64,000 bases of DNA from the NCBI RefSeq assembly GCF_016863135.1, contig NZ_BOOH01000017.1:99122-163121 (forward strand). The letters run 5' to 3'. The position numbers and the translations under genes were made by a program. Positions 1 to 64,000 of the stretch are shown one piece after another. Position 1 is the stretch's first letter. Every line of letters begins with the position of its first letter. The DNA comes from Planobispora longispora (GTDB lineage: Bacteria > Actinomycetota > Actinomycetes > Streptosporangiales > Streptosporangiaceae). The notes under the pieces were generated by a model. It was not told where the DNA came from and did not search any database. It was given only the letters and a program-made list of their open reading frames with translations.

Positions 1-10
1 GTTCACCGCC

Positions 11-793
11 GTGCCCAGCACGCGCCCGCTCGCCGCCGCCATGTTCACCGCCGCCCTCGCCGCCTCCACCGGCCTGGCCGCCGTGCCCGCCGCCGCCTCC
101 ACCGGCCCGGCCGCCGCGCCCGCCGGGTCCGCGCCGTCCGAGGCGCTGTACGGCTTCGCCTGGGCCGACGGCCCCTCCACCCTGCGCATCACGCCGGCGA
201 AGGCGACGCCCGTCAAGCAGCACGGCATCGTGCGCTACAAGCTCACGCCCATCCCCGGCGCCAAGGAGCGGCGGATCGGCTACGCCGGCGCCGACTTCCG
301 CAGGATCACCGCCGCGTGCGACCTGAAGGAGACCGAGGGCGTCGTCAAGCTCGACAAGAAGGGGCTGGGCAAGACCCGCTGCGGGGAGGACGACCTGTCC
401 TTCGTGCTCAGCCTCGGGCCCGCGCCGGTCCGGATCTCGACGGGCGCGGTCCCGCGGGTCCACGAGTTCATCGCGCTGCCGACCCGCGCCAAGACCGCCT
501 TCGGCACCGTCAAGCGCGTGAACGACACCACCGTGGTCTTCGCCAAGGGCAGGTCGCGGACCACGCTCCACTACACCCTCCTGGACTTCCGCCGCGCGAC
601 CAAGCGGTGCGGCGACTCCTGGCTGGCCAACCACGTCAACGCCGACCGCGACGGCCTCGGCACCAAGGCGTGCGGCACCCGTTCCTTCACCAAGGCGGTG
701 AAGGGGGCCCGGTACCCCGTCCTCGCCAAGGTGGAGTACGACCCGGTCAGCCGGCAGCTGATCCAGGTCTGGGAGGTCTTCGGCGACGCCTGA
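11..793 (+). CDS. Secreted protein with internal duplication, unknown function
   Basis: Function not recognised. The N-terminus is an Ala-rich signal peptide ending near AAAS, so the protein is probably exported. The mature part contains two similar segments, each with DFRR followed by a Cys, a spacer, a (K/D)GLG(K/T) motif and a second Cys. One lies at about residues 95-130 and the other at about 190-225, which suggests a duplicated disulfide-stabilised unit. The start is uncertain: I used GTG at 11, but an in-frame ATG at 41 gives a more ordinary signal peptide, and the frame is open to the left edge of the window. The stop abuts the convergent regulator; both stop codons are contained in one TGATCA palindrome. 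Confidence 0.7.
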   Translation: MPSTRPLAAAMFTAALAASTGLAAVPAAASTGPAAAPAGSAPSEALYGFAWADGPSTLRITPAKATPVKQHGIVRYKLTPIPGAKERRIGYAGADFRRITAACDLKETEGVVKLDKKGLGKTRCGEDDLSFVLSLGPAPVRISTGAVPRVHEFIALPTRAKTAFGTVKRVNDTTVVFAKGRSRTTLHYTLLDFRRATKRCGDSWLANHVNADRDGLGTKACGTRSFTKAVKGARYPVLAKVEYDPVSRQLIQVWEVFGDA

Positions 794-1450
794 TCAGCGG
801 CGCGGGGTGACCAGCCCGGACTCGTAGGCGAAGACGACGAGCTGGGCGCGGTCGCGGGCACGGAGCTTGATCATGGCCCGGCTGACGTGGGTCTTGACGG
901 TGGCCGGGCTGATCACCATGTGCGCGGCGATCTCGTCGTTGGACATGCCGCGCGCGACCAGCGCGGTCACCTCGCGCTCGCGGTTGGTGAGGGGCTCCAG
1001 CACGCGGGGTGAGAGATCGGGGCGGCGGGAGACGTACGCCCCGATCAGCCGGCGGGTGATCGCCGGGGAGAGCAGCGCGTCGCCCCGCGCGGCGACCCGG
1101 ACGCCCTGGAGCAGGTCGGCCGGGTCGGTGTCCTTGACCATGAACCCGCCCGCGCCCGCGCGCAGGGCGTCGAAGACGTACTCGTCCAGCCCGTAGTTGG
1201 TCAGGATCACCACGTGGACGCCGCTCAGCCGCGGGTCGGCCGCGATCCGCCGGGTCGCCTCGATGCCGTCCAGCACCGGCATCTGCACGTCGACGAGCGC
1301 GACGTCGGGCAGGTGCTCGCGGGCCAGGGCGACGCCCCGTTCCCCGTCGGCGGCCTCGGCGACCACCTCGATGTCGTCCTCGGCCTCCAACAGCGCGCGG
1401 AAGCCCGCCCGGATGAGGGCCTGGTCGTCGACGAGCAGCACGCGGATCAT
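794..1450 (-). CDS. NarL/LuxR-family response regulator
   Basis: The receiver domain begins IRVLLVDDQALIRAGF, with the acidic pair, the phospho-accepting Asp in DVALVDVQMP and the conserved Lys in VKDTD. A C-terminal LuxR helix-turn-helix follows (LTNREREVTALVARGMSN, then TVKTHVSR). Length (218 aa) is normal for the family. I chose the ATG at 1450, which has GGAGGA six bases upstream and overlaps the TGA of the sensor kinase as ATGA, so translation is probably coupled. A longer start at 1471 exists but would extend into the kinase. It is expected to be phosphorylated by the kinase encoded just upstream; its target genes cannot be told from the sequence. Confidence 0.95.
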   Translation of the reverse strand: MIRVLLVDDQALIRAGFRALLEAEDDIEVVAEAADGERGVALAREHLPDVALVDVQMPVLDGIEATRRIAADPRLSGVHVVILTNYGLDEYVFDALRAGAGGFMVKDTDPADLLQGVRVAARGDALLSPAITRRLIGAYVSRRPDLSPRVLEPLTNREREVTALVARGMSNDEIAAHMVISPATVKTHVSRAMIKLRARDRAQLVVFAYESGLVTPRR

Positions 1451-2709
1451 GACGTCTCCTCCACGGGACACCCGGTCCGGGTCAGGGGGGACCCGGTTCC
1501 CGGCGGGGATGCCCCGATCTCCGCCACGGGGAGCCGGGCGCGGACGGTGAAGCCGCCCTCCGGGCGGGGTTCGGCGCGGAGCTCGCCGCCGAGGGCGGTG
1601 ACGCGTTCGCGCATGCCGGTCAGCCCGTTCCCGGGCGCCGGGGGCGCGCCGGGGCTCGCGCGGCCGTCGTCGTCCACCCGCACCACCAGCTCCCCGGGAC
1701 CGTAGCCGATGTGCACCGCGGCCGAGGCCCGGCCCGCGTGCCTGGCGACGTTGGTGAGCGCCTCCTGCACGATCCGGTAGGCGGAGTGGTCGACGGCGGA
1801 GGGCAGGGCGCGGCGCTCGCCGGCGACCGTCACGGTGGTGGGCAGACCGGCGGCGCGGGCCCGGTCCACCAGGTCGCCGAGGTGCTCCAGCCCGCTGGCC
1901 GGCGACTGGGCGGACGGCTCGCGCAGCACCTCCAGCGTCGCGCGCAGCTCGCGCATCGCGTCGCCGGCGGCCTCCTGGATGGCCAGCAGCGCGTCCGGCG
2001 CCTTCTCGCCGCGCTTGCCGGCCAGGTGGACCGCGACACCGGCCTGCACCTTGATGATCGAGATGCTGTGGGTGAGGGAGTCGTGCAGCTCCCTGGCGAT
2101 GCGCAGCCGTTCCTCCCCGGCCCGGCGCAGCGCGGCCTCCTCGCGGGTGCGCTCGGCCTCGGCGGCCCGCTCCTCGGCCTGCCTCAGGTAGGCCCGCTGG
2201 TGCCGGCTGACGGTCCCCATGACGCCGGCGGCGAGGAACCAGCCGACCAGCAGGACCGTGCTCTGGACGATCTCCTGCGCGGCCTGCCCGGAGGCGGCGG
2301 CCAGGCGGGAGGCCAGGGTGCCGCCCAGGAACACGGCGCCGGCGGCGGCCGCGGGCAGCGGGCGGCCCGCCCGGACCGCGGTGTAGACGGTGATCAGGAC
2401 GGGGAAGCCCGCCGGCGGGCCCGGATCGTTCCGCACGGCGTAGAACAGCATGCAGGCCGTGACGGTCAGCAGGACCGCGATCGGGGCCCGGCGGCGCAGG
2501 GCGAGCGCGAGCGAGCCGGCCAGGACGGCGAGGTGGTCCGGGAGACCGGCGCCGGGCAGGGCCAGCGCCCCGGCCTCCTGCAGGACGGCGACCACCACGG
2601 CGAGCGCCGCGTCCACCACCCAGGGGTTCTTCCCGGTGGCGCGGATCGTGACCAGGGCCTGGGCCGCCGCGTCCGCCGCCCGCGGACGCCTCCCGGGATC
2701 GTGCCTCAT
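1447..2709 (-). CDS. NarX/DesK-type sensor histidine kinase
   Basis: Membrane kinase of the HisKA_3 class. The first ~155 residues hold five or six hydrophobic segments. A short coiled linker rich in E, A and R follows, then the dimerisation/phosphoacceptor motif IARELHDSLTHS (His near residue 208) and a HATPase domain with the N-box-like YRIVQEALTNVARHA and a G-box GNGLTGMRERV. This few-TM, no-HAMP layout is typical of DesK-like kinases paired with NarL-type regulators, and the stop overlaps the regulator start. The stimulus is unknown; it may be sensed within the membrane. Confidence 0.93.
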   Translation of the reverse strand: MRHDPGRRPRAADAAAQALVTIRATGKNPWVVDAALAVVVAVLQEAGALALPGAGLPDHLAVLAGSLALALRRRAPIAVLLTVTACMLFYAVRNDPGPPAGFPVLITVYTAVRAGRPLPAAAAGAVFLGGTLASRLAAASGQAAQEIVQSTVLLVGWFLAAGVMGTVSRHQRAYLRQAEERAAEAERTREEAALRRAGEERLRIARELHDSLTHSISIIKVQAGVAVHLAGKRGEKAPDALLAIQEAAGDAMRELRATLEVLREPSAQSPASGLEHLGDLVDRARAAGLPTTVTVAGERRALPSAVDHSAYRIVQEALTNVARHAGRASAAVHIGYGPGELVVRVDDDGRASPGAPPAPGNGLTGMRERVTALGGELRAEPRPEGGFTVRARLPVAEIGASPPGTGSPLTRTGCPVEETS

Positions 2710-2959
2710 TCCAGCACCCTAGAACCGCCCGGCCCGAAGATCATCCCCATGGCGCCGTATTTCCGTGCTACTCCCGGTGTCGTATACGGGTCGCGCCTGC
2801 GCCCGGAGGTGTAGTCGAGAAGCCTCCCCCCGTACGACGACCGGGGGCGGTCCCGGGAGCGACGATCTCGGGCATGGCCGCGTCCTTCCGCCACGCCGCC
2901 CCGGTCCCGCGGAGACGGCCGGCGGCCCGTCGCATATGACCTCCCGAGGAGAAGCCCCC

Positions 2960-3346
2960 ATGGCATCACCACGTTTCCTCCCGCTGCTCCGCGCCGCGGT
3001 CGCCCTGCAGGCGGTCGCGATCCTGGTCCAGGCGATCACCGCGGGCCTGCTGCTGTCCTCGCCGGGCGGGCGGACGCTGCACGCGGCCTCGGCGGGGGTC
3101 CTGCTCCTGGCCGGTCTCCTGCACCTGGCCGCCGCGGTCCTGGTGTGGCGTCCCGGCGGCGGCCCGCCGCGCGCCATCGCCCCGGCGGCGGGTCTGCTGG
3201 TCGCCACACTGGTGGAGATGGCGCTCGGCATGGCGCACCTGAAGGCGCTCCACGTGCCGGTCGGGGTGCTGATGTTCGGCGGGAGCGTCGTCAGGCTCGT
3301 CCAGGTCTGGGCCGACCGCCGTGCCGACGCGACGGCCGCGGTATGA
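2960..3346 (+). CDS. Small four-helix membrane protein
   Basis: A 128-residue protein that is almost entirely hydrophobic, with four predicted transmembrane segments and short loops. No family recognised. The ATG at 2960 is preceded by GAGGAGAAG, a strong ribosome-binding site, so the longer open frame upstream is not used. Its stop overlaps the start of the multicopper oxidase (ATGA at 3343-3346). That points to translational coupling and a shared role, perhaps metal supply to the oxidase or membrane anchoring; this is inference. An intergenic stretch of about 250 bases separates it from the divergent kinase and should hold both promoters. Confidence 0.85.
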   Translation: MASPRFLPLLRAAVALQAVAILVQAITAGLLLSSPGGRTLHAASAGVLLLAGLLHLAAAVLVWRPGGGPPRAIAPAAGLLVATLVEMALGMAHLKALHVPVGVLMFGGSVVRLVQVWADRRADATAAV

Positions 3347-4812
3347 CGATGACGAGGCGGCGGGCGCTGGGCCTGCTCGGGCTGGGGACGGTCGCGGCCG
3401 TCTCCGGGCTCTCCGGCTGCTCCCTGCTCGCCGGGACCCCGCAGCCCAAGCTGCTGCCCAGCACCGCGCCGCTGCCCGCGCCGTTCACCGTGCCGCTGCC
3501 GCTGCCGGAGGTGGCGGCGCCGTCCCGGACGGACGGCCGGGCCGACTACTACGAGCTGGTCCAGAGCGCGGCCGAGGTGGAGATCCTGCCCGGCCTGCGC
3601 ACCCGGGTCTGGGGGTACGGCGGGACCTTCCCCGGGCCGACGATCGAGGCGCGCAGCGGGCGCGAGACCGTCGTGCGCGTCTCCAACGGGCTCGGCGCGC
3701 CGACCGTGACGCACCTGCACGGCGGCCGGACCCCGCCGGAGTCCGACGGCTACCCGACCGACCTGGTGCAGCCGGGCGCCCGGCGCGACTACGTGTTCCC
3801 GCTCGACCAGCGGGCGGCCACGCTCTGGTATCACGACCACCGCATGGACTACACCGGGCAGCAGGTGTGGCGCGGGCTGGCGGGCTTCTTCCTGGTGCGC
3901 GACGACGAGGAGGACGCGCTGCCGCTGCCGGAGGGCGAGCGGGACATCCCGCTGATGATCTGCGACCGCTCGTTCGCCGAGGACGGCTCCATGCCGTACC
4001 CGGGCTTCGCCGACCGGCCCGGCGTGCGCGAGCCGTACATGGGCGGGGTGCTGGGCGACGTCATCCTGGTCAACGGCGCGCCCTGGCCGGAGCTGCGGGT
4101 CGAACGGGCGCGCTATCGCTTCCGGCTGCTCAACGGCTCCAACGCCCGGCCGTACGAGCTCGCGCTCTCGCCGGGCGGGACGATCGTGCAGATCGGCAGT
4201 GACGGCGGTCTGCTCACCGCACCGCGGGGGATGAGCCGGGTACGGCTCTCGCCGGGCGAACGGGCGGACGTGATCGTCGACTTCGCGGCCTACCGGTCCG
4301 GCGACCGGGTGGAGCTGCGCAACCTCGACGGGGAGGGGCCGCAGGGCCGGGTGATGCGCTTCGCCGTCGGCGGTGACGCGCGCGACGACTCGGCGATCCC
4401 GCGGACGTTGTCGCGGGTCGAGCGGCTGGACCCGGCCGCGGCGAAGGTGACCCGGGACTTCGCGTTCACCGGCGGGAGCCTGCACGGCGGCACGGGGTGG
4501 CTGATCAACGGCAATCCCTTCGACCCCCGCCGCGCCGAGGCCCGCCCCCGCCTGGGCGACACCGAGATCTGGCGGCTGACCAGCGACGTCGCCCACCCCG
4601 TGCACCTGCACCTGGACCACTTCCAGGTGCTGTCGGTCAACGGCGAGCGCCTGGAGGGCCCGCCGGAGTGGAAGGACACCGTCGAGCTGCGCGACGCCCA
4701 GACCGTCGAGATCGTCACGAGGTTCACCGGCTACCGCGGCCGGTACGTCATGCACTGCCACAACCTCGAACACGAGGACATGGCGATGATGGCCAACTTC
4801 GAGGTCGTGTGA
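3343..4812 (+). CDS. TAT-exported multicopper oxidase lipoprotein
   Basis: A three-cupredoxin-domain oxidase of the CueO/SufI/bilirubin-oxidase type. All four copper-binding motifs are present: THLHGG, LWYHDH, HPVHLHLDHF and the type-1 site HCHNLEHEDMAMM near the C-terminus. The N-terminus MTMTRRRALGLLGLG is a twin-arginine signal followed by a lipobox (LSGCS), so the enzyme is probably exported folded and lipid-anchored outside the membrane. It would oxidise substrates such as Cu(I), phenols or bilirubin-like compounds using O2; the substrate cannot be read from the sequence. The start overlaps the stop of the upstream membrane protein. Length (489 aa) is normal. Confidence 0.95.
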   Translation: MTMTRRRALGLLGLGTVAAVSGLSGCSLLAGTPQPKLLPSTAPLPAPFTVPLPLPEVAAPSRTDGRADYYELVQSAAEVEILPGLRTRVWGYGGTFPGPTIEARSGRETVVRVSNGLGAPTVTHLHGGRTPPESDGYPTDLVQPGARRDYVFPLDQRAATLWYHDHRMDYTGQQVWRGLAGFFLVRDDEEDALPLPEGERDIPLMICDRSFAEDGSMPYPGFADRPGVREPYMGGVLGDVILVNGAPWPELRVERARYRFRLLNGSNARPYELALSPGGTIVQIGSDGGLLTAPRGMSRVRLSPGERADVIVDFAAYRSGDRVELRNLDGEGPQGRVMRFAVGGDARDDSAIPRTLSRVERLDPAAAKVTRDFAFTGGSLHGGTGWLINGNPFDPRRAEARPRLGDTEIWRLTSDVAHPVHLHLDHFQVLSVNGERLEGPPEWKDTVELRDAQTVEIVTRFTGYRGRYVMHCHNLEHEDMAMMANFEVV

Positions 4813-4846
4813 CCCGCCCCCGCCGATCACTCCAGAGGAGAGAGAC

Positions 4847-5239
4847 ATGTCCGCAGGCCCCGCCGTGGACCTCGAAGAGAGGTTCCACGCCTTCCTCACC
4901 CGATCCCCGCACGAGCTGGGCCTCGGCCAGGGGGATCCGGCGGAGATCATAGACCGGTACTACACCCCCGACATCGAGTACTTCAACGACGGCGTCCGGC
5001 TCGACCGCGACCGGCTCGTCGCCCACGTCGGCCCGGCGCGCAAGAACGGGCGCGGGCTCGAGATCGAGGTCCACGACATCCTGGTCCGCGGCGACCTGGC
5101 CGCCGCCCGTTACACCCTGCGCGCCGTCATGCGGAAGGGGAACACCGTGGAGATGGAGATCTATCTGTTCGCGCGGTTCGCCCCCGACGGGCGCATCCGC
5201 CGCGTCGACTCGATCACCCGGACGATCCCGCAGCAATGA
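4847..5239 (+). CDS. SnoaL/NTF2-like protein
   Basis: A 130-residue single-domain protein with the alternating helix/sheet pattern of the NTF2-like alpha+beta barrel: an N-terminal helix, then DRYYTPDIEYFND, a VEMEIYLFARFAPDGRIRRVDS strand pair, and a charged end. Such domains serve as small-molecule binding pockets, isomerases or cyclases; I cannot assign a substrate. A good ribosome-binding site (AGAGGAGAGAG) precedes the ATG. It follows the multicopper oxidase by 34 bases and is probably the third gene of that operon. Its stop is three bases from the convergent M20 peptidase stop. Confidence 0.85.
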   Translation: MSAGPAVDLEERFHAFLTRSPHELGLGQGDPAEIIDRYYTPDIEYFNDGVRLDRDRLVAHVGPARKNGRGLEIEVHDILVRGDLAAARYTLRAVMRKGNTVEMEIYLFARFAPDGRIRRVDSITRTIPQQ

Positions 5240-5242
5240 GGC

Positions 5243-6502
5243 TCAGCCGGTGTCGCAGTGGGCGAGGGCGAGCAGGGCCAGGGTCCGGGCGGCGGTGACG
5301 ACCTGCGCGACGGGCACGGACTCGTCGGGACCGTGCGCGCGGTCGATGTCGCCGGGGCCGTACTGCACGGTCGGGATGCCGCCGAGCCCGGTGAGCAGCC
5401 GCAGGTCGCTGCCGTACGGGGCGCCCCAGACCGCGGGCGGGACGCCCGCCGCCGCCGTGTGCGCCCCGGTCAGCCGGGCCAGCAGGCCGCCGTCGTCGGC
5501 GGGGAGGCGGCCGGAGGCGTACTGGCCGCCCCACCACTCCACCTCGGCCGGGTGGGCGGACAACCAGTCGTCGGCCGCGCAGGCCTCCGCGACCGCCTCC
5601 TCCAGCGCGCGCCGGGCCTCCTTCACGGACTCGTCGAGCGCGACCCCGAGCCGTCCCTCGGCCACCAGCTCGCCGGGGACCGAGGAGGACCAGTCACCCG
5701 CGCGCACAGTCCCGATCTCGATCGCGTACGGCAGCGCCCAGCGCCGCATCAGCGGGTCCACCTCGGCGTTGCGCCGCGCCTCCAGCGCCCGCAGCGCCGC
5801 GAAGACCGGCCAGAACTTCTCCACCGCGCTCACCCCGGCGTCGCGGCGGGCGGCGTGCGCGGCCCTGCCGGGGATCCGCAGCCGGAAGGTCAGCGCGCCC
5901 CCGTTGGCGGGCACCACGTCCAGGCCGGTCGGCTCCGGGATCACGCAGGCGTCGGCCCGCCAGCCGCGGCGCAGCAGGGCGTAGGCGCCGAGCCCGCCGT
6001 CCTCCTCCCCCGCCACGCAGGAGACGAGCACGTCGCCGCGGAGCCGCGCGCGGCGCAGGGCGCGGACCGCGAACAGCGCGGCGACCAGGCCGCCCTTCAT
6101 GTCGCAGGCGCCCCGGCCGTACAGCGCCCCGTCCTCGATCCGGCCGCTGAAGGGGTCGTCGCTCCAGGCGGCGAGGTCGCCGGGCGGGACGACGTCCACA
6201 TGCGCGGTGAACATCAGGGAACGGCCGCCGCCGGTCCCGGGCAAGCGTCCGACCAGCCCCGACGCCCGGGAACGCGGCACCTCCATGCCCGGGAAGCCCG
6301 GCTCGGCGGCCAGCTCGCCCACCGGGACGGGCCAGTGGTCGACCTCCAGGCCCTCGGCGCGCAACCACCGCGCCAGCCGGTCCTGGATGCCGGCCTCGTC
6401 GGGGGAGCCGCCGACGCTCGGGATGCGGACCAGCTCGGCCAGGAATTCGGTCATGGCGGCCGTCTCGCCCTCGAGCGCGGCGAGCACCTCGGCGGCGCCC
6501 AT
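5243..6502 (-). CDS. M20-family metallopeptidase (ArgE/DapE-like)
   Basis: A di-zinc amidohydrolase of the M20 family. Metal and catalytic motifs are visible: FTAHVDVVPPGD (His ligand and Asp), YGRGACDMKGG (bridging Asp) and AGEEDGG (catalytic and binding Glu pair). A dimerisation domain follows, and a late His lies in DRAHGPDES. The start at 6502 lies two bases after the formyltransferase stop, so the two genes form one transcript read from the iron-box promoter at 7.5 kb. Relatives deacylate N-acyl amino acids or hydrolyse dipeptides. In this operon it could trim an acyl or formyl group, or cleave the siderophore to release iron; this is inference. It ends three bases from the SnoaL-like gene. 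Confidence 0.9.
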   Translation of the reverse strand: MGAAEVLAALEGETAAMTEFLAELVRIPSVGGSPDEAGIQDRLARWLRAEGLEVDHWPVPVGELAAEPGFPGMEVPRSRASGLVGRLPGTGGGRSLMFTAHVDVVPPGDLAAWSDDPFSGRIEDGALYGRGACDMKGGLVAALFAVRALRRARLRGDVLVSCVAGEEDGGLGAYALLRRGWRADACVIPEPTGLDVVPANGGALTFRLRIPGRAAHAARRDAGVSAVEKFWPVFAALRALEARRNAEVDPLMRRWALPYAIEIGTVRAGDWSSSVPGELVAEGRLGVALDESVKEARRALEEAVAEACAADDWLSAHPAEVEWWGGQYASGRLPADDGGLLARLTGAHTAAAGVPPAVWGAPYGSDLRLLTGLGGIPTVQYGPGDIDRAHGPDESVPVAQVVTAARTLALLALAHCDTG

Positions 6503-6504
6503 GC

Positions 6505-7452
6505 TCAGGGCTGCCGGGTGAGGTAGCCGCCCATGGTGCGGAAGACCTCGGTGGCGGGCAGGTCGGTGCCGTCCTCGGTGCGGACGCGCTCGATGACCAG
6601 GCCGTGGCTGCGCCCGCGGCGGGCCTCCGCGCCGGCGACGATGACCACGCCGTCGCCCTCGCGGATGAAGACGCGCCCGGGGGTGCCGCCGTAGATCCCC
6701 TTGGAGACCGAGGCCTTCAGCACGCGGACGCGCTCGCCCCTGTAGTGGGTGAAGGCGTTGGGATACGGGTCGGACTGCGCCCGGACGAGCCGGGCGATGT
6801 CCTCGGCCGGCCAGGTCCAGTCGATGTTGCCGTCCTCGACGGACCGCTTGTGGAAGAAGCTGGCCTTCGAGCGGTCCTGGGGGGTCCAGTCGGTCCGGCC
6901 GGAGGCGATGAGTCCGAGCGCCTCGGTGACGACGGGTTCGATCAGGTCCACGGTGCGGTGGAACAGGTCGGTGGCGGTGTCCCCGGGCCCGACCGGGACG
7001 GCCCGCTGGAGCACGATGTCCCCGGCGTCCAGTTCCTCGTCCATCATGTGCGCGGTGAGCCCGACCTCCGTCTCGCCGTTGATCAGCGCCCAGATCAGCG
7101 GGGAGAACCCGGCGTAGGCGGGCAGCAGGGAGTCGTGGACGTTGAGCGTGCCGTGCCGGGGGAGATTGAAGATCTCCGGCGGGATCCACGTCCGCCAGTT
7201 GTTGGCGACGATGAGGTCCAGCCGGGCCTCCTTGAGCCGGAGCATCAGCTCCTCGTCGTCGGGCCGGTTGCGCAGCAGGACCGGGACGCCGTGCTCCTCG
7301 GCCAGGTCGGCCACCGAGTCGCTCCAGATCTTCTCGTAGGCGTGCTCGCTCCCGGGATGCGTCACGACGAGCACCACCTCGTGCCCGGAGCCCAGGAGCG
7401 CCTGCAATGTGCGGTGCCCCCAGGTCTGGTAGCCGAACATCGCGATCCGCAT
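6505..7452 (-). CDS. N5-hydroxyornithine formyltransferase
   Basis: Related to methionyl-tRNA formyltransferase. It has the catalytic-loop motif NVHDSLLPAYAGFSPLIWALINGE, an N-terminal Rossmann-like formyltetrahydrofolate domain (MRIAMFGYQTWGHRTL) and an OB-like C-terminal part. A start-like binding of ornithine is inferred from context: it is divergent from an ornithine N5-monooxygenase, under iron boxes, beside a hydroxyornithine-using NRPS, as in coelichelin-type clusters. There it would transfer a formyl group from 10-formyl-THF to N5-hydroxyornithine to make the hydroxamate. The start codon is followed upstream by an A/G-rich stretch and the iron boxes at 7480-7517. Length (315 aa) fits the family. 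Confidence 0.93.
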   Translation of the reverse strand: MRIAMFGYQTWGHRTLQALLGSGHEVVLVVTHPGSEHAYEKIWSDSVADLAEEHGVPVLLRNRPDDEELMLRLKEARLDLIVANNWRTWIPPEIFNLPRHGTLNVHDSLLPAYAGFSPLIWALINGETEVGLTAHMMDEELDAGDIVLQRAVPVGPGDTATDLFHRTVDLIEPVVTEALGLIASGRTDWTPQDRSKASFFHKRSVEDGNIDWTWPAEDIARLVRAQSDPYPNAFTHYRGERVRVLKASVSKGIYGGTPGRVFIREGDGVVIVAGAEARRGRSHGLVIERVRTEDGTDLPATEVFRTMGGYLTRQP

Positions 7453-7479
7453 GGTGCCTCCTTGTTAGGGAGAGGAGCA

Positions 7480-7498
7480 GAGGTTAGGCTCACTTTAA
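7480..7498. promoter_or_regulatory. Iron box 1 (DmdR/IdeR-type operator)
   Basis: GAGGTTAGGCTCACTTTAA matches the known 19-bp actinobacterial iron box (TTAGGTTAGSCTAACCTAA) at most positions, with the strong core AGGTTAGGCT. It directly abuts a second box. It lies 28 bases upstream of the formyltransferase start and should repress the leftward operon when Fe(II) is plentiful. Confidence 0.85.
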
Positions 7499-7517
7499 TT
7501 AGGCGAGCCTAACCTAA
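7499..7517. promoter_or_regulatory. Iron box 2 (DmdR/IdeR-type operator)
   Basis: TTAGGCGAGCCTAACCTAA differs from the iron-box consensus at two central-left positions. It sits end to end with box 1, in the divergent control region of the formyltransferase and the N5-monooxygenase. Tandem abutting boxes suggest cooperative binding of two repressor dimers controlling both directions. Confidence 0.88.
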
Positions 7518-7622
7518 TCGATATATCTGATCATTGGAAGCCCGTTCGGCGCACGCTCTGGCCGTCCGCGTGCCGCCCGGCCTTCCCTCGTGTCACATGT
7601 CCGGCTCCCGGAAAGGCGTTAG

Positions 7623-8966
7623 ATGTCCCCCTCGGAGAACCATGTCCACGACCTTGTCGGCATCGGTTTCGGACCGTCCAACCTCGCCCTGGCGATCGCG
7701 CTCCAGGAGCACGGGGCGCAGACGGGCCGACCGATCGACGCGGTGTTCCTGGAGAAGCAACCGGCCTTCGGCTGGCATCGCGGCATGCTCCTGGAGGGCG
7801 CGACCATGCAGGTGTCCTTTCTGAAGGACCTGGTCACCATGCGGAACCCGGCGAGCGAGTTCAGTTTCCTGCGCTATCTGCAGGACCGAGGGCGGCTGGC
7901 CGATTTCATCAACCACAAAACGATGTTCCCCTCGCGGATGGAGTTCCACGACTATCTCGAATGGGCCGCCGCGCCCTTCGCCGACCAGGTGGAATACGGG
8001 TCGGAAGTCGTCGCGGTCACCCCGGTCGTCGCGGACGGCTCGGTCGAGTGCTTCGACGTGGTGGTACGGCGCGGCGGAGGCGCCGACGAGCTGACCACCC
8101 GCCGGGCGCGCAACCTGGTGATCGCCACCGGGCTGGAGCCGTTCCTGCCCGAGGGCGTGGTGAACGACGAGCGCGTCTGGCACAGCGAGGAACTCCTCAC
8201 CCGGGTCCCCACGCTGCGCGACCCGCAGCGGATGATCGTGGTCGGGGCCGGGCAGAGCGCCGCCGAGGTCACCGACTACCTGCACAGCTCCTTCCCGGAG
8301 GCGGAGGTGTGCGCGGTCTTCACGAAGTACGGCTACACCCCCGCCGATGACAGCTCCTTCGCCAACCGCATCTTCGACCCCGCGGCGGTCGACCACTTCT
8401 ACACCTCCCCCGACGAGGTGAAGGAGATGCTGCGGGACTACCACGCCTCCACCAACTACTCGGTGGTCGACCTCGACCTCATCGACGAGCTCTACCGGCG
8501 CCACTACCAGGAGAAGGTGCGCGGGACGGAGCGGCTGCGCATCCTCAACGCCTCCCGGCTCACCGGCGTCGCCGCGGACGGGACCGGCCTGCGGGCCACG
8601 GTGGAGTTCCTGCCGACCGGGGAGCGCACGGAGCTGGAGGCCGACGCGCTGGTCTACGCCACCGGCTACCGGCCCGGCGACCCCCTCACCCTGCTCGGCG
8701 AGGCGGGCGCGTACTGCCACCGGCTGCCCGGGGGCGGGCTGCGGATCGGCCGCGACTACCGGGTGGCCACCACCGAGGCGATGCGCTGCGGCATCTACGT
8801 CCAGGGCGCCACCGAGCACACGCACGGCATCACCTCGACGCTGCTGTCGGCCACCGCCGTACGGGTCGGCGAGATCGTCCGGTCGATCGCCGCGGGGCTG
8901 CACGGCGCCGGCGACGCCGGTCGGGACGACCGGAGCGGCCGGGAGCACTACGCGCTCCGGCACTGA
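7623..8966 (+). CDS. L-ornithine N5-monooxygenase (siderophore N-hydroxylase)
   Basis: FAD- and NADPH-dependent N-hydroxylase of the lysine/ornithine monooxygenase family. The FAD site GIGFGPSNLALA lies near residue 14, the NADPH site VVGAGQSAAEV near residue 206 and the ATGY motif in ALVYATGYRPGD near residue 348. The conserved FLKDLVTMRNPASEFSFLRYL segment matches the family's substrate region. It converts ornithine to N5-hydroxyornithine, which is used directly by NRPS module 3 and, after formylation by the divergent formyltransferase, probably by modules 1 and 4. Lysine cannot be excluded from sequence, but the hydroxyornithine code in the NRPS supports ornithine. GGAAAGG lies upstream of the ATG. 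The stop is 33 bases from the convergent permease gene. Confidence 0.95.
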   Translation: MSPSENHVHDLVGIGFGPSNLALAIALQEHGAQTGRPIDAVFLEKQPAFGWHRGMLLEGATMQVSFLKDLVTMRNPASEFSFLRYLQDRGRLADFINHKTMFPSRMEFHDYLEWAAAPFADQVEYGSEVVAVTPVVADGSVECFDVVVRRGGGADELTTRRARNLVIATGLEPFLPEGVVNDERVWHSEELLTRVPTLRDPQRMIVVGAGQSAAEVTDYLHSSFPEAEVCAVFTKYGYTPADDSSFANRIFDPAAVDHFYTSPDEVKEMLRDYHASTNYSVVDLDLIDELYRRHYQEKVRGTERLRILNASRLTGVAADGTGLRATVEFLPTGERTELEADALVYATGYRPGDPLTLLGEAGAYCHRLPGGGLRIGRDYRVATTEAMRCGIYVQGATEHTHGITSTLLSATAVRVGEIVRSIAAGLHGAGDAGRDDRSGREHYALRH

Positions 8967-8999
8967 CCGGATCCCGGCGGCGGAAGGGGCCGGGGAGAA

Positions 9000-10166
9000 C
9001 TAGAGGGCCCGCTCGGCGCGGGCGAGCTGCCACAGCAGGAACGGCGCGCCGAGCACCCCGGTCACCACGCCGACCGGCAGGACCATGTCGGTCAGGAGCC
9101 GCTGGCTGATCAGGTCGCTGACCAGCACGATCGTCGATCCGGTGAGGGCGGCGGCGGTGACCGGCGGAGCGGCGGCGCGGGCCAGCCGCTGGGCGATCTG
9201 GGGCGCGGCCAGCGCGACGAACAGGACGGGGCCGGCCGCTGCGGTGGCGAACGCGGCGAGCGCGGCCCCGCACAGCATGACGATCATACGGGTGCGCTGC
9301 ACCGGGGTGCCCAGGGCGCCGGCCACCTCGTCGCCGAGGTGCAGGGCCCGCTGGAGCCGTACCAGCAGCAGGACCAGCGGCGCCAGCACGGCCAGGGCCA
9401 GGGCCAGCGGCTGCGCGTGCGCCCAGCCCCGGTCGTTGAGGTTGCCCACGAGCCAGCCCAGCACCCGCTGCGCCTGGTACACCTCCGCCCGGCTCACCAG
9501 GTAGGAGGTGAGGCTGACGCACATCCAGCTGACCCCGATGCCCACCAGCACGATCCGGTATCCCGTGGTGCCCCGGTTCCAGGCCAGCAGGTAGATCAGC
9601 AGACCGGCGGCGAGGGCGCCGCCCAGCCCGAGCGTCTGCGAGCCGAGGCCGGGCCCGGCGCCGACGACGATCCCGACGGCCACGGCGGTGCCGGCCCCCT
9701 GGGTGATGCCGAGCATGTCCGGGCTGGCCAGCGGGTTGCGGGTGACGGACTGGAAGATCGCTCCGGCCATGCCGAAGGCGGCCCCGGCGAGCAGGGCCAC
9801 GGCGGCGCGGGGCAGCCGCAACTCCTGGACCACGAACACGGCGGCGGTGTCGTCGCCCGCCCCCCACAGCGCGGGGACCACGTCGGGCAGCGGGATGGTG
9901 TAGTCGCCGGTGCCGATGCCGACGGTCAGGCAGAAGACCAGGAACGCGGTGGCGGCCATGGCGAGCCAGACCAGCATCAGCCGGAGGCTCAGCGCTCCGG
10001 AGACGGCGGAGCGGGCCAGCCGGAACGCGATGCGGCCGTGAGAGCGGGTGACGGTCAGGAAGGGGGCGGTGGAGGGCGCCGCGGAGGGCGTCGAGGAAGG
10101 CGTCGCCGAGGGGGGCGGGGAGGCCGGGGGCACGGTCGGAGGCATCGGGGGCACGGTCGGGGACAT
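9000..10166 (-). CDS. FecCD-family iron-siderophore permease (second gene)
   Basis: A BtuC/FhuB/FecCD-type permease with about ten transmembrane helices. Family motifs include RLPRAAVALLAGAAFGMAGAIFQSVTRNPLASPDMLGITQGAG, of which the P-L-A-x-P-x-x-L-G-x-x-x-G-A-G pattern is diagnostic, and PVLFVALAAPQIAQRLAR, the cytoplasmic loop that docks the ATPase. The N-terminal ~35 residues are an unusual Pro/Ser/Thr-rich low-complexity extension ahead of the first helix. The start at 10166 is two bases after the stop of the partner permease, so the two are co-translated. It imports the ferric siderophore with the lipoprotein encoded at 11593. No ATPase gene of this importer is present in the window. 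Confidence 0.95.
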   Translation of the reverse strand: MSPTVPPMPPTVPPASPPPSATPSSTPSAAPSTAPFLTVTRSHGRIAFRLARSAVSGALSLRLMLVWLAMAATAFLVFCLTVGIGTGDYTIPLPDVVPALWGAGDDTAAVFVVQELRLPRAAVALLAGAAFGMAGAIFQSVTRNPLASPDMLGITQGAGTAVAVGIVVGAGPGLGSQTLGLGGALAAGLLIYLLAWNRGTTGYRIVLVGIGVSWMCVSLTSYLVSRAEVYQAQRVLGWLVGNLNDRGWAHAQPLALALAVLAPLVLLLVRLQRALHLGDEVAGALGTPVQRTRMIVMLCGAALAAFATAAAGPVLFVALAAPQIAQRLARAAAPPVTAAALTGSTIVLVSDLISQRLLTDMVLPVGVVTGVLGAPFLLWQLARAERAL

Positions 10167-10168
10167 GA

Positions 10169-11362
10169 TCACAGCTCCGCGAGTCGGCGGCGGCGGACCA
10201 GGGCGATGAAGAACGGCGCTCCGAGGAACGCCGCGACCAGGCTCACGTCGATCTCCTGCGGGCGCGCCACGACACGCCCGATGATGTCGCCCACGAGCAG
10301 CAGGCACGGCGCGAGCAGCATCGAGGCGGGCAACAGCCAGCGGTGGTCGGGGCCGGTGATCATGCGGGCCGCGTGCGGCACCACCAGCCCGACGAAGACG
10401 ATCGGCCCGGTGACCGCCACCGCCGCGCCGGTCAGCAGGGTGACCGCCAGGGCGACGCGCAGGCGGACCAGGCCGATCCGGTGCCCCAGCGCGGTGGCGA
10501 CGTCGTCGCCGAGGGAGATGCTGTTGAGGGCGGGCGCGGCGCTCAGCGCCAGAAGCGCCGCGAAGGCGATGAACGGCAGGACGTTGAGCAGCACCTCGAA
10601 GTCGTGCCCGGTCAGGGACCCCGACGACCAGTAGCGGTAGCGGTCCAGGGCCTCGGGGTCGGTCAGCGCGATGCCGCTGGTCAGCGAGTCCAGCAGGTAG
10701 GTCACCGCGACTCCGGCCAGGGCCAGCTTGACCGGGGAGGCGCCGCCCCGGCCCCGGCTGCCCAGCAGGTAGACCACGACGGCGGCGATCGCGGCTCCGC
10801 CGAAGGCGAACCAGATGGAGGTCAGCAGCCCGCCGAGGCCGAGCAGTCCGGCGGCGACGACGGTGCCGAAGGCCGCACCCGCGCTGACCCCCAGCAGCCC
10901 CGGGTCGGCCAGCGGGTTGCGGGTCAGGCCCTGCATGATCGCCCCCGCCAGGCCCAGCGCCGCCCCGGTGAGCACGGCGACCAGGGTGCGGATCGTCCGG
11001 GTGCCCCGGACGATGGCCTCCACCTCGGCGTCGAGCCGCGGGTGGCCGGGGTCGGTGAGGGCGAGGATCACCTGGTCGAGGGGGATGTCCCGGCTTCCCA
11101 CGGCCAGGGAGAGCAGGCACAGGGCGATCAGGACCCCCGCGGCCGTGATGATCAGCAGTGGACGCCGCACCCGCCGGGATCCGTTCGTGCCCGCATTCGT
11201 GCCCGCCGGACTCGCGTCCGCTCTCGTACTCGCGTCCGCTGGACTCGCGCCCGCTCCCGTGTTCGCGCCCGGTTCCGCAGCCGCGTCAGTCCCGGGCGCG
11301 CCGGATCCGGCGCCGTCCGGCGGTGGGGGCCCGTGCGGAGGCGTTGTTCTGGGAGAAGTCAC
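10169..11362 (-). CDS. FecCD-family iron-siderophore permease (first gene)
   Basis: Paralogous partner of the next permease. It carries the same diagnostic stretch (TRNPLADPGLLGVSAGAA), around ten transmembrane helices, and the ATPase-coupling loop GPIVFVGLVVPHAARM. The first ~65 residues are Pro/Ala/Ser/Thr-rich with short repeats (ADASPAG, TNAGTNG), unusual for the family. I chose GTG at 11362. A TTG at 11389 would add nine residues but sits inside the iron box at 11382-11400; ribosome-binding sites are weak for both. It is the first gene of the leftward importer operon, under two iron boxes shared with the binding protein. Confidence 0.92.
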   Translation of the reverse strand: MTSPRTTPPHGPPPPDGAGSGAPGTDAAAEPGANTGAGASPADASTRADASPAGTNAGTNGSRRVRRPLLIITAAGVLIALCLLSLAVGSRDIPLDQVILALTDPGHPRLDAEVEAIVRGTRTIRTLVAVLTGAALGLAGAIMQGLTRNPLADPGLLGVSAGAAFGTVVAAGLLGLGGLLTSIWFAFGGAAIAAVVVYLLGSRGRGGASPVKLALAGVAVTYLLDSLTSGIALTDPEALDRYRYWSSGSLTGHDFEVLLNVLPFIAFAALLALSAAPALNSISLGDDVATALGHRIGLVRLRVALAVTLLTGAAVAVTGPIVFVGLVVPHAARMITGPDHRWLLPASMLLAPCLLLVGDIIGRVVARPQEIDVSLVAAFLGAPFFIALVRRRRLAEL

Positions 11363-11381
11363 GAAGGTCCCATCTGGCCTT

Positions 11382-11400
11382 TTAGGCAAGGCATACCTTA
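11382..11400. promoter_or_regulatory. Iron box 3
   Basis: TTAGGCAAGGCATACCTTA keeps the TTAGG and ACCTTA arms of the iron box with a changed centre. It lies just upstream of the leftward permease operon, overlapping the alternative TTG start. Confidence 0.78.
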
Positions 11401-11438
11401 CTTACTTTGCGTATGCAAGCCTTGCGAGAATATTGAAC

Positions 11439-11457
11439 CTAGGTAAGGCTTACCTTA
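11439..11457. promoter_or_regulatory. Iron box 4
   Basis: CTAGGTAAGGCTTACCTTA is a near-perfect dyad of the iron-box type. It lies about 135 bases upstream of the binding-protein start and 57 bases from box 3, so the divergent region appears to have one operator for each direction. Confidence 0.85.
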
Positions 11458-11592
11458 GTGTGACATGTTGATCTATCCGCGGCGGTCTGTCGTGCCGGTA
11501 CGGCGTGTGCTCCATCCCGTGCGGCGGCCTCGCGGGCCGGAGGAATTCCAGAGGTCGACCCTGGACGTCGACTAGAGCCCGAAGAGGAAAAG

Positions 11593-12654
11593 ATGTCCCA
11601 TCCCCCCATGCCCGCTCCCGGCACCCGGCTCGCCAAGCGTCTCCTGCTCGCCCTCACCGCGCTGACCCTGACCGCGGTCGCCGCCGGCTGCGGTGCGGAC
11701 CGGCCCGCCGACCGGGCCGAGGCCACACCGGCCGCACCGGTCGCCTCCGGGACCGCGCCGGCCACGGGATCGGCCTTCCCCGTGACGGTCGAGCACCTGT
11801 ACGGCACGACGGAGATCAAGAAGAAGCCGGAGCGGATCGTCACCTTCGGCCTCAGCGACCACGAGCCGGTGCTGGCGCTCGGCCACAAGCCGATCGGCGT
11901 GGTGGACTGGTTCCAGCGGACTCCGTTCACCGACTGGCCGTGGACCAAGGACGTCTGGGGCGGCGCCGAGCCCACGGTCCTGGGCCTGCGCGAGGACGGC
12001 GTCAAGTTCGAGAAGCTGGTCGCGCTCAAGCCCGACCTGATCTTCGCCATGTACTCCGGCATCCAGAAGGAGCACTACGACCAGCTCTCGAAGATCGCCC
12101 CGGTGGTCGCCCAGCCCAAGGGCTACGACCCCTACGCCGCGCCGTGGCAGGAGATGACCCTGCTGGCCGGGCGGGCCCTGGGCGAGGAGGCCAGGGCCAA
12201 GGAGCTCATCGCCGGGATCGACGAGAAGTTCGCCCAGGTGCGCAAGGAGAATCCGCAGTGGTCGGACATGACCGCCGTCGCCGCCGACAGCTTCAAACCC
12301 GGGCAGTACTCGGCCTTCCAGAAGGGTGACCCCAAGTCGGCGTTCCTGGCCGAGATGGGCTTCACCGTCCCCACGGAGATCACCGAGAAGGCGGGCACGT
12401 CGAACGTCGCCGAGTTCGGCTCCGAGGGCCTGAACATGCTGGAGGTCGACCGGCTGGTCTGGCTCACCACCGGCAAGGAGCCCTGGGAGCGCATCAAGAA
12501 CGACAAGGTCTACAAGGAGCTGAAGGTCGCCAAGGAGGGGCGCGACCTCTTCCTGACCTACCAGGACCCGCCGATCGGAGCGGCGCTGTCCTTCAACACG
12601 GTGCTCAGCATCCCGTACGCCATCGAGCAGGTCGCGCCGCTGATCAAGAAGTAG
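11593..12654 (+). CDS. Ferric-siderophore-binding lipoprotein
   Basis: A class III periplasmic-binding-fold protein (FepB/FhuD/CeuE type). A lipoprotein signal ends at a lipobox around residues 33-37 (AVAAGC). The mature protein has two lobes: KKKPERIVTFGLSDHEPVLALGHKPIGVV at the start and a helical link followed by the C-lobe ending VAPLIKK. Length (353 aa) is normal. It should capture the ferric siderophore outside the membrane and hand it to the two FecCD permeases encoded divergently. AGAGGAAAAG precedes the ATG. It is 54 bases ahead of the NRPS and probably co-transcribed with it from the iron-regulated promoter at about 11.45 kb. Confidence 0.94.
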   Translation: MSHPPMPAPGTRLAKRLLLALTALTLTAVAAGCGADRPADRAEATPAAPVASGTAPATGSAFPVTVEHLYGTTEIKKKPERIVTFGLSDHEPVLALGHKPIGVVDWFQRTPFTDWPWTKDVWGGAEPTVLGLREDGVKFEKLVALKPDLIFAMYSGIQKEHYDQLSKIAPVVAQPKGYDPYAAPWQEMTLLAGRALGEEARAKELIAGIDEKFAQVRKENPQWSDMTAVAADSFKPGQYSAFQKGDPKSAFLAEMGFTVPTEITEKAGTSNVAEFGSEGLNMLEVDRLVWLTTGKEPWERIKNDKVYKELKVAKEGRDLFLTYQDPPIGAALSFNTVLSIPYAIEQVAPLIKK

Positions 12655-12708
12655 TCCCGCGTCCGACGACATCCGACGACATTCCCCCGTGGCGGGGCAC
12701 GAGAAGGC

Positions 12709-15700
12709 ATGGAGACGATGGTCGAGGACGGACGTGTGCTGCCGCTGACCGGCGCGCAGACCGGGATCTGGCTGGCCCAGCGGATCGAGCCGGACAGCCC
12801 GGTGTACAACATCGGCTGCTATGTGGACCTCTCCGTCCCCGCCGGACGGGGGGACGGAGAGGTCACCGGGGAGGGACCCGCGCCGGACGGGCCTGATGCG
12901 CCGGATGGCTCCGAGGCGCTGGATGGGCTCGCGACGGCGGGCGGGCCTGAGACGGCGGGCGGGCCCGACGTGCCGCGCCTGGCCGCGGCGGTGCGGCGGG
13001 CCGTACGGGAGGCCGAGCCTCTGCACGTGGTGTTCACCGAGGTGGAGGGCCGCCCCGTCCAGGCCCGCCGCCTCCCCGGGGGCTGGGCGCCCGCCGTCCT
13101 GGACCTGACCGGCGAGCCCGACCCCGAGGCGGCGGCCCGCGCCTGGATGGACGCCGACATGGCCCGGGTCGCCGACCTGGCGCGCGGTCCCCTGTTCGCC
13201 CAGGCGCTGCTGCGGATCGGCCCGCACCGGGTCTGGTGGTACCAGCGCTACCACCACCTGCTCACCGACGGGTACGGGGTCCTGCAGATCACCAACCGGG
13301 TCGCCGAGCTGTACGGCGCGGAGCTCGCGGAACTCGCAGATCCCGCGGAGCTCGCGGGGCTCGCAGATCCCGCGGGGCTCGCAGATCCCGCGGGGCTCGC
13401 AGATCCCGCGGGGCTCGCGGAGCCCGCGGACGGCGCCCCGGTCGCGCACAGCTGGTCGCTGCGGAATCTGATCTCCGGTGACACGGCCTACCGCGGCTCG
13501 GAGCAGCACACGGCCGACCGCGACTTCTGGCACGACCGGCTCGCCGGCCTGCCCGACGAGCCCGCCCGCCTGGTGGAGTGCCCGCCCGTCCAGGCGGCCC
13601 GGACCCTCCGGCGCACCGTGGAGCTGTCCGCCGAGCGGACGGAGCGGCTGCGCGAGGCCGCCGCCTCCGCCGGGACCCGCCTGTCCCGCCTGGCCATCGC
13701 GGCCATGGCGGCCTACCTGCACCGGGCCACCGGCGAGCAGGACGTGGTGCTCGGCCTGCCGGTGACCGGCCGGGTGGACGCCGGGTCGCGGGACACGCCC
13801 GGCCTGATGTCCAACGTCCTCCCGCTCCGCCTGGCCGTACGGCCCGACACGACCCCCGCCGAGCTCGTCGAGGCGGTCGCCGGGAACGTCCGCGAGCTGG
13901 CCGCGCACGCGCGCTACCGGGGTGAGGACCTGGCCAGGGAGCTGGGACGCCCCGAGGGCCTGCGCGCCCTCATCGGTCCCACCGTCAACGTCATGCCCTT
14001 CCACGGGGAGACGCGGTTCGGCGACCTGTCCGGCGTGATCCACTACCTGTCCCTCGGTCCGGTCATCGACCTGTCCGTCGCCGTCTACGACCGGCCCGCC
14101 GGGCAGGGCCTGCGCGTCGACTTCGACGCGGACGCCTCCGTCTGCGGCCCGGAGGAGCTCGCCGGGCACGAGCGGCGCTTCCTGGCGGTGCTGGAGGCGG
14201 TGGCCACCGCGATGACCACCGCCCCGGACCGGCCGCTGGGCGCCATCGACCTGACCACCGACGACGAACGCCGGCTGGTGCTCGACCGCTTCGCCGGCGC
14301 CCTGCCTCCGGTCCAGGAGCTGTCGTGGACCGCGGCGTTCGAGCGGCGGGCCGCGCACGCGCCGGACGCGCTCGCCCTGATCTGCGAGTCGGAGCGGCTG
14401 TCGTACGCCGAGCTGAACGGCCGGGCCAACCGGCTGGCCCGGCTGCTGCGCGCCCGCGGAGTCCGCGCCGAGGACGTCGTCGCGGTCGCCGTGCCCCGCT
14501 CGGCCGACATGGTCGTCGCCCTGCTCGGTGTGATGAAGGCGGGCGCCGCCTATCTTCCCCTCGACCTGGACCACCCGGCGGACCGGGTGGCGTACATGAT
14601 CGAGGACGCGCGGGCGCGCGCCGTCGTCTCCGTGACGGACCTCGCCGGCGAGCTTCCCGAGCTCCGCGATCTCCGTGAGTCCCGCGATCTCCGTGAGTCC
14701 CGCGAGGTTCCTGAGTCATGTGAGACTTCTGGGCCCCGCCAGCCTCGCGAGGTCTCCGTCCCCCGGTTGCTCCTGGACGACCCCGCCGTCGTCGCGGAGC
14801 TGGCCGGTCTGGAGGACACCGACCTCACCGACCTCCCCGATCTCGCCGGCCTGGGCCTGGACCGGGCCGCGTACGTCATCTACACCTCGGGATCGACCGG
14901 CCGCCCCAAGGGGGTGGTGATCTCCCACGACGGCATCGGCAGCCTGATCCGCACCGCCACCGAACGGCTCGGCGTGGACGCCGCCAGCCGGGTCGTGCAG
15001 TTCGCCTCGGTCGGGTTCGACGTCGCCGTCTGGGACCTGGTCATGTCCCTGTGCGTGGGCGGCACGGCGATCATCGTGCCCGCCGAGCGGCGCGTCGCCG
15101 GGGAGGAGCTGACCGGCTACCTCACCGGGCACCGGGCCACCCACATGATCCTGCCTCCGTCACTGGTGGCCGCCCTCCCCGCCGAGTGCGAGCTGCCCGA
15201 GGGCGGGGTGCTCGTGGTGGGCACCGAGGCCGTCCCGGCCGAGCTGATCGCCCGATGGGGGCGGCGCATGCGGGTCGTGGTGGCGTACGGCCTCACCGAG
15301 GCGACGGTGAACTCCACGCTCTGGCTCGCCGACCCCGACCTGCCGGGCCCGGTGCCGATCGGCGTCCCCGACCCGGGGACCCGCTGCTACGTGCTCGACT
15401 CCGCGCTGCGGCCGGTGCCGCCCGGCGCCGTGGGCGAGCTGTACGTCGCGGGCCGCGGACTGGCCCGCGGCTACCTCGGCAGGCCGGGCCTGACCGCCGA
15501 GCGGTTCGTCTCCGACCCGTTCGGCGCGCCCGGCGACCGCATGTACCGCACCGGGGACCGGGCCCGCTGGCGTCCCGACGGGAACATCGACTTCCTCGGC
15601 CGCGAGGACGGCCAGCTCAAGATCAGGGGCTATCGCATCGAGCCCGGCGAGGTCGAGAGCGCCCTGATGGCCCACCCCGCCGTCGCGCAGGCGGCGGTCG

Positions 15701-18700
15701 TCGCCCGCGAGGACCACCGCGGCGTCAAGCGGCTCGTGGCCTACGTGACGGGACCCGGATCAGGGGCCGGCTCTGAGCCCGTGAACGGGGCCGGGTCTGA
15801 GCCCGTGAACGGGGCCGGGTCTGAGCTCGGGAACGGGACCGGCTCCGGGCTGGGATCCGCTTCCGCCTCCACCCCCGGCTCCGGCTCCGCTCCGGGCCCT
15901 GGCTCCGCCTCCGGGGACGGGGCCCGGTTCCGGGCCGTCGACCCGGCGGAGCTGCGGAGTCTGGTGGCGGGCACGCTGCCCGACTACATGGTGCCCGGCA
16001 CGATCGTGGTGCTGGACGGCGTGCTACCGCTGACCCCGAACGGCAAGCTGGACAGGCAGGCTCTGCCGGAACCCGAGTGGACGGCGCAGACGGGGGGCAC
16101 CGCCCCGTCCACCCCGGCCGAGCACGTCCTGGCCGATCTCTTCGCCGAACTGCTCGGGCTGCCCGCGGTGGGCGTCCACGACGGGTTCTTCGAGCTCGGC
16201 GGCGACAGCATCGTCGCGATCCAGCTGGTGAACCGGGCCCGCCGCGCCGGGCTGGTCATCACCCCCCGCGACGTCTTCCGGCTCCGGACCGTCGCCGCGC
16301 TCGCCCGTGAGCAGGCCGGCCGGGCCGGTCAGGCCCCGGAGCAGGTCCACGACCCGGGCGTCGGCGACGCGCCGGCGACCCCGATCATCCACTGGCTGCG
16401 CGAGCTCGTGGAACCGGCGCGATCCACAGGGCCCGCGGAACTCCCAGAACCCGCCGATCCCGTCCAGCCCATCGATCCGCAGGCCGTCGATCCGCAGGCT
16501 GTGGATCCACAGGTCGTCGGTCCACAGGCCGACGATTCCGCGCGGCCTACGGGGGCCGCCGGTCCCGGGAGGCCGATCGACGGCTTCCACCAGGCCGTGG
16601 TGCTGCAGGTTCCGGCGGATCTCACCACCGAGCTGCTGGCTTCGGTCCTGCAGGCCGTACTGGACCATCACGGCATGCTGCGCGCCCGGCTGCGGCGGGC
16701 CGACGGCTGGGCCCTGGAGGTCCCGCCGCCGGGCGCGGTCCGGGCGGCCGGCCTCGTGGAGCGGGTCGAGGTCGGCGCGAACCTTCCACAGGCTGTGGAC
16801 AGTTCGGACGGGACGGCCGTCGCGGACGGCGCGGGCATCGCCGTCCGTGGGGATACCCCCGGTATCCGGAACGATGCGGAGATCACGGGCGTCCCGGGGG
16901 CCCGGGGCGGTACGGCTGTCACGGGCAGCGGGGGCGCCCTGGGCGAAATGATCGCCGAGCACCGCCGCCGGGCCGCCGGCCGGCTGGCCCCCGAGGAGGG
17001 CCGGATGCTCCAGGCGGTCTGGCTCGACGCCGGGCGGAGCGTCCCCGGACGGCTGGTGCTGGTCGCCCACCACCTCGTCGTCGACGGCGTGTCCTGGCGC
17101 ATCCTGCTGGCCGACCTCGCCCAGGCCGCCCGGTCCCTCGCGGCGGGACAACCGGTCACCCTGCCGCCGGTCGGCACGTCCTTCCCGCGCTGGTCGCGGA
17201 TGCTGGCCGCGGACGCGCTGACCGCTTCCCGCCGGGCCGAGCTGGAGAGCTGGCGGGAGATGCTCCGCGAGCCGGCCCCGGCCCTCGGGCTGCGGCCGCT
17301 GGACCCGGCGACCGACACGGCGGCGAACGAACGTTCGCTGACGGTGTCGCTGCCCGGCGACCAGACCGCCCCGCTCCTCGCCGACCTCCCGGCCGCCTAC
17401 CACGGCACGGTCAACGACGTCCTGCTGACCGCGCTCGCCGCCGCGGTCGCCCGCTGGCGTCAGGACCGTCCGGCCGGCATCGGCGCGGATTCCGGTCCGG
17501 GCACGAGCCGTGGGCTCCTGCTGGAGCTGGAGGGCCACGGGCGCGAGCAGGACGAGCTGGCGAACGGGGACGGCCCGGCGGGCGGGGCCGCTCTGGCGGG
17601 TGGGAACGACCTGGCGGGTAGCAGTGACCTGGCGGATGAGATCGACCTGGCGGGCGGGGCCGATCTGTCCCGCACCGTGGGCTGGTTCACCAGTGTCTTC
17701 CCGGTCCGGATCGACGCCGGTGACATCGACTGGGCGGAGTTCCGGGCAGGCGGGCCCGCCGTCGGTCGCGCGCTCAAGCGGATCAAGGAGCAGCTGCGCG
17801 CCCTGCCCGGCTCCGGCCTGGGCTACGGGCAGCTGCGCCACCTGAACGAGGAGACGGCGGGCGCGCTGGCCGCCGCGCCGGAACCGCAGCTGCTCTTCAA
17901 CTACCTGGGCCGCTTCCGGGCGGACGAGGGCGGGGACTGGCGGCTCGCCGACGACGCCGAGCCGCTGACGGCCGGCCGTGACCCGGGGATGCCGCTGTCG
18001 CGTCCGCTGGAGATCAACGCGGTCGTCCGGGACGGGACCTCGGGGCCGGAGCTGAGCGCGACCTGGTCGTGGCCGGACGGGGTCCTCGACCGCGCCGGTG
18101 TCGCCGAGCTGGCCGGGCTCTGGCTGGAGGCGTTGCGAGGGCTCACCGCGCACCTGGCCGCGCCGGACGCGGGAGGACACACCCCCGCGGACTTCCCGCT
18201 GGTGGAGATCGGCCAGGACGAGATCGACGAGCTGGAGGCGGCCCCGTACGGCCTGCGGGACGTCCTGCCGGTCACCCCGCTCCAGCAGGGACTGTTCTTC
18301 CACGCGCTCTTCGACGAGGACGTCTCCGACGTCTACACGGTGCAGCAGGTCATCGAGCTGACCGGTGTCGACCGGGACGCGGGGAATGCCGAGAGAGCCG
18401 AAGGCGCCGGGCGGAACGCCGTCGACGGCGCCGCCGGAGGCGCCCTGCACCGCGCGGTGCAGGGGCTGCTGGAGCGCCACCCGCTCCTGCGCGCCGGGTT
18501 CCGGCAACGGTCCGACGGCCGCGTCGTCCAGTTCGTCCCCGGTACGGTGACCGTGCCGTGGCGGGAGATCGACGCTCTGCGCCCCGAGGGCGGGACGGCC
18601 CACACCGCGGAAGGGGAGATCGTCCGCGCCGTCGCGGAGGAGGAGCGGGCGCACCGGTTCGACCTCGCGGCTCCCCCGTTGATGCGCGCCGCGTTCGTCC

Positions 18701-21700
18701 GCGGCGCGGACCGCCACTGGCTGGTCCTCACGCTCCACCACCTCGTCGCCGACGGCTGGTCGGTGCCGATCATGCTGCGTGACCTGCTCGCCGGGTACCG
18801 GGCCGATGCCGAGAAGCCCGGCGGGACGAGCACCGGTGCGGAAAGCCTCGGCGGGGTGAGCGCCGGTGCCGAGAAGAGCCGCGGAGCGAGCACCGGTGCG
18901 GAGCGAACCGACGAGGCGGCTGACACTCGCGCCGCGATCTCTGGCAAAGCGGCGGCTGACGCTCGCGCCGCGGTCTCTCTCTGCCGCGAATACTTCTCCT
19001 GGCTGAAGGGCCGCGACCGGGAGGCGGCGCGCGCCGCCTGGCGGCAGGCGCTGTCCGGGCTGGAGGAGCCGACCCTGCTGGCGCGGGCCGTACGCGGGGC
19101 CGTATCCACGGATGAGGCCGTGCCCGCGAGCGGGGCCGTACCGGCGGGTGAGGCGGCGCCCGGGCCGATCGGGCAGGTCCGCGGCGAGCTCACCGCGGAG
19201 CTGACCGCCGAGCTGACCGCGTGGGCGCGCGGGCGCGGGCTCACGCTGAGCACCGTCATCCAGGGCGCATGGGGACTGCTCGCGGGACGCCTCACCGGTC
19301 GTCGCGACGTCGTGTTCGGCACCACCGTCTCCGGCCGGCAGGCCGCCGTCGAGGGCGTCGAGTCGATGGTGGGCCTGCTGGTCAACACGTTGCCGGTACG
19401 GATGACGTGGCGGCCCGGCGAGCACCCGGCCGACCTTCTGACCCGGCTCCAGGACGCCCAGGCGGACCTGCTCGACCACCAGCACCTCGGACTGGCGGAG
19501 ATCCAGCGGCTGGCCGGGTTCACCGATCCGGACACGCGGAGCCTGTTCGACACCCTCGTCGTGATCGAGAACTACCCCGTCAGAGGGGACCTGCGCGCCC
19601 CCGGCGGGGCCTTCGAGATCACCGGGGTCGACATCCGCGACGCCTCCCACTACCCCCTGTCCCTCACCGCGGTGCCCGGGGACCGGCTGGACCTGCGGCT
19701 CGACTACGACACCGGGCGGTTCGACGCCGGGACGGCCGCGCGGCTCTCGGCGGCGCTGATCCGGTTGCTCGAAGAGATGGCCGCGGATCCCGACCGCCCG
19801 GTCGGCCGGTTCGACCTGCTGCCCGCCACCGACCGTGGGCGGGCGGCGCTCACCGGAGCGGTCAGGCCGGTCCCGGAGGAGACGCTGGCGACGGCCTTCG
19901 CCGCGCAGGTCGCCGCCTCGCCCGGCGCCACCGCGCTGATCTCCGGTGCGGAGGAGGTCTCCTACGCCGAGCTGGACCGCAGGGCCGAGGACCTCGCCCG
20001 GCGGCTGGCCGCCCGGAGGATCGGCGCGGGGCAGTTCGTGGCGGTGGCGGTCCCGCGCTCGATCGAAATGATCGTCGCGCTGCTGGGCGTGCTGAAGTCG
20101 GGTGCGGCGTACGTGCCACTGGACGTCGAGTACCCCGCGGACCGGCTGGCGTTCATGCTCGCCGACTGCGGGGCCCGCGCCGTCGTCACCACGGAGGAGA
20201 CCGCCGCCCGGCTCCCCGGGGCGTACGGCGTCGAGCGCGTCATGATCGACCGCGGGGAGGCCGCCGACGGAGCCGAGCCCGGATCGGGGACGCCCGCCTC
20301 GCGTCCGGCCATTCCCGTCTCGCGTCCGGCCGGGTCCGGCGATCCCGCCTATCTCATCTACACGTCGGGCTCGACCGGCCGCCCCAAGGGCGTCGTCGTC
20401 ACGCACCGGGCGATCATCGGCCACCTCGCGTGGGCGCAGGGCGAGTTCGGTCTGGACTCCGGCGACCGCATGCTCCAGCAGGCGTCGGCGAGCTTCGACG
20501 CCTCCGTCTGGCAGATCTTCTGGCCGCTGTGCGCCGGGGCCGCCGTCGTGCTCGCCGAGCCCGGCGGACACTTCGACCCGGACTACCTGGCCGGTCTCAT
20601 CCAGGAGCGGCGCGTCACCGTCCTGGACATCGTCCCCTCGATGATCCAGGCGTTCCTGGCCACCGAGGAGGTCGCCGGCGACTCGGCGTGGGCCGCGAGC
20701 CTGCGCAAGGTCTTCGGCGGCGCCGAGGCGCTGACCGCCGGGGTGGCCCGCCGCTGGCGGGAGCTGACCGGCGTGCCGGTGGACAACTGCTATGGGCCGA
20801 CCGAGGCCACGGTCCAGGTCACCTGGCAGGACGGATCCCAGCAAGCCGGGTCGCAACCGTCCGGACTCCTGCCGTCAGAGTCTTCGCCGTCCGAGTCTTC
20901 GACGTCCGGGTCCCGGCGATCCGGGTCCCCGTCGTCCGGGGGCGGGGCCGTCCCGATCGGCGGGCCGGTCTGGAACACCCGCCTCTACGTCCTCGACGCC
21001 TGCCTGCGGCACGCGCCCGAGGGCGTGCCGGGGGAGCTCTACATCGCCGGGGACCAGCTGGCCCTCGGCTACCACGGCCGTCCCGGTCTCACCGGTGAGC
21101 GGTTCGTCGCCGACCCGTACGGCCCGCCGGGCACGCGCATGTACCGCACCGGCGACCTGGTGCGGCGCCGCCCCGACGGCGCCCTGGAGTACGTGGGCCG
21201 GACCGACCACCAGGTCAAGATCCGCGGTAACCGCGTCGAGCTCGGCGAGGTCGAGGCCCGGCTGGCGGACGAGCCCGGGGTCGCACGGGCCGTGGCGGCG
21301 GTCCACGGCTCGGGGGCCGCCGCGCGGCTGGTCGGGTACGCGCTGCCGGAGCCCGGCGCCCGGCTCGACGGAGCCGCGCTCCGTTCCGCGCTGGCCGCGG
21401 CGCTGCCCGCCCCGATGGTCCCCGGCGCGGTCGTCGTGCTCGACGCGCTTCCGCTGACGCCCAACGGCAAGGTGGACCGGGCCGCCCTGCCCGTCCCGGA
21501 CGCCGCCGCCGGGGCCGCCCGGAGGGAGGCGCGGGCGCCGCGCACCGAACGGGAGGCGCTGCTCTGCCGGATCTTCACCGAGGTCCTGGGGACCGAGGCC
21601 GGAGCCGACGACGACTTCTTCGTGCTCGGCGGCGACAGCATCGCGTCCATCACCGTCTCCGGGCGCGCCCGCCGGGCCGGTCTGCCGCTCAGTCCCCGCG

Positions 21701-24700
21701 ACGTCTTCACGCACCGCACGCCCGCCGCGCTGGCCGAGGCGGTGGCCGGGACGCAGGCGGGAGACGGAGCACCCGAGGGGAACGGGGCGCGGGAGGGCGA
21801 CACCGACCACGCGGGGCGGGCGGGAGACGGGACGCGAGCGGACCTGATGCGGCTGACCGCCGGGGAGGCCGACCGGGTGCGGCAGGTCAGCCCCGTCCCC
21901 GTCGAGGACGTCTGGCCGCTCTCCCCGCTGCAGGAAGGCATCTTCTTCCACTCCACCTACGACGCCGGCGACGCGGACGCGGTCGACGTCTACACCTCGC
22001 AGGACGTCTTCACGTTCACCGGGCGGATCGACGCCGACCGGCTCCGCGCGGCCTGCGCGGCGCTGCTGGCGCGCAACCCGAGCCTGCGCGCCGGGTTCAC
22101 CGGCGAGGGGCTGCCCCGGACGGTGCAGTTCATCGGCGCCGACGTGCCGTCCCCGGTGCGCGAGATCGACCTGTCCCGCCTGCCCGCCGCCGAGCAGGCC
22201 GAGCGGGTGGCCGCGCTGCTGGCCGAGGACCGGACCCGGCGGTTCGACCTGTCCAGCCCGCCGCTGATGCGGCTGCTGCTGATCCGGCTCGGCGATCACG
22301 ACCGGCTGGTGGTCAGCCACCACCTGATCCTGTGGGACGGCTGGTCGGCCTGGCTGTTCCTGGAGCAGCTGTTCGCCCTGTACGACCGGGCGGGCGACGA
22401 CCGCGGCCTGCCCGCCCCCGGCTCCTACCGGGACTACCTGGCCTGGCTCGCCGGACAGGACTCCGGAGCGGCGCTGGCGGCCTGGCGCGAGGCCCTGTCC
22501 GGCTTGGCCGAGCCGACGCTGGTACGGCCCGCCGACGACGGCCTGCGCCCGGTGATCCCGCTGAACCTCGACGCCCTGCTCCCCGCGGAGCTCGGCGACC
22601 GGCTCCGCGCCACGGCCCGCGAGCACGGCCTGACCCTCAACACCGTGCTCAACGCCGCCTGGGGGCTCATCCTGTCCGCCGCCGCCGGCCGCGACGACGT
22701 GGTCTTCGGCGCGGCGGTCGCGGGACGCCCGGTGGCGGTCCCCGAGGTGGAGAGCATCATCGGGATGTTCCTCAACACGGTTCCGGTGCGGATCTCCTTC
22801 GACCCGCGCGAGCCCGTGCTGGACCTCCTGCGGCGGGTGCAGGACGAGCGCGTGGCGCTGATGCCGTACGAGCACCTGGGTCTGGGGGAGCTGCAGCGGG
22901 AGAGCGGGCACCGCAGGCTCTTCGACACGCTCTTCGTGCTGCGCGACGCCGGCGGCGAGGAACGGATGACCGCGTTCACGCGGGGCAACGGCATCGTGGA
23001 CGTGACCGGGATCGACGCCACCCACTACCCGCTCACCCTCATCGTGACCCAGGGCTCCCGGCTGCGCGTGACGCTGTCGTACCGGCCCGACGCGTTCGGG
23101 GCGGACGAGGCCGCCGCGCTGCTGGCGCGCTACACGGCGGTGCTGGAGCGCCTGGTGGACGGCCTGGCGGAGCGGACCGGCGCACTCGACCTGCTCCTCC
23201 CGGGAGAGCGGCGGAGCCTCGGCGCGGAGTGGGACGCCACGCGGCGCCCGCTGCCCCCGGCGACCGTCGCCGAGCTGCTCGCCGAGCAGGCGGCGCGCAC
23301 CCCGGACGAGGTGGCCCTGGTCTTCGGCGCCGAGCGCCTGACCTACGCCGAGCTGGACGTGCGGATCAACCGCATGGCCCGGCTGCTGCTGGCGTACGGC
23401 GCCGCGCCGGAGCGGGTGGTCGCGCTGGCCCTGCCGCGCTCGGCCGACATGGTCGTGGCGCTGTTCGCCGTGCTCCAGACGGGCGCCGCCTACCTGCCCC
23501 TGGACCTGGAGTATCCGGCCGAGCGACTGGAGTTCATGCTCCGGGACACCGCCCCGGCGTGTGTGGTGACCACCACGGCGGTCGCCGCGACGCTCCCGGA
23601 CACCGGGGTGACGCGCGTCCTGCTCGACGACCCGGCCACGGTCGCGGCGCTGGCGGCGCTGCCCTCCGGCGTACTGGCCGACGGCGAGCGCCCGGCCTTC
23701 GCCCGCGACCTGCCGCACCGGCTGGAGCACCCGGCATACGTGATCTTCACCTCGGGCTCCACCGGCCGCCCCAAGGGCGTCGTCACGCCCTATCGCGGGC
23801 TGACGAACATGCAGTTCAACCACCGCGAGGCCATCTTCGACCCGGCGATCGCGGCGGCCGGCGGGCGGCGGCTGCGCATCGCCCACACCGTCTCCTTCGC
23901 CTTCGACATGTCGTGGGAGGAGCTGCTCTGGCTGATCGAGGGGCACGAGGTCCACGTCTGCGACGAGAACCTGCGCCGCGACGCCGAGGCGCTGGTGGCC
24001 TACTGCGACCGTGAACGGGTCGACGTCGTCAACGTGACGCCCACCTACGCCCACCACCTCATCGAGGAGGGCCTGCTCGACGGGCACCGGCCCCCGCTGG
24101 TGCTGCTCGGCGGCGAGGCGGTGTCCGAGACGGTCTGGAGCACGCTGCGGGACACCCCCGCAACGTTCGGCTACAACCTGTACGGGCCGACCGAGTACAC
24201 GATCAACACGCTCGGCGCCTCCACCGGCGACAGCCCGACCTCCACGGTGGGGCGGCCGATCTGGAACACCCGCGCCTACGTGCTCGACTCCGCGCTGCGC
24301 CCGGTCCCGCCGGGCACCCCGGGCGAGCTCTACATCAGCGGGGTCGGCCTGGCGCGCGGCTACCACCGCAGGCCCGGCCTGACCGCCGCGAGCTTCGTCG
24401 CCGACCCGTTCGGCGACGAGCCGGGCGCCCGCATGTACCGCACCGGCGACCTCGTGCGCCTCCGTCCCGACGGCAACCTGGACTTCCTCGGGCGGACCGA
24501 CGACCAGGTGAAGATCCGCGGTTACCGGGTCGAACTGGGCGAGATCGGGGCGGCGCTGGAGGAGCATCCGCTGGTCTCGCACGCCGCCGTCGTGGCCGAC
24601 GCCTCCGGGCCGGGCGGGGCCAAGCGGCTGGTCGGGTACGTCGTGCCCCAGGACGCCGCCGTGCTCCAGGACGCCGCCGCGTCCCAAGAGTCGGAGTCCT

Positions 24701-27700
24701 CGGGATCCTCGGGATCCTCGGGGGCTCCGGGGCAGGAGGACCTCGTCACGGCTCTGCGGGAGTCGCTGAAGGCCCGGCTGCCGGGCTACATGATCCCGGC
24801 CGCGATCATGGTGGTGGACCGGCTGCCGCTCACCGTGAACGGCAAGCTGGACGTGCGGGCGCTGCCCCGGCCCGCCGTCACCGCCGGGGGCCGGAGCCGG
24901 CCGCCGCGCTCGCCGCAGGAGCAGGTCCTGTGCGCGCTCTTCGCCGAGCTGCTCGGCGTGGAGCGGGCCGGGATCGACGACGACTTCTTCGACCTGGGCG
25001 GGCACTCCCTGCTGGCCACCCGGCTGGTCAGCCGGGCCCGCGCCGCGCTCGGCGCGGAGCTGGCCATCCGGGACCTGTTCGAGGCCCCGACGGTCGCCGA
25101 GCTGGCGGCCCGGGTCGCCGCCGCCGGCGCCGTACGGCGCCCGGCCCTGCTCCCCGCGGCCGAGCGGCCCGAGGAGCCCCCGCTCTCGTCCGCCCAGCAG
25201 CGGCTCTGGGTGATCGAGCAGCTCGAAGGCCCGTCGGCGGTCTACAACTTCCCGCTCGTCATCCGGCTGCGCGGCGCGCTCGACGTCGAGGCGTTGCGGG
25301 CCGCGCTGGCCGACGTGGCGGGGCGGCACGAGGCGCTGCGCACCCGCATCGCCGAGCGGGAGGGCCGCCCGTACCAGGACGTCGTCCCGGCCGGGATCGC
25401 CCGCCCGCCGCTGGAGGTGGTCGAGGCCGGGGAGGAGCGGCTCGACGAGGTCCTGGCCGGAGTCCTCGCCCGCCCGTTCGACCTGGCCGTCGAACTCCCC
25501 CTGCGCGCCACGGTCGTACGGCTGGGCGCCCACGAGCACGTGGTGGCGCTCCTGCTGCACCACATCACCACCGACGAGTGGTCCGACGGGCCGTTCCTGC
25601 GCGATCTGTCGGCCGCGTACGCCGCCCGCCGCGACGGGCGGGAGCCGGACTGGGATCCCCTGCCGGTGCAGTACGTCGACTACACGCTCTGGCAGCGGGA
25701 ACTGCTCGGCGACCGCTCCGACCCCGAGAGCCCGGCCGCGCGCCAGCTCGCCTACTGGGGCGAGACCCTGCGCGGCGCTCCCGAGCAGCTCGAACTGCCC
25801 ACCGACCGGCCCCACCCGGCGCGGCCGAGCCCGGCCGGCGGGGAACTGGTGGTCGAGCTGGACCCGCAGGACTGCGTGCGCCTGCGCGAGGTCGCCCAGC
25901 GGGCCGGGGCGAGCATGTTCATGGCGTGCCACGCGGTGGTCGCCGCGCTGCTGCACCGCCTCGGGGCCGGGGACGACCTCCCGCTCGGCGCGCCGATCTC
26001 CGGCCGCACCGACGGGGCCCTGGACGAGCTGGTCGGCTTCTTCGTCAACACCCTCGTGCTCCGCACCGACGTGTCGGGCGACCCGACCTTCGCCGAGCTC
26101 GTCGGCCGGGTCCGGGAGAGCGCCCTGGCCGCCTTCTCCCACCAGGACGTGCCGTTCGAGGCCGTCGTGGAGGAGCTGAACCCGGTGCGCTCGCCCGACC
26201 GCAACCCGCTGTTCCAAGTGATGGTCGGCTACCGCAACCGTGCGGACGACGGCTTCGCCATGGCCGGGCTGGAGGTTCTGCCGCAGCCGGTCGAGGCCCG
26301 CACGGCGAAGTTCGACCTGGTGTTCGGCTTCGCCGAGGACGCCGGGAGCGGCCGGATCGCCTGCGTGATCGAGTACCGCTCCGACCTGTTCGACCGGGCC
26401 ACGGTCGCGACGCTGGGCCAACGGCTGTCCGCGCTCGTCGGCGCGGTGGCCGCCGATCCCCGGCTCCCGGTCAGCGGCGTCGACGTGCTCACCGAGGCCG
26501 AGCGCGAGCAGGTCGTCACCGGCTTCAACCGGACCGGCCGGGCGGTGGACGAGGAGACCTTCCCCGGGATGTTCCGGCGGCGTGTGACCGAGCGCCCCGG
26601 CGCCGTCGCCGTGGTGGACGGGCCGCGCTCGGTCACCTACGCGGAGCTGGACGCCCTGTCGGACCGCATGGCCCGGCTGCTGGCCCGGTACGGCGTGCGC
26701 GCCGAGAGCGTGGTCGGCGTGGCGGTGCCGCGCTCGGTGGAGATGGTCGCCGTGATGCTCGGCGCGAACAAGCTGGGCGCCGCCTTCCTCCCGCTCGACC
26801 TCGCCCACCCCGCCGACCGCCTGGCGTACATGCTCGGCGACGCGCGGGCGGCGGTCGTCGTGGCGACCGAGCAGGTCGCGGGCAAGGTCCCGGAGGTCGA
26901 GGGGCTGCCCGTGCTGCTGCTCGACACTCCCGAGGTCGCCGCGGAGACGGCCGCCATCGAGGCGGGCGGGCCGTTCCCGCCCGTCGCCGCGGACGCGGTC
27001 GCCATGGACCAGGCCGCCTACGTGATCTACACCTCGGGCTCGACCGGGCGGCCCAAGGGCGTCGTCGTCCCGCACGAGGGGATCAGCAGCCTGGTGGCCA
27101 CGGCCGTGGACCGGATGGGCCTCACCCCTGACAGCCGGGTGCTGCAGTTCGCCTCGATCGGCTTCGACGTGACCATCTTCGAGCTGTCCATGGCGCTGTG
27201 CCACGGCGGCTGCCTGGTGCTCGTCCCCGACGAGGCCCGGGTTCCCGGCCGCGAGCTGACCGACTTCATGAACGAGCAGCGGATCACCCACGCGATCCTG
27301 CCGCCGTCGCTGGTCGCGGCCCTGCCGTCGGAGTGCGAGCCGCCGGAGGGGGCCACCGTACTGGTCGGCACCGAGACCGTTCCGCCCGCCGTGATCGCGC
27401 GGTGGGCCGGGCGCCTGCGGCTGCTGGCGGCCTACGGGCTGACCGAGGCGACGGTGAACTCGACGCTGTGGCCGGCCGAGCCGGGCTGGTCCGGGGCGGT
27501 GCCCATCGGCGTGCCCGACCCCAACACCCGCGTGTACGTGCTGGACGCGCACCTGCGCCCGGTCCCGCCCGGGGTGCCCGGGGAACTGTACGTCAGCGGT
27601 CGCGGGCTGGCCCGGGGCTACCTGGGACGGCCCGGCCTGAGCGCGGAACGGTTCGTCGCCTGCCCCTTCGGCCCGCCCGGCACGCGGATGTACCGCACCG

Positions 27701-29961
27701 GCGACCGGGCGCGCTGGCGTGCCGACGGGAACATCGACTTCCTCGGCCGGACCGACGACCAGGTGAAGATCCGCGGCTTCCGCATCGAGCCGGGCGAGAT
27801 CGCCGGTGCGATGACCCGGCACCCGGGCGTCGCCCAGGCGGCGGTGGTGGTGGACCGGAGCGGACAGGAGCCGAGACTGGTCGGCTACGCGGTCCCCAGC
27901 CGCGACGGGACCGGAGCCGGAGACGGCGGTGCGGCCGGGACCGGTGGCGGAAGCGGGGACGGAGTCGGAGCCGGGAGCGGCCTCCCGCTCGACCCGGCCG
28001 GGATCCGGGCCCACGTGGCGGAGCTGCTCCCGGACTACATGGTCCCGGCCGCGGTGGTGGTGCTCGACGGGCCGCTCCCGCTCACGCCCAACGGCAAGCT
28101 GGACCGCCGGGCGCTGCCGGCCCCCGACTGGTCGGCGCTGACCGGCACGGCCCGCCCCGCCACCGGGCGGCAGCGGGCTCTGGCGGATCTGTTCGCCGAG
28201 ATCCTCGAACTGCCCGAGGTGGGGATCCACGACAACTTCTTCCTGCTGGGCGGCCACTCGATGTCCGCGATGCGGTTGCTGGGCCGGGTCCGCACGGTGC
28301 TGGACGCCGACCTGGCCCTGCGCGACGTCTTCGAGGCGCCCACGGTGGCCGCGCTGGCCGAGCGCCTGGGCGACCAGCTGGACGGATCCGGAGAGGACCG
28401 GGTGGACGAGTCCGGCGCTGTCCGGCCCGACGGGTCCGGGAGCGGCCGGGAGTCCGCGGCCGGGAACCGTCGGCGTCCGCGGCTGGGCCGGGGCGACAGG
28501 CCGCAGGTCCTGCCCGCCGCGCCGCCCCAGGAATGGCAGTGGGCCCGATACCGCGCCGGGACCGGGCGGGTCCACGACATGGCGTTCGCGCTGCGCGCAC
28601 CCGGCGGCCTGGACGCCGGGGCGCTCGCCGCCGCGCTCGCCGACGTCGCCGCACGCCACGAGCCGCTCCGCACGGCCTTCACCGAGTACGGCGGGCAGCC
28701 CGCGCAGGAGACCGCCGGACGGTACGGGATGACAGGCCGGGAACCGGCCGGGCCCGAGGCGGAATTCCTACGGGAACCGGGAGGAGCCGAGGCGGAACGT
28801 CTTCGGGAACCGGTCCGGGGACTCGTCCAGGAGCCTGCCGGGCAGGTGCTCGAGATCGTCGAAGTCGACGACCTGGAGGAGCGGCTGCGCGCGCTAGCGG
28901 CCGGGGAACCGGACCTGACCGGGCGCCCGCCGCTCCGGGCCCGGCTGCTCGTCGACGGCTCCGGGGCCCAGGCGCTCCTGCTCACGATGCACTACATCGG
29001 CGTCGACGAGTGGTCCGTCGTCCCGCTGATCCGCGACGTCGTCACCGCCTACACGGCCCGGCGGCGGGGAGACGCCCCGGGCTGGAGCGAGCTCCCGGTG
29101 ACTTACGCGGACTACACGTCGTGGGCGCACGAGCTGCTCGGCGGGACCGGCGGGGTCGCCGACCGGCAGCTCGCCTACTGGCGGGAGGCCCTGCGCGGAC
29201 TGCCCCTCGATCCCGCGCTGCCGTACGACCGGCCGCGCGAACAGGATTCCGGCGGGCAAGGCCCCGACAGCCGGGGCTCCGACGGGCAGGGCCCCGATGG
29301 CCTGGCCGCCGGCGGGCGCGGGGACCACGTCGGGTTCGTGCTCGACCCGGCCCTGCACGGCGGCGTCGACGACCTCGCCGCCCGGACGGGCACCAGCATG
29401 TTCATGGTGCTCCAGGCGGCGCTGGCGACGCTGCTCACCCGGCACGGCGCCGGGACGGACCTGCCGATCGCCTCGCTGGTGGCGGGCCGTGCGGAGGAGG
29501 CGCTCACCGATCTGGTCGGGTGCTTCTTCAACACGGTCGTCCTGCGCACGGACACCTCGGGCGAGCCGACCTTCCGCGAACTGCTCGCGCGGGTGCGGGA
29601 GACCGACCTGGCCGCGCTCGACCGGCAGGACGTCCCCTTCGGCCGGGTGGCGCGGGAACTCGGCCTGCCCGCGCCGAGGGTGATGCTGGTCCATCACGAG
29701 CAGGCACGGATGGCGGAGATGGAGGACATCGGCGCGGCGTTCGAACCGGTCCCCACCGGGGCGCTCAACGCCGACCTGACGCTGAGCTTCTTCGAGCCGC
29801 GCGGCGACGGGCCCGTGGACTGCCTGCTGGAGTACGACACCGGTCTGTTCGACCGGGGCACGGTCCAGCGGCTCGCGGACGACCTGGTCCGCATCCTGAA
29901 GACGGCGGTGGCCGATCCCGACCGGCCGCTCGCCGACGACCCGAGGAGGAACGACTCATGA
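12709..29961 (+). CDS. Four-module siderophore NRPS with terminal condensation domain
   Basis: A single 5,750-residue peptide synthetase. Domain order: C1 (~5-500, HHLLTDG at 182); A1 (~538-1120); T1 (Ser 1167, GGDS); E (~1225-1830, HHLVVDG at 1454, SRTVGWFT); C2 (~1845-2300, HHLVADG at 2010); A2 (~2385-2930); T2 (Ser 2977, GGDS); C3 (~3060-3500, HHLILWDG at 3204); A3 (~3515-4055); T3 (Ser 4100, GGHS); C4 (~4150-4580, HHITTDE at 4284); A4 (~4610-5140); T4 (Ser 5184, GGHS); C5 (~5260-5740, HYIGVDE at 5428). There is no thioesterase. Specificity codes read by alignment to GrsA: A1 DVWIVGAVN, A2 DAWDVGCVQ, A3 DMENLGLIN (the known hydroxyornithine code), A4 DVFILGAVN. The predicted product is a tetrapeptide tris-hydroxamate whose last two residues may be released as a diketopiperazine; this is inference from erythrochelin-like lines. 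Low-complexity repeats interrupt C1, A1 and the E domain. Its stop overlaps the MbtH start. Confidence 0.96.
13333..13431 (+). repeat. 18-bp tandem repeat inside NRPS C1 domain
   Basis: Units of CTCGCAGATCCCGCGGGG, encoding LADPAG. There are three exact copies in a row (13360-13413) flanked by variant and half copies, all in frame. It sits in C1 after the HHLLTDG motif and is likely a surface-loop expansion. Confidence 0.9.
15763..15834 (+). repeat. 24-bp tandem repeat inside NRPS A1 domain
   Basis: Three nearly identical 24-bp units encode GAGSEPVN, then run into a Gly/Ser-rich linker. The repeat lies in the A1 C-terminal subdomain, between RLVAYVTG and the LPDYMVPG motif. Confidence 0.9.
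16471..16530 (+). repeat. 15-bp tandem repeat inside NRPS E domain
   Basis: Four degenerate 15-bp units encode (I/V)DPQA-like pentapeptides. They occur early in the epimerisation domain, between IIHWLREL and the [10 protein letters not shown] strand. Confidence 0.85.
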
Positions 29962-30188
29962 GCAGCAACCCGTTCGAGGATCCCGAGGGCCGTTTCCTGG
30001 TTCTCGTCAACGGCGAGGGCCAGCACTCGCTCTGGCCGTCCTTCGCCGAGGTTCCGGCGGGCTGGGAGAAGGTCTTCGGAGAGGAGTCACGGGACGCCTG
30101 CCTGGAATACGTGGAGACGAACTGGACGGACATGCGCCCCCGCAGCCTCGCCGAGGCCATGGAACGGACGGAGACCGCTCAGACCTGA
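29958..30188 (+). CDS. MbtH-like protein
   Basis: A 76-residue protein with the full MbtH signature: [15 protein letters not shown], then [34 protein letters not shown] and SL. MbtH proteins bind adenylation domains and are often needed for their folding or activity, so this is the partner of the NRPS. Its ATG overlaps the NRPS TGA (ATGA), and GAGGAGGAA lies just upstream, so it is translationally coupled. It ends 16 bases from a convergent reductase gene and closes the biosynthetic operon. Confidence 0.97.
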
Positions 30189-30204
30189 GCGGCGAGGCCC
30201 CCGG

Positions 30205-31029
30205 TCAGGCGGTCCAGTCGGACCGGGCGGCCCACTCCTCGACGGTCGTGGTTCCGGGACGGAGCAGGCCGTCCGGGATCGGCGGGGGAGGGGCGGCCGC
30301 GCTCTGCGCGTAGATCCCGGCGATCCCGGCTGCCGCCGCGGCCCCCATGACGGGTTCGATCAGCCGGCCGTACTCGGCGGGATCGACCTGCGTGTAGCCG
30401 ACCGGCAGGCCGGTCGCCGCCGCGACGGCCGCGGCGAGCCGGTCACCGGTGACCGGCTCGGGGCCGCTGACGACCAGACGCGCGGGGGGCCGGGCGTCGG
30501 CCAGCACCGCCGCGACGACGTCGCCCAGGTCGTCGAGCGTCGCCCACGGTACGGGGGCCTGCGGCGGCAGCGGGTAGGCCAGCTCGCCGCGTTCGCGCAG
30601 CCGCCGTACCGACCAGGGCTGCAGGAGGTTCTCCAGGTACGGCCCGGCGGGACCGACCACGGACGCCCGGTCCACCCGCTCCGGCAGGCGGTCGCCGAGC
30701 AGCACCCGGGCGTCGACGAAAGGCGCGCCGACGGGGGCGGGGGGCAGGGGCATCCCCGGGTTGAACACCGCCCGGGGGACGTCGGCCTTGCCGAGCGCGG
30801 TCAGCACGGCCTCGGCCTGCGCGACGGCGACCGGATCGAACACCTGGGGAAGCTGGACCACGACGGCGTCGGCGCCGTCGTAGGCCCGCAGCAGGGCCGC
30901 GGTGTCGGTGAGGTCGGCGGAGCGGGAGTCCAGGGGGCGGATCCGGTGCCCGGCGGCACGCAGCCTCCGGGCGATGCGCGAGCCCTGCGTGCCGGAGGCG
31001 CCGTGGACGGCGACGATCATTTCTGTCAT
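30205..31029 (-). CDS. NmrA-like NAD(P)-binding protein
   Basis: An atypical short-chain dehydrogenase of the NmrA/HSCARG group. The N-terminus IVAVHGASGTQGSRIARRL contains the GxxGxxG dinucleotide motif, and a Rossmann fold with ADAVVVQLP follows. There is no clear Tyr-x-x-x-Lys catalytic pair, so it may sense NAD(P) or act as a quinone reductase rather than a classical dehydrogenase. It is divergent from an HxlR-type regulator with two inverted repeats between them, the usual arrangement of a regulator and its target. It lies inside the siderophore locus but nothing ties it to siderophore chemistry. A second in-frame ATG lies nine bases downstream. Confidence 0.85.
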   Translation of the reverse strand: MTEMIVAVHGASGTQGSRIARRLRAAGHRIRPLDSRSADLTDTAALLRAYDGADAVVVQLPQVFDPVAVAQAEAVLTALGKADVPRAVFNPGMPLPPAPVGAPFVDARVLLGDRLPERVDRASVVGPAGPYLENLLQPWSVRRLRERGELAYPLPPQAPVPWATLDDLGDVVAAVLADARPPARLVVSGPEPVTGDRLAAAVAAATGLPVGYTQVDPAEYGRLIEPVMGAAAAAGIAGIYAQSAAAPPPPIPDGLLRPGTTTVEEWAARSDWTA

Positions 31030-31050
31030 GCCGACGACGCTAGGGCCGTT

Positions 31051-31094
31051 ACTTCATCTTTTGAAGTAGGCACTTTTCCTGTAGTAACTACAGG
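31051..31094. promoter_or_regulatory. Two inverted repeats, likely HxlR operator
   Basis: ACTTCA-TCTTT-TGAAGT at 31051-31067 and the perfect palindrome CCTGTAGTAACTACAGG (8-bp arms) at 31078-31094. The second ends one base before the HxlR start codon, so binding would block its own translation start or a leaderless promoter. Both lie between divergent reductase and regulator genes. Confidence 0.75.
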
Positions 31095-31095
31095 T

Positions 31096-31455
31096 ATGGA
31101 AACACTCCAGGTGCGGAAGTCGGTGACGCCCGAAGAATGCGTCGTGACCCGGACGCTGACCTTCGTCGGCAGCCGGTGGACCCCGCTGGTGATCTGGCAC
31201 CTGCTCGACGGCGCCAAGCGTTACGGGCAGCTGCGCCAGCTCCTGCCCGGCATCAGCCCGAAGACGCTCGCCGACCGGCTGCAGGCGCTGGAGACGCAGG
31301 GGCTGCTCACCCGCACGGTCTATCCGGAGAAGCCGCCCCGGGTGGAATACGCCCTGACCGTGCGGGGCCAGGCGCTCGGCGAGATCCTCAACTCGGTCGC
31401 CCGCTGGGCCGAGGAGGAGGAGGACACCGGGGCGGGGGAGCCCCCGCGGTCGTGA
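31096..31455 (+). CDS. HxlR-family winged-helix regulator
   Basis: A 119-residue regulator with the HxlR pattern: CVVTRTLTFVGSRWTPLVIWHLLDGAKRYGQL, then LPGISPKTLADRLQALETQGLLTR as recognition helix, and RVEYALTVRG as wing. The Cys near residue 14 (EECVVT) is at the position used for redox or electrophile sensing in several HxlR proteins. I chose the ATG at 31096; a longer frame starts at 30946 but would run through the operator. It probably controls itself and the divergent NmrA-like gene. Its 3' end runs into a 35-bp tandem repeat, which supplies the last residues. Confidence 0.9.
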   Translation: METLQVRKSVTPEECVVTRTLTFVGSRWTPLVIWHLLDGAKRYGQLRQLLPGISPKTLADRLQALETQGLLTRTVYPEKPPRVEYALTVRGQALGEILNSVARWAEEEEDTGAGEPPRS

Positions 31456-31530
31456 CGATCATCGGGGCGGGGGAGCCCCCGCGGTCGTGGCGGTCACCGG
31501 GGCGGGGGAGTCCCCCCGGTCGTGACGGTC
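31426..31530. repeat. Three 35-bp tandem repeats with hairpin core
   Basis: Three consecutive 35-bp units at 31426-31460, 31461-31495 and 31496-31530. Units 1 and 2 hold a GCGGGGG-AG-CCCCCGC stem-loop. The array begins within the HxlR 3' end and fills the gap before the convergent exporter gene, so it may act as a bidirectional terminator. There is no T-run. Confidence 0.88.
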
Positions 31531-31545
31531 ATCCGGGGGCCCGCC

Positions 31546-33561
31546 TCACGCCGGGCGGGTGTCCGACCACGCCTCCCACAGCTCGGCGTAGCGTCCTCCG
31601 GCGCGCACGAGCTCGTCGTGCGTGCCGACCTCGGCCACCTTCCCGCTGTCGAGGACCACGATCCGGTCGGCCGTCGCGGCTTGGGTGAGCCGGTGCGCGA
31701 CGACGAGCGCGGTCCGGCCCTCGATCGCCGCGGCCGCGGCCGCCTCCAGGACCCGGGCCCCCGCGCTCCCGGCCTCCGCGGTGGCCTCGTCCAGGACGAC
31801 CGCCGGAGGGTCGGCCAGGACGAGCCTGGCCAGCGCGAGCTGCTGGGCCTGCGCGGTGGTGAGCCGGTGGCCGCTCTCGCCGACCACGGTCAGCAACCCG
31901 TCGGGCAGGGCCTGCGCCCAGGCCAGCGCCCCGACCTTCTCCAGAGCGGCGCGCACGTCCTCGTCGGTCGCCTCCGGCCGGGCGAGCCGCAGGTCGTCGG
32001 CGAGCGGGCCGGTGAAGACGTGCACTTCCTGGGTGACCAGCGCGACAACGGGCCCCGCCGCGCTCCCGCCCGTTCCGGGCAGCTCCGGGTCCTCCGGGTC
32101 TCCGCCCGCTCCGGAGCGGCTCGTGTCTCCGTCGGCCCCGGGCAGCCGGGTGCCGCCGACGGTGATCGACCCGCTGCCCGGGCGGTGGATGCCCGCGATG
32201 AGCTTGGCCAGCGTGGTCTTGCCCGCGCCGCTGGCCCCGACCAGGGCGACCCGCTGCCCGGGGGCGATGTCGAGGTCCACGCCGCGCAGCACCGGGTGGC
32301 CCGGCCGGTAGGAGTACTCGACGCCGGAGACGCGGATCGCGGGGGCCTCGGGTGCGGCCGGTCGCGCGACCACCGGTGGACCCTGGTCCGATCCGGGAGT
32401 CTGATCGGTCCGGAGTGCCTGGCCCGCTACGGGAACCCGGTCCGCCTCGGCCTCCCGCCCTGTCACGCCGGCCACCCCGACCAGCCGTGCGAAGCCCGCG
32501 GTGGCGGCCTGGAGGTCGTCGGCGAGGCCGAGGACGATGTTGATCGGTGTGAACAGGCTGTGGAAGTAGAGCGCGGCGGCGCTGGCCGTACCGATGCTGA
32601 CATCGCCGCCCCGGACCAGCAGGAAGCCCATCACCAGCACCGCCGACAGGCCCACGAACTCGGCGAGGTTGAGCCGGGAGTAGAAACGCGTCATCAGCCG
32701 GATGCCGCGCAGCGCCAGTTCCACCGCGGCCCGCGACCGCGTCTCGACGAGGCCCACGTGCTCGCCGGTGAGCCGGAACGCCCGGACGGTGGACGCCCCG
32801 CCGACCGTGCCCAGCAGCTGCTGCTGCTGTTCCCCGACCGCGACGCGCTGCGCGGCGTAGAGCGGGACCGCGCGGCGGGTGTACCACCGCACCGTGTGGA
32901 TCTGGAACGGGACGGCCAGGAGCGCGACGAGCAGGAACCGCCAGTCCAGGATCGCCATGCCCACCAGGGTGAGGGCCAGCGTCAGCAGGGCGCGCGCCAG
33001 CGCGGGCATCGCGTCCCGGGCCGTGTTCGTGATCAGTGAGACGTCGTTGGTGACGCGAGAGGTCAGGTCGCCGGATCCGGCCAGCTCGACCCGTTCGAGG
33101 GGCAGGCGCAGGGCCCGTTCCACGAAACGCTCGCGCAGGGTGGCCAGCATGCCCTCGCCGAGCCGGGCGATGAGGGAGACGCCGGACGCGGTCAGCACGC
33201 CCTGCGTCAGCGCGATGACCGCCAGCCAGGTGACCGGGGCGGTGATCGCGGAGGCCGGCCGCCCCTGGTGGACCAGGTCGATGACGTGGCCGAGCACGGG
33301 GGCGGTGAGCAGCCCGATCGCGGTCGCGGCGACCAGGACCGCGAAACCGCCGGCGGCCGCCGCCCGGTGGGGCCGCGCCAGCCCGCGTACGGCCGCCCGC
33401 ACCTGCGCCGCGGTCGCGACGGGCAACAGCTCCCGGTCCTCCGCCTCCCGGGTTCCGGGGTGTGCGGCCTCGGGCTCCCGGCCCTGCGCCTGGCCGGGCT
33501 CTCCGGTGTCCGGCCCCCCGGCCCGCCGCTTCCCGGGCCGGCGCTCGTCGGTCGTGCTCAT
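31546..33561 (-). CDS. ABC exporter half-transporter with intact Walker motifs (subunit 2)
   Basis: A fused membrane-plus-ATPase subunit of the type IV (MsbA-like) exporter class. About six transmembrane helices occupy residues ~80-350, with the ATPase behind. Walker A GASGAGKTT is intact near residue 440, Walker B ends VVLDEAT with the catalytic Glu, and the H-loop (VVAHRL) is present. The ABC signature, however, is LTTAQ instead of LSGGQ. The partner encoded 31 bases upstream has the opposite defects, so the two form one working site between them. GGAGGAGAA precedes the ATG. The iron box upstream of the pair suggests siderophore export. The N-terminal ~50 residues are charged and disordered. 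Confidence 0.93.
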   Translation of the reverse strand: MSTTDERRPGKRRAGGPDTGEPGQAQGREPEAAHPGTREAEDRELLPVATAAQVRAAVRGLARPHRAAAAGGFAVLVAATAIGLLTAPVLGHVIDLVHQGRPASAITAPVTWLAVIALTQGVLTASGVSLIARLGEGMLATLRERFVERALRLPLERVELAGSGDLTSRVTNDVSLITNTARDAMPALARALLTLALTLVGMAILDWRFLLVALLAVPFQIHTVRWYTRRAVPLYAAQRVAVGEQQQQLLGTVGGASTVRAFRLTGEHVGLVETRSRAAVELALRGIRLMTRFYSRLNLAEFVGLSAVLVMGFLLVRGGDVSIGTASAAALYFHSLFTPINIVLGLADDLQAATAGFARLVGVAGVTGREAEADRVPVAGQALRTDQTPGSDQGPPVVARPAAPEAPAIRVSGVEYSYRPGHPVLRGVDLDIAPGQRVALVGASGAGKTTLAKLIAGIHRPGSGSITVGGTRLPGADGDTSRSGAGGDPEDPELPGTGGSAAGPVVALVTQEVHVFTGPLADDLRLARPEATDEDVRAALEKVGALAWAQALPDGLLTVVGESGHRLTTAQAQQLALARLVLADPPAVVLDEATAEAGSAGARVLEAAAAAAIEGRTALVVAHRLTQAATADRIVVLDSGKVAEVGTHDELVRAGGRYAELWEAWSDTRPA

Positions 33562-33592
33562 CGGCGCGTTCTCCTCCGTGGATTCCGTGCGA

Positions 33593-35275
33593 TCAGGCGA
33601 GAACCGTCGCCCGGTAGGTCTCGTTGCCGTGGACGAGTTCGGCGTGGGTGCCCTCGGCGACCGAGGTCCCGCCGTCGAGGAACATCACCCGGTCGGTCAC
33701 CGCCAGCAGGGCCGGGCTGGTGGCCACCATGATCGTCGTCTTCCCGTCCCGGGCCTCCCGGATCCCGGCCGCGATCCGGGCCTCGGTGGCCGCGTCGACC
33801 GCGGTGGTCGGGTCGTGCAGGACCAGGACCGGGGCGGAGGCGGCCAGGGCGCGGGCGAGGGCCACCCGCTGGCGCTGCCCGCCGGAGAGCGAGCGTCCCC
33901 GCTCGGTGAGGACGGTGTCGGCGCCGTACGGCAGGGCGTCGGCGACCTCGTCCGCCGCCGCGGCCGCCATCGCCGGTTCGGCCGCCTCGGGGACGGCGGC
34001 GGCGGTGACGTTGCCGAGCAGGCTCCCCTCGAACAGGTCGGCGTCGTGCTCGGCGACGACGACGGCGTGGCGGATCTCGGCGGGGTCGAGGGCGGTCAGC
34101 GGCACGCCGTCCAGCTCGGCCGTGCCCGACTCGGGGTCGGCGTCCCGGCCCAGCACCCGCAGCAGCGAGGTCGCGACCGCGGGGTCCGCCGTCACGACCC
34201 CCAGCAGCTCGCCCGGGGCGGCGTGGAGGCTCAGCCCGCGCAGCGCGCCGTGCCGTACCCCGCTCAGCCGGATCCGGCCCGCGACCGGCCGGGGCAGGGC
34301 GTCGCCGCCCCCGGTCACCGCGGGCGGCGAGGCCAGCACGGAGGCGATCCGGGCGGCCGACGCGCGGCCCTGGGCGAACTCGCCGTTGGCCCAGGAGAGG
34401 ACGGACAGCGGGGTGAGCAGGAACTGGGCCAGGCCGACCGCCGTCACCAGTTCGCCGACGCTGATGTCGCCCTGCGTCGCGAGCCTGCCCCCCACCAGCG
34501 CCACCACGGCGATGAACACGCCGGTCAGGGTGAGCATGCCGCCGTCGTGCCAGGCCTGGGCGCCGGCCGCCCGCACCGTGGCGGTCAGCGACTCCCGGCT
34601 GGTGCGCCGGTACCGGCCGACCGCGGCGGACTCGGCCCCGATGCCCTTGAGCACCCGCAGCCCGGCGATCAGGTCGGCGGCCACCCCCGAGGCATGTGCG
34701 GCGCGTTCCTGCTCGGCGCCGCTGCGCCGCTCCAGCGGCTTGCCCAGCAGGTGCGCCAGGAGCAGCAGGGGCGGGATTCCCAGCAGGACGAGCAGGCCCA
34801 GCGGGACCGAGACGCGCAGCAGCATCACGCCGCCGACGACCAGTCCGGTCAGCGCCGCCAGACCGGCGGCCAGGGCCACGGCCGCGGCGCCCACCCGCCG
34901 GGCGTCCTGGGTCGCGACGGAGACCAGCTCGCCCGGGAGCCGTCCGGCCTCCGCCCCGCCGCGGGGATCCAGGACCCGCCCGGTCAGCTCGACGCGGAGC
35001 TCGTGCGCCGCCTGCTCGGAGGCCCGTTCGGCGGCGCGGGACCCGAACCGGTAGCTGAAGGAGAGCCCGGCGAAGACGAGGGCCAGCACCGCGATCCACC
35101 GCGCGAGCGCGCCGGCGTCCCCGGAGGAGATCGCCTCGTCGATCACCAGCCCGATCACGACGGGGACCAGCGCCTCACCGGCCTGGTGCCCGGCGGCCAG
35201 CAGGGACCCGGCGGTCACGTGCCTCCACTGCCCGGTGATCGCGCGCCTCAGGACGTCACGGCCTTCGATGGGCAC
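33593..35275 (-). CDS. ABC exporter half-transporter with degenerate ATP site (subunit 1)
   Basis: First gene of the exporter pair: six transmembrane helices, then an ATPase domain. The signature LSGGQRQRVALARALAA is perfect (near residue 462). Walker A is replaced by VVTADPAVATS with no Lys. Walker B reads VLVLHDPTTAVD, with Pro in place of the catalytic Glu. The H-loop His is missing (MVATSP). It therefore cannot hydrolyse ATP itself but supplies the signature motif to the partner's ATP site. I prefer GTG at 35275, which has GGAGG five bases upstream; a GTG at 35305 would add ten residues without a ribosome-binding site. The operon is headed by the iron box at 35464. Confidence 0.93.
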   Translation of the reverse strand: MPIEGRDVLRRAITGQWRHVTAGSLLAAGHQAGEALVPVVIGLVIDEAISSGDAGALARWIAVLALVFAGLSFSYRFGSRAAERASEQAAHELRVELTGRVLDPRGGAEAGRLPGELVSVATQDARRVGAAAVALAAGLAALTGLVVGGVMLLRVSVPLGLLVLLGIPPLLLLAHLLGKPLERRSGAEQERAAHASGVAADLIAGLRVLKGIGAESAAVGRYRRTSRESLTATVRAAGAQAWHDGGMLTLTGVFIAVVALVGGRLATQGDISVGELVTAVGLAQFLLTPLSVLSWANGEFAQGRASAARIASVLASPPAVTGGGDALPRPVAGRIRLSGVRHGALRGLSLHAAPGELLGVVTADPAVATSLLRVLGRDADPESGTAELDGVPLTALDPAEIRHAVVVAEHDADLFEGSLLGNVTAAAVPEAAEPAMAAAAADEVADALPYGADTVLTERGRSLSGGQRQRVALARALAASAPVLVLHDPTTAVDAATEARIAAGIREARDGKTTIMVATSPALLAVTDRVMFLDGGTSVAEGTHAELVHGNETYRATVLA

Positions 35276-35463
35276 CAGTTCCTCCGGTCGGTCGCTCGGG
35301 ATCACGCGGCAGGCGGAGGGGGCCTCCCGGGCGATGCGGGGCGGCGCGTCCCAGCGGCGGGCCGCCTCCCGGATCGGCTCGTCAGCCGTTCGTACGGCGG
35401 AGCCGCCGGCGCGGCCGCCGAGTGCCGGCCGCGTCGTTCCCCGACCCCTCCGAACTCACCTGA

Positions 35464-35482
35464 TAAGGCGAGGCTAACCTAA
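35464..35482. promoter_or_regulatory. Iron box 5
   Basis: TAAGGCGAGGCTAACCTAA retains the GAGGCTAACCTAA half of the actinobacterial iron box. It lies about 190 bases upstream of the preferred exporter start and about 400 bases upstream of the divergent F420-type gene. It puts the exporter pair in the same regulon as the biosynthetic genes. Confidence 0.85.
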
Positions 35483-35880
35483 ATTGCTCTCGATCACGAG
35501 TCCCCGCCGGCCCGGAGGGCGGGGAAATGATGTTGTCCCGGACGGTGCGCGACGTTAAGGTCGATACCGTGACTGCCGGGTCGGCCATGGGCCAAGAGCG
35601 AGTGGGGCACCCGGCCACGGCTTGATCGCCGGGCGGGCGAGAGGCCCGCCTCCTCGGCCTCGTTTTCTTCTCCCGCGCGTTCCGCGCGACGTCTTCCGAT
35701 CCCGGCGCCGCTTTCCGGCTCCCGCCGTTCTCCGCGCCGGTCCCCGCTTTCCCCGCGTTCCCCCTTTTCCCACGTCCTGGCCGGACCCGGCCATGACGAC
35801 CTCGCCCTGCCCGCCGGGCGGGCGTCCGCCATTCCCGCGAACGGTCCGCGGGATCATCGATCTCGGAGAGAAACCAGAGA
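35483..35880. other. Long divergent intergenic region with hairpin
   Basis: About 400 bases with no gene. A stem-loop GGCGGGC-GAGAG-GCCCGCC at 35632-35650 is followed by a pyrimidine-rich, T-containing stretch and could be a terminator or leader structure. TTGTCC at about 35533 and TAAGGT seventeen bases downstream are a possible rightward promoter. The rest is a C/T-rich tract of unknown meaning; I could not fit it to a riboswitch class. Confidence 0.4.
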
Positions 35881-36720
35881 ATGCCGATCGACTTCAACCA
35901 GCAGATCATCGACGAGTTCCGCGCCAACGCCGGAAGGGTCGGCGGTTATTTCGAGGGAGCCCGGCTGCTCCTGCTGACCACCGTCGGGGCGCGGTCCGGC
36001 GCCCCGCACACGACCCCGGTCGCCTACCTCCCCGACGGCGGCGAACGGGTTCTGGTCATCGCCTCGGCCGCCGGCGCGCCGAAGCATCCGGCCTGGTTCC
36101 ACAACCTGGTGGCCAACCCCCGCGTCACGGTCGAGGACGGCGTCTTCACCTACGAGGCGCGGGCGGTCGTCCTGGAGGGCGACGAGCGCGACCAGGCCTT
36201 CGCCCGCGCGGCCGAGGCCGACCCCGGATGGGCCGAGTACCAGGCCAAGACGACACGGGTCCTGCCCGTGGTCGCCCTCCACGAGATCCCCGGCCCGCCG
36301 AACATGAACGGGGGCTCGTTCGGCGAAAGGCTCAAGCTGATCCACGACGCGTTCCGCCGGGAGCTCGCCCTGATCCGCAAGGAGATCGCCGCCTCGGGAC
36401 CGGGGCTGGGCGCCCAGCTCCGGGTGAACTGCCTGACCGTCTGCCGGGGGCTGCACGGCCACCACACCCACGAGGACACCGGGATGTTCCCCGCCCTCGC
36501 CGGGCGGCATCCCGAACTCGCCCCGGTCATGGAGCGGCTCCGCCAGGAGCACGAGAAGATCGCGGCTCTCCTCGAAGAACTGCAGAAGGTCCTCTCCGCC
36601 GAGAACGGCGACGCCCGGCAGGTGCTCTCCGAGGTCGAGCGGCTCACCGAGGAGCTGGAGGCCCACCTGACCTACGAGGAGGAGCAACTGATCCCGATCC
36701 TCGACGCGACGGCCCCCTGA
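35881..36720 (+). CDS. Deazaflavin-dependent nitroreductase-like / hemerythrin HHE fusion
   Basis: Two domains in one 279-residue protein. Residues ~1-140 form a Ddn-type split-barrel (DUF385 nitroreductase) domain: ARLLLLTTVGARSGAPHTTPVAYLPDG and HPAWFHNLVANPRVTVE are family hallmarks for F420 binding. Residues ~150-275 form a four-helix hemerythrin-like HHE domain with His/Glu ligands in LIHDAF, HGHHTHEDTGMFPAL, RQEHEKIAALLEEL and HLTYEEEQLIP. The Ddn part would use reduced F420 to reduce quinones or nitro compounds; the HHE part would bind a di-iron centre and O2, NO or iron. The combination suggests redox or iron/O2 sensing coupled to F420 chemistry, which is inference. It is divergent from the exporter operon. 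Confidence 0.92.
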   Translation: MPIDFNQQIIDEFRANAGRVGGYFEGARLLLLTTVGARSGAPHTTPVAYLPDGGERVLVIASAAGAPKHPAWFHNLVANPRVTVEDGVFTYEARAVVLEGDERDQAFARAAEADPGWAEYQAKTTRVLPVVALHEIPGPPNMNGGSFGERLKLIHDAFRRELALIRKEIAASGPGLGAQLRVNCLTVCRGLHGHHTHEDTGMFPALAGRHPELAPVMERLRQEHEKIAALLEELQKVLSAENGDARQVLSEVERLTEELEAHLTYEEEQLIPILDATAP

Positions 36721-36755
36721 GCCTGGGGCGTTCAGGGACCGGCACGGAATCCGGG

Positions 36756-36866
36756 CCCGGGTGCGGCGCGCAGGGGCCGTCACCCGGGTCCGGTTCGCGG
36801 GATCCGTTGTCCCGGGTCCGGTTCGCGGGGGCCGTTGTCCCGGGTGTGGCTCGCGGGGTCCGTCAC
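36756..36866. repeat. Four ~28-bp tandem repeats between convergent genes
   Basis: Four degenerate copies beginning CCCGGGT and ending CCGTTGT or CCGTCA, at 36756-36782, 36783-36810, 36811-36838 and 36839-36866. They fill the gap between convergent genes at 36720 and 36878. The CCCGGG cores can pair with one another, so the array might help end transcription. Confidence 0.85.
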
Positions 36867-36877
36867 CTCGGCGTCGC

Positions 36878-37636
36878 TCAGCTCCGGGTGAAGTACACCT
36901 CGTCCAGGTCGCCGCGGAACTGGTCGGTCTGCGCGTCGGCCTGGCCGGGGTGCACCCGCTTGCCGCCGATCGTCGCGAGGCCCGCCGGGAGGATCGGGCC
37001 CATGACGGCGACCGCGTGGGCGGGCGGGACCACCGCGGCGCCGGTGGCCGGGTCGAGCACCCGGATCTGGAAGAGCACCGACGACAGCCGCGCGCACCGC
37101 ACCCGGTACCAGCGCCCGACGGTGAGCCGGTACTCGTGGGCCGACAGCAGCACCACGCGGTCGCCGTCCGACCACCGGCACGAGGGGCGGCCGTGATCCA
37201 CCTGGAGCTTCCACTGGCTGTGGCCGACGCCGGCCAGGCCGAACTGCCACACGTTCATCCCGGCGGCGGGCGACGGCTCGGCGGTCAGCCGCAGGTCGGC
37301 ACCGAAGCCGAACCGCCCCGTGCCGTCGCGGGGGGTCAGCGCCCCGGGCACGAGCGGCTGGACGATCGCCTGGGGACAGGGGGCCGCCGGGCAGCTCCCG
37401 GCGGGGAACCGCAGGAAGAGGCCGCCGGTCTCGTCGGGCAGGGAGAGCACCCGGCCGCCGCCGGAGGTCAGGACGGCTCCGTGCCGGGCGTGGGACGTGC
37501 GGTCGGCGACCAGATCGGGCGTGACCATGGCGCCGTCGTAGCGCACCTCGTCGTCGGGGCCCGACGCGGCCTGCGCCGGGGGCCCGGCCGTCAGCGCCAC
37601 CACCGCTCCGGCGATGACGGACAGGATCCTCGCCAT
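36878..37636 (-). CDS. Secreted LamG-like (concanavalin-fold) protein
   Basis: A 252-residue exported protein. The signal peptide is MARILSVIAGAVVALTAGPPAQAA. The body resembles a laminin-G/concanavalin jelly roll: RFGFGADLRLTAEPSPAAGMNVWQFG, WKLQVDHGRPSCRWSDG, the surface pair YRLTVGRWYRVRCARL, and the closing DLDEVYFTRS typical of LamG_3 domains. It probably binds a glycan or is a stand-alone adhesion module; no catalytic residues are evident. I used ATG at 37636, the last start compatible with a signal peptide. The upstream region is an 18-bp repeat array, so earlier starts in the same open frame are unlikely but not excluded. Confidence 0.8.
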   Translation of the reverse strand: MARILSVIAGAVVALTAGPPAQAASGPDDEVRYDGAMVTPDLVADRTSHARHGAVLTSGGGRVLSLPDETGGLFLRFPAGSCPAAPCPQAIVQPLVPGALTPRDGTGRFGFGADLRLTAEPSPAAGMNVWQFGLAGVGHSQWKLQVDHGRPSCRWSDGDRVVLLSAHEYRLTVGRWYRVRCARLSSVLFQIRVLDPATGAAVVPPAHAVAVMGPILPAGLATIGGKRVHPGQADAQTDQFRGDLDEVYFTRS

Positions 37637-37670
37637 GACGCTCAGTGCAGCAGCGATCCGTCCCGCAGTC

Positions 37671-37832
37671 AACGATCCGCTCGCAGCCGACGATCTGCTC
37701 ACGGTTGACGGCCTGCCCACGGTCAACGGTCCACTCCCGGTCGACGGTCTGCTCACGGTCGACGGTCTGCTCGCGGCCAATGATCTGCTCCCGGCCGACG
37801 GTCCACCCACGGCCGGCGGCCTGCCCGTGGCT
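37671..37832. repeat. Nine-copy 18-bp repeat array
   Basis: Nine consecutive 18-bp units of the type GACGGTCTGCTCACGGTC, each with a few substitutions. They lie between the LamG-like gene and the lipocalin-like gene. On the + strand the array would encode TVDGLL-like hexapeptides, but no convincing gene carries it there; on the - strand it falls in the 5' leader of the LamG-like gene. Confidence 0.88.
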
Positions 37833-37854
37833 CCGGGCGGCTCCCTCCCGCGCC

Positions 37855-38172
37855 TCATTTCGCGATCGTGAGCACGCCGTCCGCACAGGAGATCACGGAG
37901 AGGTCGGACGGCGCGCCGTCCCCCGCGGGGAAGGTGATCCGCAGACGGCCGTCCTCCTCGCTCCGCCAGCGGCCGGCCACCTCCCGGGGGCGGTCGTCCG
38001 GGCCGGGCCGCAGGTCGGTGAACGTCCCGTCGGCCCGGAACTCCAGCCCCCGGCGCGGTCGCCGCGAGGGGCGGAACGGGTGGTCCGCGGGCCGGTACAC
38101 CGCCGCGGTCTCGGTGTCCTCCTCGTAGGAGTGCAGCCAGGCGCCGACGACGTCCGGCGGTCCGCCGCTCAC
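37855..38172 (-). CDS. Small lipocalin-like protein
   Basis: A 105-residue protein with the pattern of small lipocalin-like hypothetical proteins: GAWLHSYEEDTETAAVYRP at the start, then RRGLEFRADGTF, GPDDRPREVAGRW and LRITF, i.e. alternating strands of a beta-barrel. Function unknown; such proteins may bind small hydrophobic ligands. No signal peptide. It starts at GTG 38172 with GAGGA upstream. It is followed on the same strand by the repeat array and the LamG-like gene and preceded by the M43 metalloprotease. Confidence 0.75.
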   Translation of the reverse strand: MSGGPPDVVGAWLHSYEEDTETAAVYRPADHPFRPSRRPRRGLEFRADGTFTDLRPGPDDRPREVAGRWRSEEDGRLRITFPAGDGAPSDLSVISCADGVLTIAK

Positions 38173-38205
38173 GGGCCGATCCTCGCAGGCGTGTCCGTCG
38201 CCCGC

Positions 38206-39318
38206 CTACCCGCGCGAATGGCCGGTCACCGTGTCGAGGGCCGCGCGGATGTCGTTCAGGACCTCCGTGGTCAGCCGCTCGCTGTCGTGCAGGAGCCGCT
38301 CCACCTCGCCGTCGGGGACGGAGTCCCGTCCGCCGCCGCGCCGCGCGGTGTCCGTCCGCGCGGCCTCGGGGATGGGCCTGGCGGCCAGGAAGGACGCGCG
38401 GGGCCCCTCCAGGCAGGCGTTGATCCGGGCGAGTTGGCCCTTGGTGAACATGTACATGCCCGCGTCGTCGGTGTAGTCCATGTAGTTCATGAACATGTCG
38501 CCGTTGGGCCCGTTGTCGCAGGTGACGTGGGGGAAGGTGGGCATCCCGGTGTTCGCGTCGGCCTGGTTCGGCGTGTCGGCGACCTTGTCGTCGCTGCTGC
38601 AGGCCCCGTCGTCGTCGCCCCAGATGTGGAAGAGGTTGAGCCAGTGGCCGATCTCGTGGGTCGTGGTGCGGCCGCCGTTGAAGGGGTTGCCGGGGGCGGC
38701 GGCCGTACCGGTGGTCCCGAAGAAGGAGTGGCCGATGACGACGCCGTCGAGGTGCGGGGGCTGGCCGGGGAAGGCGGCGTAGCCGAGGAGGGAGCCGGTG
38801 AGCTGGCAGACCCACATGTTGAGATACCGGTCGCTCGGCCACGGGTCGGAGCCGCCGGTCCTGCTCGACTTCACGCCGTCGCGGTGGTCGAACCCGGACC
38901 GGTCGGTGACGACCCGGACGATCCCGTCCGTCGGCTCGCCGTTCGGGTCCCGCGTCGCGAGGCGGAACTCGACCCCGGTGTCGGCCACCAGGTGCTTCCA
39001 CACGTCGGGCACCTTGGACACGTCGGGGTTGGCGGCGCGGAAGTCCTGGTTGAGGACGGTGAACTGGCTGTGGATCTGCTCCTCGTCGATGTTCTGCTCC
39101 GGATGGTCGCGGTTGGCGACCACGTGGACGACGACCGGGATGGTCACCGGGCCGCGGCGGGCGGAGGAGAGCCGTCCGATCTCGTACTGCAGCGCCCGGT
39201 TCTCGATCACCGCGCGCTGGGAGCGGTAACTCATGCTCTCGTTGAGCAGCCTGCGGTGCACGAGCATCGTGCCGCACAGATCCCGGGCCGGGGGCGGCGA
39301 AAGGGTGGGCTCGGTCAT
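38206..39318 (-). CDS. M43-family (pappalysin-like) zinc metalloprotease
   Basis: The zinc motif [11 protein letters not shown] (HExxHxxGxxH type with N at the usual Gly) lies near residues 221-231 and the Met-turn NYMDY about 60 residues later, both as in M43 cytophagalysins/pappalysins. The N-terminal region [38 protein letters not shown] is the family's typical propeptide/entry strand. Unlike secreted relatives, I see no signal peptide after the ATG at 39318, which has GGAAGGA upstream. A C-terminal tail of ~70 residues with charged helices ([19 protein letters not shown]) follows the catalytic domain. The export route is unclear; a longer frame to 39387 does not add a signal peptide. Confidence 0.92.
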
Positions 39319-39590
39319 GGCGGGTCCTTCCGAGGCGGACTTGGTGGTGCGGAGAGCGCCCGCCCAGGAGGAGTACGGAAGAATCACGCACTGCGGGCCT
39401 ATCTAGGCATACCGCCGTGCATAATCACTAACCCCGGCAAAAGCACTGGTGTCCATGTCTTTCCGGACTCTTGACGGGTGGGCACGCGGCGCCCCGGCCC
39501 GCCGCGACCGGTCCGCCCGCCCGTGGCCCCGGGGCGGACGGACCGGCGGCACGCACCGCGCCTACGGCGGCGGCGCGCTCCGGCGGGAGG

Positions 39591-41645
39591 TCACCACGGG
39601 GACGGCGCCGGCGGCGCGACGACCGGAGGCCGGTCGTCGCAGGTGATGGTGTTCGGCAGCATCCAGGGGGCGAGCCAGCCCCCGTCGTTGCCGCCGAGGT
39701 CCGTCAGCGAGAACTCCGAGCCGGTGGACGGGAAGTTGAACGCCCCGCAGTTGTTGACGCCGACCGCGCCGACGTTGCGGGCGTCCACGTTCTCGAAGGA
39801 CGCCGATCCCTTCACGCGGGCGCTGACCACCGAGGTCCCGGTGCCGTCGACCCGGATGTCCTTGAAGCGGACGCCGGGGATGGAGTGCTGGTCCTTCACC
39901 GACCACTCGCTGACCAGCATGATCGCGTTGTAGGTGCTGTCGAGGTAGTGGTCCCCGGTCACCTGGATGTCCGCCTCGATGCTCCTGTCGAGCGCGTAGA
40001 ACCAGATCGCCCCCAGGCCGATCTTCCAGTTGAGCTCGAAGGTCCCCGCGCGGACGGTGGTGTTGTCCGTGATCCGCAGGTGTCCGGTGAACGGCTCGGC
40101 GCCGAAGCGGGACCCGACCTGGATGGCGCTGCCCTCGCGGATCGGGTCGGCGACGAGGTTGTTCGAGATCGTGTTGTCCCTGCCGCCGTAGACGGCGATG
40201 CCGTTGGCGAGCGTGGGCGTCTGCACGGTGTTGCGGTCGAAGGTGTTGCCGGCGTTCGCCGTCTTCTCCGACCACATGGCGAGGCCGTCGTCGCCGGTGT
40301 TGCGGACGAAGTTGTTCGACACGACCGAGTCCGTGACGCCGGTGTGGAAGTTGAGGGCGTCGGCGATCTGGTCGACGATGATGTTGTTCGTGATCCGCAG
40401 GTTCGTCATCGGGCCGTCGAACCACATGCCGACCTTGGTGTGGCGGATGTGCAGGCCGTCGACGGTCGAGTCGCTCATCGCCCCGCCGATGCCGTTCACC
40501 TGGTCGGTGTCGATGCGCTCGCGGACGTCGCCCTCGATCGCGAAGCCGGACAGGTGGACGTTGCGGCTCCCGCCGTCCTCCGCGTCCTTGCCGTAGAAGC
40601 CGACGCCGGTGTGCACCGAGCCGTCGGGGGCCGGGGCGCCGAGGGCGACCTCGCGGCCCTTGATGATCGTGTACCAGTTGCCCGCGCCCTCGATCGTCAC
40701 GTCGTCGACGATGATGTGGCGGTTCACCTGGTAGGTGCCCGGCGGGATGTAGACCTTCAGGCGCTTGCGCTGCGCGAAGGCGATGGCCCGGTCGAAGGCG
40801 CCGGCGGAGTCGCGCCTGCCGGTCGGGTCGGCGCCGAAGGCCAGCACGTTGGCCGCGACGAGGTTGACGTACGGCCGCCCCACGAGCTCCGAGTCGAGCA
40901 GGTCGATGACCGTCCACTCGGCCTCGCTCCCGGCCGGGGCCGTGAGCCGCACCGTGTCGCCCGCGCGGTACGTCCGGCCGAGCAGGAGCCGCTGCTCGTC
41001 GTAGAAGTGCATCGGGCGGAACGGCTTGGTGATCGCCGGGGGCGGCGTGGTGGCGGCGGGCACGCAGGCGCACTCGGTGATCCACCAGTCGGGGTGGAGC
41101 AGGTCGGCGTCCGGGTCGTTGGTGAACGGGTACTGGTTGTACAGCCACGCGTACTGCGAGGTGAGGGTCATCGTCTTCTTGGCCCTGCCGTTCACCGTGA
41201 CGTCGAGCGGAGCGGTGATGCCGCCGCCGCCCGGCGCGTCCGGGATGCTGTAGCGCACGGTGATCGCGTTGGCCGCCGCCGGCAGCGTGAACTCGACGTG
41301 CTGCCCCGGGGCCAGTTTGACTGCTTTGCGGCCGGAGGCCTCCGCGGGCAGCGTGTACGCGGAGCGGTCCGGGCCGATGACCGTGCCGTCCGTCACGGCG
41401 TTCTCCGCCTCCTGCTCGGCGAAGCGGACGTCGGCGCCCCGGCCTGCGACGAGCGACGGGTCGAGGGCCGCGCGGGTCACGACGGGAGCCGGGGCGCCGC
41501 CCGTGCCCGTGCCGGCCAGGGCCGCGCCGCCGAGCGCGACGTTGAGGCCGACGGCGGCCGCGGTCATCGCCGCGATCACTGTCGCGGCCGTCCGCGGTGG
41601 CCGGTGGGGCCGCCTCGCCGCAGTTCCTGTGATGCTCCGTGACAT
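39591..41645 (-). CDS. Secreted right-handed beta-helix enzyme
   Basis: A 684-residue exported protein. A signal peptide of ~45 residues with an RR pair (ARRPHRPPRTAATVIAA...) is followed by a ~180-residue beta-sandwich that looks like a CBM6-type carbohydrate-binding module (starting VRFAEQEAENA). A long parallel beta-helix region comes next, beginning VLAFGADPTGRRDSAGAFDRAI, the hallmark of pectate-lyase_3/GH28-related helices, with coils such as LRITNNIIVD and ISNNLVADP. This two-part layout resembles mycodextranase-type (GH87) glucanases. The exact substrate is not certain; alpha-glucan or another cell-wall polysaccharide is likely. Confidence 0.85.
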   Translation of the reverse strand: MSRSITGTAARRPHRPPRTAATVIAAMTAAAVGLNVALGGAALAGTGTGGAPAPVVTRAALDPSLVAGRGADVRFAEQEAENAVTDGTVIGPDRSAYTLPAEASGRKAVKLAPGQHVEFTLPAAANAITVRYSIPDAPGGGGITAPLDVTVNGRAKKTMTLTSQYAWLYNQYPFTNDPDADLLHPDWWITECACVPAATTPPPAITKPFRPMHFYDEQRLLLGRTYRAGDTVRLTAPAGSEAEWTVIDLLDSELVGRPYVNLVAANVLAFGADPTGRRDSAGAFDRAIAFAQRKRLKVYIPPGTYQVNRHIIVDDVTIEGAGNWYTIIKGREVALGAPAPDGSVHTGVGFYGKDAEDGGSRNVHLSGFAIEGDVRERIDTDQVNGIGGAMSDSTVDGLHIRHTKVGMWFDGPMTNLRITNNIIVDQIADALNFHTGVTDSVVSNNFVRNTGDDGLAMWSEKTANAGNTFDRNTVQTPTLANGIAVYGGRDNTISNNLVADPIREGSAIQVGSRFGAEPFTGHLRITDNTTVRAGTFELNWKIGLGAIWFYALDRSIEADIQVTGDHYLDSTYNAIMLVSEWSVKDQHSIPGVRFKDIRVDGTGTSVVSARVKGSASFENVDARNVGAVGVNNCGAFNFPSTGSEFSLTDLGGNDGGWLAPWMLPNTITCDDRPPVVAPPAPSPW

Positions 41646-41925
41646 CGGATGCTCGTTTCTCTCGGGGGGGCGGACGTCTGAGAACGCTCGGGGCGGAGCG
41701 ACGTCGGGGTGAGGCGACAGTAGGACTCCCGCGGCCCTTTCCACAAGAGATCTGTGAAGGAGTTTCGTATGTATGTTGTCTAGATGCAGCCTCTCCTTGA
41801 ATTCTTGCAGAAGGTCGATGGGTTGTTGCATTCCCATGGTGAGGGCGAATGTGTCCGTGTGTTCCTCATCACAGCCGATGGGGTGCCGATAGGAGAGAAC
41901 AACCCGTCGGACTGTGGAGCGGCAT

Positions 41926-43491
41926 ATGGCACTGGTGGACCTGAGCGTCAGGCAGAGACTCACGTTGATCTTCGCGGCGGGCGCCGCGACGGTGGGCGCG
42001 GTGGTGGGCATCGGCATGCAGTCGCAGAGCCGGCTGGTCGACGAGGCCGAGCGGCTGCGTGTCGTGGAGCAGGCCAAGGGGATCCTCAACCACCTCGACA
42101 CCCGTGAGGCGGAGCTGAAGGTCAACGCCTACCGGGCGGTGATCGGGGCGGACCTGGACGACGTGGTCGCGGACATGCCCGACGACCTGGCGTCGGTGGC
42201 GGAGGCCGTGGAGCGGCTCGACGCCCTGGCGCTGCCGCCGGAGGTCCGCGGGCGGATGGACGAGGTGCGCCCCGACATCGAGGAGTTCAGCGAATTCATC
42301 TCGGCGTTCGTGACCGAGGCCCAGAAGGACAGGGACGCCGCGCGCGCCCGCCAGTCCGAGATCGCCGAGCGCAACAGCGCGGTCGACGACAAGCTGGAGT
42401 CGGTGCACGCCGTCGCCGACGACGTGATCGAGGCCGCCCGCGCCGCCATGGCGGATTCCGTCGCGTTCGCCCGATGGGTGTCCGTGCTGGTCGGGCTGGG
42501 AGGCGCGGCGCTGCTGCTGGCGCTGTGCGTCCCGCTGGGCCGCTCCATCACCAGGCCGGTGGGCCGCATCGGGGAGGTGCTGGCCGCGGTGGCCGCGGGC
42601 GACCTGACCTCGCGTGCCGACGTCTCCAGCCGCGACGAGCTGGGCCGTATGGCTCAGGCGCTCAACCAGGCCATCGAGCACATGCGCGCGGCCGTGCACA
42701 CCATCGACGCCTCCGCCGGCGGGCTGGCCGCCGCCTCCGAGGAGCTGACCGCCACCAGCACCCAGATCGCCACCAGCGCCGAGGAGGCCAGCGCCCAGGT
42801 CGACGGGGTGGCCGCGGCCGCCCAGCAGGTCTCCGGCGACGTGCAGACCGTGGCCGCCGGCTCCGAGCAGATGAGCGCGGCGATCGGGGAGATCGCCCAG
42901 AGCGCCGGTGAGGGCGCCACGGTGGCCGCGCAGGCGGTGGTGGTGGCCGAGTCCACCAACCAGACCGTGGCCAAACTGGGAGCCTCCAGCGCCGAGATCG
43001 GCTCGGTGATCAAGACCATCACCTCCATCGCCGAGCAGACCAACCTGCTGGCCCTCAACGCCACCATCGAGGCCGCCCGCGCCGGCGATGCCGGCAAGGG
43101 CTTCGCGGTGGTCGCCGGCGAGGTCAAGGACCTGGCCCAGGAGACCGCCAAGGCCACCGAGGACATCTCCAAGCGGGTGGAGGCCATCCAGGCCGACACC
43201 GAAAGCGCGGTGGCCGCGATCGCCGAGATCTCCTCGATCATCGGCAAGATCAACGACTACCAGCTGACCATCGCCTCGGCGGTGGAGGAGCAGACCGCCA
43301 CCACCAACGAGATGAACCGCGGCGTGGCCCAGGCCGCCTCGGGGACCGGCAGGATCGCCGAGGCCGTCTCCAGCGTGGCCACCGCGGTCCAGCTGACCGG
43401 CAGCGGCGTGGCCGAAGCCCGGCGCGCCGCCGAGGACCTCGCCCGCATGTCGGCCGACCTCCAGGCCATGGTCTCCAGGTTCCGGACCTGA
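41926..43491 (+). CDS. Methyl-accepting chemotaxis protein
   Basis: A transmembrane chemoreceptor. TM1 lies at residues ~13-33, followed by a ~130-residue helical ligand domain, TM2 near 180-205, HAMP ([24 protein letters not shown]) and a long signalling coiled coil. The conserved hairpin tip reads [20 protein letters not shown]. Adaptation-type Glu/Gln-rich segments flank it. I chose the ATG at 41926 with GGAG upstream; a GTG at 41914 is also possible. No CheA, CheW, CheR, CheB or flagellar gene is nearby, so it is an orphan receptor in this window. Its ligand domain resembles four-helix-bundle sensors. Confidence 0.95.
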
Positions 43492-43499
43492 CGGTTCCC

Positions 43500-43612
43500 C
43501 GTGTCCGAGGTCCCGTGTCCGAGGTCCCGTGTCCGAGGTCCTGTGTCCGAGGTCCTGTGTCCGGGATCCCGTGTCCGGGGTCCCGTGTCCTGTGTCCGAG
43601 GCCCCGTGTGCC
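43500..43612. repeat. 14-bp tandem repeat array
   Basis: About eight copies of CGTGTCCGAGGTCC with point changes, one of them half-length. It begins eight bases after the chemoreceptor stop. The unit is not a multiple of three and no gene covers it. Confidence 0.9.
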
Positions 43613-43833
43613 AAGGAGCGTGGCGTCAATGTTTGCCGGGTTTTGTGTGATTTGTAGATAACTGCCCTGTTACGGTGGTTTTTTCGCCGTCGGTGTGCGC
43701 CGCGGCCGAGCTCCGCGAGCTCCGCGAGCTCCGCGGCCGGGCGCCGCCGATCGGAGATCCACAATTCCCGGTGATCCACGCGTGGGAGGCGTGACCCCCT
43801 GGCGGGACCGCCGGTGGTGAGGGGGACAGCAGG
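43613..43833 (+). promoter_or_regulatory. Promoter region of the protease-nuclease gene
   Basis: An AT-richer stretch holds a possible promoter: TTGCCG at 43633 and TAGATA at 43655, 16 bases apart. Further down, GAGCTCCGC is repeated three times in tandem (43708-43734) and flanked by GCGGCC. I see no gene here. Confidence 0.4.
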
Positions 43834-45852
43834 ATGGAGACCATCGAACTGCTGTGTGAGCGGCAGAGCCTGCTGCACGAGCGGCAGACCGAGGCGGCCA
43901 CGCGGCGGGTGGCGGAACGCGCTCCGGAACGGCACGGGCACGAGGCGGCGCTCACGTCGCCGGGAGGTCTCGCCCGTGCCGACAGCCCGGAACGGATCAG
44001 CAAGCGCATCGACCGGCTGAGCCGGTTCTACGGGGACGACGATCTGCTGGAGCGCGACGCGCCGGAGCCGGAGGCGCAGCTGGAGAAGATCATCAATACC
44101 GCGGACTTCGTGGGCGTGCGCTACCTCGACGCCGGGGTGCTCGCGGCGCGCGGCGTGGGACGGGTGAACATCCGCGATGACCGGGGACGGCTGATCGGCT
44201 ACGGCACGGGGTCGCTGGTCTCCCCGGCGCTGCTGCTGACCAACCACCACGTGCTGACCGACGCCGGCGCGGCCCGCAACAGCGTCATCGAGTTCAATTA
44301 CCAGGACGGGATCGACGGCAGGCCCCTGCACGCCGTGATGTACCCGCTCGATCCGGACCGTTTCTTCCTCGCCGACGCCGAGCGCGACTTCGCGCTGGTC
44401 GCGGTCCGCGCGCCGGCCGCCGACCTGGCCGCGCTCGGGTTCAACCGGATGATCGAGAGCGAGGGCAAGGCGATCATCGGGGAGTTCGTCACGATCGTGC
44501 AGCACCCGCGCGGCGAGAAGAAGCAGGTCGCCCTCCGCGAGAACCGGATCGTCGACGTCCTCGACCAGTTCCTGCACTACGTGGCCGACACCGAGCCGGG
44601 CTCGTCCGGCTCGCCGGTCTTCAACGACCAGTGGGAGGTCGTCGCGCTCCACCACGCGGCCGTGCCGGTGGGCGGGGACGGAGATGACGGCGGCTTCGGC
44701 AGGTTCGTCAACGAGGGAATCCGGATCAGCCGGATATGCCGCTTCGTGCGCGAGGCGTCGCTGCCGCCCGCGCAACGCGCGCTCGCCGACCAGCTCTTCG
44801 TCACGGAACAGGCCGAGCTGGCGGGGGCCGTCCCGCCGCCGGTCATGGACGGCTCCCTGCCTCCCACCGCGAACGGCTCGGCCCTCGCGCCCGCCCCGGT
44901 CGTGAGCCTGGCCCCGTCGGCGCTCGCCGTGGCGGGGACGCCGGCGCCAGGAGAGATCACGATCTCGGTGCCGCTGGAGGTCACGGTCCGGCTCGGAGGT
45001 CTGACGCCGGAGGCGGCCGTGACGAGCGCGGTCGACCCCGACTACGCCGCCCGCGGCGGGTACGACCCCGCGTTCCTGGCCCACCCGCTGCCGCTGCCCG
45101 TCCCGTCCCCGGAGCTGGCCGCCGCCGCCTCCGAGGAGCTGCGCTACCACCACTTCAGCATCGTCATGCACCGGCAGCGGCGGCTGGCGCTGTTCACCGC
45201 CTGCAACATCGACGGGAAGCTGTCCCGGCGTCCGCGGCGGGAGAGCGACCGCTGGATCTTCGATCCCCGGCTGCCCGCCGGAGAGCAGACCGGTGAGGCC
45301 GTCTACCGCGACAACGACCTGGACCGGGGACACCTGGTGCGCCGTCTCGATCCCGCCTGGGGCACCACCGACGCCCAGGCCATAGCCGCCAACGACGACA
45401 CCTTCCACTTCACCAACTCCACCCCGCAGCACCACGCCTTCAACGCCGGCCAGACCCTGTGGCTCGGGCTGGAGGACTACGTCCTGAGCAACGCCGACAC
45501 CCACAACCTGGCCGTCAGCGTGTTCACCGGGCCGGTCCTGGCCCCCGACGACGACGTCTACCGGGGCGTCCAGCTCCCACGGCAGTTCTGGAAGATCGCC
45601 GCCATGGTCAAGGAGTCCGGCGCCCTGTCGGTGACCGGCTACCTCCTCAGCCAGGCCGCCCTGATCGACGAGCTGCCCACCGAGGAGTCGTTCTCCTACG
45701 GCGCGTACCGGACCTTCCAGGTCCCCGTACGGAAGATCGGCGACCTCACCGGCCTGCGCCTCGACCCGTACATCGCCGCCGACCCGCTCGAGCGGATGGA
45801 GACCACGCCGCTGCCCCGCGAGCTCATCCGTCCCGAGGACCTGCTGCTCTGA
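43834..45852 (+). CDS. V8-like serine protease / DRGH-motif nuclease fusion
   Basis: A 672-residue two-enzyme protein. Residues ~85-310 are a trypsin/V8-like protease with His in LLLTNHHVL (~139), Asp in ERDFALV (~185) and Ser in EPGSSGSPVF (~258). Residues ~430-650 are a DNA/RNA non-specific endonuclease (NUC) with the DRGH motif in LDRGHL (~497) and the metal/substrate region FTNSTPQHHAFN. A Pro/Ala-rich linker joins them. The N-terminus is a charged helix with no signal peptide, so it probably acts inside the cell, is released on lysis, or uses a special route. Trypsin-NUC fusions have been discussed as effectors in bacterial conflict or suicide systems; that role is inference here. Both active sites look intact. 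No immunity gene is evident next to it. Confidence 0.93.
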   Translation: METIELLCERQSLLHERQTEAATRRVAERAPERHGHEAALTSPGGLARADSPERISKRIDRLSRFYGDDDLLERDAPEPEAQLEKIINTADFVGVRYLDAGVLAARGVGRVNIRDDRGRLIGYGTGSLVSPALLLTNHHVLTDAGAARNSVIEFNYQDGIDGRPLHAVMYPLDPDRFFLADAERDFALVAVRAPAADLAALGFNRMIESEGKAIIGEFVTIVQHPRGEKKQVALRENRIVDVLDQFLHYVADTEPGSSGSPVFNDQWEVVALHHAAVPVGGDGDDGGFGRFVNEGIRISRICRFVREASLPPAQRALADQLFVTEQAELAGAVPPPVMDGSLPPTANGSALAPAPVVSLAPSALAVAGTPAPGEITISVPLEVTVRLGGLTPEAAVTSAVDPDYAARGGYDPAFLAHPLPLPVPSPELAAAASEELRYHHFSIVMHRQRRLALFTACNIDGKLSRRPRRESDRWIFDPRLPAGEQTGEAVYRDNDLDRGHLVRRLDPAWGTTDAQAIAANDDTFHFTNSTPQHHAFNAGQTLWLGLEDYVLSNADTHNLAVSVFTGPVLAPDDDVYRGVQLPRQFWKIAAMVKESGALSVTGYLLSQAALIDELPTEESFSYGAYRTFQVPVRKIGDLTGLRLDPYIAADPLERMETTPLPRELIRPEDLLL

Positions 45853-45894
45853 GGGACCCGCTGTTCTGAGGGACCCGCTGCCCCGTCCGCGCCC

Positions 45895-46032
45895 TCAGCG
45901 CGCGGACGTGGGGGCGACGGTGTGCTCGAACTCGCCCGCCCACAGGCCGGGCCGTACCTCCTGGACCGCCGCGGCGAGCCGGTCGGCCGCGCCGGAGGTG
46001 ATCAGGTGGAAGGCGTCGTCACCGATGGGACC
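45895..46032 (-). pseudogene. C-terminal remnant of an unidentified gene
   Basis: A minus-strand reading frame of 45 codons ends in TGA at 45895-45897 and reads like real protein (DDAFHLITSGAADRL, then LWAGEFEHTVAP). It has no start codon and meets an in-frame stop just upstream. GGTGACGACGCC is duplicated at its broken end, suggesting a deletion between short repeats. Family not recognised. Confidence 0.35.
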
Positions 46033-46090
46033 CCGGGTCGGGCGTCGTCACCGGTGGTGGGGATCCGGGCGCGGTCACGGCGGGGCGCCG

Positions 46091-46549
46091 TCAGTCGTCC
46101 TGAGCCTCGTTCTCCTGCTCGCCGGCCGGCGTGGGGATGATCTTCCCGCTGGCCGCGTCGACGACGATCTCCCGCTCGGCGCCCGAACCGTCGGCGACGG
46201 AGATCTCCCAGGCGGGAGCGCCGTTCTCGGCCTCCAGCTCGGAGGAGACGATCCATCCCCCGCTCACCTGGGAGAGCGCGGTCTTCTGGGCCTGCTCCGC
46301 CAGGACGGCGGGCTTGCTCGTGACGTCGTCCTCCGCGGCGTCCTCCGTCTTGTTCTCCGCGGCGTCCTCGGCGTCGTCCTGCGCCTCGTCGTCGGCGTCC
46401 GGAGCGGCGGTGCCCGTCCCGGGGACGGGGGTGGCGGTGGCGGCGGGCTCCGGGGAGGCGTTCTCGCTCTGCTCGGCGTAGGCGATCCCGCCGCCGGCCG
46501 CGAGCGCGGCGAGGGCGAGCCCGGAAAGGATGATCACTGGCTTGCGCAT
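46091..46549 (-). CDS. Secreted PepSY-domain protein
   Basis: A 152-residue exported protein. The signal peptide is MRKPVIILSGLALAALAAGGGIAYA, then a long acidic, Ala/Asp/Glu-rich linker (DDEAQDDAEDAAENKTEDAAEDD), then one PepSY domain: AQKTALSQVSGGWIVSSELEAENGAPAWEISV, ending ASGKII. PepSY domains often inhibit or regulate proteases at the cell surface. GGAG lies seven bases upstream of the ATG at 46549. A GATTC-CTAAT-GAATC inverted repeat at 46646-46660 lies upstream and could be a regulator site. Confidence 0.88.
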   Translation of the reverse strand: MRKPVIILSGLALAALAAGGGIAYAEQSENASPEPAATATPVPGTGTAAPDADDEAQDDAEDAAENKTEDAAEDDVTSKPAVLAEQAQKTALSQVSGGWIVSSELEAENGAPAWEISVADGSGAEREIVVDAASGKIIPTPAGEQENEAQDD

Positions 46550-46780
46550 CGGATTGCTCCTCCATGAGGGATCGTGAGTCGCGATCGATGGAGTTCGCGA
46601 CGACCCTTCGAGGCTGCCCGTCCGGGTGATAGCGAGACGCTGCAAGATTCCTAATGAATCGTTAACGGCTCTTTCGGGATGGTTCGGGATGGCTCGGGGT
46701 GAGCGGTGCGGCGGCCGGTGACGGCGGCGCCGTCCGGGGAGGGCCGGCCGTGCGCCTTCCCCGGTCCCGTTCCGGGCGAT

Positions 46781-47626
46781 CTACCGGAAGAGGTCGTTCA
46801 GCTCCTTCTGGGAGAGCTGGTCGTCGGCGTACGAGAACGTTCCCCGCTCCGCCAGCTCCCGGGCCGCGCCCAGCAGGTGGCGGTACATCGCGCGGGCGAT
46901 GCTGCCGCCGACCGTGACCCGCCGCACACCGAGCGCGCGCAGATCCTCCAGCGACAGCGCGTTGCCGGTGAGGCCCATGACCACGTTGAGCGGGCCGTCG
47001 AGTTCACGCACCAGCGTTCCGATGGTGGCGGCGTCAGCGGCGCCCGGGACGAAGGCGCAATCCGCTCCGGCCGCCAGGTAGGCGTTGGCCCGCCGTACGC
47101 ACTCGTCCAGCGAGGCGTCGATCTGGAGCGCGTCGGTCCGGCCGACGAGGACGAACGGCTCGCCGCCGGCGTCCACGGCGGCCCGGGCCGCGCGGATGCG
47201 GTCCACCGCGAGCGCCGTGTCGTAGAGCGGCCGGGTGCGGTCACCGGTGAAGTCCTCGATGTTGCCGCCCGCGGCTCCGGCCGCGAGCGCCATCGAGATC
47301 GTGGCCGCCACGGCCTCGGGCGCCTCGCCGTACCCCTCTTCGAGGTCCGCGCTCACCGGCACGCCGACCTCGTCGACGATCTCGCGGACCCGGCGCATCA
47401 TCGTCTCGCGGTCGACCCGGCCTTCCGCGCCCTGCTCGGCGAAGAAGTCGTGGTCCGGGCGGCCGAGGGAGAACGCGATGCCCGCGCTCGTGGTCGCCAC
47501 GGCGGGGAAGCCCGCCGCCTCCAGGATCCGGGCGCTCCCCACATCCCACGCGTTGGGGAGCAGGAAGCAGCCCTCCCGGTGCAGCTCGACGAAACGTTCC
47601 GCTCTTGCTCGCCTGTCGCCGTCCAT
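46781..47626 (-). CDS. Isocitrate lyase/PEP mutase-family protein
   Basis: A 281-residue TIM-barrel enzyme of the isocitrate lyase/phosphoenolpyruvate mutase superfamily. Recognisable parts are FLLPNAWDVGSARILEAAGFPAVATTSAGIA, SADLEEGYG (metal-binding acidic residues) and FVLVGRTDAL. Members cleave or mutate C-C or C-P bonds of 2-hydroxy or phosphono acids, e.g. 2-methylisocitrate lyase or carboxyphosphonoenolpyruvate mutase. The catalytic Cys motif KKCGH of true isocitrate lyase is absent, so this is one of the many uncharacterised paralogues. AAGGA precedes the ATG at 47626. Confidence 0.9.
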   Translation of the reverse strand: MDGDRRARAERFVELHREGCFLLPNAWDVGSARILEAAGFPAVATTSAGIAFSLGRPDHDFFAEQGAEGRVDRETMMRRVREIVDEVGVPVSADLEEGYGEAPEAVAATISMALAAGAAGGNIEDFTGDRTRPLYDTALAVDRIRAARAAVDAGGEPFVLVGRTDALQIDASLDECVRRANAYLAAGADCAFVPGAADAATIGTLVRELDGPLNVVMGLTGNALSLEDLRALGVRRVTVGGSIARAMYRHLLGAARELAERGTFSYADDQLSQKELNDLFR

Positions 47627-47757
47627 GCGGTCCTTCTCTCCTGCCTGAGGTGGCGTGGCGATACGGGGCACCGGTGGCCTCCGCGCCCGTGACGCCGTTG
47701 TTTCTCCGACCGGCTCATTCGATCGGCTCAAGAGACCGTATGACCCGGCGTCGTGAA

Positions 47758-49086
47758 TCAGAACCCTGATTCTCCGCCGTCCCGCTCTGACCTGCCGGGG
47801 TCGGGGCCGGGAGCGGTACCGGGGCCGAGTTCCAGGACGACCTCGGCGCCCCCCGACGGCGACGGGCGGGCCAGCAGGCGCCCGCCCGAGTCCTCCGCGG
47901 TACGGCGCGCGATGTCGAGGCCGAGACCGGTCGAGGACGCCCCGCTCGCCCCGCGGCCGACCGGGGCCGGATGGGCGAAGCCGGGCCCCTCGTCGGAGAT
48001 GACCAGCCGGGCCCCGCCCCCGGGCCGCGCCGTCAGCTCGACGGTGAACGGCGTGCCGTCGGGCGTGTGGGCGAACACGTTCTCCAGCAGCAGGTCGACG
48101 CAGGCCGCCAGCTCCGGGCCGCTCACGCCCACGACGATCGGGCCGTCGGCGAGATCGAGCCGGAGCGGCCGGTCCTGGTCCTCGGCCAGCGCCGACCAGA
48201 AGGCGACCCGGTCGCCGAGCACCCGGGCGGCGTCGCAGCCGGCCGCGCCGTCCCGGTCGAACCGGCGCGCCTCACGGATGATCTGGTCGACCATGCGCTG
48301 GACGCTGTCGACGGCCTGCCCCACCCGGGCCGCCTCGTCCCTGTCGCGCATGGTGTCGACCTCCAGCCGGAGCGCCGTGACCGGCGTGCGCAGCCGGTGG
48401 GAGAGGTCGGCGACCGCCTCGCGCTCGCGGGCGAGCAGGTCCCGGATGCGGGCGGCCAGGTGGTTGAGCGCGGCGCCGACCTCGCGGATCTCCGGCGGCC
48501 CCTCGGGTTCCACGCGCGCGTCCAGGTCGCCGCGGGCCAGCCGCCGGGAGACCTCCGCGGCCTGCCCGACCGGCCGGATCAGCGAGCGGGCGAGCCGGTC
48601 GGCGACGGCGATGCCGACCGCCAGCAGCGCCAGCCCGATCAGGCCGAGCACCAGCCATGCCCACCCGACGCCCTGCCGCAGCCGCTCGGCGCCGACGAAC
48701 GCGCGCACGACCACGGCGCCGCGCGTCCCGCCCTGGACGGCCACCAGGATCTCCCGGCCCGCCGGCGTCTCGACGGTGATGCTCCGCCCGCGCGCGGCCA
48801 GCTCGACGCCGGGCCCGCGCGGCGCGGGCGCGCCGAGGAAGGCGTTGCCGGGCAGGAACACGGTGATCGGCAGGCCGCTGGAGCCGGCGGCCTGCCGTAC
48901 GGCGGCGTCGAGGGTGTCCGGGTCGCCCAGGGCCGCGGTGGTGGCGACCGACTGCGCCCAGGTGGTGGCGGCGGCCGTGGCCCGTTCGGCGGCCAGCGTC
49001 CGCACCAGTACGGCCAGCGGCACAAGGAAGGCGATCAGCACCAGCGAGGCGGTCGCCACCGCCAGGAGGGCCAGGCGTCGCCGCAT
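47758..49086 (-). CDS. Sensor histidine kinase (OmpR-system type)
   Basis: A classical membrane kinase: TM1 at residues ~7-30, a ~115-residue extracytoplasmic domain, TM2 at ~142-162, HAMP (ADRLARSLIRPVGQAAEVSRRLARGDL), HisKA with AVADLSHRLRTPVTALRLEVD (phosphoacceptor His ~232) and a HATPase domain with LLENVFAHTPDG (N-box), ISDEGPGF (G1) and GLGLDIARR (G2). It follows its response regulator by nine bases, so the two are one operon. The stimulus is unknown. Confidence 0.95.
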   Translation of the reverse strand: MRRRLALLAVATASLVLIAFLVPLAVLVRTLAAERATAAATTWAQSVATTAALGDPDTLDAAVRQAAGSSGLPITVFLPGNAFLGAPAPRGPGVELAARGRSITVETPAGREILVAVQGGTRGAVVVRAFVGAERLRQGVGWAWLVLGLIGLALLAVGIAVADRLARSLIRPVGQAAEVSRRLARGDLDARVEPEGPPEIREVGAALNHLAARIRDLLAREREAVADLSHRLRTPVTALRLEVDTMRDRDEAARVGQAVDSVQRMVDQIIREARRFDRDGAAGCDAARVLGDRVAFWSALAEDQDRPLRLDLADGPIVVGVSGPELAACVDLLLENVFAHTPDGTPFTVELTARPGGGARLVISDEGPGFAHPAPVGRGASGASSTGLGLDIARRTAEDSGGRLLARPSPSGGAEVVLELGPGTAPGPDPGRSERDGGESGF

Positions 49087-49095
49087 CCGGACTCC

Positions 49096-49791
49096 TCACT
49101 CCTCCGGATCGACGATCTTCACGCCGACCCCGTGGACGGTCTGCAGGTAGCGGGGGCGGTGGGCGTTCTCGCCGAGCTTGCGGCGCAGCCACGACAGGTG
49201 GACGTCCACGGTCTTGTCCGCGCCGCCGTACGCCATCCGCCACACCTCGGTCAGCAGCTCCCGCTTGGAGACGACCTGGCCGGGGCGGAGCGCCAGGTAG
49301 TGCAGAAGGTCGAACTCCTTGGGCGTCAGCTCCAGGCGGGTCCCGTCGAGGAAGACCTCCCGGCCCGCCGGCTCGATGCGCAGGCCGCCGACCCGCACCG
49401 GCGCCGGTTCGGCCCCGGTGTCACGGCCCCGGCGCAGCACGGCCCGGATCCGCGCGTCCAGCTGGGCCGCGCTGAACGGTTTGACGACGTAGTCGTCGGC
49501 GCCGGCGTCCAGCGCCCGGACGATCTCCGGCTCGGCGTCGCGCGCGGTCGCCACGATGACCGGGACGGCGCTGACGGCGCGGAGCATGCGCAGGACCTCG
49601 CAGCCGTCGAGATCCGGCAGGCCCAGGTCGAGCACGACCAGGTCGGGCCGCTCCTCCAGGGCGAGAGTGAGCCCGGGCATGCCCGCGGCGGCCGAGACCA
49701 CGGCGTGGCCGTGCTCGGCCAGCGCCCGGGTCAGCGCGGATCGCACCCGGGCGTCGTCCTCGACGAGCAGCAGGTGGACCACGGCGAACAC
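49096..49791 (-). CDS. OmpR-family response regulator
   Basis: Receiver domain starting VHLLLVEDDARVRSAL, with the phosphoacceptor in DLVVLDLGLPDLDG and the Lys in YVVKPFS, then an OmpR winged-helix domain (LTPKEFDLLHYLALRPGQVVSKRELL and the VDVHLSWLRRKLG recognition segment). The start is uncertain: GTG at 49791 has AGAGG three bases upstream, while GTG at 49782 begins at the usual receiver boundary. It is divergent from a small membrane-anchored protein at 49879, a candidate target or accessory signal protein. Confidence 0.93.
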   Translation of the reverse strand: MFAVVHLLLVEDDARVRSALTRALAEHGHAVVSAAAGMPGLTLALEERPDLVVLDLGLPDLDGCEVLRMLRAVSAVPVIVATARDAEPEIVRALDAGADDYVVKPFSAAQLDARIRAVLRRGRDTGAEPAPVRVGGLRIEPAGREVFLDGTRLELTPKEFDLLHYLALRPGQVVSKRELLTEVWRMAYGGADKTVDVHLSWLRRKLGENAHRPRYLQTVHGVGVKIVDPEE

Positions 49792-49878
49792 CGACCTCTC
49801 CCGACCGGGGTGACGATCCTCGAACAGGGGGGAAGTTCCCTGAGAATCGCGGAAGACACCGGGAGGAGCGGTCGATCG

Positions 49879-50457
49879 ATGCGGACGCACCGGGGATTCT
49901 CCGGCCGCCGGGAGCGCGGCGCGCCGGCGGGTGAGCGGACGCCGCCGACCGGGGACGGCGCGCCGGTGGGTCGCCGGACGTTGCTGGCCGCGGGTGACGC
50001 GCCGGTGGGTCGCCGGGCGTTGCTGGCCGCAGGCGGCTGGCTGACGGCCGCCGTGCTCACCACGCTCGCCGGCATCTGGGCGGTGTCCCTGATCGGCGGC
50101 GACATCGCCGGGCAGGCCGTGCGCTCCATGACCCCGGAGGAGGTCGAGCGGATCCTGGCCACCGCCTCCGCGGCTCCGGTGGCCGCGCCGCCCAGTGCGG
50201 CCACGCCGTACGGGGCGGCCGGCAACTTCTCCTACGCCGAGGGGTCGGTGACCGCCGCCTGCGACGCGGACCGGGCGCTCCTGCTCTCCTGGACGCCCGC
50301 TCCCGGGTACGGCGTCGACGAGGTCGAGCGGGGCCCGGCCGCCACCGCCTCCGTGGTCTTCGAGTCCGACGACCGCACGGCCGTGATCAGCCTGGTGTGC
50401 CGCGCGGGAACGCCCTCCGCCGCGATCCGTTCCGTGACGGAGCCCGACGAGGACTGA
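49879..50457 (+). CDS. Single-pass membrane protein, unknown function
   Basis: Not recognised. 192 residues: a basic N-terminus containing two tandem 13-residue copies (APVGRRTLLAAGD and APVGRRALLAAGG; a 39-bp repeat at 49960-50037), one transmembrane segment (WLTAAVLTTLAGIWAVSLIGG) and an exported C-terminal domain with two Cys (VTAACDAD, VISLVCRAG) ~60 residues apart. Its position divergent from the OmpR-type regulator suggests it may be controlled by, or signal to, that system. GGAGG lies upstream of the ATG at a rather long distance. Confidence 0.7.
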   Translation: MRTHRGFSGRRERGAPAGERTPPTGDGAPVGRRTLLAAGDAPVGRRALLAAGGWLTAAVLTTLAGIWAVSLIGGDIAGQAVRSMTPEEVERILATASAAPVAAPPSAATPYGAAGNFSYAEGSVTAACDADRALLLSWTPAPGYGVDEVERGPAATASVVFESDDRTAVISLVCRAGTPSAAIRSVTEPDED

Positions 50458-50467
50458 CCGGTGGGGG

Positions 50468-51709
50468 TCATCTGACGGCGTCCGCACCCACCACGCGTCC
50501 CCGCGGATAGTCCTTCAGCGCGACCTCGTCGTGCAGCCGCACGCCCCGGCCGCCGAGGCCGGTCAGGGCGCGCAGGACCGGCGCGGGGAGGCGGTTGATC
50601 AGTCGGGTGCCCTGGACCAGGGCCCACAGGTCCAGGCGGGTGCGGGGGATGAGCCGCCTGGCGGCGCCGACGGCGAAGGTGCGGCTGCGCCGTACGTAGT
50701 CGCCGATCTCCCGCTCGTAGGCGGGGAACGCCCGGGTGTGGTCGCCGCGGGCCTCGGCCAGCTCGCCGGCCAGGACGTAGGCGCCCACGACGGCCAGGCT
50801 GGTGCTGCCGCCGACCGCGGGGCCGGGGCAGTAACCGGCGTCGCCGACCAGGGTCACCCGTCCCCGGGACCAGGTGTCCATGCGCAACTGGGTGATCGAG
50901 TCGAAGTAGAACGTCGGGGCGCGGTCCAGCTCCTCGCCGATGAGGCGGGGCACCTCCCAGCCCATCCCGGCGAAGTGCTCGCGCAGCAGCTCCTTCTGCC
51001 GTCCGACGTCCCGGTGGTGGTAGTCGAGCTCGGCGGCGGGGCGGAACAGGAAGACCGCGCGGGCGTCGTCCATCTGCGCCCCGCCGTACACGGCCGCCAT
51101 CCTGTTCACGCCCGTCACCCCGTCCATGCGGTCGCGCAGGCCCAGGTAGTTGGGGAGCGACATGACCGCCAGGTAGGCGCCGATCCAGGTGGAGAAGCGC
51201 GACTCGGGGCCGAAGACCAGGCGCCGGACGTTGGAGTGCAGCCCGTCGGCCCCGACCACCAGGTCGAACCTGCGGGCCGGTCCGCGTTCGAAGGCGACGT
51301 CGACGCCGCCGGGCCCCTCGGCGATGGAGGCGATGGAGTCGCCGAAGAGGTACTCCACGTCGTGCCGGGTGGCCTCGTAGAAGATCTCGCCCAGGTCGTC
51401 GCGCATGACCTCGGCGTGCCGGTCGGACAGAACGCTCACCAGCTTGCCGACCCGCATCTCGTGCGGACGGTCGCCGCCCTCGACGCGGAACGCGAGCATT
51501 TCGGTGCCGGTCTTCCTGGCCTGGACCTGCTCGGCCAGGCCCATCCTGTCGACGATGTCCATGGCCGGGCGGAACAGGTCGACCGCGTGCCCGCCCGCCT
51601 TGCGCAGTGCGGGGGCCCGCTCGACCACGGTGACGGCGAAGCCGTACCGGGTGAGCCAGTGGGCCAGGACGGGACCGGCGACGCTGGCCCCGGAGATGAG
51701 GACCCGCAT
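50468..51709 (-). CDS. FAD-dependent aromatic hydroxylase-like monooxygenase
   Basis: A group A flavoprotein monooxygenase (PHBH-like). The FAD-binding motif is MRVLISGASVAGPVLAHWL (GxGxxG with Ala/Ser variation), the second motif is GADGLHSNVRR, and the GD motif is VTLVGDAGYCPGPAVGGSTSLAVVGAY. Members hydroxylate phenolic or polyketide substrates or inactivate antibiotics such as tetracyclines and rifamycins. AGGAGAG precedes the ATG at 51709. It is divergent from a TetR regulator with three operators between them, so it is probably induced by its own substrate. Confidence 0.93.
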   Translation of the reverse strand: MRVLISGASVAGPVLAHWLTRYGFAVTVVERAPALRKAGGHAVDLFRPAMDIVDRMGLAEQVQARKTGTEMLAFRVEGGDRPHEMRVGKLVSVLSDRHAEVMRDDLGEIFYEATRHDVEYLFGDSIASIAEGPGGVDVAFERGPARRFDLVVGADGLHSNVRRLVFGPESRFSTWIGAYLAVMSLPNYLGLRDRMDGVTGVNRMAAVYGGAQMDDARAVFLFRPAAELDYHHRDVGRQKELLREHFAGMGWEVPRLIGEELDRAPTFYFDSITQLRMDTWSRGRVTLVGDAGYCPGPAVGGSTSLAVVGAYVLAGELAEARGDHTRAFPAYEREIGDYVRRSRTFAVGAARRLIPRTRLDLWALVQGTRLINRLPAPVLRALTGLGGRGVRLHDEVALKDYPRGRVVGADAVR

Positions 51710-51718
51710 GGACCTCTC

Positions 51719-51806
51719 CTTACTTAACGGAAGGTAAGCCACTTACTTAACGATAGGTAAGCACGATCCGGTACGGGACGCAAGGACTTACTTAACGATA
51801 GGTAAG
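51719..51806. promoter_or_regulatory. Three TetR operators
   Basis: Three 20-bp imperfect palindromes: CTTACTTAACGGAAGGTAAG (51719-51738) and two identical CTTACTTAACGATAGGTAAG copies (51742-51761 and 51787-51806). Start-to-start spacings are 23 and 45 bases, close to two and four helical turns. They lie between the divergent monooxygenase and TetR genes. Confidence 0.9.
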
Positions 51807-51821
51807 CGCTACTCTTGGTCC

Positions 51822-52346
51822 ATGGCGAGGCCCTCGGACACCAAGACGCGGATCCAGGCGGTGGCGCGCGAGCTCTTCCTGCTGCAGGGCGTGCAGAACA
51901 CGAGCCTGAAGCAGATCTCCGACCGGCTCGGCATCACCAAACCGGCCCTCTACTACCACTTCGCGTCACGGGACGACCTGGTCAGAAGCATCATCCAGCC
52001 GTTCATGGACGAACTGGAGGCGTTCGTGGCCGAGCGCGAGCCCGGGGAGGCGCGGCGGCTGCTCGAAGACTACTTCGATCTCGCCTGGCGGCACCGCGAG
52101 GTGTTCATGATGATTCTGCGCGATCCCGCCACGCTGGTCACGCTCAACCTGGTGGACCGGATCTGGGAGTGGCGCAAGCGGCTGACCGGGCTCCTGCTGG
52201 GCCCCGAGCACTCCACCGCCGCGCGGATCCGCGCGACCGTGGCGCTCGGCGGGATGTCGGACTGCGTGGTGGAGCACGCCGGCGTCCCGTTCGAGGAGGT
52301 CAGGGCCGCCGCCGTGGACGCCGCGCTGGCCGCCCTCGCCCACTGA
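51822..52346 (+). CDS. TetR-family repressor
   Basis: A 174-residue TetR protein. The DNA-binding domain is TRIQAVARELFLLQGVQNTSLKQISDRLGITKPALYYHFASRDDLVRSII, with the helix-turn-helix at residues ~25-46. The ligand domain is short and helical. It is expected to bind the three operators just upstream and repress itself and the divergent FAD monooxygenase, releasing them when the ligand binds. The third operator ends 15 bases before the ATG, which has no clear ribosome-binding site, so the message may be nearly leaderless. Confidence 0.93.
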   Translation: MARPSDTKTRIQAVARELFLLQGVQNTSLKQISDRLGITKPALYYHFASRDDLVRSIIQPFMDELEAFVAEREPGEARRLLEDYFDLAWRHREVFMMILRDPATLVTLNLVDRIWEWRKRLTGLLLGPEHSTAARIRATVALGGMSDCVVEHAGVPFEEVRAAAVDAALAALAH

Positions 52347-52419
52347 CCGCCCCGCCCCCGCCGCTCCGCGCCCGGCCCCCCGACCGTCCTCGCCCGTTGA
52401 GCGCCGACCGCTCCCGGTC

Positions 52420-53523
52420 TCAGCGAGCTCGCCCCTCCGGGGCCTGGCCCTTCCGCGTCTTCCCGCCGGTCTCCCCGGTACGGGGCTCGTGACGCAGGGG
52501 AGGGCGGTGGCCCCAGGTGGCCCAGCGCCAGAGCCACTCGACGGGACCCTGACGGTACCGCCGCAGCCAGAGGGCGGACAGCGGCGACTGGGCGGTGAGG
52601 ACGGCGCCCGCGATCAGGAGCAGCGTCGTCAGGGACCAGGTGTGCGGCGGGCCGCCGATGAGGGGGCTGACCGCCAGCACCAGGACCGTGGCGGTCAGGT
52701 AGTTGGTCAGAGCCATCCGGCCCAGCGGTGCGAAGACGGCCCGCAGCGCCGGTCGCAGCGGCGTCCTGAGCAGGAGCAGTAGGGCGCAGACGTATACCCC
52801 CGCGAGCAGCAGCCCGGCCGCGGCCATGGGGAGACCGGGGTTCGCAGAGGTCGCGGTGTGCGGGTCGCCCGGGCCCATGCCGCCCTGCTGCCACCACAGG
52901 GCGGGCGCCGCCCCGGCCGCGAAGACCAGGCCCAGCACGGCCGGTCCCCGGGCGGAGCGCTCCATCCGGTCGATCACTCCGTACCGGACCAGGGCCGAGC
53001 CCAGCAGGAACAGGCCGGGCACCAGCATGGTCCCGCCGCCGTAGACGATCAGCGCCGCCGTGACGAGCACGGCGGCGAGACCGGCCACGGCCCATCGCGG
53101 CAGCCAGGTCGAGGGCAGCAGCACCGCCAGGCCGACGACGGCGTAGACGGTCAGGATGTCGCCCCGCCACAGCAGGAACATGTGTGCCAGGCCGATGGCG
53201 AGCAGCACGAGCAGGCGGCGCAGCAGGAGCAGCCGGGGACGGGCGGTGCGGCCCGCGGCGGACTCCAGAAGGAGCGAGAAGCCGATGCCGAACAGCAGGG
53301 AGAAGATCGGGAAGAAGCGCTGCTCGACGAGCAGTCCCAGCCAGGTCTCCGCCGGGCCCGCCGGGGAACCTGACGCGATGACGAGGCTGCCGGCGTCGGC
53401 GATCGGCTGGATGTTGGCCAGGAGGATGCCGCACAGGGCGAACCCGCGCACGACGTCGAGTGCGGCGACGCGCGGGCGTCCGGGGGAGGGAGAGGGGGAG
53501 CAATCATGGGTCACGGGCCTCAT
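52420..53523 (-). CDS. DUF418 / YeiB-family membrane protein
   Basis: A 367-residue integral membrane protein with about eight to ten transmembrane helices. Family features: [21 protein letters not shown] at the start, [19 protein letters not shown], then [16 protein letters not shown], the DUF418 core. Function unknown; related to acyltransferase-like membrane proteins. The ATG at 53523 has a weak ribosome-binding site, and the N-terminal ~15 residues are Pro/Ser-rich, so a slightly later start is possible. It faces the TetR gene tail to tail. Confidence 0.88.
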
Positions 53524-53608
53524 CCTGCGGATCCGGCCCGGTCCGGGGAGCGGCCGAAAGCAGGGTTCGCGCCTCCGGCGGCCGTACTTTCGGACGATTC
53601 TCCGGCGA

Positions 53609-53718
53609 GCCCCGGGGCTCCCGCCGTCCGGTCAGGCGTGGTCGTCCCGGCCGGGCGCGGCGGGCCCCGGGGCTCCCGCCGTCGGGTCAGGCGTGGTCGT
53701 TCCGGCCGGGCGCGGCGG
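53609..53718. repeat. Two 55-bp direct repeats at the 3' end of a gene
   Basis: Copies at 53609-53663 and 53664-53718 differ at only a few bases. The second copy contains the last codons and stop of the SRPBCC gene; the first is an extra copy beyond the stop. Confidence 0.9.
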
Positions 53719-54331
53719 TGTCCGGGGCGAACTGCGCGAGTGAGGCTTCGGCCGCGGCGGCGATCTCGTCGGGACCTGCGGTGCCCGAGGCCCCGATCAC
53801 CGTGGTCCAGGCGTGGACCGACTGCCGGGAGAATTCCTGGGCCTCGGGCGAGTTCGCCGCCGCGACGGGGTCGCCGGCGACCTCGCCCTCGAGGAACAGC
53901 CCCAGCGCCAGGAGCCCGCCGTCCCAGCCGGGCCCGACGTAGAGCGCGCCCGCGCCGCTGCCGGCCATCGCGAGGGGGACGGTGTGCTCGAGTTCGAGGG
54001 TGGTGGCGCCCTCCCCGCCGGGCGACAGGCGCACCTCGAGCACGCTGGTCTCGGCCCCGAAGGTCACCTTCAGCAGGCGGGGCGCCTCGCAGCTCAGGAT
54101 CCGGCCGCCCGCGTTCCCCTCCAACTGGAAGTCGCCGCCGGGGCGCAGGTCGCCGCTGAGCGGGTAGAACCAGCGCTTCACGCGGTCGGGGTCGGTCAGG
54201 GCCTCCCATACGTCCTGGACCGGCGCGTCGTAGTCGCGCCGGAGCAGGAGGCCGACGACCTCGCCGTCCTCGGTCGACCGGGTGCCGACCTCGCGATGGA
54301 CGGCCTCGATCTGAGCGGCGATATCGATCAT
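53687..54331 (-). CDS. SRPBCC/AHSA1-family protein
   Basis: A 214-residue START-like ligand-binding fold: LLLRRDYDAPVQDVWEALTDPDRVKRWFYPLSGDLRPGGDFQLEGN is the typical AHSA1 opening, then strands ending in LELEHTVP and a C-terminal helix region. Such proteins bind hydrophobic ligands or act as stress proteins; many are paired with ArsR regulators, but none is adjacent here. The control region upstream holds two AT-rich palindromes (54392-54419). The C-terminal end lies in the duplicated 55-bp segment. Confidence 0.88.
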   Translation of the reverse strand: MIDIAAQIEAVHREVGTRSTEDGEVVGLLLRRDYDAPVQDVWEALTDPDRVKRWFYPLSGDLRPGGDFQLEGNAGGRILSCEAPRLLKVTFGAETSVLEVRLSPGGEGATTLELEHTVPLAMAGSGAGALYVGPGWDGGLLALGLFLEGEVAGDPVAAANSPEAQEFSRQSVHAWTTVIGASGTAGPDEIAAAAEASLAQFAPDTAAPGRNDHA

Positions 54332-54391
54332 GGTTCTTTACTCCCTGGCGTCGTACGGGGCTGATCTTTGACTCGAATCTGCCATCTCTGG

Positions 54392-54419
54392 CTTATATAA
54401 GTCAATCACTTTATAAGTG
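54392..54419. promoter_or_regulatory. AT-rich palindromes upstream of SRPBCC gene
   Basis: CTTATATAAG (perfect, 54392-54401) and CACTTTATAAGTG (54407-54419) stand out in a GC-rich setting. They resemble operator half-sites of winged-helix repressors; the regulator is not nearby. Confidence 0.6.
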
Positions 54420-54475
54420 AGACATGGTATTCGATGCGTCGTCCGGCACCGGGCGGCGGCGTCGAGGATGGTGGG

Positions 54476-54733
54476 ATGAGAATCGGCGACCTGCGCAACC
54501 TGGGGCCCAAGAGTGAGGATTGGCTGGGGCGGGTGGGGGTCCACGACGCCGATCAACTGGCCGGGATCGGCGCGGTGGAGGTTTACCGCCGGCTTCAGGA
54601 CGCCGCGATACCGGGGTTGTCGCTGAACGCCCTGTGGGCGTTGGAGGGCGCGCTGGCCGACATCGACTGGCGTCTCATCCCCGCCGAGCGCAAGCGGGAG
54701 CTCCTGGCCGAGCTCGCGGAGGGAGGTCCCTGA
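54476..54733 (+). CDS. TfoX C-terminal-domain protein
   Basis: An 85-residue protein consisting only of a TfoX_C-type domain: LRNLGPKSEDWLGRVGVHDADQLAGIGAVEVYRRL (helix-hairpin-helix-like), then ALWALEGALADIDWRLIPAERKREL. Function outside competence regulators is unknown; small stand-alone versions are common in actinomycetes and may bind DNA or protein. ATG at 54476 follows GGTGGG. It is divergent from the SRPBCC gene and ends next to a 16-bp repeat. Confidence 0.85.
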   Translation: MRIGDLRNLGPKSEDWLGRVGVHDADQLAGIGAVEVYRRLQDAAIPGLSLNALWALEGALADIDWRLIPAERKRELLAELAEGGP

Positions 54734-54746
54734 GGAGCCGCGGAAC

Positions 54747-54810
54747 CTTCTGCGGCGCGGGCCTTCTACGGTGTGGAGCTTCTATGACGCGGGTCCTCTA
54801 CGGCGCGGGG
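54747..54810. repeat. Four 16-bp tandem repeats between convergent genes
   Basis: Four degenerate units beginning CTTCT or CCTCT (54747, 54763, 54779, 54795). The last one contains the stop codon of the convergent kinase gene. Confidence 0.8.
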
Positions 54811-56348
54811 TCCGGAGCCGCGGGCAGGACCATGCGGAAGGCGGCGCCCTGATCGGGAGCGGTGCGCAGTTCCATGCGGCCGCCGTGGGCGGTGACGATG
54901 GAGCCGACGATGGCCAGACCCAGGCCCGCGCCGCCTCCCGCGGTGCGGCTGCGCGAGTCCTCCACGCGGTAGAAGCGCTCGAACACGCGCGCCGCCTGCT
55001 CGGCGGTCATCCCGGGACCGGTGTCCTCGATCACGAGTACGGCCTCGTCCCCGACCATCCCGACGCCGACCCGGACCGGGGTGCCCGGCGGGGTGTGGGC
55101 GACGGCGTTGCCGACGAGGTTGGCCGTGACCTGCCGGAGCCTGGCCTCGTCCCCGTGGACCGGGGCCTTCCCGGGAGGGCCGCCGTCCGGGCCGGTCAGG
55201 GCGATGCGGCGGGCGGAGTCCAGCGCCTGCAGGTCGTGGTGGGCGTCGACGGCGAGCGTGCGCAGGTCCATCGGGGTGAGCTCCATCGGCGGGGCGCTCT
55301 CGCCCTCGTCCAGGCGGGCCAGCAGCAGCAGGTCTTCGATCAGCCGGGTGAGGCGCCCCGCCTCGCTCTCGATGCGGCGCATGGCCCGGTCGACGTCGGG
55401 CAGGCCGCCCATCCGGTGCAGCTCGGAGAAGCCCTTGATCCCGAAGAGCGGCGTGCGCAGCTCGTGGCTGGCGTCCGCGACGAAGCGCCGCATCCGGGCC
55501 TCCGACGCCTCCCTGCCGGCGAAGGCCCTCTCCAGCTGGCCGAGCATGCCGTTGATCGCGGCCGACAGGCGGCTCACCTCGGTTCCCGGAGCCGTCAGGT
55601 CGGGAACCCGCCGGGACAGGTCGCCCTCGGCGATGGCGGCCGCGGTCTCCTCGATCCCGCGCAGCGGGCGCAGCCCCCTTCCGATCGCGAACCAGCCGAT
55701 GGCGGCCAGCAGGGCGAGCAGGACGAGCGACGTGACGAGGCAGACCAGGGCCAGGCGGGTGAGCGTGGATCGCACCCCCTCCAGCGACGCGGCCACGACG
55801 ACGCTGCCGCTCTCCGCGGGGAGGGCATGGCCCGGCGGCGATTGCCGCGCGGCCAGTGGCACCGCGACCACCCGCCAGTTCGGCGTGCCGGAGCCCGGCC
55901 CCGGCACGTCGAAGGGCCGGCCGCCGAGCCGGGCGACGGCCCCGGCGTCGAGCGGCGGGAGCCGCGGCCCCTGCTCCCGGCCCCGTGCCGCCAGGCTGGT
56001 CTGGTACTGGGGGGTTCCGTCAGGTGCGAGGTAGACGATGTGCACCTGATCGAGGACGTCCATGCCGGGGAGCATGCGCAGGGCGGCCCGCCCGCTCTCC
56101 TGGGAGGCGGGCGGCACGGCTTCGGGAGCGACGCGTGCCAGCAGCGTCGCCAGCGGCTTCACCTGCCCGTCCACCCGGCTGACCAGGTGGGAGCGGAGGG
56201 CGGCGATCGCGACCGTGCTGCTCACCACCAGCCCGGCCACCAGCAGGGCCGTGGTGATCGAAAGGAGGCGGCCCCTGAGCGAGAGACCTCTGAGGCGCCG
56301 CGCCGGTCTGCCGGAGCCCGCCGACGCGGTCTCTCCCTTCCCGGTCAT
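54798..56348 (-). CDS. Sensor histidine kinase near ABC-2 transporter
   Basis: A 516-residue kinase: TM1 at residues ~28-50, a ~140-residue sensor region, TM2 at ~195-215, HAMP (GRGLRPLRGIEETAAAIAEGDL), HisKA with FVADASHELRTPLFGIKGFSEL and HATPase with LVGNAVAHTPPG, IEDTGPGM, FERFYR and GAGLGLAIV. Its ATG overlaps the response-regulator stop as ATGA, so it is translated directly after it. Two genes of an ABC transporter lie immediately upstream in the same direction, as in systems that sense and expel antibiotics or peptides. Confidence 0.95.
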   Translation of the reverse strand: MTGKGETASAGSGRPARRLRGLSLRGRLLSITTALLVAGLVVSSTVAIAALRSHLVSRVDGQVKPLATLLARVAPEAVPPASQESGRAALRMLPGMDVLDQVHIVYLAPDGTPQYQTSLAARGREQGPRLPPLDAGAVARLGGRPFDVPGPGSGTPNWRVVAVPLAARQSPPGHALPAESGSVVVAASLEGVRSTLTRLALVCLVTSLVLLALLAAIGWFAIGRGLRPLRGIEETAAAIAEGDLSRRVPDLTAPGTEVSRLSAAINGMLGQLERAFAGREASEARMRRFVADASHELRTPLFGIKGFSELHRMGGLPDVDRAMRRIESEAGRLTRLIEDLLLLARLDEGESAPPMELTPMDLRTLAVDAHHDLQALDSARRIALTGPDGGPPGKAPVHGDEARLRQVTANLVGNAVAHTPPGTPVRVGVGMVGDEAVLVIEDTGPGMTAEQAARVFERFYRVEDSRSRTAGGGAGLGLAIVGSIVTAHGGRMELRTAPDQGAAFRMVLPAAPDPAP

Positions 56349-57055
56349 GCCCTGGGCCTGCGCAGCACGTATCCGACCCCGTGCAGGGTGTGGATGAGCT
56401 TGGGCTCGACGGTGTCGATCTTGCGTCGCAGGTAGCTCACGTAGGTGTCGACGATGCTGGAATCGCCCGCGAAGTCGTACTGCCAGACGTGTTCGAGGAT
56501 CTGGGCCTTGGAGACCGCCTTCCCCGCGTTCAGGATCAGGTAGTGCAGCAGCCGGAACTCGGTGGGCGACAGCCGTACCGGACGGCCCGACCTGCACACC
56601 TGGTGGCCGTCGGGGTCGAGCTCCAGGTCGCCTGCCCGCAACGTCCGGTCGTCGGGCGCGAGTCCGGTACGGCGGAGCACCGCCTGGATCCGCGCGAGCA
56701 GCTCCTCCAGGTCGAACGGCTTGGTCACGTAGTCGTCGCCGCCCAGCCGCAGCCCGTTGACCTTGTCCGCCGCGGCGTCGCGGGCGGTGAGGAACAGCAC
56801 GGGGATCTGGCCCGGACGGCCGGCGCTCAACGGCCGGGGGAGCTCCCTGAGCCTGCGGATGACCTCGAAGCCGTCCAGGTCCGGCAGCATCACGTCCAGC
56901 AGCACCAGGTCGGGCGGGTCGTGCCGGGCGGCCTCCAGCGCCTCGGAGCCGGTGGCGGCGGAGCCGACCGTGTAGCCGGCGAAGCGCAGGGTGGCCGAGA
57001 GCAGCTCCCGCACCACGGGCTCGTCGTCGACCACGAGCAGCCGGTGTCCGTCCAT
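56345..57055 (-). CDS. OmpR-family response regulator near ABC-2 transporter
   Basis: Receiver (HRLLVVDDEPVVREL, phosphoacceptor in LVLLDVMLPDLDG, YVTKPFD) plus OmpR winged helix (LSPTEFRLLHYLILNAGKAVSKAQIL, VDTYVSYLRRKID, HGVGYVLR). 236 residues, normal. The stop overlaps the kinase start. It is 86 bases downstream of the ABC permease, on the same strand, so it may be in the same operon or have its own promoter in that gap. Confidence 0.95.
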   Translation of the reverse strand: MDGHRLLVVDDEPVVRELLSATLRFAGYTVGSAATGSEALEAARHDPPDLVLLDVMLPDLDGFEVIRRLRELPRPLSAGRPGQIPVLFLTARDAAADKVNGLRLGGDDYVTKPFDLEELLARIQAVLRRTGLAPDDRTLRAGDLELDPDGHQVCRSGRPVRLSPTEFRLLHYLILNAGKAVSKAQILEHVWQYDFAGDSSIVDTYVSYLRRKIDTVEPKLIHTLHGVGYVLRRPRA

Positions 57056-57140
57056 GCGTCTCCTCCCGGGACCGGTTCTCTCCGGTCGCGTTCCCTTCGG
57101 GACGGGCGTCTCCTCCGAGGATAAAGATCGGCGCGCCGCG

Positions 57141-57920
57141 TCAGACGTCCCGCGAGCGGAAGACGGCGAACCCGCCCAGCAGCAGGGCCAGGACGGCCGC
57201 GGCGAGCAGGACGAACCCCAGAGGGGGCGGGAGGGCGCCGGAGGACGGGGCGGGGGCGAACATGCCCATGCCCGCGCTGCTCGGCCAGTACGTCACGACC
57301 CACTCGGCCAGCCGGTCGGGGAAGAGGGGCGCCGAGGCGGGCAGCAGCAACAGGAACGACCCGAGGGTGACCGCCCCCGCCGTCCTGCGCAGCAGGAACC
57401 CCATGGCGACGCCGTACAGGCCGATCAGGGTCAGGTACAGCCCGCCGCCCATGATCGACCCCGGTACGCCCGGATCCGTCAGGGCGGCGCTCGGAGCACC
57501 CTGGGCGGCGAGCATCGCCTGGCTGAGCAGGAAGGATCCGAGGGCGATGAGCGGTCCGCAGAAGATCATGATCATGGCGACGAGGGCGGCCTTGCCCGCC
57601 AGGAGCCGTCCCCGCCGGGGAACGACGGTGGCGCTGGTCCGCATCGTTCCGGTGACGTACTCCGCGGTGACGGTCAGCACGCCGACGGCGCTGACGAGCA
57701 ACTGCGCGAGGGCGAGAGATCGGAAGGCGGTCTCCATGGGGTCGAAGGACGTCTGCTCCTCGGGAAGGGCGCCCGCGTAGGCCCTGCCGTTCGCGGTGCC
57801 GAAGAGATAGGCGTAGCCGAGCGCGGCCACGAAGGCGCCGGCCAGCACGCATCCGGTGGCGCGGATGGTGCGGAACTTGGTCCACTCCGAGTGCAGGACG
57901 GTGGCGGGGGAGACGGTCAT
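57141..57920 (-). CDS. ABC-2-type transporter permease
   Basis: A 259-residue membrane subunit with about six transmembrane helices: HSEWTKFRTIRATGCVLAGAF is the typical opening of these short permeases, followed by LLVSAVGVLTVTAEYVTGTMRTSATVVPRR and paired helices to the C-terminus (LGGFAVFRSRDV). Its start overlaps the stop of the ATPase gene, giving one translational unit. It probably exports a hydrophobic or antibiotic substrate. Confidence 0.93.
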   Translation of the reverse strand: MTVSPATVLHSEWTKFRTIRATGCVLAGAFVAALGYAYLFGTANGRAYAGALPEEQTSFDPMETAFRSLALAQLLVSAVGVLTVTAEYVTGTMRTSATVVPRRGRLLAGKAALVAMIMIFCGPLIALGSFLLSQAMLAAQGAPSAALTDPGVPGSIMGGGLYLTLIGLYGVAMGFLLRRTAGAVTLGSFLLLLPASAPLFPDRLAEWVVTYWPSSAGMGMFAPAPSSGALPPPLGFVLLAAAVLALLLGGFAVFRSRDV

Positions 57921-58876
57921 CGCCCGCCCCCGCCGTGAGCGCCGAACTCCACGCGGTCACTGCCGGGCTTTGTGCCGGACGCGCCGAACTCCACGCTGCC
58001 CCGGGTGAGTTCCATGTACGCCTCCTCCAGGGAGATCCGGTGCGGCGTCAGCTCGTGCAGGACCACTCCGTGGGCCATCGCCACTTTGCCGATCACCGCG
58101 CTCTCCGTTCCCTCCACCACCAGCCCGTCCTCCGCGTCCGGCCGTACGGCCGCGCCCGCGTCGCGCAGCCGGCAGGCGAGCTCCTCCGCGTCCGGAGTGC
58201 GCACCAGCACACTCTCGCGCGAGCTCGCACGGATGAACTCGTCGAGCTCGACGTCGGCGAGCAGCCGCCCGCGGCCGATGACGACCAGACGGTCGGCGGT
58301 CAGCGCCATCTCGCTCATCAGATGACTGGAGACCAGCACCGTGCGGCCCTCGGCGGCGAGGCCCCGCATGAGGGTGCGGATCCACACGACGCCTTCCGGG
58401 TCGAGCCCGTTGACCGGCTCGTCGAACATCAGCACCTCCGGATCTCCGAGCAGGGCCGCGGCGATGCCGAGCCGCTGGCTCATCCCCAGGGACAGGCCGC
58501 CCGCGCGCCGGTGGGCGACCGGGGAGAGGCCGACGAGCCCGAGCACCTCCTCGATCCGGCTCCGCGCGATGCCGTTGCTCTGCGCCAGGCACTTCAGGTG
58601 GTCGAGGACGCTCCTGCGCGGGTGCGTCGCGCGGGCGTCCAGGAGCACGCCGACCTCGTGCATCGGCGCGGGGAGATCCGTGTAGCGGCGCCCCCGGATC
58701 GTGGCCGCGCCGCTCGTCGGCGCGTCGAGGCCCAGGATCATCCGCATCGTCGTCGTCTTGCCCGCGCCGTTCGGGCCGAGGAAACCGGTGACCACTCCCG
58801 GTCTGACGTCGAAGCTCAGGTCGTCCACCGCCGTGACCCGGCCGTAGCGCTTGGTCAGCTGTCGTAGCTCGATCAT
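57917..58876 (-). CDS. ABC transporter ATP-binding protein (DrrA/BcrA-like)
   Basis: A 319-residue ATPase: Walker A GPNGAGKTT near residue 38, signature LSLGMSQRLGIAAALL, Walker B EVLMFDEPVNGLDPEG and H-loop VLVSSHLMSEM. The C-terminal ~100-residue extension is typical of the bacitracin/daunorubicin exporter ATPases. I chose ATG at 58876 with AGGA upstream; the longer frame to 59089 reads as low-quality sequence. First gene of the four-gene set ATPase, permease, regulator, kinase. Confidence 0.95.
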   Translation of the reverse strand: MIELRQLTKRYGRVTAVDDLSFDVRPGVVTGFLGPNGAGKTTTMRMILGLDAPTSGAATIRGRRYTDLPAPMHEVGVLLDARATHPRRSVLDHLKCLAQSNGIARSRIEEVLGLVGLSPVAHRRAGGLSLGMSQRLGIAAALLGDPEVLMFDEPVNGLDPEGVVWIRTLMRGLAAEGRTVLVSSHLMSEMALTADRLVVIGRGRLLADVELDEFIRASSRESVLVRTPDAEELACRLRDAGAAVRPDAEDGLVVEGTESAVIGKVAMAHGVVLHELTPHRISLEEAYMELTRGSVEFGASGTKPGSDRVEFGAHGGGGR

Positions 58877-59054
58877 GCGACGAATCCTGCGGCAGCGGGC
58901 TGGACGATCCCGGAGAGGATCTGTGAGCCTTCTGTGAGCCGCCCGGCCCGCGGCGGTGACACGGCGGTGACACGGCGGAATCCGGCCCCGCCGGGCGTGC
59001 GGCTCTTTGGAAACTCTCAGCGGCGAACGGTACGGGGTGCCCGGAGGAAGCCGG

Positions 59055-59633
59055 TCAGGCGCGGGTGAGAGTGAAGGCGACGCGGTCACCCAGCCCCCGG
59101 CCGTAGGCGAGCTGGATGAGCAACTCGACCGCCGGCTCGGTGTAGCGGGCGTTGGACAGCGGGCCGGCGTCCACGGCGTCGAAGCCGAGCTGCGCGCCGA
59201 GGTCGAGGACGGTCTTCTTGGCGGTCTCGTCGTCCCCGGTGACCGGCAGGAAGCGGCCGCCGCCGTCCTCGCCCAGGAGAGCGGCGAAAACGGTGTTGAA
59301 GGCCTTCACGACATGAGCGCCCGGCAGGGAGGCGGCCACCTGCTCGCCGCCGGAGACGGTGTGGCCGACGGTCAGCGACATGAAGTCGGGGGCCAGCGGG
59401 TTGGTGGCGTCGACCACGATCTTGCCCGAGAGGGCCGTCTTGACCCGGGCGTCGAGTGCTCCGACGGCGGCGAACGGCACCGCCAGGATCACGACGTCGG
59501 CCTGCGCGGCCTGCGCGGCCGTGCGGTCCGGGCCGGTCGCGGTGCTGGTGGTGACGACCTCGTGTCCGATCGCGGTGAGGCGGGAGGCGAGGGCGGAGCC
59601 GACGTTGCCGGAGCCGAGAATAGTGATCTTCAT
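59055..59633 (-). CDS. F420:NADP oxidoreductase-like (NADPH-dependent F420 reductase) protein
   Basis: A 192-residue Rossmann protein of the NADP-F420 reductase group: MKITILGSGNVGSALASRLTAIGHEVV (NADP site), then DVVILAVPF, VVDATNPLAP and VVKAFNTVFA. It would pass hydride between NADPH and F420 or act on related small molecules. GGGGAG lies six bases upstream of the ATG. It is divergent from a MarR regulator, with three 18-bp operators between the genes, so it is probably controlled by that regulator. Confidence 0.9.
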   Translation of the reverse strand: MKITILGSGNVGSALASRLTAIGHEVVTTSTATGPDRTAAQAAQADVVILAVPFAAVGALDARVKTALSGKIVVDATNPLAPDFMSLTVGHTVSGGEQVAASLPGAHVVKAFNTVFAALLGEDGGGRFLPVTGDDETAKKTVLDLGAQLGFDAVDAGPLSNARYTEPAVELLIQLAYGRGLGDRVAFTLTRA

Positions 59634-59653
59634 GAGATGCTCCCCTTCCTGAA

Positions 59654-59734
59654 TGCTTCGAATGTGAAGCACATGGGCGGTTTGCTTCGAATTCGAAGCA
59701 CTGATGACTGTACATGTGCTTCGAATTGGAAGCA
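59654..59734. promoter_or_regulatory. Three MarR operators
   Basis: TGCTTCGAATGTGAAGCA (59654), TGCTTCGAATTCGAAGCA (59683, a perfect palindrome) and TGCTTCGAATTGGAAGCA (59717). They fill the divergent region between the F420-reductase-like and MarR genes. Confidence 0.92.
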
Positions 59735-59753
59735 ATCCGGGTATCGTGGGGAC

Positions 59754-60248
59754 ATGAGTGAACCGCGCTGGCTGAACGAGACCGAACTGCGCGCCTGGAC
59801 CGGCTTCCTGGAGACCTCCGACCTGCTCCACCGCATGGTCGAACAGCAACTGCGCGAGGTCGGCGGGGTCACCACGGTGCAGTACGACATCCTGCACCGG
59901 CTCAACGAGAGCCCTGAGAAGCGCCTGTGCATGACCGACCTGGCCGAGCGTCTCGTCTCCTCCCGTAGCGGCATCACCTACCAGGTCGCCCAGCTGGAGA
60001 AGGCGGGCCTCCTGCGCCGCGAGGACGCCCCCGACGACGAACGCCGCGTGCTCGCCGCCATCACCGAGAAGGGACGCCGGGTGCTGGAGACGACCGCGCC
60101 CGGCCACGTGGAGGCGGTCCGCGCGGGTCTCCTCGACTCCCTCACCCCTGACCAGGTCGCCCAGCTCGCCGCCATCATGGACGCCACCCGCGCCCGCCTG
60201 CGCGACACCGTCCAGCTTCATCCGCCGCGCAAGGCGCGCTCCCGCTGA
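59754..60248 (+). CDS. MarR-family regulator (divergent from F420 reductase-like gene)
   Basis: A 164-residue MarR protein. Winged helix: VTTVQYDILHRLNESPEKRLCMTDLAERLVSSRSGITYQVAQLEKAGLLRREDAPDDERRVLAAITEKG, with the DER wing motif. Helices on either side form the dimer. It should bind the three operators directly upstream and repress itself and the divergent reductase. ATG at 59754 follows GTGGGG. Confidence 0.93.
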   Translation: MSEPRWLNETELRAWTGFLETSDLLHRMVEQQLREVGGVTTVQYDILHRLNESPEKRLCMTDLAERLVSSRSGITYQVAQLEKAGLLRREDAPDDERRVLAAITEKGRRVLETTAPGHVEAVRAGLLDSLTPDQVAQLAAIMDATRARLRDTVQLHPPRKARSR

Positions 60249-60330
60249 GCGCCTCTCCCCGGACGCGCAGGCTCGGGTGAGGCCGTCCCTCAGGTCGTCC
60301 CCAACTGGCCGCCAAGTGCTCTCGGAGACC

Positions 60331-60354
60331 CTCTTGCCATGTCCTCGGCAAGAG
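60331..60354. terminator. Hairpin upstream of flavin-binding gene
   Basis: CTCTTGCC and GGCAAGAG form a perfect 8-bp stem around an 8-base loop, 25 bases before the next start codon. No T-run follows. It could end the MarR transcript or serve as an operator. Confidence 0.4.
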
Positions 60355-60379
60355 AGCCGTCAGCTAGGGAGTGGAAGAG

Positions 60380-61435
60380 ATGACGCATATGACGCCACGG
60401 ATGTCTGCCGGCCGGGATGCGCAGGCGGAGCAGGCCGAGCGGAGTGGCCGGGACGGGCAGGCCGCGGCCTGGCCGCAGGAGGTGACCGACCTGTTCGAGC
60501 GCTCGTTCACCTGCGAGTACGCCTCCCTCACCCGCTCCGGTCTCCCCGTCACCTGGCCCGTCGGGCCCTTCGTGGGCGAGGGGGGCCGCACGCTCGAGGT
60601 GACCACCGGGCTGACCTATCCGGCCAAGGCCGAGCGGGCCAGGCGCGATCCCCGGGTGGCCCTGCTGTTCTCCGACCCCACGGGATCGGGGCTCACCGAC
60701 GCGCCGGTCGTCCTGGTCCAGGGGCTGGCCACCGTACGGGACGCCGACCTGCAGGCCAACACCGACCGTTTCCTGCGCGCGGTGGCGGCCAAGTTCCCGG
60801 GGGCGATCACCGGGAGGTCGTGGTTCCTGATGCGACGCCAGGCCTGGTACTGGAGCCGGATCTGGATCGAGGTCACCCCCCTGCGGATGTCGTGGTGGCC
60901 GGGCGGGCGGCTCGACGCCGAGCCGCGGCGCTGGCAGGCGGCGGGCGAGGTGACCGCGCCGCCCTCCGATCCCGCCCCCGCCGGCCGGAACGCGCCGTGG
61001 ATGGCGGCGCCCGCGGACTGGCGTCCCCGGGCGGATCAGGCGCTCCGCTTCGGCAATCCGGTGCTGACCTCCACCGGGGCCGACGGCTGGCCGCTGCCGC
61101 TGCGCTCGCTCGGCGTCCGGCGGGTGGACGACGGCTTCGTCGTGCGGACCTGCCCGCTCGGCTCCGCGGCGTCGGGGCAGGTCTGCCTGACCTTCCACGG
61201 GCACCGCGAGGACCTGGGCGGTCAGGACAACGTCGTGCTGGTGGGGCGGGCCACGCCGGTCGCCGACGGGGTGCACGTGCGGGTGGAGCGGGTGCTGCCG
61301 GACTTCAGCATGAGCGGCAACGCCGTCCAGCAACTGCGCAAGATGATGACCGGTGCCCGCGCCCTGAAGCCGCGGCTGGAACGTGAGGCCGCCCGGCGCG
61401 GCCAGCCCGTTCCCGTCCTGCGCCGTCCCCGGTGA
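60380..61435 (+). CDS. Split-barrel flavin/F420-binding (PPOX-class) protein
   Basis: A 351-residue protein made of two pyridoxamine-phosphate-oxidase-like split barrels. The first is at ~25-170 (EYASLTRSGLPVTWPVGPFVGEGGRTLEVTTGLTYPAKAERARRDPRVALLFSDP), the second at ~215-330 (ADQALRFGNPVLTSTGADGWPLPLRS). The first has the family's strand-turn pattern for FMN or F420. Function unknown; redox or heme-related roles are known for relatives. Start is ambiguous: ATG 60380 preferred (GGGAG upstream), GTG 60371 and ATG 60389 possible. Confidence 0.8.
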   Translation: MTHMTPRMSAGRDAQAEQAERSGRDGQAAAWPQEVTDLFERSFTCEYASLTRSGLPVTWPVGPFVGEGGRTLEVTTGLTYPAKAERARRDPRVALLFSDPTGSGLTDAPVVLVQGLATVRDADLQANTDRFLRAVAAKFPGAITGRSWFLMRRQAWYWSRIWIEVTPLRMSWWPGGRLDAEPRRWQAAGEVTAPPSDPAPAGRNAPWMAAPADWRPRADQALRFGNPVLTSTGADGWPLPLRSLGVRRVDDGFVVRTCPLGSAASGQVCLTFHGHREDLGGQDNVVLVGRATPVADGVHVRVERVLPDFSMSGNAVQQLRKMMTGARALKPRLEREAARRGQPVPVLRRPR

Positions 61436-61451
61436 GTCGATCCGCTGGCGG

Positions 61452-61471
61452 ATAATCTGCCGCGGGATTAT
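61452..61471. promoter_or_regulatory. Inverted repeat, likely MarR operator
   Basis: ATAATC and GATTAT arms separated by eight bases, 17 bases upstream of a MarR start codon. Confidence 0.6.
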
Positions 61472-61488
61472 ATGGGTAGGCTGGCGGC

Positions 61489-61977
61489 ATGACTGCGATG
61501 GCTCCCACCCGTACCGAAACGGATCTGTCCTTCCTGCTCGATCACACCGGTCACGTGCTGCGCTCCCAGATGACGGCGGCGCTCGCCGAGATCGGGTTGA
61601 CGCCGCGCATGCACTGCGTGCTGGTGCACGCGCTGGAGGAGGAGCGCACCCAGATCCAGCTGGCCGAGCTCGGCGACATGGACAAGACCACGATGGTGGT
61701 CACCGTCGACGCGCTGGAGAAGGCGGGATACGCCGAGCGCCGCCCGTCCGCCGTGGACCGCCGGGCCCGGATCATCGCGGTCACCGAGGCGGGCGCCGAG
61801 ATCGCCGGGCGGAGCCAGGAGATCGTGGACGGCGTGCACCGTACCGCCCTGGCCTCGCTGCCCGACGACGAGCGCGAGGTCCTGGTCCGCGCCCTGAACC
61901 GCTTGGTGACAGGGCATCTGGCCGCTCCGGCGGAGACGCCGAAGCAGGTGCGGCGGGCGCGGGAGCGGAGCAAGTAG
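61489..61977 (+). CDS. MarR-family regulator next to MFS exporter
   Basis: A 162-residue MarR protein: LTPRMHCVLVHALEEERTQIQLAELGDMDKTTMVVTVDALEKAGYAERRPSAVDRRARIIAVTEAG, with the DRR wing motif. It is followed 86 bases later by a DHA2 transporter, a common regulator/drug-pump pair. The inverted repeat at 61452 and the short direct repeats between the genes (ATAGAGATA, TTACGG) are likely binding sites. Confidence 0.92.
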   Translation: MTAMAPTRTETDLSFLLDHTGHVLRSQMTAALAEIGLTPRMHCVLVHALEEERTQIQLAELGDMDKTTMVVTVDALEKAGYAERRPSAVDRRARIIAVTEAGAEIAGRSQEIVDGVHRTALASLPDDEREVLVRALNRLVTGHLAAPAETPKQVRRARERSK

Positions 61978-62063
61978 GCCCGATAGAGATAAGTCCAATA
62001 GAGATAGATTATTACGGAACCATCTGTTACGGTCTCTCCTGTCGACCTTGAACGGGAGAGACC

Positions 62064-63530
62064 ATGTCGAACGCGCATAACCCGCGGAGCCTGCGGAACT
62101 CACGCTGGACCGCACTCGGAGTGCTGTCCGCCGCCGGACTGATGACCATCCTGGACGGCAGCATCGTGACCGTGGCGATGCCCGCCATCCAGCGGGAACT
62201 GGGCTTCTCGCCCGCCGGGCTGAGCTGGATCGTCAACGCCTATCTGATCGCCTTCGGCGGGCTGCTGCTCCTGGCCGGGCGGCTCGGCGACCTGATCGGC
62301 CGCCGGAAGATGTTCCTGGCCGGGAACGTCGTCTTCACCGCCGCCTCGCTGCTGGCGGGCGCGGCCACCGGTCCCGGCCTGCTGATCGCCGCCCGGTTCC
62401 TGCAGGGCGTCGGGAGCGCCATGGCCTCGGCCGTCGTGCTGGGCATCCTGGTGACGCTGTTCACCGAGCCCGGCGAGCGCGGCAAGGCCATCGCCGTCTT
62501 CAGCTTCACCGGGGCCGCGGGCGCCTCGATCGGCCAGGTCCTCGGCGGGGTGCTCACCGATGCCCTCAGCTGGCAGTGGATCTTCCTTGTCAACGTGCCG
62601 ATCGGGCTGGTCACCGTCGCGCTGGCGCTCCGGGTGCTGCCCGCCGACCGGGGGGTCGGCCCGGCCGCCGGGGCCGACGTCGTCGGGGCCGTCCTGGTCA
62701 CCTCCGGCCTCATGCTGGGCATCTACACCGTCGTCAAGGTCGAGCAGTACGGCTGGCTCGCCGCCCACACCCTCGGCCTGGGCGCGGTGTCGCTGGCGCT
62801 GCTCGCCGCGTTCGTCGTACGGCAGGCCACGGCCGGGGCGCCGCTCATGCCGCTGCGGATCCTGCGCTCGCGCAACGTGGCGGGCGCCAACCTCGCCCAG
62901 ATGCTGGCCCTGTCCGGGATGTTCGCCTTCCAGGTCCTCGTCGCGCTCTACATGCAGCGGGTCCTGGGGTACGGCGCGCTGGACACCGGCCTGGCCATGC
63001 TCCCGGCCGCGGTGGGCATCGGCTCGATCTCCCTGTTCGTCTCCGCCCGGCTCAGCGCGCGCTTCGGCGCCCGCACCGTCCTGCTGGCCGGCCTGGCGCT
63101 CCTCGTCGGGGCGATGAGCCTGCTCACCCGGATCCCGGTGGACGCCGGCTACGTCACCCACCTGCTCCCGGTGATGCTGCTGATCTCCGGTGGCGGGCTG
63201 GTGCTCCCGGCGCTGGCCACGCTCGGCATGTCCGGCGCCCAGGAGAGCGACGCGGGCCTGGCCTCCGGACTGTTCAACACCACCCAGCAGGTCGGCATGG
63301 CCATCGGCGTCGCGGTGCTGTCCACGATGGCGGCCTCCCGCACCGAACACCTGCTGGCCGCGGGTGAGAGCCAGGCGAGCGCGTTGACCGGCGGCTACCA
63401 GCTGGCGTTCGCCATCTCCGCCGGGCTGCTCGTCGCCGCGTTCGCCGTGGGGCTCGTCGTCCTCCGCCGGCCCGAGCCGGACGCCGCCGCCCCGTCCGCC
63501 CAGGACCGGGCCGCCGTCGCGAGCCGGTGA
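62064..63530 (+). CDS. DHA2-family MFS multidrug exporter (14-TM)
   Basis: A 488-residue exporter with 14 hydrophobic segments. Motif A is GRLGDLIGRRKMF, and the first helix holds the DHA2 motif LDGSIVTVAMPAI with Asp and Pro. Motif C-like GASIGQVLGG is present in helix 5. It would use the proton gradient to expel hydrophobic or cationic drugs. GGGAGAG precedes the ATG. Probably under the MarR protein encoded just upstream. Confidence 0.95.
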   Translation: MSNAHNPRSLRNSRWTALGVLSAAGLMTILDGSIVTVAMPAIQRELGFSPAGLSWIVNAYLIAFGGLLLLAGRLGDLIGRRKMFLAGNVVFTAASLLAGAATGPGLLIAARFLQGVGSAMASAVVLGILVTLFTEPGERGKAIAVFSFTGAAGASIGQVLGGVLTDALSWQWIFLVNVPIGLVTVALALRVLPADRGVGPAAGADVVGAVLVTSGLMLGIYTVVKVEQYGWLAAHTLGLGAVSLALLAAFVVRQATAGAPLMPLRILRSRNVAGANLAQMLALSGMFAFQVLVALYMQRVLGYGALDTGLAMLPAAVGIGSISLFVSARLSARFGARTVLLAGLALLVGAMSLLTRIPVDAGYVTHLLPVMLLISGGGLVLPALATLGMSGAQESDAGLASGLFNTTQQVGMAIGVAVLSTMAASRTEHLLAAGESQASALTGGYQLAFAISAGLLVAAFAVGLVVLRRPEPDAAAPSAQDRAAVASR

Positions 63531-63587
63531 CCGGCGGGGCGGGTCAGGCCGGTGGTAGGGGCAGGGCCGCCCGGGTAGATGGGCCGT

Positions 63588-63830
63588 ATGAAGGACACCG
63601 GATTCGACAGAAGCGAGATGCCGGACGCCGACCTTCCCGGCGATCCGCGGGAGCGCCACACCGATGAAGGGGAGGGCGCGCCGCCCGGGAGCTCCTTCCC
63701 CGACGCGTTGCAGAACCCCGCCGAGCACGCGTCCGGCCTGGGGGCGGCCATGCCGGAACCCGCTCACTCGCGCCCGGGCGAGAAAACCGGCGGGGAGACC
63801 GAGGGAAGGACGGACGGCAGCAGCGAGTGA
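63588..63830 (+). CDS. Small hydrophilic protein, unknown
   Basis: A possible 80-residue disordered protein rich in Asp, Glu, Gly and Pro (MKDTGFDRSEMPDADLPGD at the start). Codon use is compatible with a gene, but there is no strong ribosome-binding site or known domain. An ATG three codons upstream (63579) is also possible. Confidence 0.45.
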   Translation: MKDTGFDRSEMPDADLPGDPRERHTDEGEGAPPGSSFPDALQNPAEHASGLGAAMPEPAHSRPGEKTGGETEGRTDGSSE

Positions 63831-63860
63831 GGCGGGCGGGGCCGCCGCACCCGGACACGG

Positions 63861-63892
63861 CGAGGCCGGCGGAGTGATCTCCGCCGGCCTCG
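63861..63892. terminator. Strong hairpin terminator candidate
   Basis: CGAGGCCGGCGGAG and CTCCGCCGGCCTCG form a perfect 14-bp stem with a TGAT loop, 30 bases after the last small gene. Only TT follows, so it would be an L-shaped actinobacterial-type terminator. Confidence 0.75.
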
Positions 63893-63972
63893 TTCGCGTG
63901 CGTGCCATCATCCGGGGACCCGCTCCTCGGGAAGCGGATCCCTTCCAGGGAGCAGATCCCTTTCGAGGGCCC

Positions 63973-63997
63973 TTCACGGGGAGCGGGTCCCCGTGAA
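63973..63997. terminator. Second hairpin at window edge
   Basis: TTCACGGGGA and TCCCCGTGAA form a perfect 10-bp stem around GCGGG. The preceding 60 bases contain related GGGA/TCCC blocks. It could terminate a gene beyond the window or be a second terminator. Confidence 0.5.
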
Positions 63998-64000
63998 AGC

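What the first reader, a model, noticed from the sequence alone, without database searches (positions are those of the whole stretch)
12709..29961. One-protein siderophore assembly line ending in a condensation domain
The 14-domain order and absence of a thioesterase resemble erythrochelin-type synthetases, which release a diketopiperazine with a terminal C domain. With a formyltransferase instead of an acetyltransferase beside it, and a hydroxyornithine code in A3, this predicts a formyl-hydroxamate relative that may be undescribed: residue 1 formyl-hydroxyornithine (D), residue 2 unknown, residues 3-4 hydroxyornithine and formyl-hydroxyornithine closed as a ring.
Basis: partly seen in the sequence, partly recalled or inferred. 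Interest (0 to 1): 0.75.

Follow-up and report, generated by a model that had tools for sequence, protein, structure and literature searches.

The report
Foroxymithine-like siderophore assembly line
One giant bacterial enzyme, with hydroxylase, formyltransferase and transporter genes and iron-box-like DNA sites around it, is predicted to make an iron-binding peptide of the known foroxymithine/erythrochelin kind, likely with a different second building block and likely released as a small ring.

Summary
In detail: one 5,750-residue NRPS, C-A-T-E-C-A-T-C-A-T-C-A-T-C, no thioesterase, in a cluster with formyltransferase, N-hydroxylase, two permeases, binding protein, two exporter halves, an MbtH gene overlapping its stop codon, and iron-box-like sites. 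The host groups with Planobispora. The formyl scaffold is not undescribed: foroxymithine is the known compound, and two S. venezuelae synthetases have identical A1, A3 and A4 codes and the same terminal C. The window differs by an epimerase in module 1 and a non-serine A2 code, so its product is predicted not to be foroxymithine. A salinichelin-like peptide linked to an erythrochelin-type cluster is reported from Planomonospora, whose synthetase is 87% identical over modules 3-4. New here: in relatives the A2 code varies while A1, A3 and A4 codes stay nearly fixed; and C domains feeding hydroxyornithine modules lack HHxxxDG, with Leu (rarely Phe, Val, Met) where the second His would be, in 126 of 126 family and 99 of 99 other cases. 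Verdict: new member of a known kind, with an unusual catalytic-motif pattern.

The parts
12709..29961 (+). NRPS, 5750 aa, C-A-T-E-C-A-T-C-A-T-C-A-T-C
12736..14208 (+). C1 (limits approximate), motif HHLLTDG intact; predicted N-terminal acyl cap
14326..16008 (+). A1 (limits approximate), code DVWIVGAVN, predicted formyl-hydroxyornithine
16381..18258 (+). E1 (limits approximate), motif HHLVVDG intact
18271..19848 (+). C2 (limits approximate), motif HHLVADG
19861..21483 (+). A2 (limits approximate), code DAWDFGCVQ, substrate unresolved, not the Ser code
21826..23178 (+). C3 (limits approximate), motif HHLILWDGW with Leu aligned to the second His; predicted to acylate the side-chain N-OH of residue 3
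23206..24843 (+). A3 (limits approximate), code DMENLGLIN, hydroxyornithine type
25126..26478 (+). C4 (limits approximate), motif HHITTDE
26506..28098 (+). A4 (limits approximate), code DVFILGAVN, predicted formyl-hydroxyornithine
28561..29928 (+). C5 (limits approximate), terminal condensation domain, motif HYIGVDEW; predicted diketopiperazine release
29958..30188 (+). MbtH-like protein, 76 aa, start overlaps the NRPS stop (ATGA)
   Evidence: Pfam MbtH 96.9 bits in the genome search, reading frame; the NCBIfam scan lists no family for it
6505..7452 (-). formyltransferase, NVHDSLLP motif
7623..8966 (+). ornithine/lysine N-monooxygenase
5243..6469 (-). ArgE/DapE family M20 deacylase, about 35 bp from the formyltransferase
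9000..10172 (-). FecCD-type permease
10169..11389 (-). FecCD permease (start uncertain)
11593..12654 (+). iron-siderophore binding protein
31546..33561 (-). ABC exporter half
33593..35305 (-). ABC exporter half
7499..7517 (.). iron-box-like site between formyltransferase and hydroxylase
11382..11400 (+). iron-box-like site, overlaps the longest reading of the permease ORF
11439..11457 (.). iron-box-like site upstream of binding protein and NRPS
35464..35482 (.). iron-box-like site upstream of the exporters

Best explanation
The window encodes a four-module, 14-domain NRPS without a thioesterase, in a cluster with an N-hydroxylase, a formyltransferase and iron transporters, which is predicted to make a three-hydroxamate siderophore of the foroxymithine/erythrochelin kind, likely N-acyl-D-fhOrn-X-(hOrn-fhOrn diketopiperazine) with X likely not serine. 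Predicted course: ornithine is hydroxylated and formylated; C1 likely caps residue 1 (acetyl in foroxymithine, recalled); E1 makes residue 1 D; C3 likely joins residue X to the side-chain N-OH of hydroxyornithine 3, which gives the third hydroxamate and leaves its alpha-amine free; that amine then likely attacks the residue-4 thioester in C5, which releases the ring. Shown: architecture, codes, gene neighbourhood, iron-box-like sites. Inferred: every chemical step. Unknown: the identity of X.
For: Architecture and codes. A1/A3/A4 codes equal those of two proteins labelled S. venezuelae, a species reported to make foroxymithine. A formyltransferase of 70-96% identity in 17 of 17 genomes of loci L001-L017. 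Formyltransferase, hydroxylase and both exporter halves in 15 of 16 extended loci. Four iron-box-like sites against 0 in 100 shuffles. MbtH overlapping the NRPS stop. C5 dN/dS 0.43 against P. rosea, within the 0.14-0.65 of the other 13 domains.
Against: No product is known for this strain. The erythrochelin synthetase was not reached. C5 of the window lacks the second His, so catalysis by it is not assured. The acyl cap and the side-chain linkage rest on recalled structures. The iron-box pattern is recalled and was written after I had read 11360-12800, so only the 7499 and 35464 sites are independent of it.
Confidence: 0.78

Rival explanations
1. The product is the salinichelin-like peptide already seen in Planomonospora, so the compound is already known in part. 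This is compatible with the best explanation and bears on novelty only.
For: The Planomonospora sp. ID67723 NRPS is 87% identical over modules 3-4 and has the same four codes and domain order. Passages of PMC9113118 and PMC7916644 report salinichelin/erythrochelin-related peptides and an erythrochelin-type cluster in that genus.
Against: The primary papers are not held, so neither the structure nor the strain behind the reported cluster was seen.
Confidence: 0.55
2. The diketopiperazine forms spontaneously from the T4 thioester and C5 is only a platform, since its second His is Tyr.
For: HY in the window; Tyr at that place in 117 of 117 foroxymithine-type proteins with four A cores; the first His is lost too in some (GY, RY, SY, DY, QY).
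Against: 56 of 58 rows end 451-570 aa after the last carrier motif, as for a kept C domain (L167 and L188 not readable by the script); C5 is under purifying selection; 14 of 58 rows keep HH, which fits an active domain.
Confidence: 0.2
3. The product is foroxymithine itself.
For: Identical A1, A3 and A4 codes and shared tailoring genes.
Against: A2 code DAWDFGCVQ instead of DVWHFSLVD; E1 present, while A-core spacing shows no E domain in 117 of 117 foroxymithine-type proteins.
Confidence: 0.05
4. Release is by hydrolysis, giving a linear tetrapeptide acid.
For: No direct evidence; the M20 deacylase next to the formyltransferase could act on peptides.
Against: No thioesterase in the protein or among the cluster genes scanned.
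Confidence: 0.07

Closest known systems
Foroxymithine synthetase type (Streptomyces venezuelae P0293, P0318)
   Same: Four modules, terminal C, no thioesterase; A1, A3, A4 codes identical; C3 and C5 motifs of the same unusual type. Related Streptomyces loci carry the formyltransferase and N-hydroxylase.
   Different: A2 is a serine-type code, no E domain by spacing; 49-77% identity per domain for P0293.
Planomonospora sp. ID67723 NRPS (P0002) / salinichelin-like peptide
   Same: Same codes and domain order, 87% identity over modules 3-4.
   Different: Other genus; product structure not seen; that this NRPS makes the reported peptide is inferred.
Planobispora rosea cluster (L001; region 27 of PMC8269224 may be this one, inferred)
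   Same: Same codes and order; neighbouring genes at 83-96% identity.
   Different: Other species; the paper's passage says the metabolite will be reported elsewhere.
Erythrochelin synthetase EtcD (recalled)
   Same: Terminal C release of an ornithine diketopiperazine, recalled.
   Different: Acetyl instead of formyl hydroxamates and D-Ser at residue 2, recalled; sequence not reached.

Membership tests
Foroxymithine synthetase | A1, A3, A4 codes of the S. venezuelae type | tested here: met
   DVWIVGAVN, DMENLGLIN, DVFILGAVN identical to P0293 and P0318
Foroxymithine synthetase | serine-type A2 | tested here: not met
   DAWDFGCVQ versus DVWHFSLVD
Foroxymithine synthetase | no E domain | tested here: not met
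   E1 in the window; none by A-core spacing in 117 of 117
Foroxymithine/erythrochelin scaffold | terminal C after T4 and no thioesterase | tested here: met
Foroxymithine/erythrochelin scaffold | diketopiperazine product | not testable with these tools
   needs LC-MS or NMR
Erythrochelin synthetase | acetylated hydroxamates (recalled) | tested here: not met
   formyltransferase in the cluster; no acetyltransferase among the cluster genes scanned; an enzyme elsewhere in the genome was not sought
Erythrochelin synthetase | sequence relation to EtcD | not tested
   EtcD not among the fetched sequences; the genus search matched 0 of 6 genomes and had no positive control
Salinichelin | residue 2 and acyl groups of salinichelin | not tested
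   primary paper not held

The most novel reading that the evidence does not exclude
Condensation domains that acylate a side-chain hydroxylamine, and the terminal ring-closing one, work without the catalytic histidine: the N-OH nucleophile and the intramolecular attack need no general base, so HHxxxDG has become (H/R)(L/F)xxWDGW before hydroxyornithine modules and HYxxxDEW in most terminal domains. This gives a sequence signature for hydroxamate-forming C domains, in an assembly line where residue 2 alone is exchanged by natural module swaps.
Probability: 0.35. Interest if true: 0.65.

Novelty: new member of a known kind. Interest (0 to 1): 0.42.

Why it matters
It settles that the formyl scaffold asked about is known, and narrows the unknown to one residue. 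It points to a natural design rule: the codes of the three iron-binding modules are kept while module 2 differs, with identity between S. venezuelae and Streptomyces ISL-100 at 76-87% over A1, 53-68% from C2 to C3 and 87-97% over A3. If the motif pattern reflects catalysis, it would tell from sequence which C domains form hydroxamates and would bear on whether C domains need their second histidine.

Tried and rejected
Siderophore replacement idea: IucA/IucC synthetases occur in 4 of 4 genomes of the genus, with this NRPS (G000, G019) or without it (G018, G020), so no simple swap is seen. Identifying X from other A domains of the window's genome and P. rosea: of the 30 best matches fetched (many more matched), A2 itself and its P. 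rosea ortholog share one code and no other readable code equals it; four were unreadable and several partial, and the pattern reader misread one A2 position, so it was not used further. Paper search for the code strings: 0 papers. EtcD: not reached. Papers on a missing His before hydroxyornithine modules: searches were seen as listings only, plus passages of PMC10212144, and showed nothing to the point; two listed papers on C-domain structure (PMC8097023, PMC11546977) were not opened, and the library holds open-licence papers only. So I do not claim that the pattern is unpublished.

Flaws and dropped rows. The fast alignment shifted the third code letter of A1, A2 and A4; codes are quoted. Three of 120 proteins without four A cores were dropped. 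Of 58 rows (some the same genome twice), L013, L180 and L188 lack a full set (L188 a wrong frame), and L005, L167, L186 and L187 gave no C5 motif by pattern. L010 was not extended, so 16 of 17 loci were. In one search only the 25 commonest C5 motifs (154 of 171 proteins) were printed. 196 of 1,143 other A domains showed neither motif by regex. E domains in relatives were called from A-core spacing, not by profile.
Full report
What is there. The ORF at 12709-29961 encodes 5,750 aa with codon-position GC of a real gene. Pfam and motif positions give C-A-T-E-C-A-T-C-A-T-C-A-T-C and no thioesterase. An MbtH gene starts on the NRPS stop (29958-30188; Pfam match, frame; NCBIfam lists nothing for it). 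Around it lie a formyltransferase with an NVHDSLLP motif, an ornithine/lysine N-hydroxylase, two FecCD-type permeases, a binding protein, two ABC exporter halves and an ArgE/DapE-type deacylase. A recalled iron-box pattern with up to 3 mismatches hits four places, 7499, 11382, 11439 and 35464, near the starts of cluster genes; 100 shuffles gave none. I wrote the pattern after reading 11360-12800, so the two sites in that stretch are not independent of it; the other two are.

Host. The window lies in contig C17 of an 8.84 Mb genome. A 'same genus' genome, G019, has its match at the coordinates of the Planobispora rosea JCM 3166 contig, so the host groups with Planobispora. G266, whose contig length equals that of the Planomonospora ID67723 protein record, is given another genus.

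Family. A3 is DMENLGLIN in 57 of 57 rows that have it; A4 is DVFILGAVN in 55 of 57; A1 is DVWI(V/I/L)GAVN in 40, DVFILGAVN in 12 and DINYWGGIG (Rhodococcus) in 3 of 55. A2 varies: DTWTSGFVQ 15, DAWD(F/L)GC(V/I)Q 13, DP(Q/L)D(F/Y)GV(I/V)Q 8, DALAFGV(I/V)Q 7, DVWHFSLVD 7, Rhodococcus Ser-like codes 3, DVWNFALVH 2, of 55. E domains, called from spacing, vary too (E1 only, E2 only, both or none). The window is in the DAWDFGCVQ, E1-only group with Planobispora rosea, Planomonospora and Spirillospora; Sinosporangium (DAWDLGCVQ) and Actinocorallia (DAWDFGCIQ) are close. Frequency: 28 of 297 genomes sampled from the order match at E up to 1e-145, 25 of them at 665 bits or more, and 21 of 200 sampled from the Catellatospora family at 1e-140.

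Relation to the known. A search with a Streptomyces relative listed its best 120 proteins, among them P0293 and P0318 labelled S. venezuelae (the strain was not checked). 117 of 120 have four A cores, and by spacing and tail length all 117 have no E domain and end in a C domain. For P0293 and P0318 the A1, A3 and A4 codes equal the window's and A2 is the Ser-like DVWHFSLVD; one search agrees for the other proteins in the letters it reads correctly. S. venezuelae makes foroxymithine: passages of PMC8788739 (table legend), PMC9769785 (cluster RS35125-35150, 'tentatively matched') and PMC11005364 (mutants). The make-up of foroxymithine (acetyl, fhOrn, Ser, hOrn, fhOrn) is recalled; the formula computed from it is C22H37N7O11. 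So the scaffold with formyl groups is known. Planomonospora makes desferrioxamine or compounds related to salinichelin and erythrochelin (PMC9113118, passage), and a salinichelin-like metabolite was paired with an erythrochelin-type cluster (PMC7916644, passage). In P. rosea a cluster similar to erythrochelin's was noted, with the metabolite to be reported elsewhere (PMC8269224, passage). The primary papers were not held.

Tailoring genes. 17 of 17 genomes of L001-L017 hold a formyltransferase of 70-96% identity. In the 16 loci extended upstream, the formyltransferase, hydroxylase and both exporter halves are found in 15, the binding protein in 12 and the deacylase in 5 (Planobispora, Sinosporangium and three Actinomadura; in none of the Streptomyces loci). 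The exception is Catellatospora: within the fetched stretch it has only permeases and binding protein, and its formyltransferase lies about 25 kb from the NRPS on the same contig.

Condensation motifs. Among 171 proteins (window included, many close relatives), C2 reads HHxxxDG or, in 3, HHxxxDA, and C4 reads HHxxxDE in all; C3 ends in WDGW in all, mostly HHLILWDGW, with RQFLLWDGW in 3; C5 is mostly HYxxxDEW, at least 136 of 171 in the printed part. HMMER aligns C3 with PvdL so that Leu stands on the second His; RHLLLWDGW, RQFLLWDGW and RRFLLWDGW versions support that reading. AlphaFold models (mean pLDDT 83.9 for C3, 71.6 for C5) place a strand, then 4 residues (C3) or 5 (C5), then the Asp and a helix, so C3 shows no longer loop; coordinates were not inspected. 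In 221 proteins outside the family, 98 of 99 hydroxyornithine-type A domains (by regex) are preceded by an xxWDGW form without HHxxxDG, the other by RQMLIWDGW as read by eye; none of 1,143 other A domains is preceded by that form. In the family it is 126 of 126. One more hydroxyornithine-type domain outside, in Gordonia, fits too (1 of 1). The residue at the second-His place is Leu in nearly all, Phe, Val or Met in a few. C and A domains may travel together and many sequences are close, so the counts are not independent events. C5 has Tyr at the second place in 117 of 117 foroxymithine-type proteins; of 58 rows, 33 are HY, 14 HH, 5 other Y forms, 1 AH, 4 not found and 1 a wrong frame. So His is not lost everywhere, which speaks against a general rule for C5. 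C5 is not decaying: dN/dS 0.43 against P. rosea, the other domains 0.14-0.65.

Mechanism. From recalled structures of erythrochelin and foroxymithine, residue 2 is joined to the side-chain N-OH of hydroxyornithine 3; this leaves its alpha-amine free to close the ring on residue 4. This would explain both odd C domains: C3 takes a hydroxylamine nucleophile and C5 an intramolecular amine. This step is inference.

Residue 2. A2 has Asp at position 278 and Gln at 331. By recalled codes it resembles Gln/Glu-type pockets more than Ser; Arg or Lys are not excluded. I do not assign it.

Module exchange. Between S. venezuelae P0293 and Streptomyces ISL-100, identity is 76-87% over A1, 53-68% from C2 to C3 and 87-97% over A3; a second pair (PKU-EA00015) shows the same course. 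This fits exchange of the module-2 block, which was not tested with trees.

Noticed in passing
5243-6469: ArgE/DapE-type deacylase (TIGR01910 over its cut-off) about 35 bp from the formyltransferase; in 5 of 16 extended loci and in none of the Streptomyces ones. It could supply ornithine or trim the product.
   Followed up: partly
21826-23178 and relatives: C domains before hydroxyornithine-type A domains lack the canonical HHxxxDG motif in the protein sets examined.
   Followed up: yes
P0293 versus L003 and L009: Identity drop limited to the module-2 block, as from a natural module exchange.
   Followed up: partly
35881-36720: One protein with an F420H2-dependent quinone reductase domain and a hemerythrin domain.
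   Followed up: no
G000, G018, G019, G020: IucA/IucC synthetases in 4 of 4 genomes of the genus, so a second siderophore route is likely.
   Followed up: partly
L014, L015, L016: Rhodococcus members have A1 code DINYWGGIG and, by spacing, both E1 and E2: another variant of the line.
   Followed up: no
L013: Streptomyces t39 NRPS frame covers only 3,251 aa, perhaps a split or frameshifted gene; two close formyltransferase copies lie on that contig.
   Followed up: no
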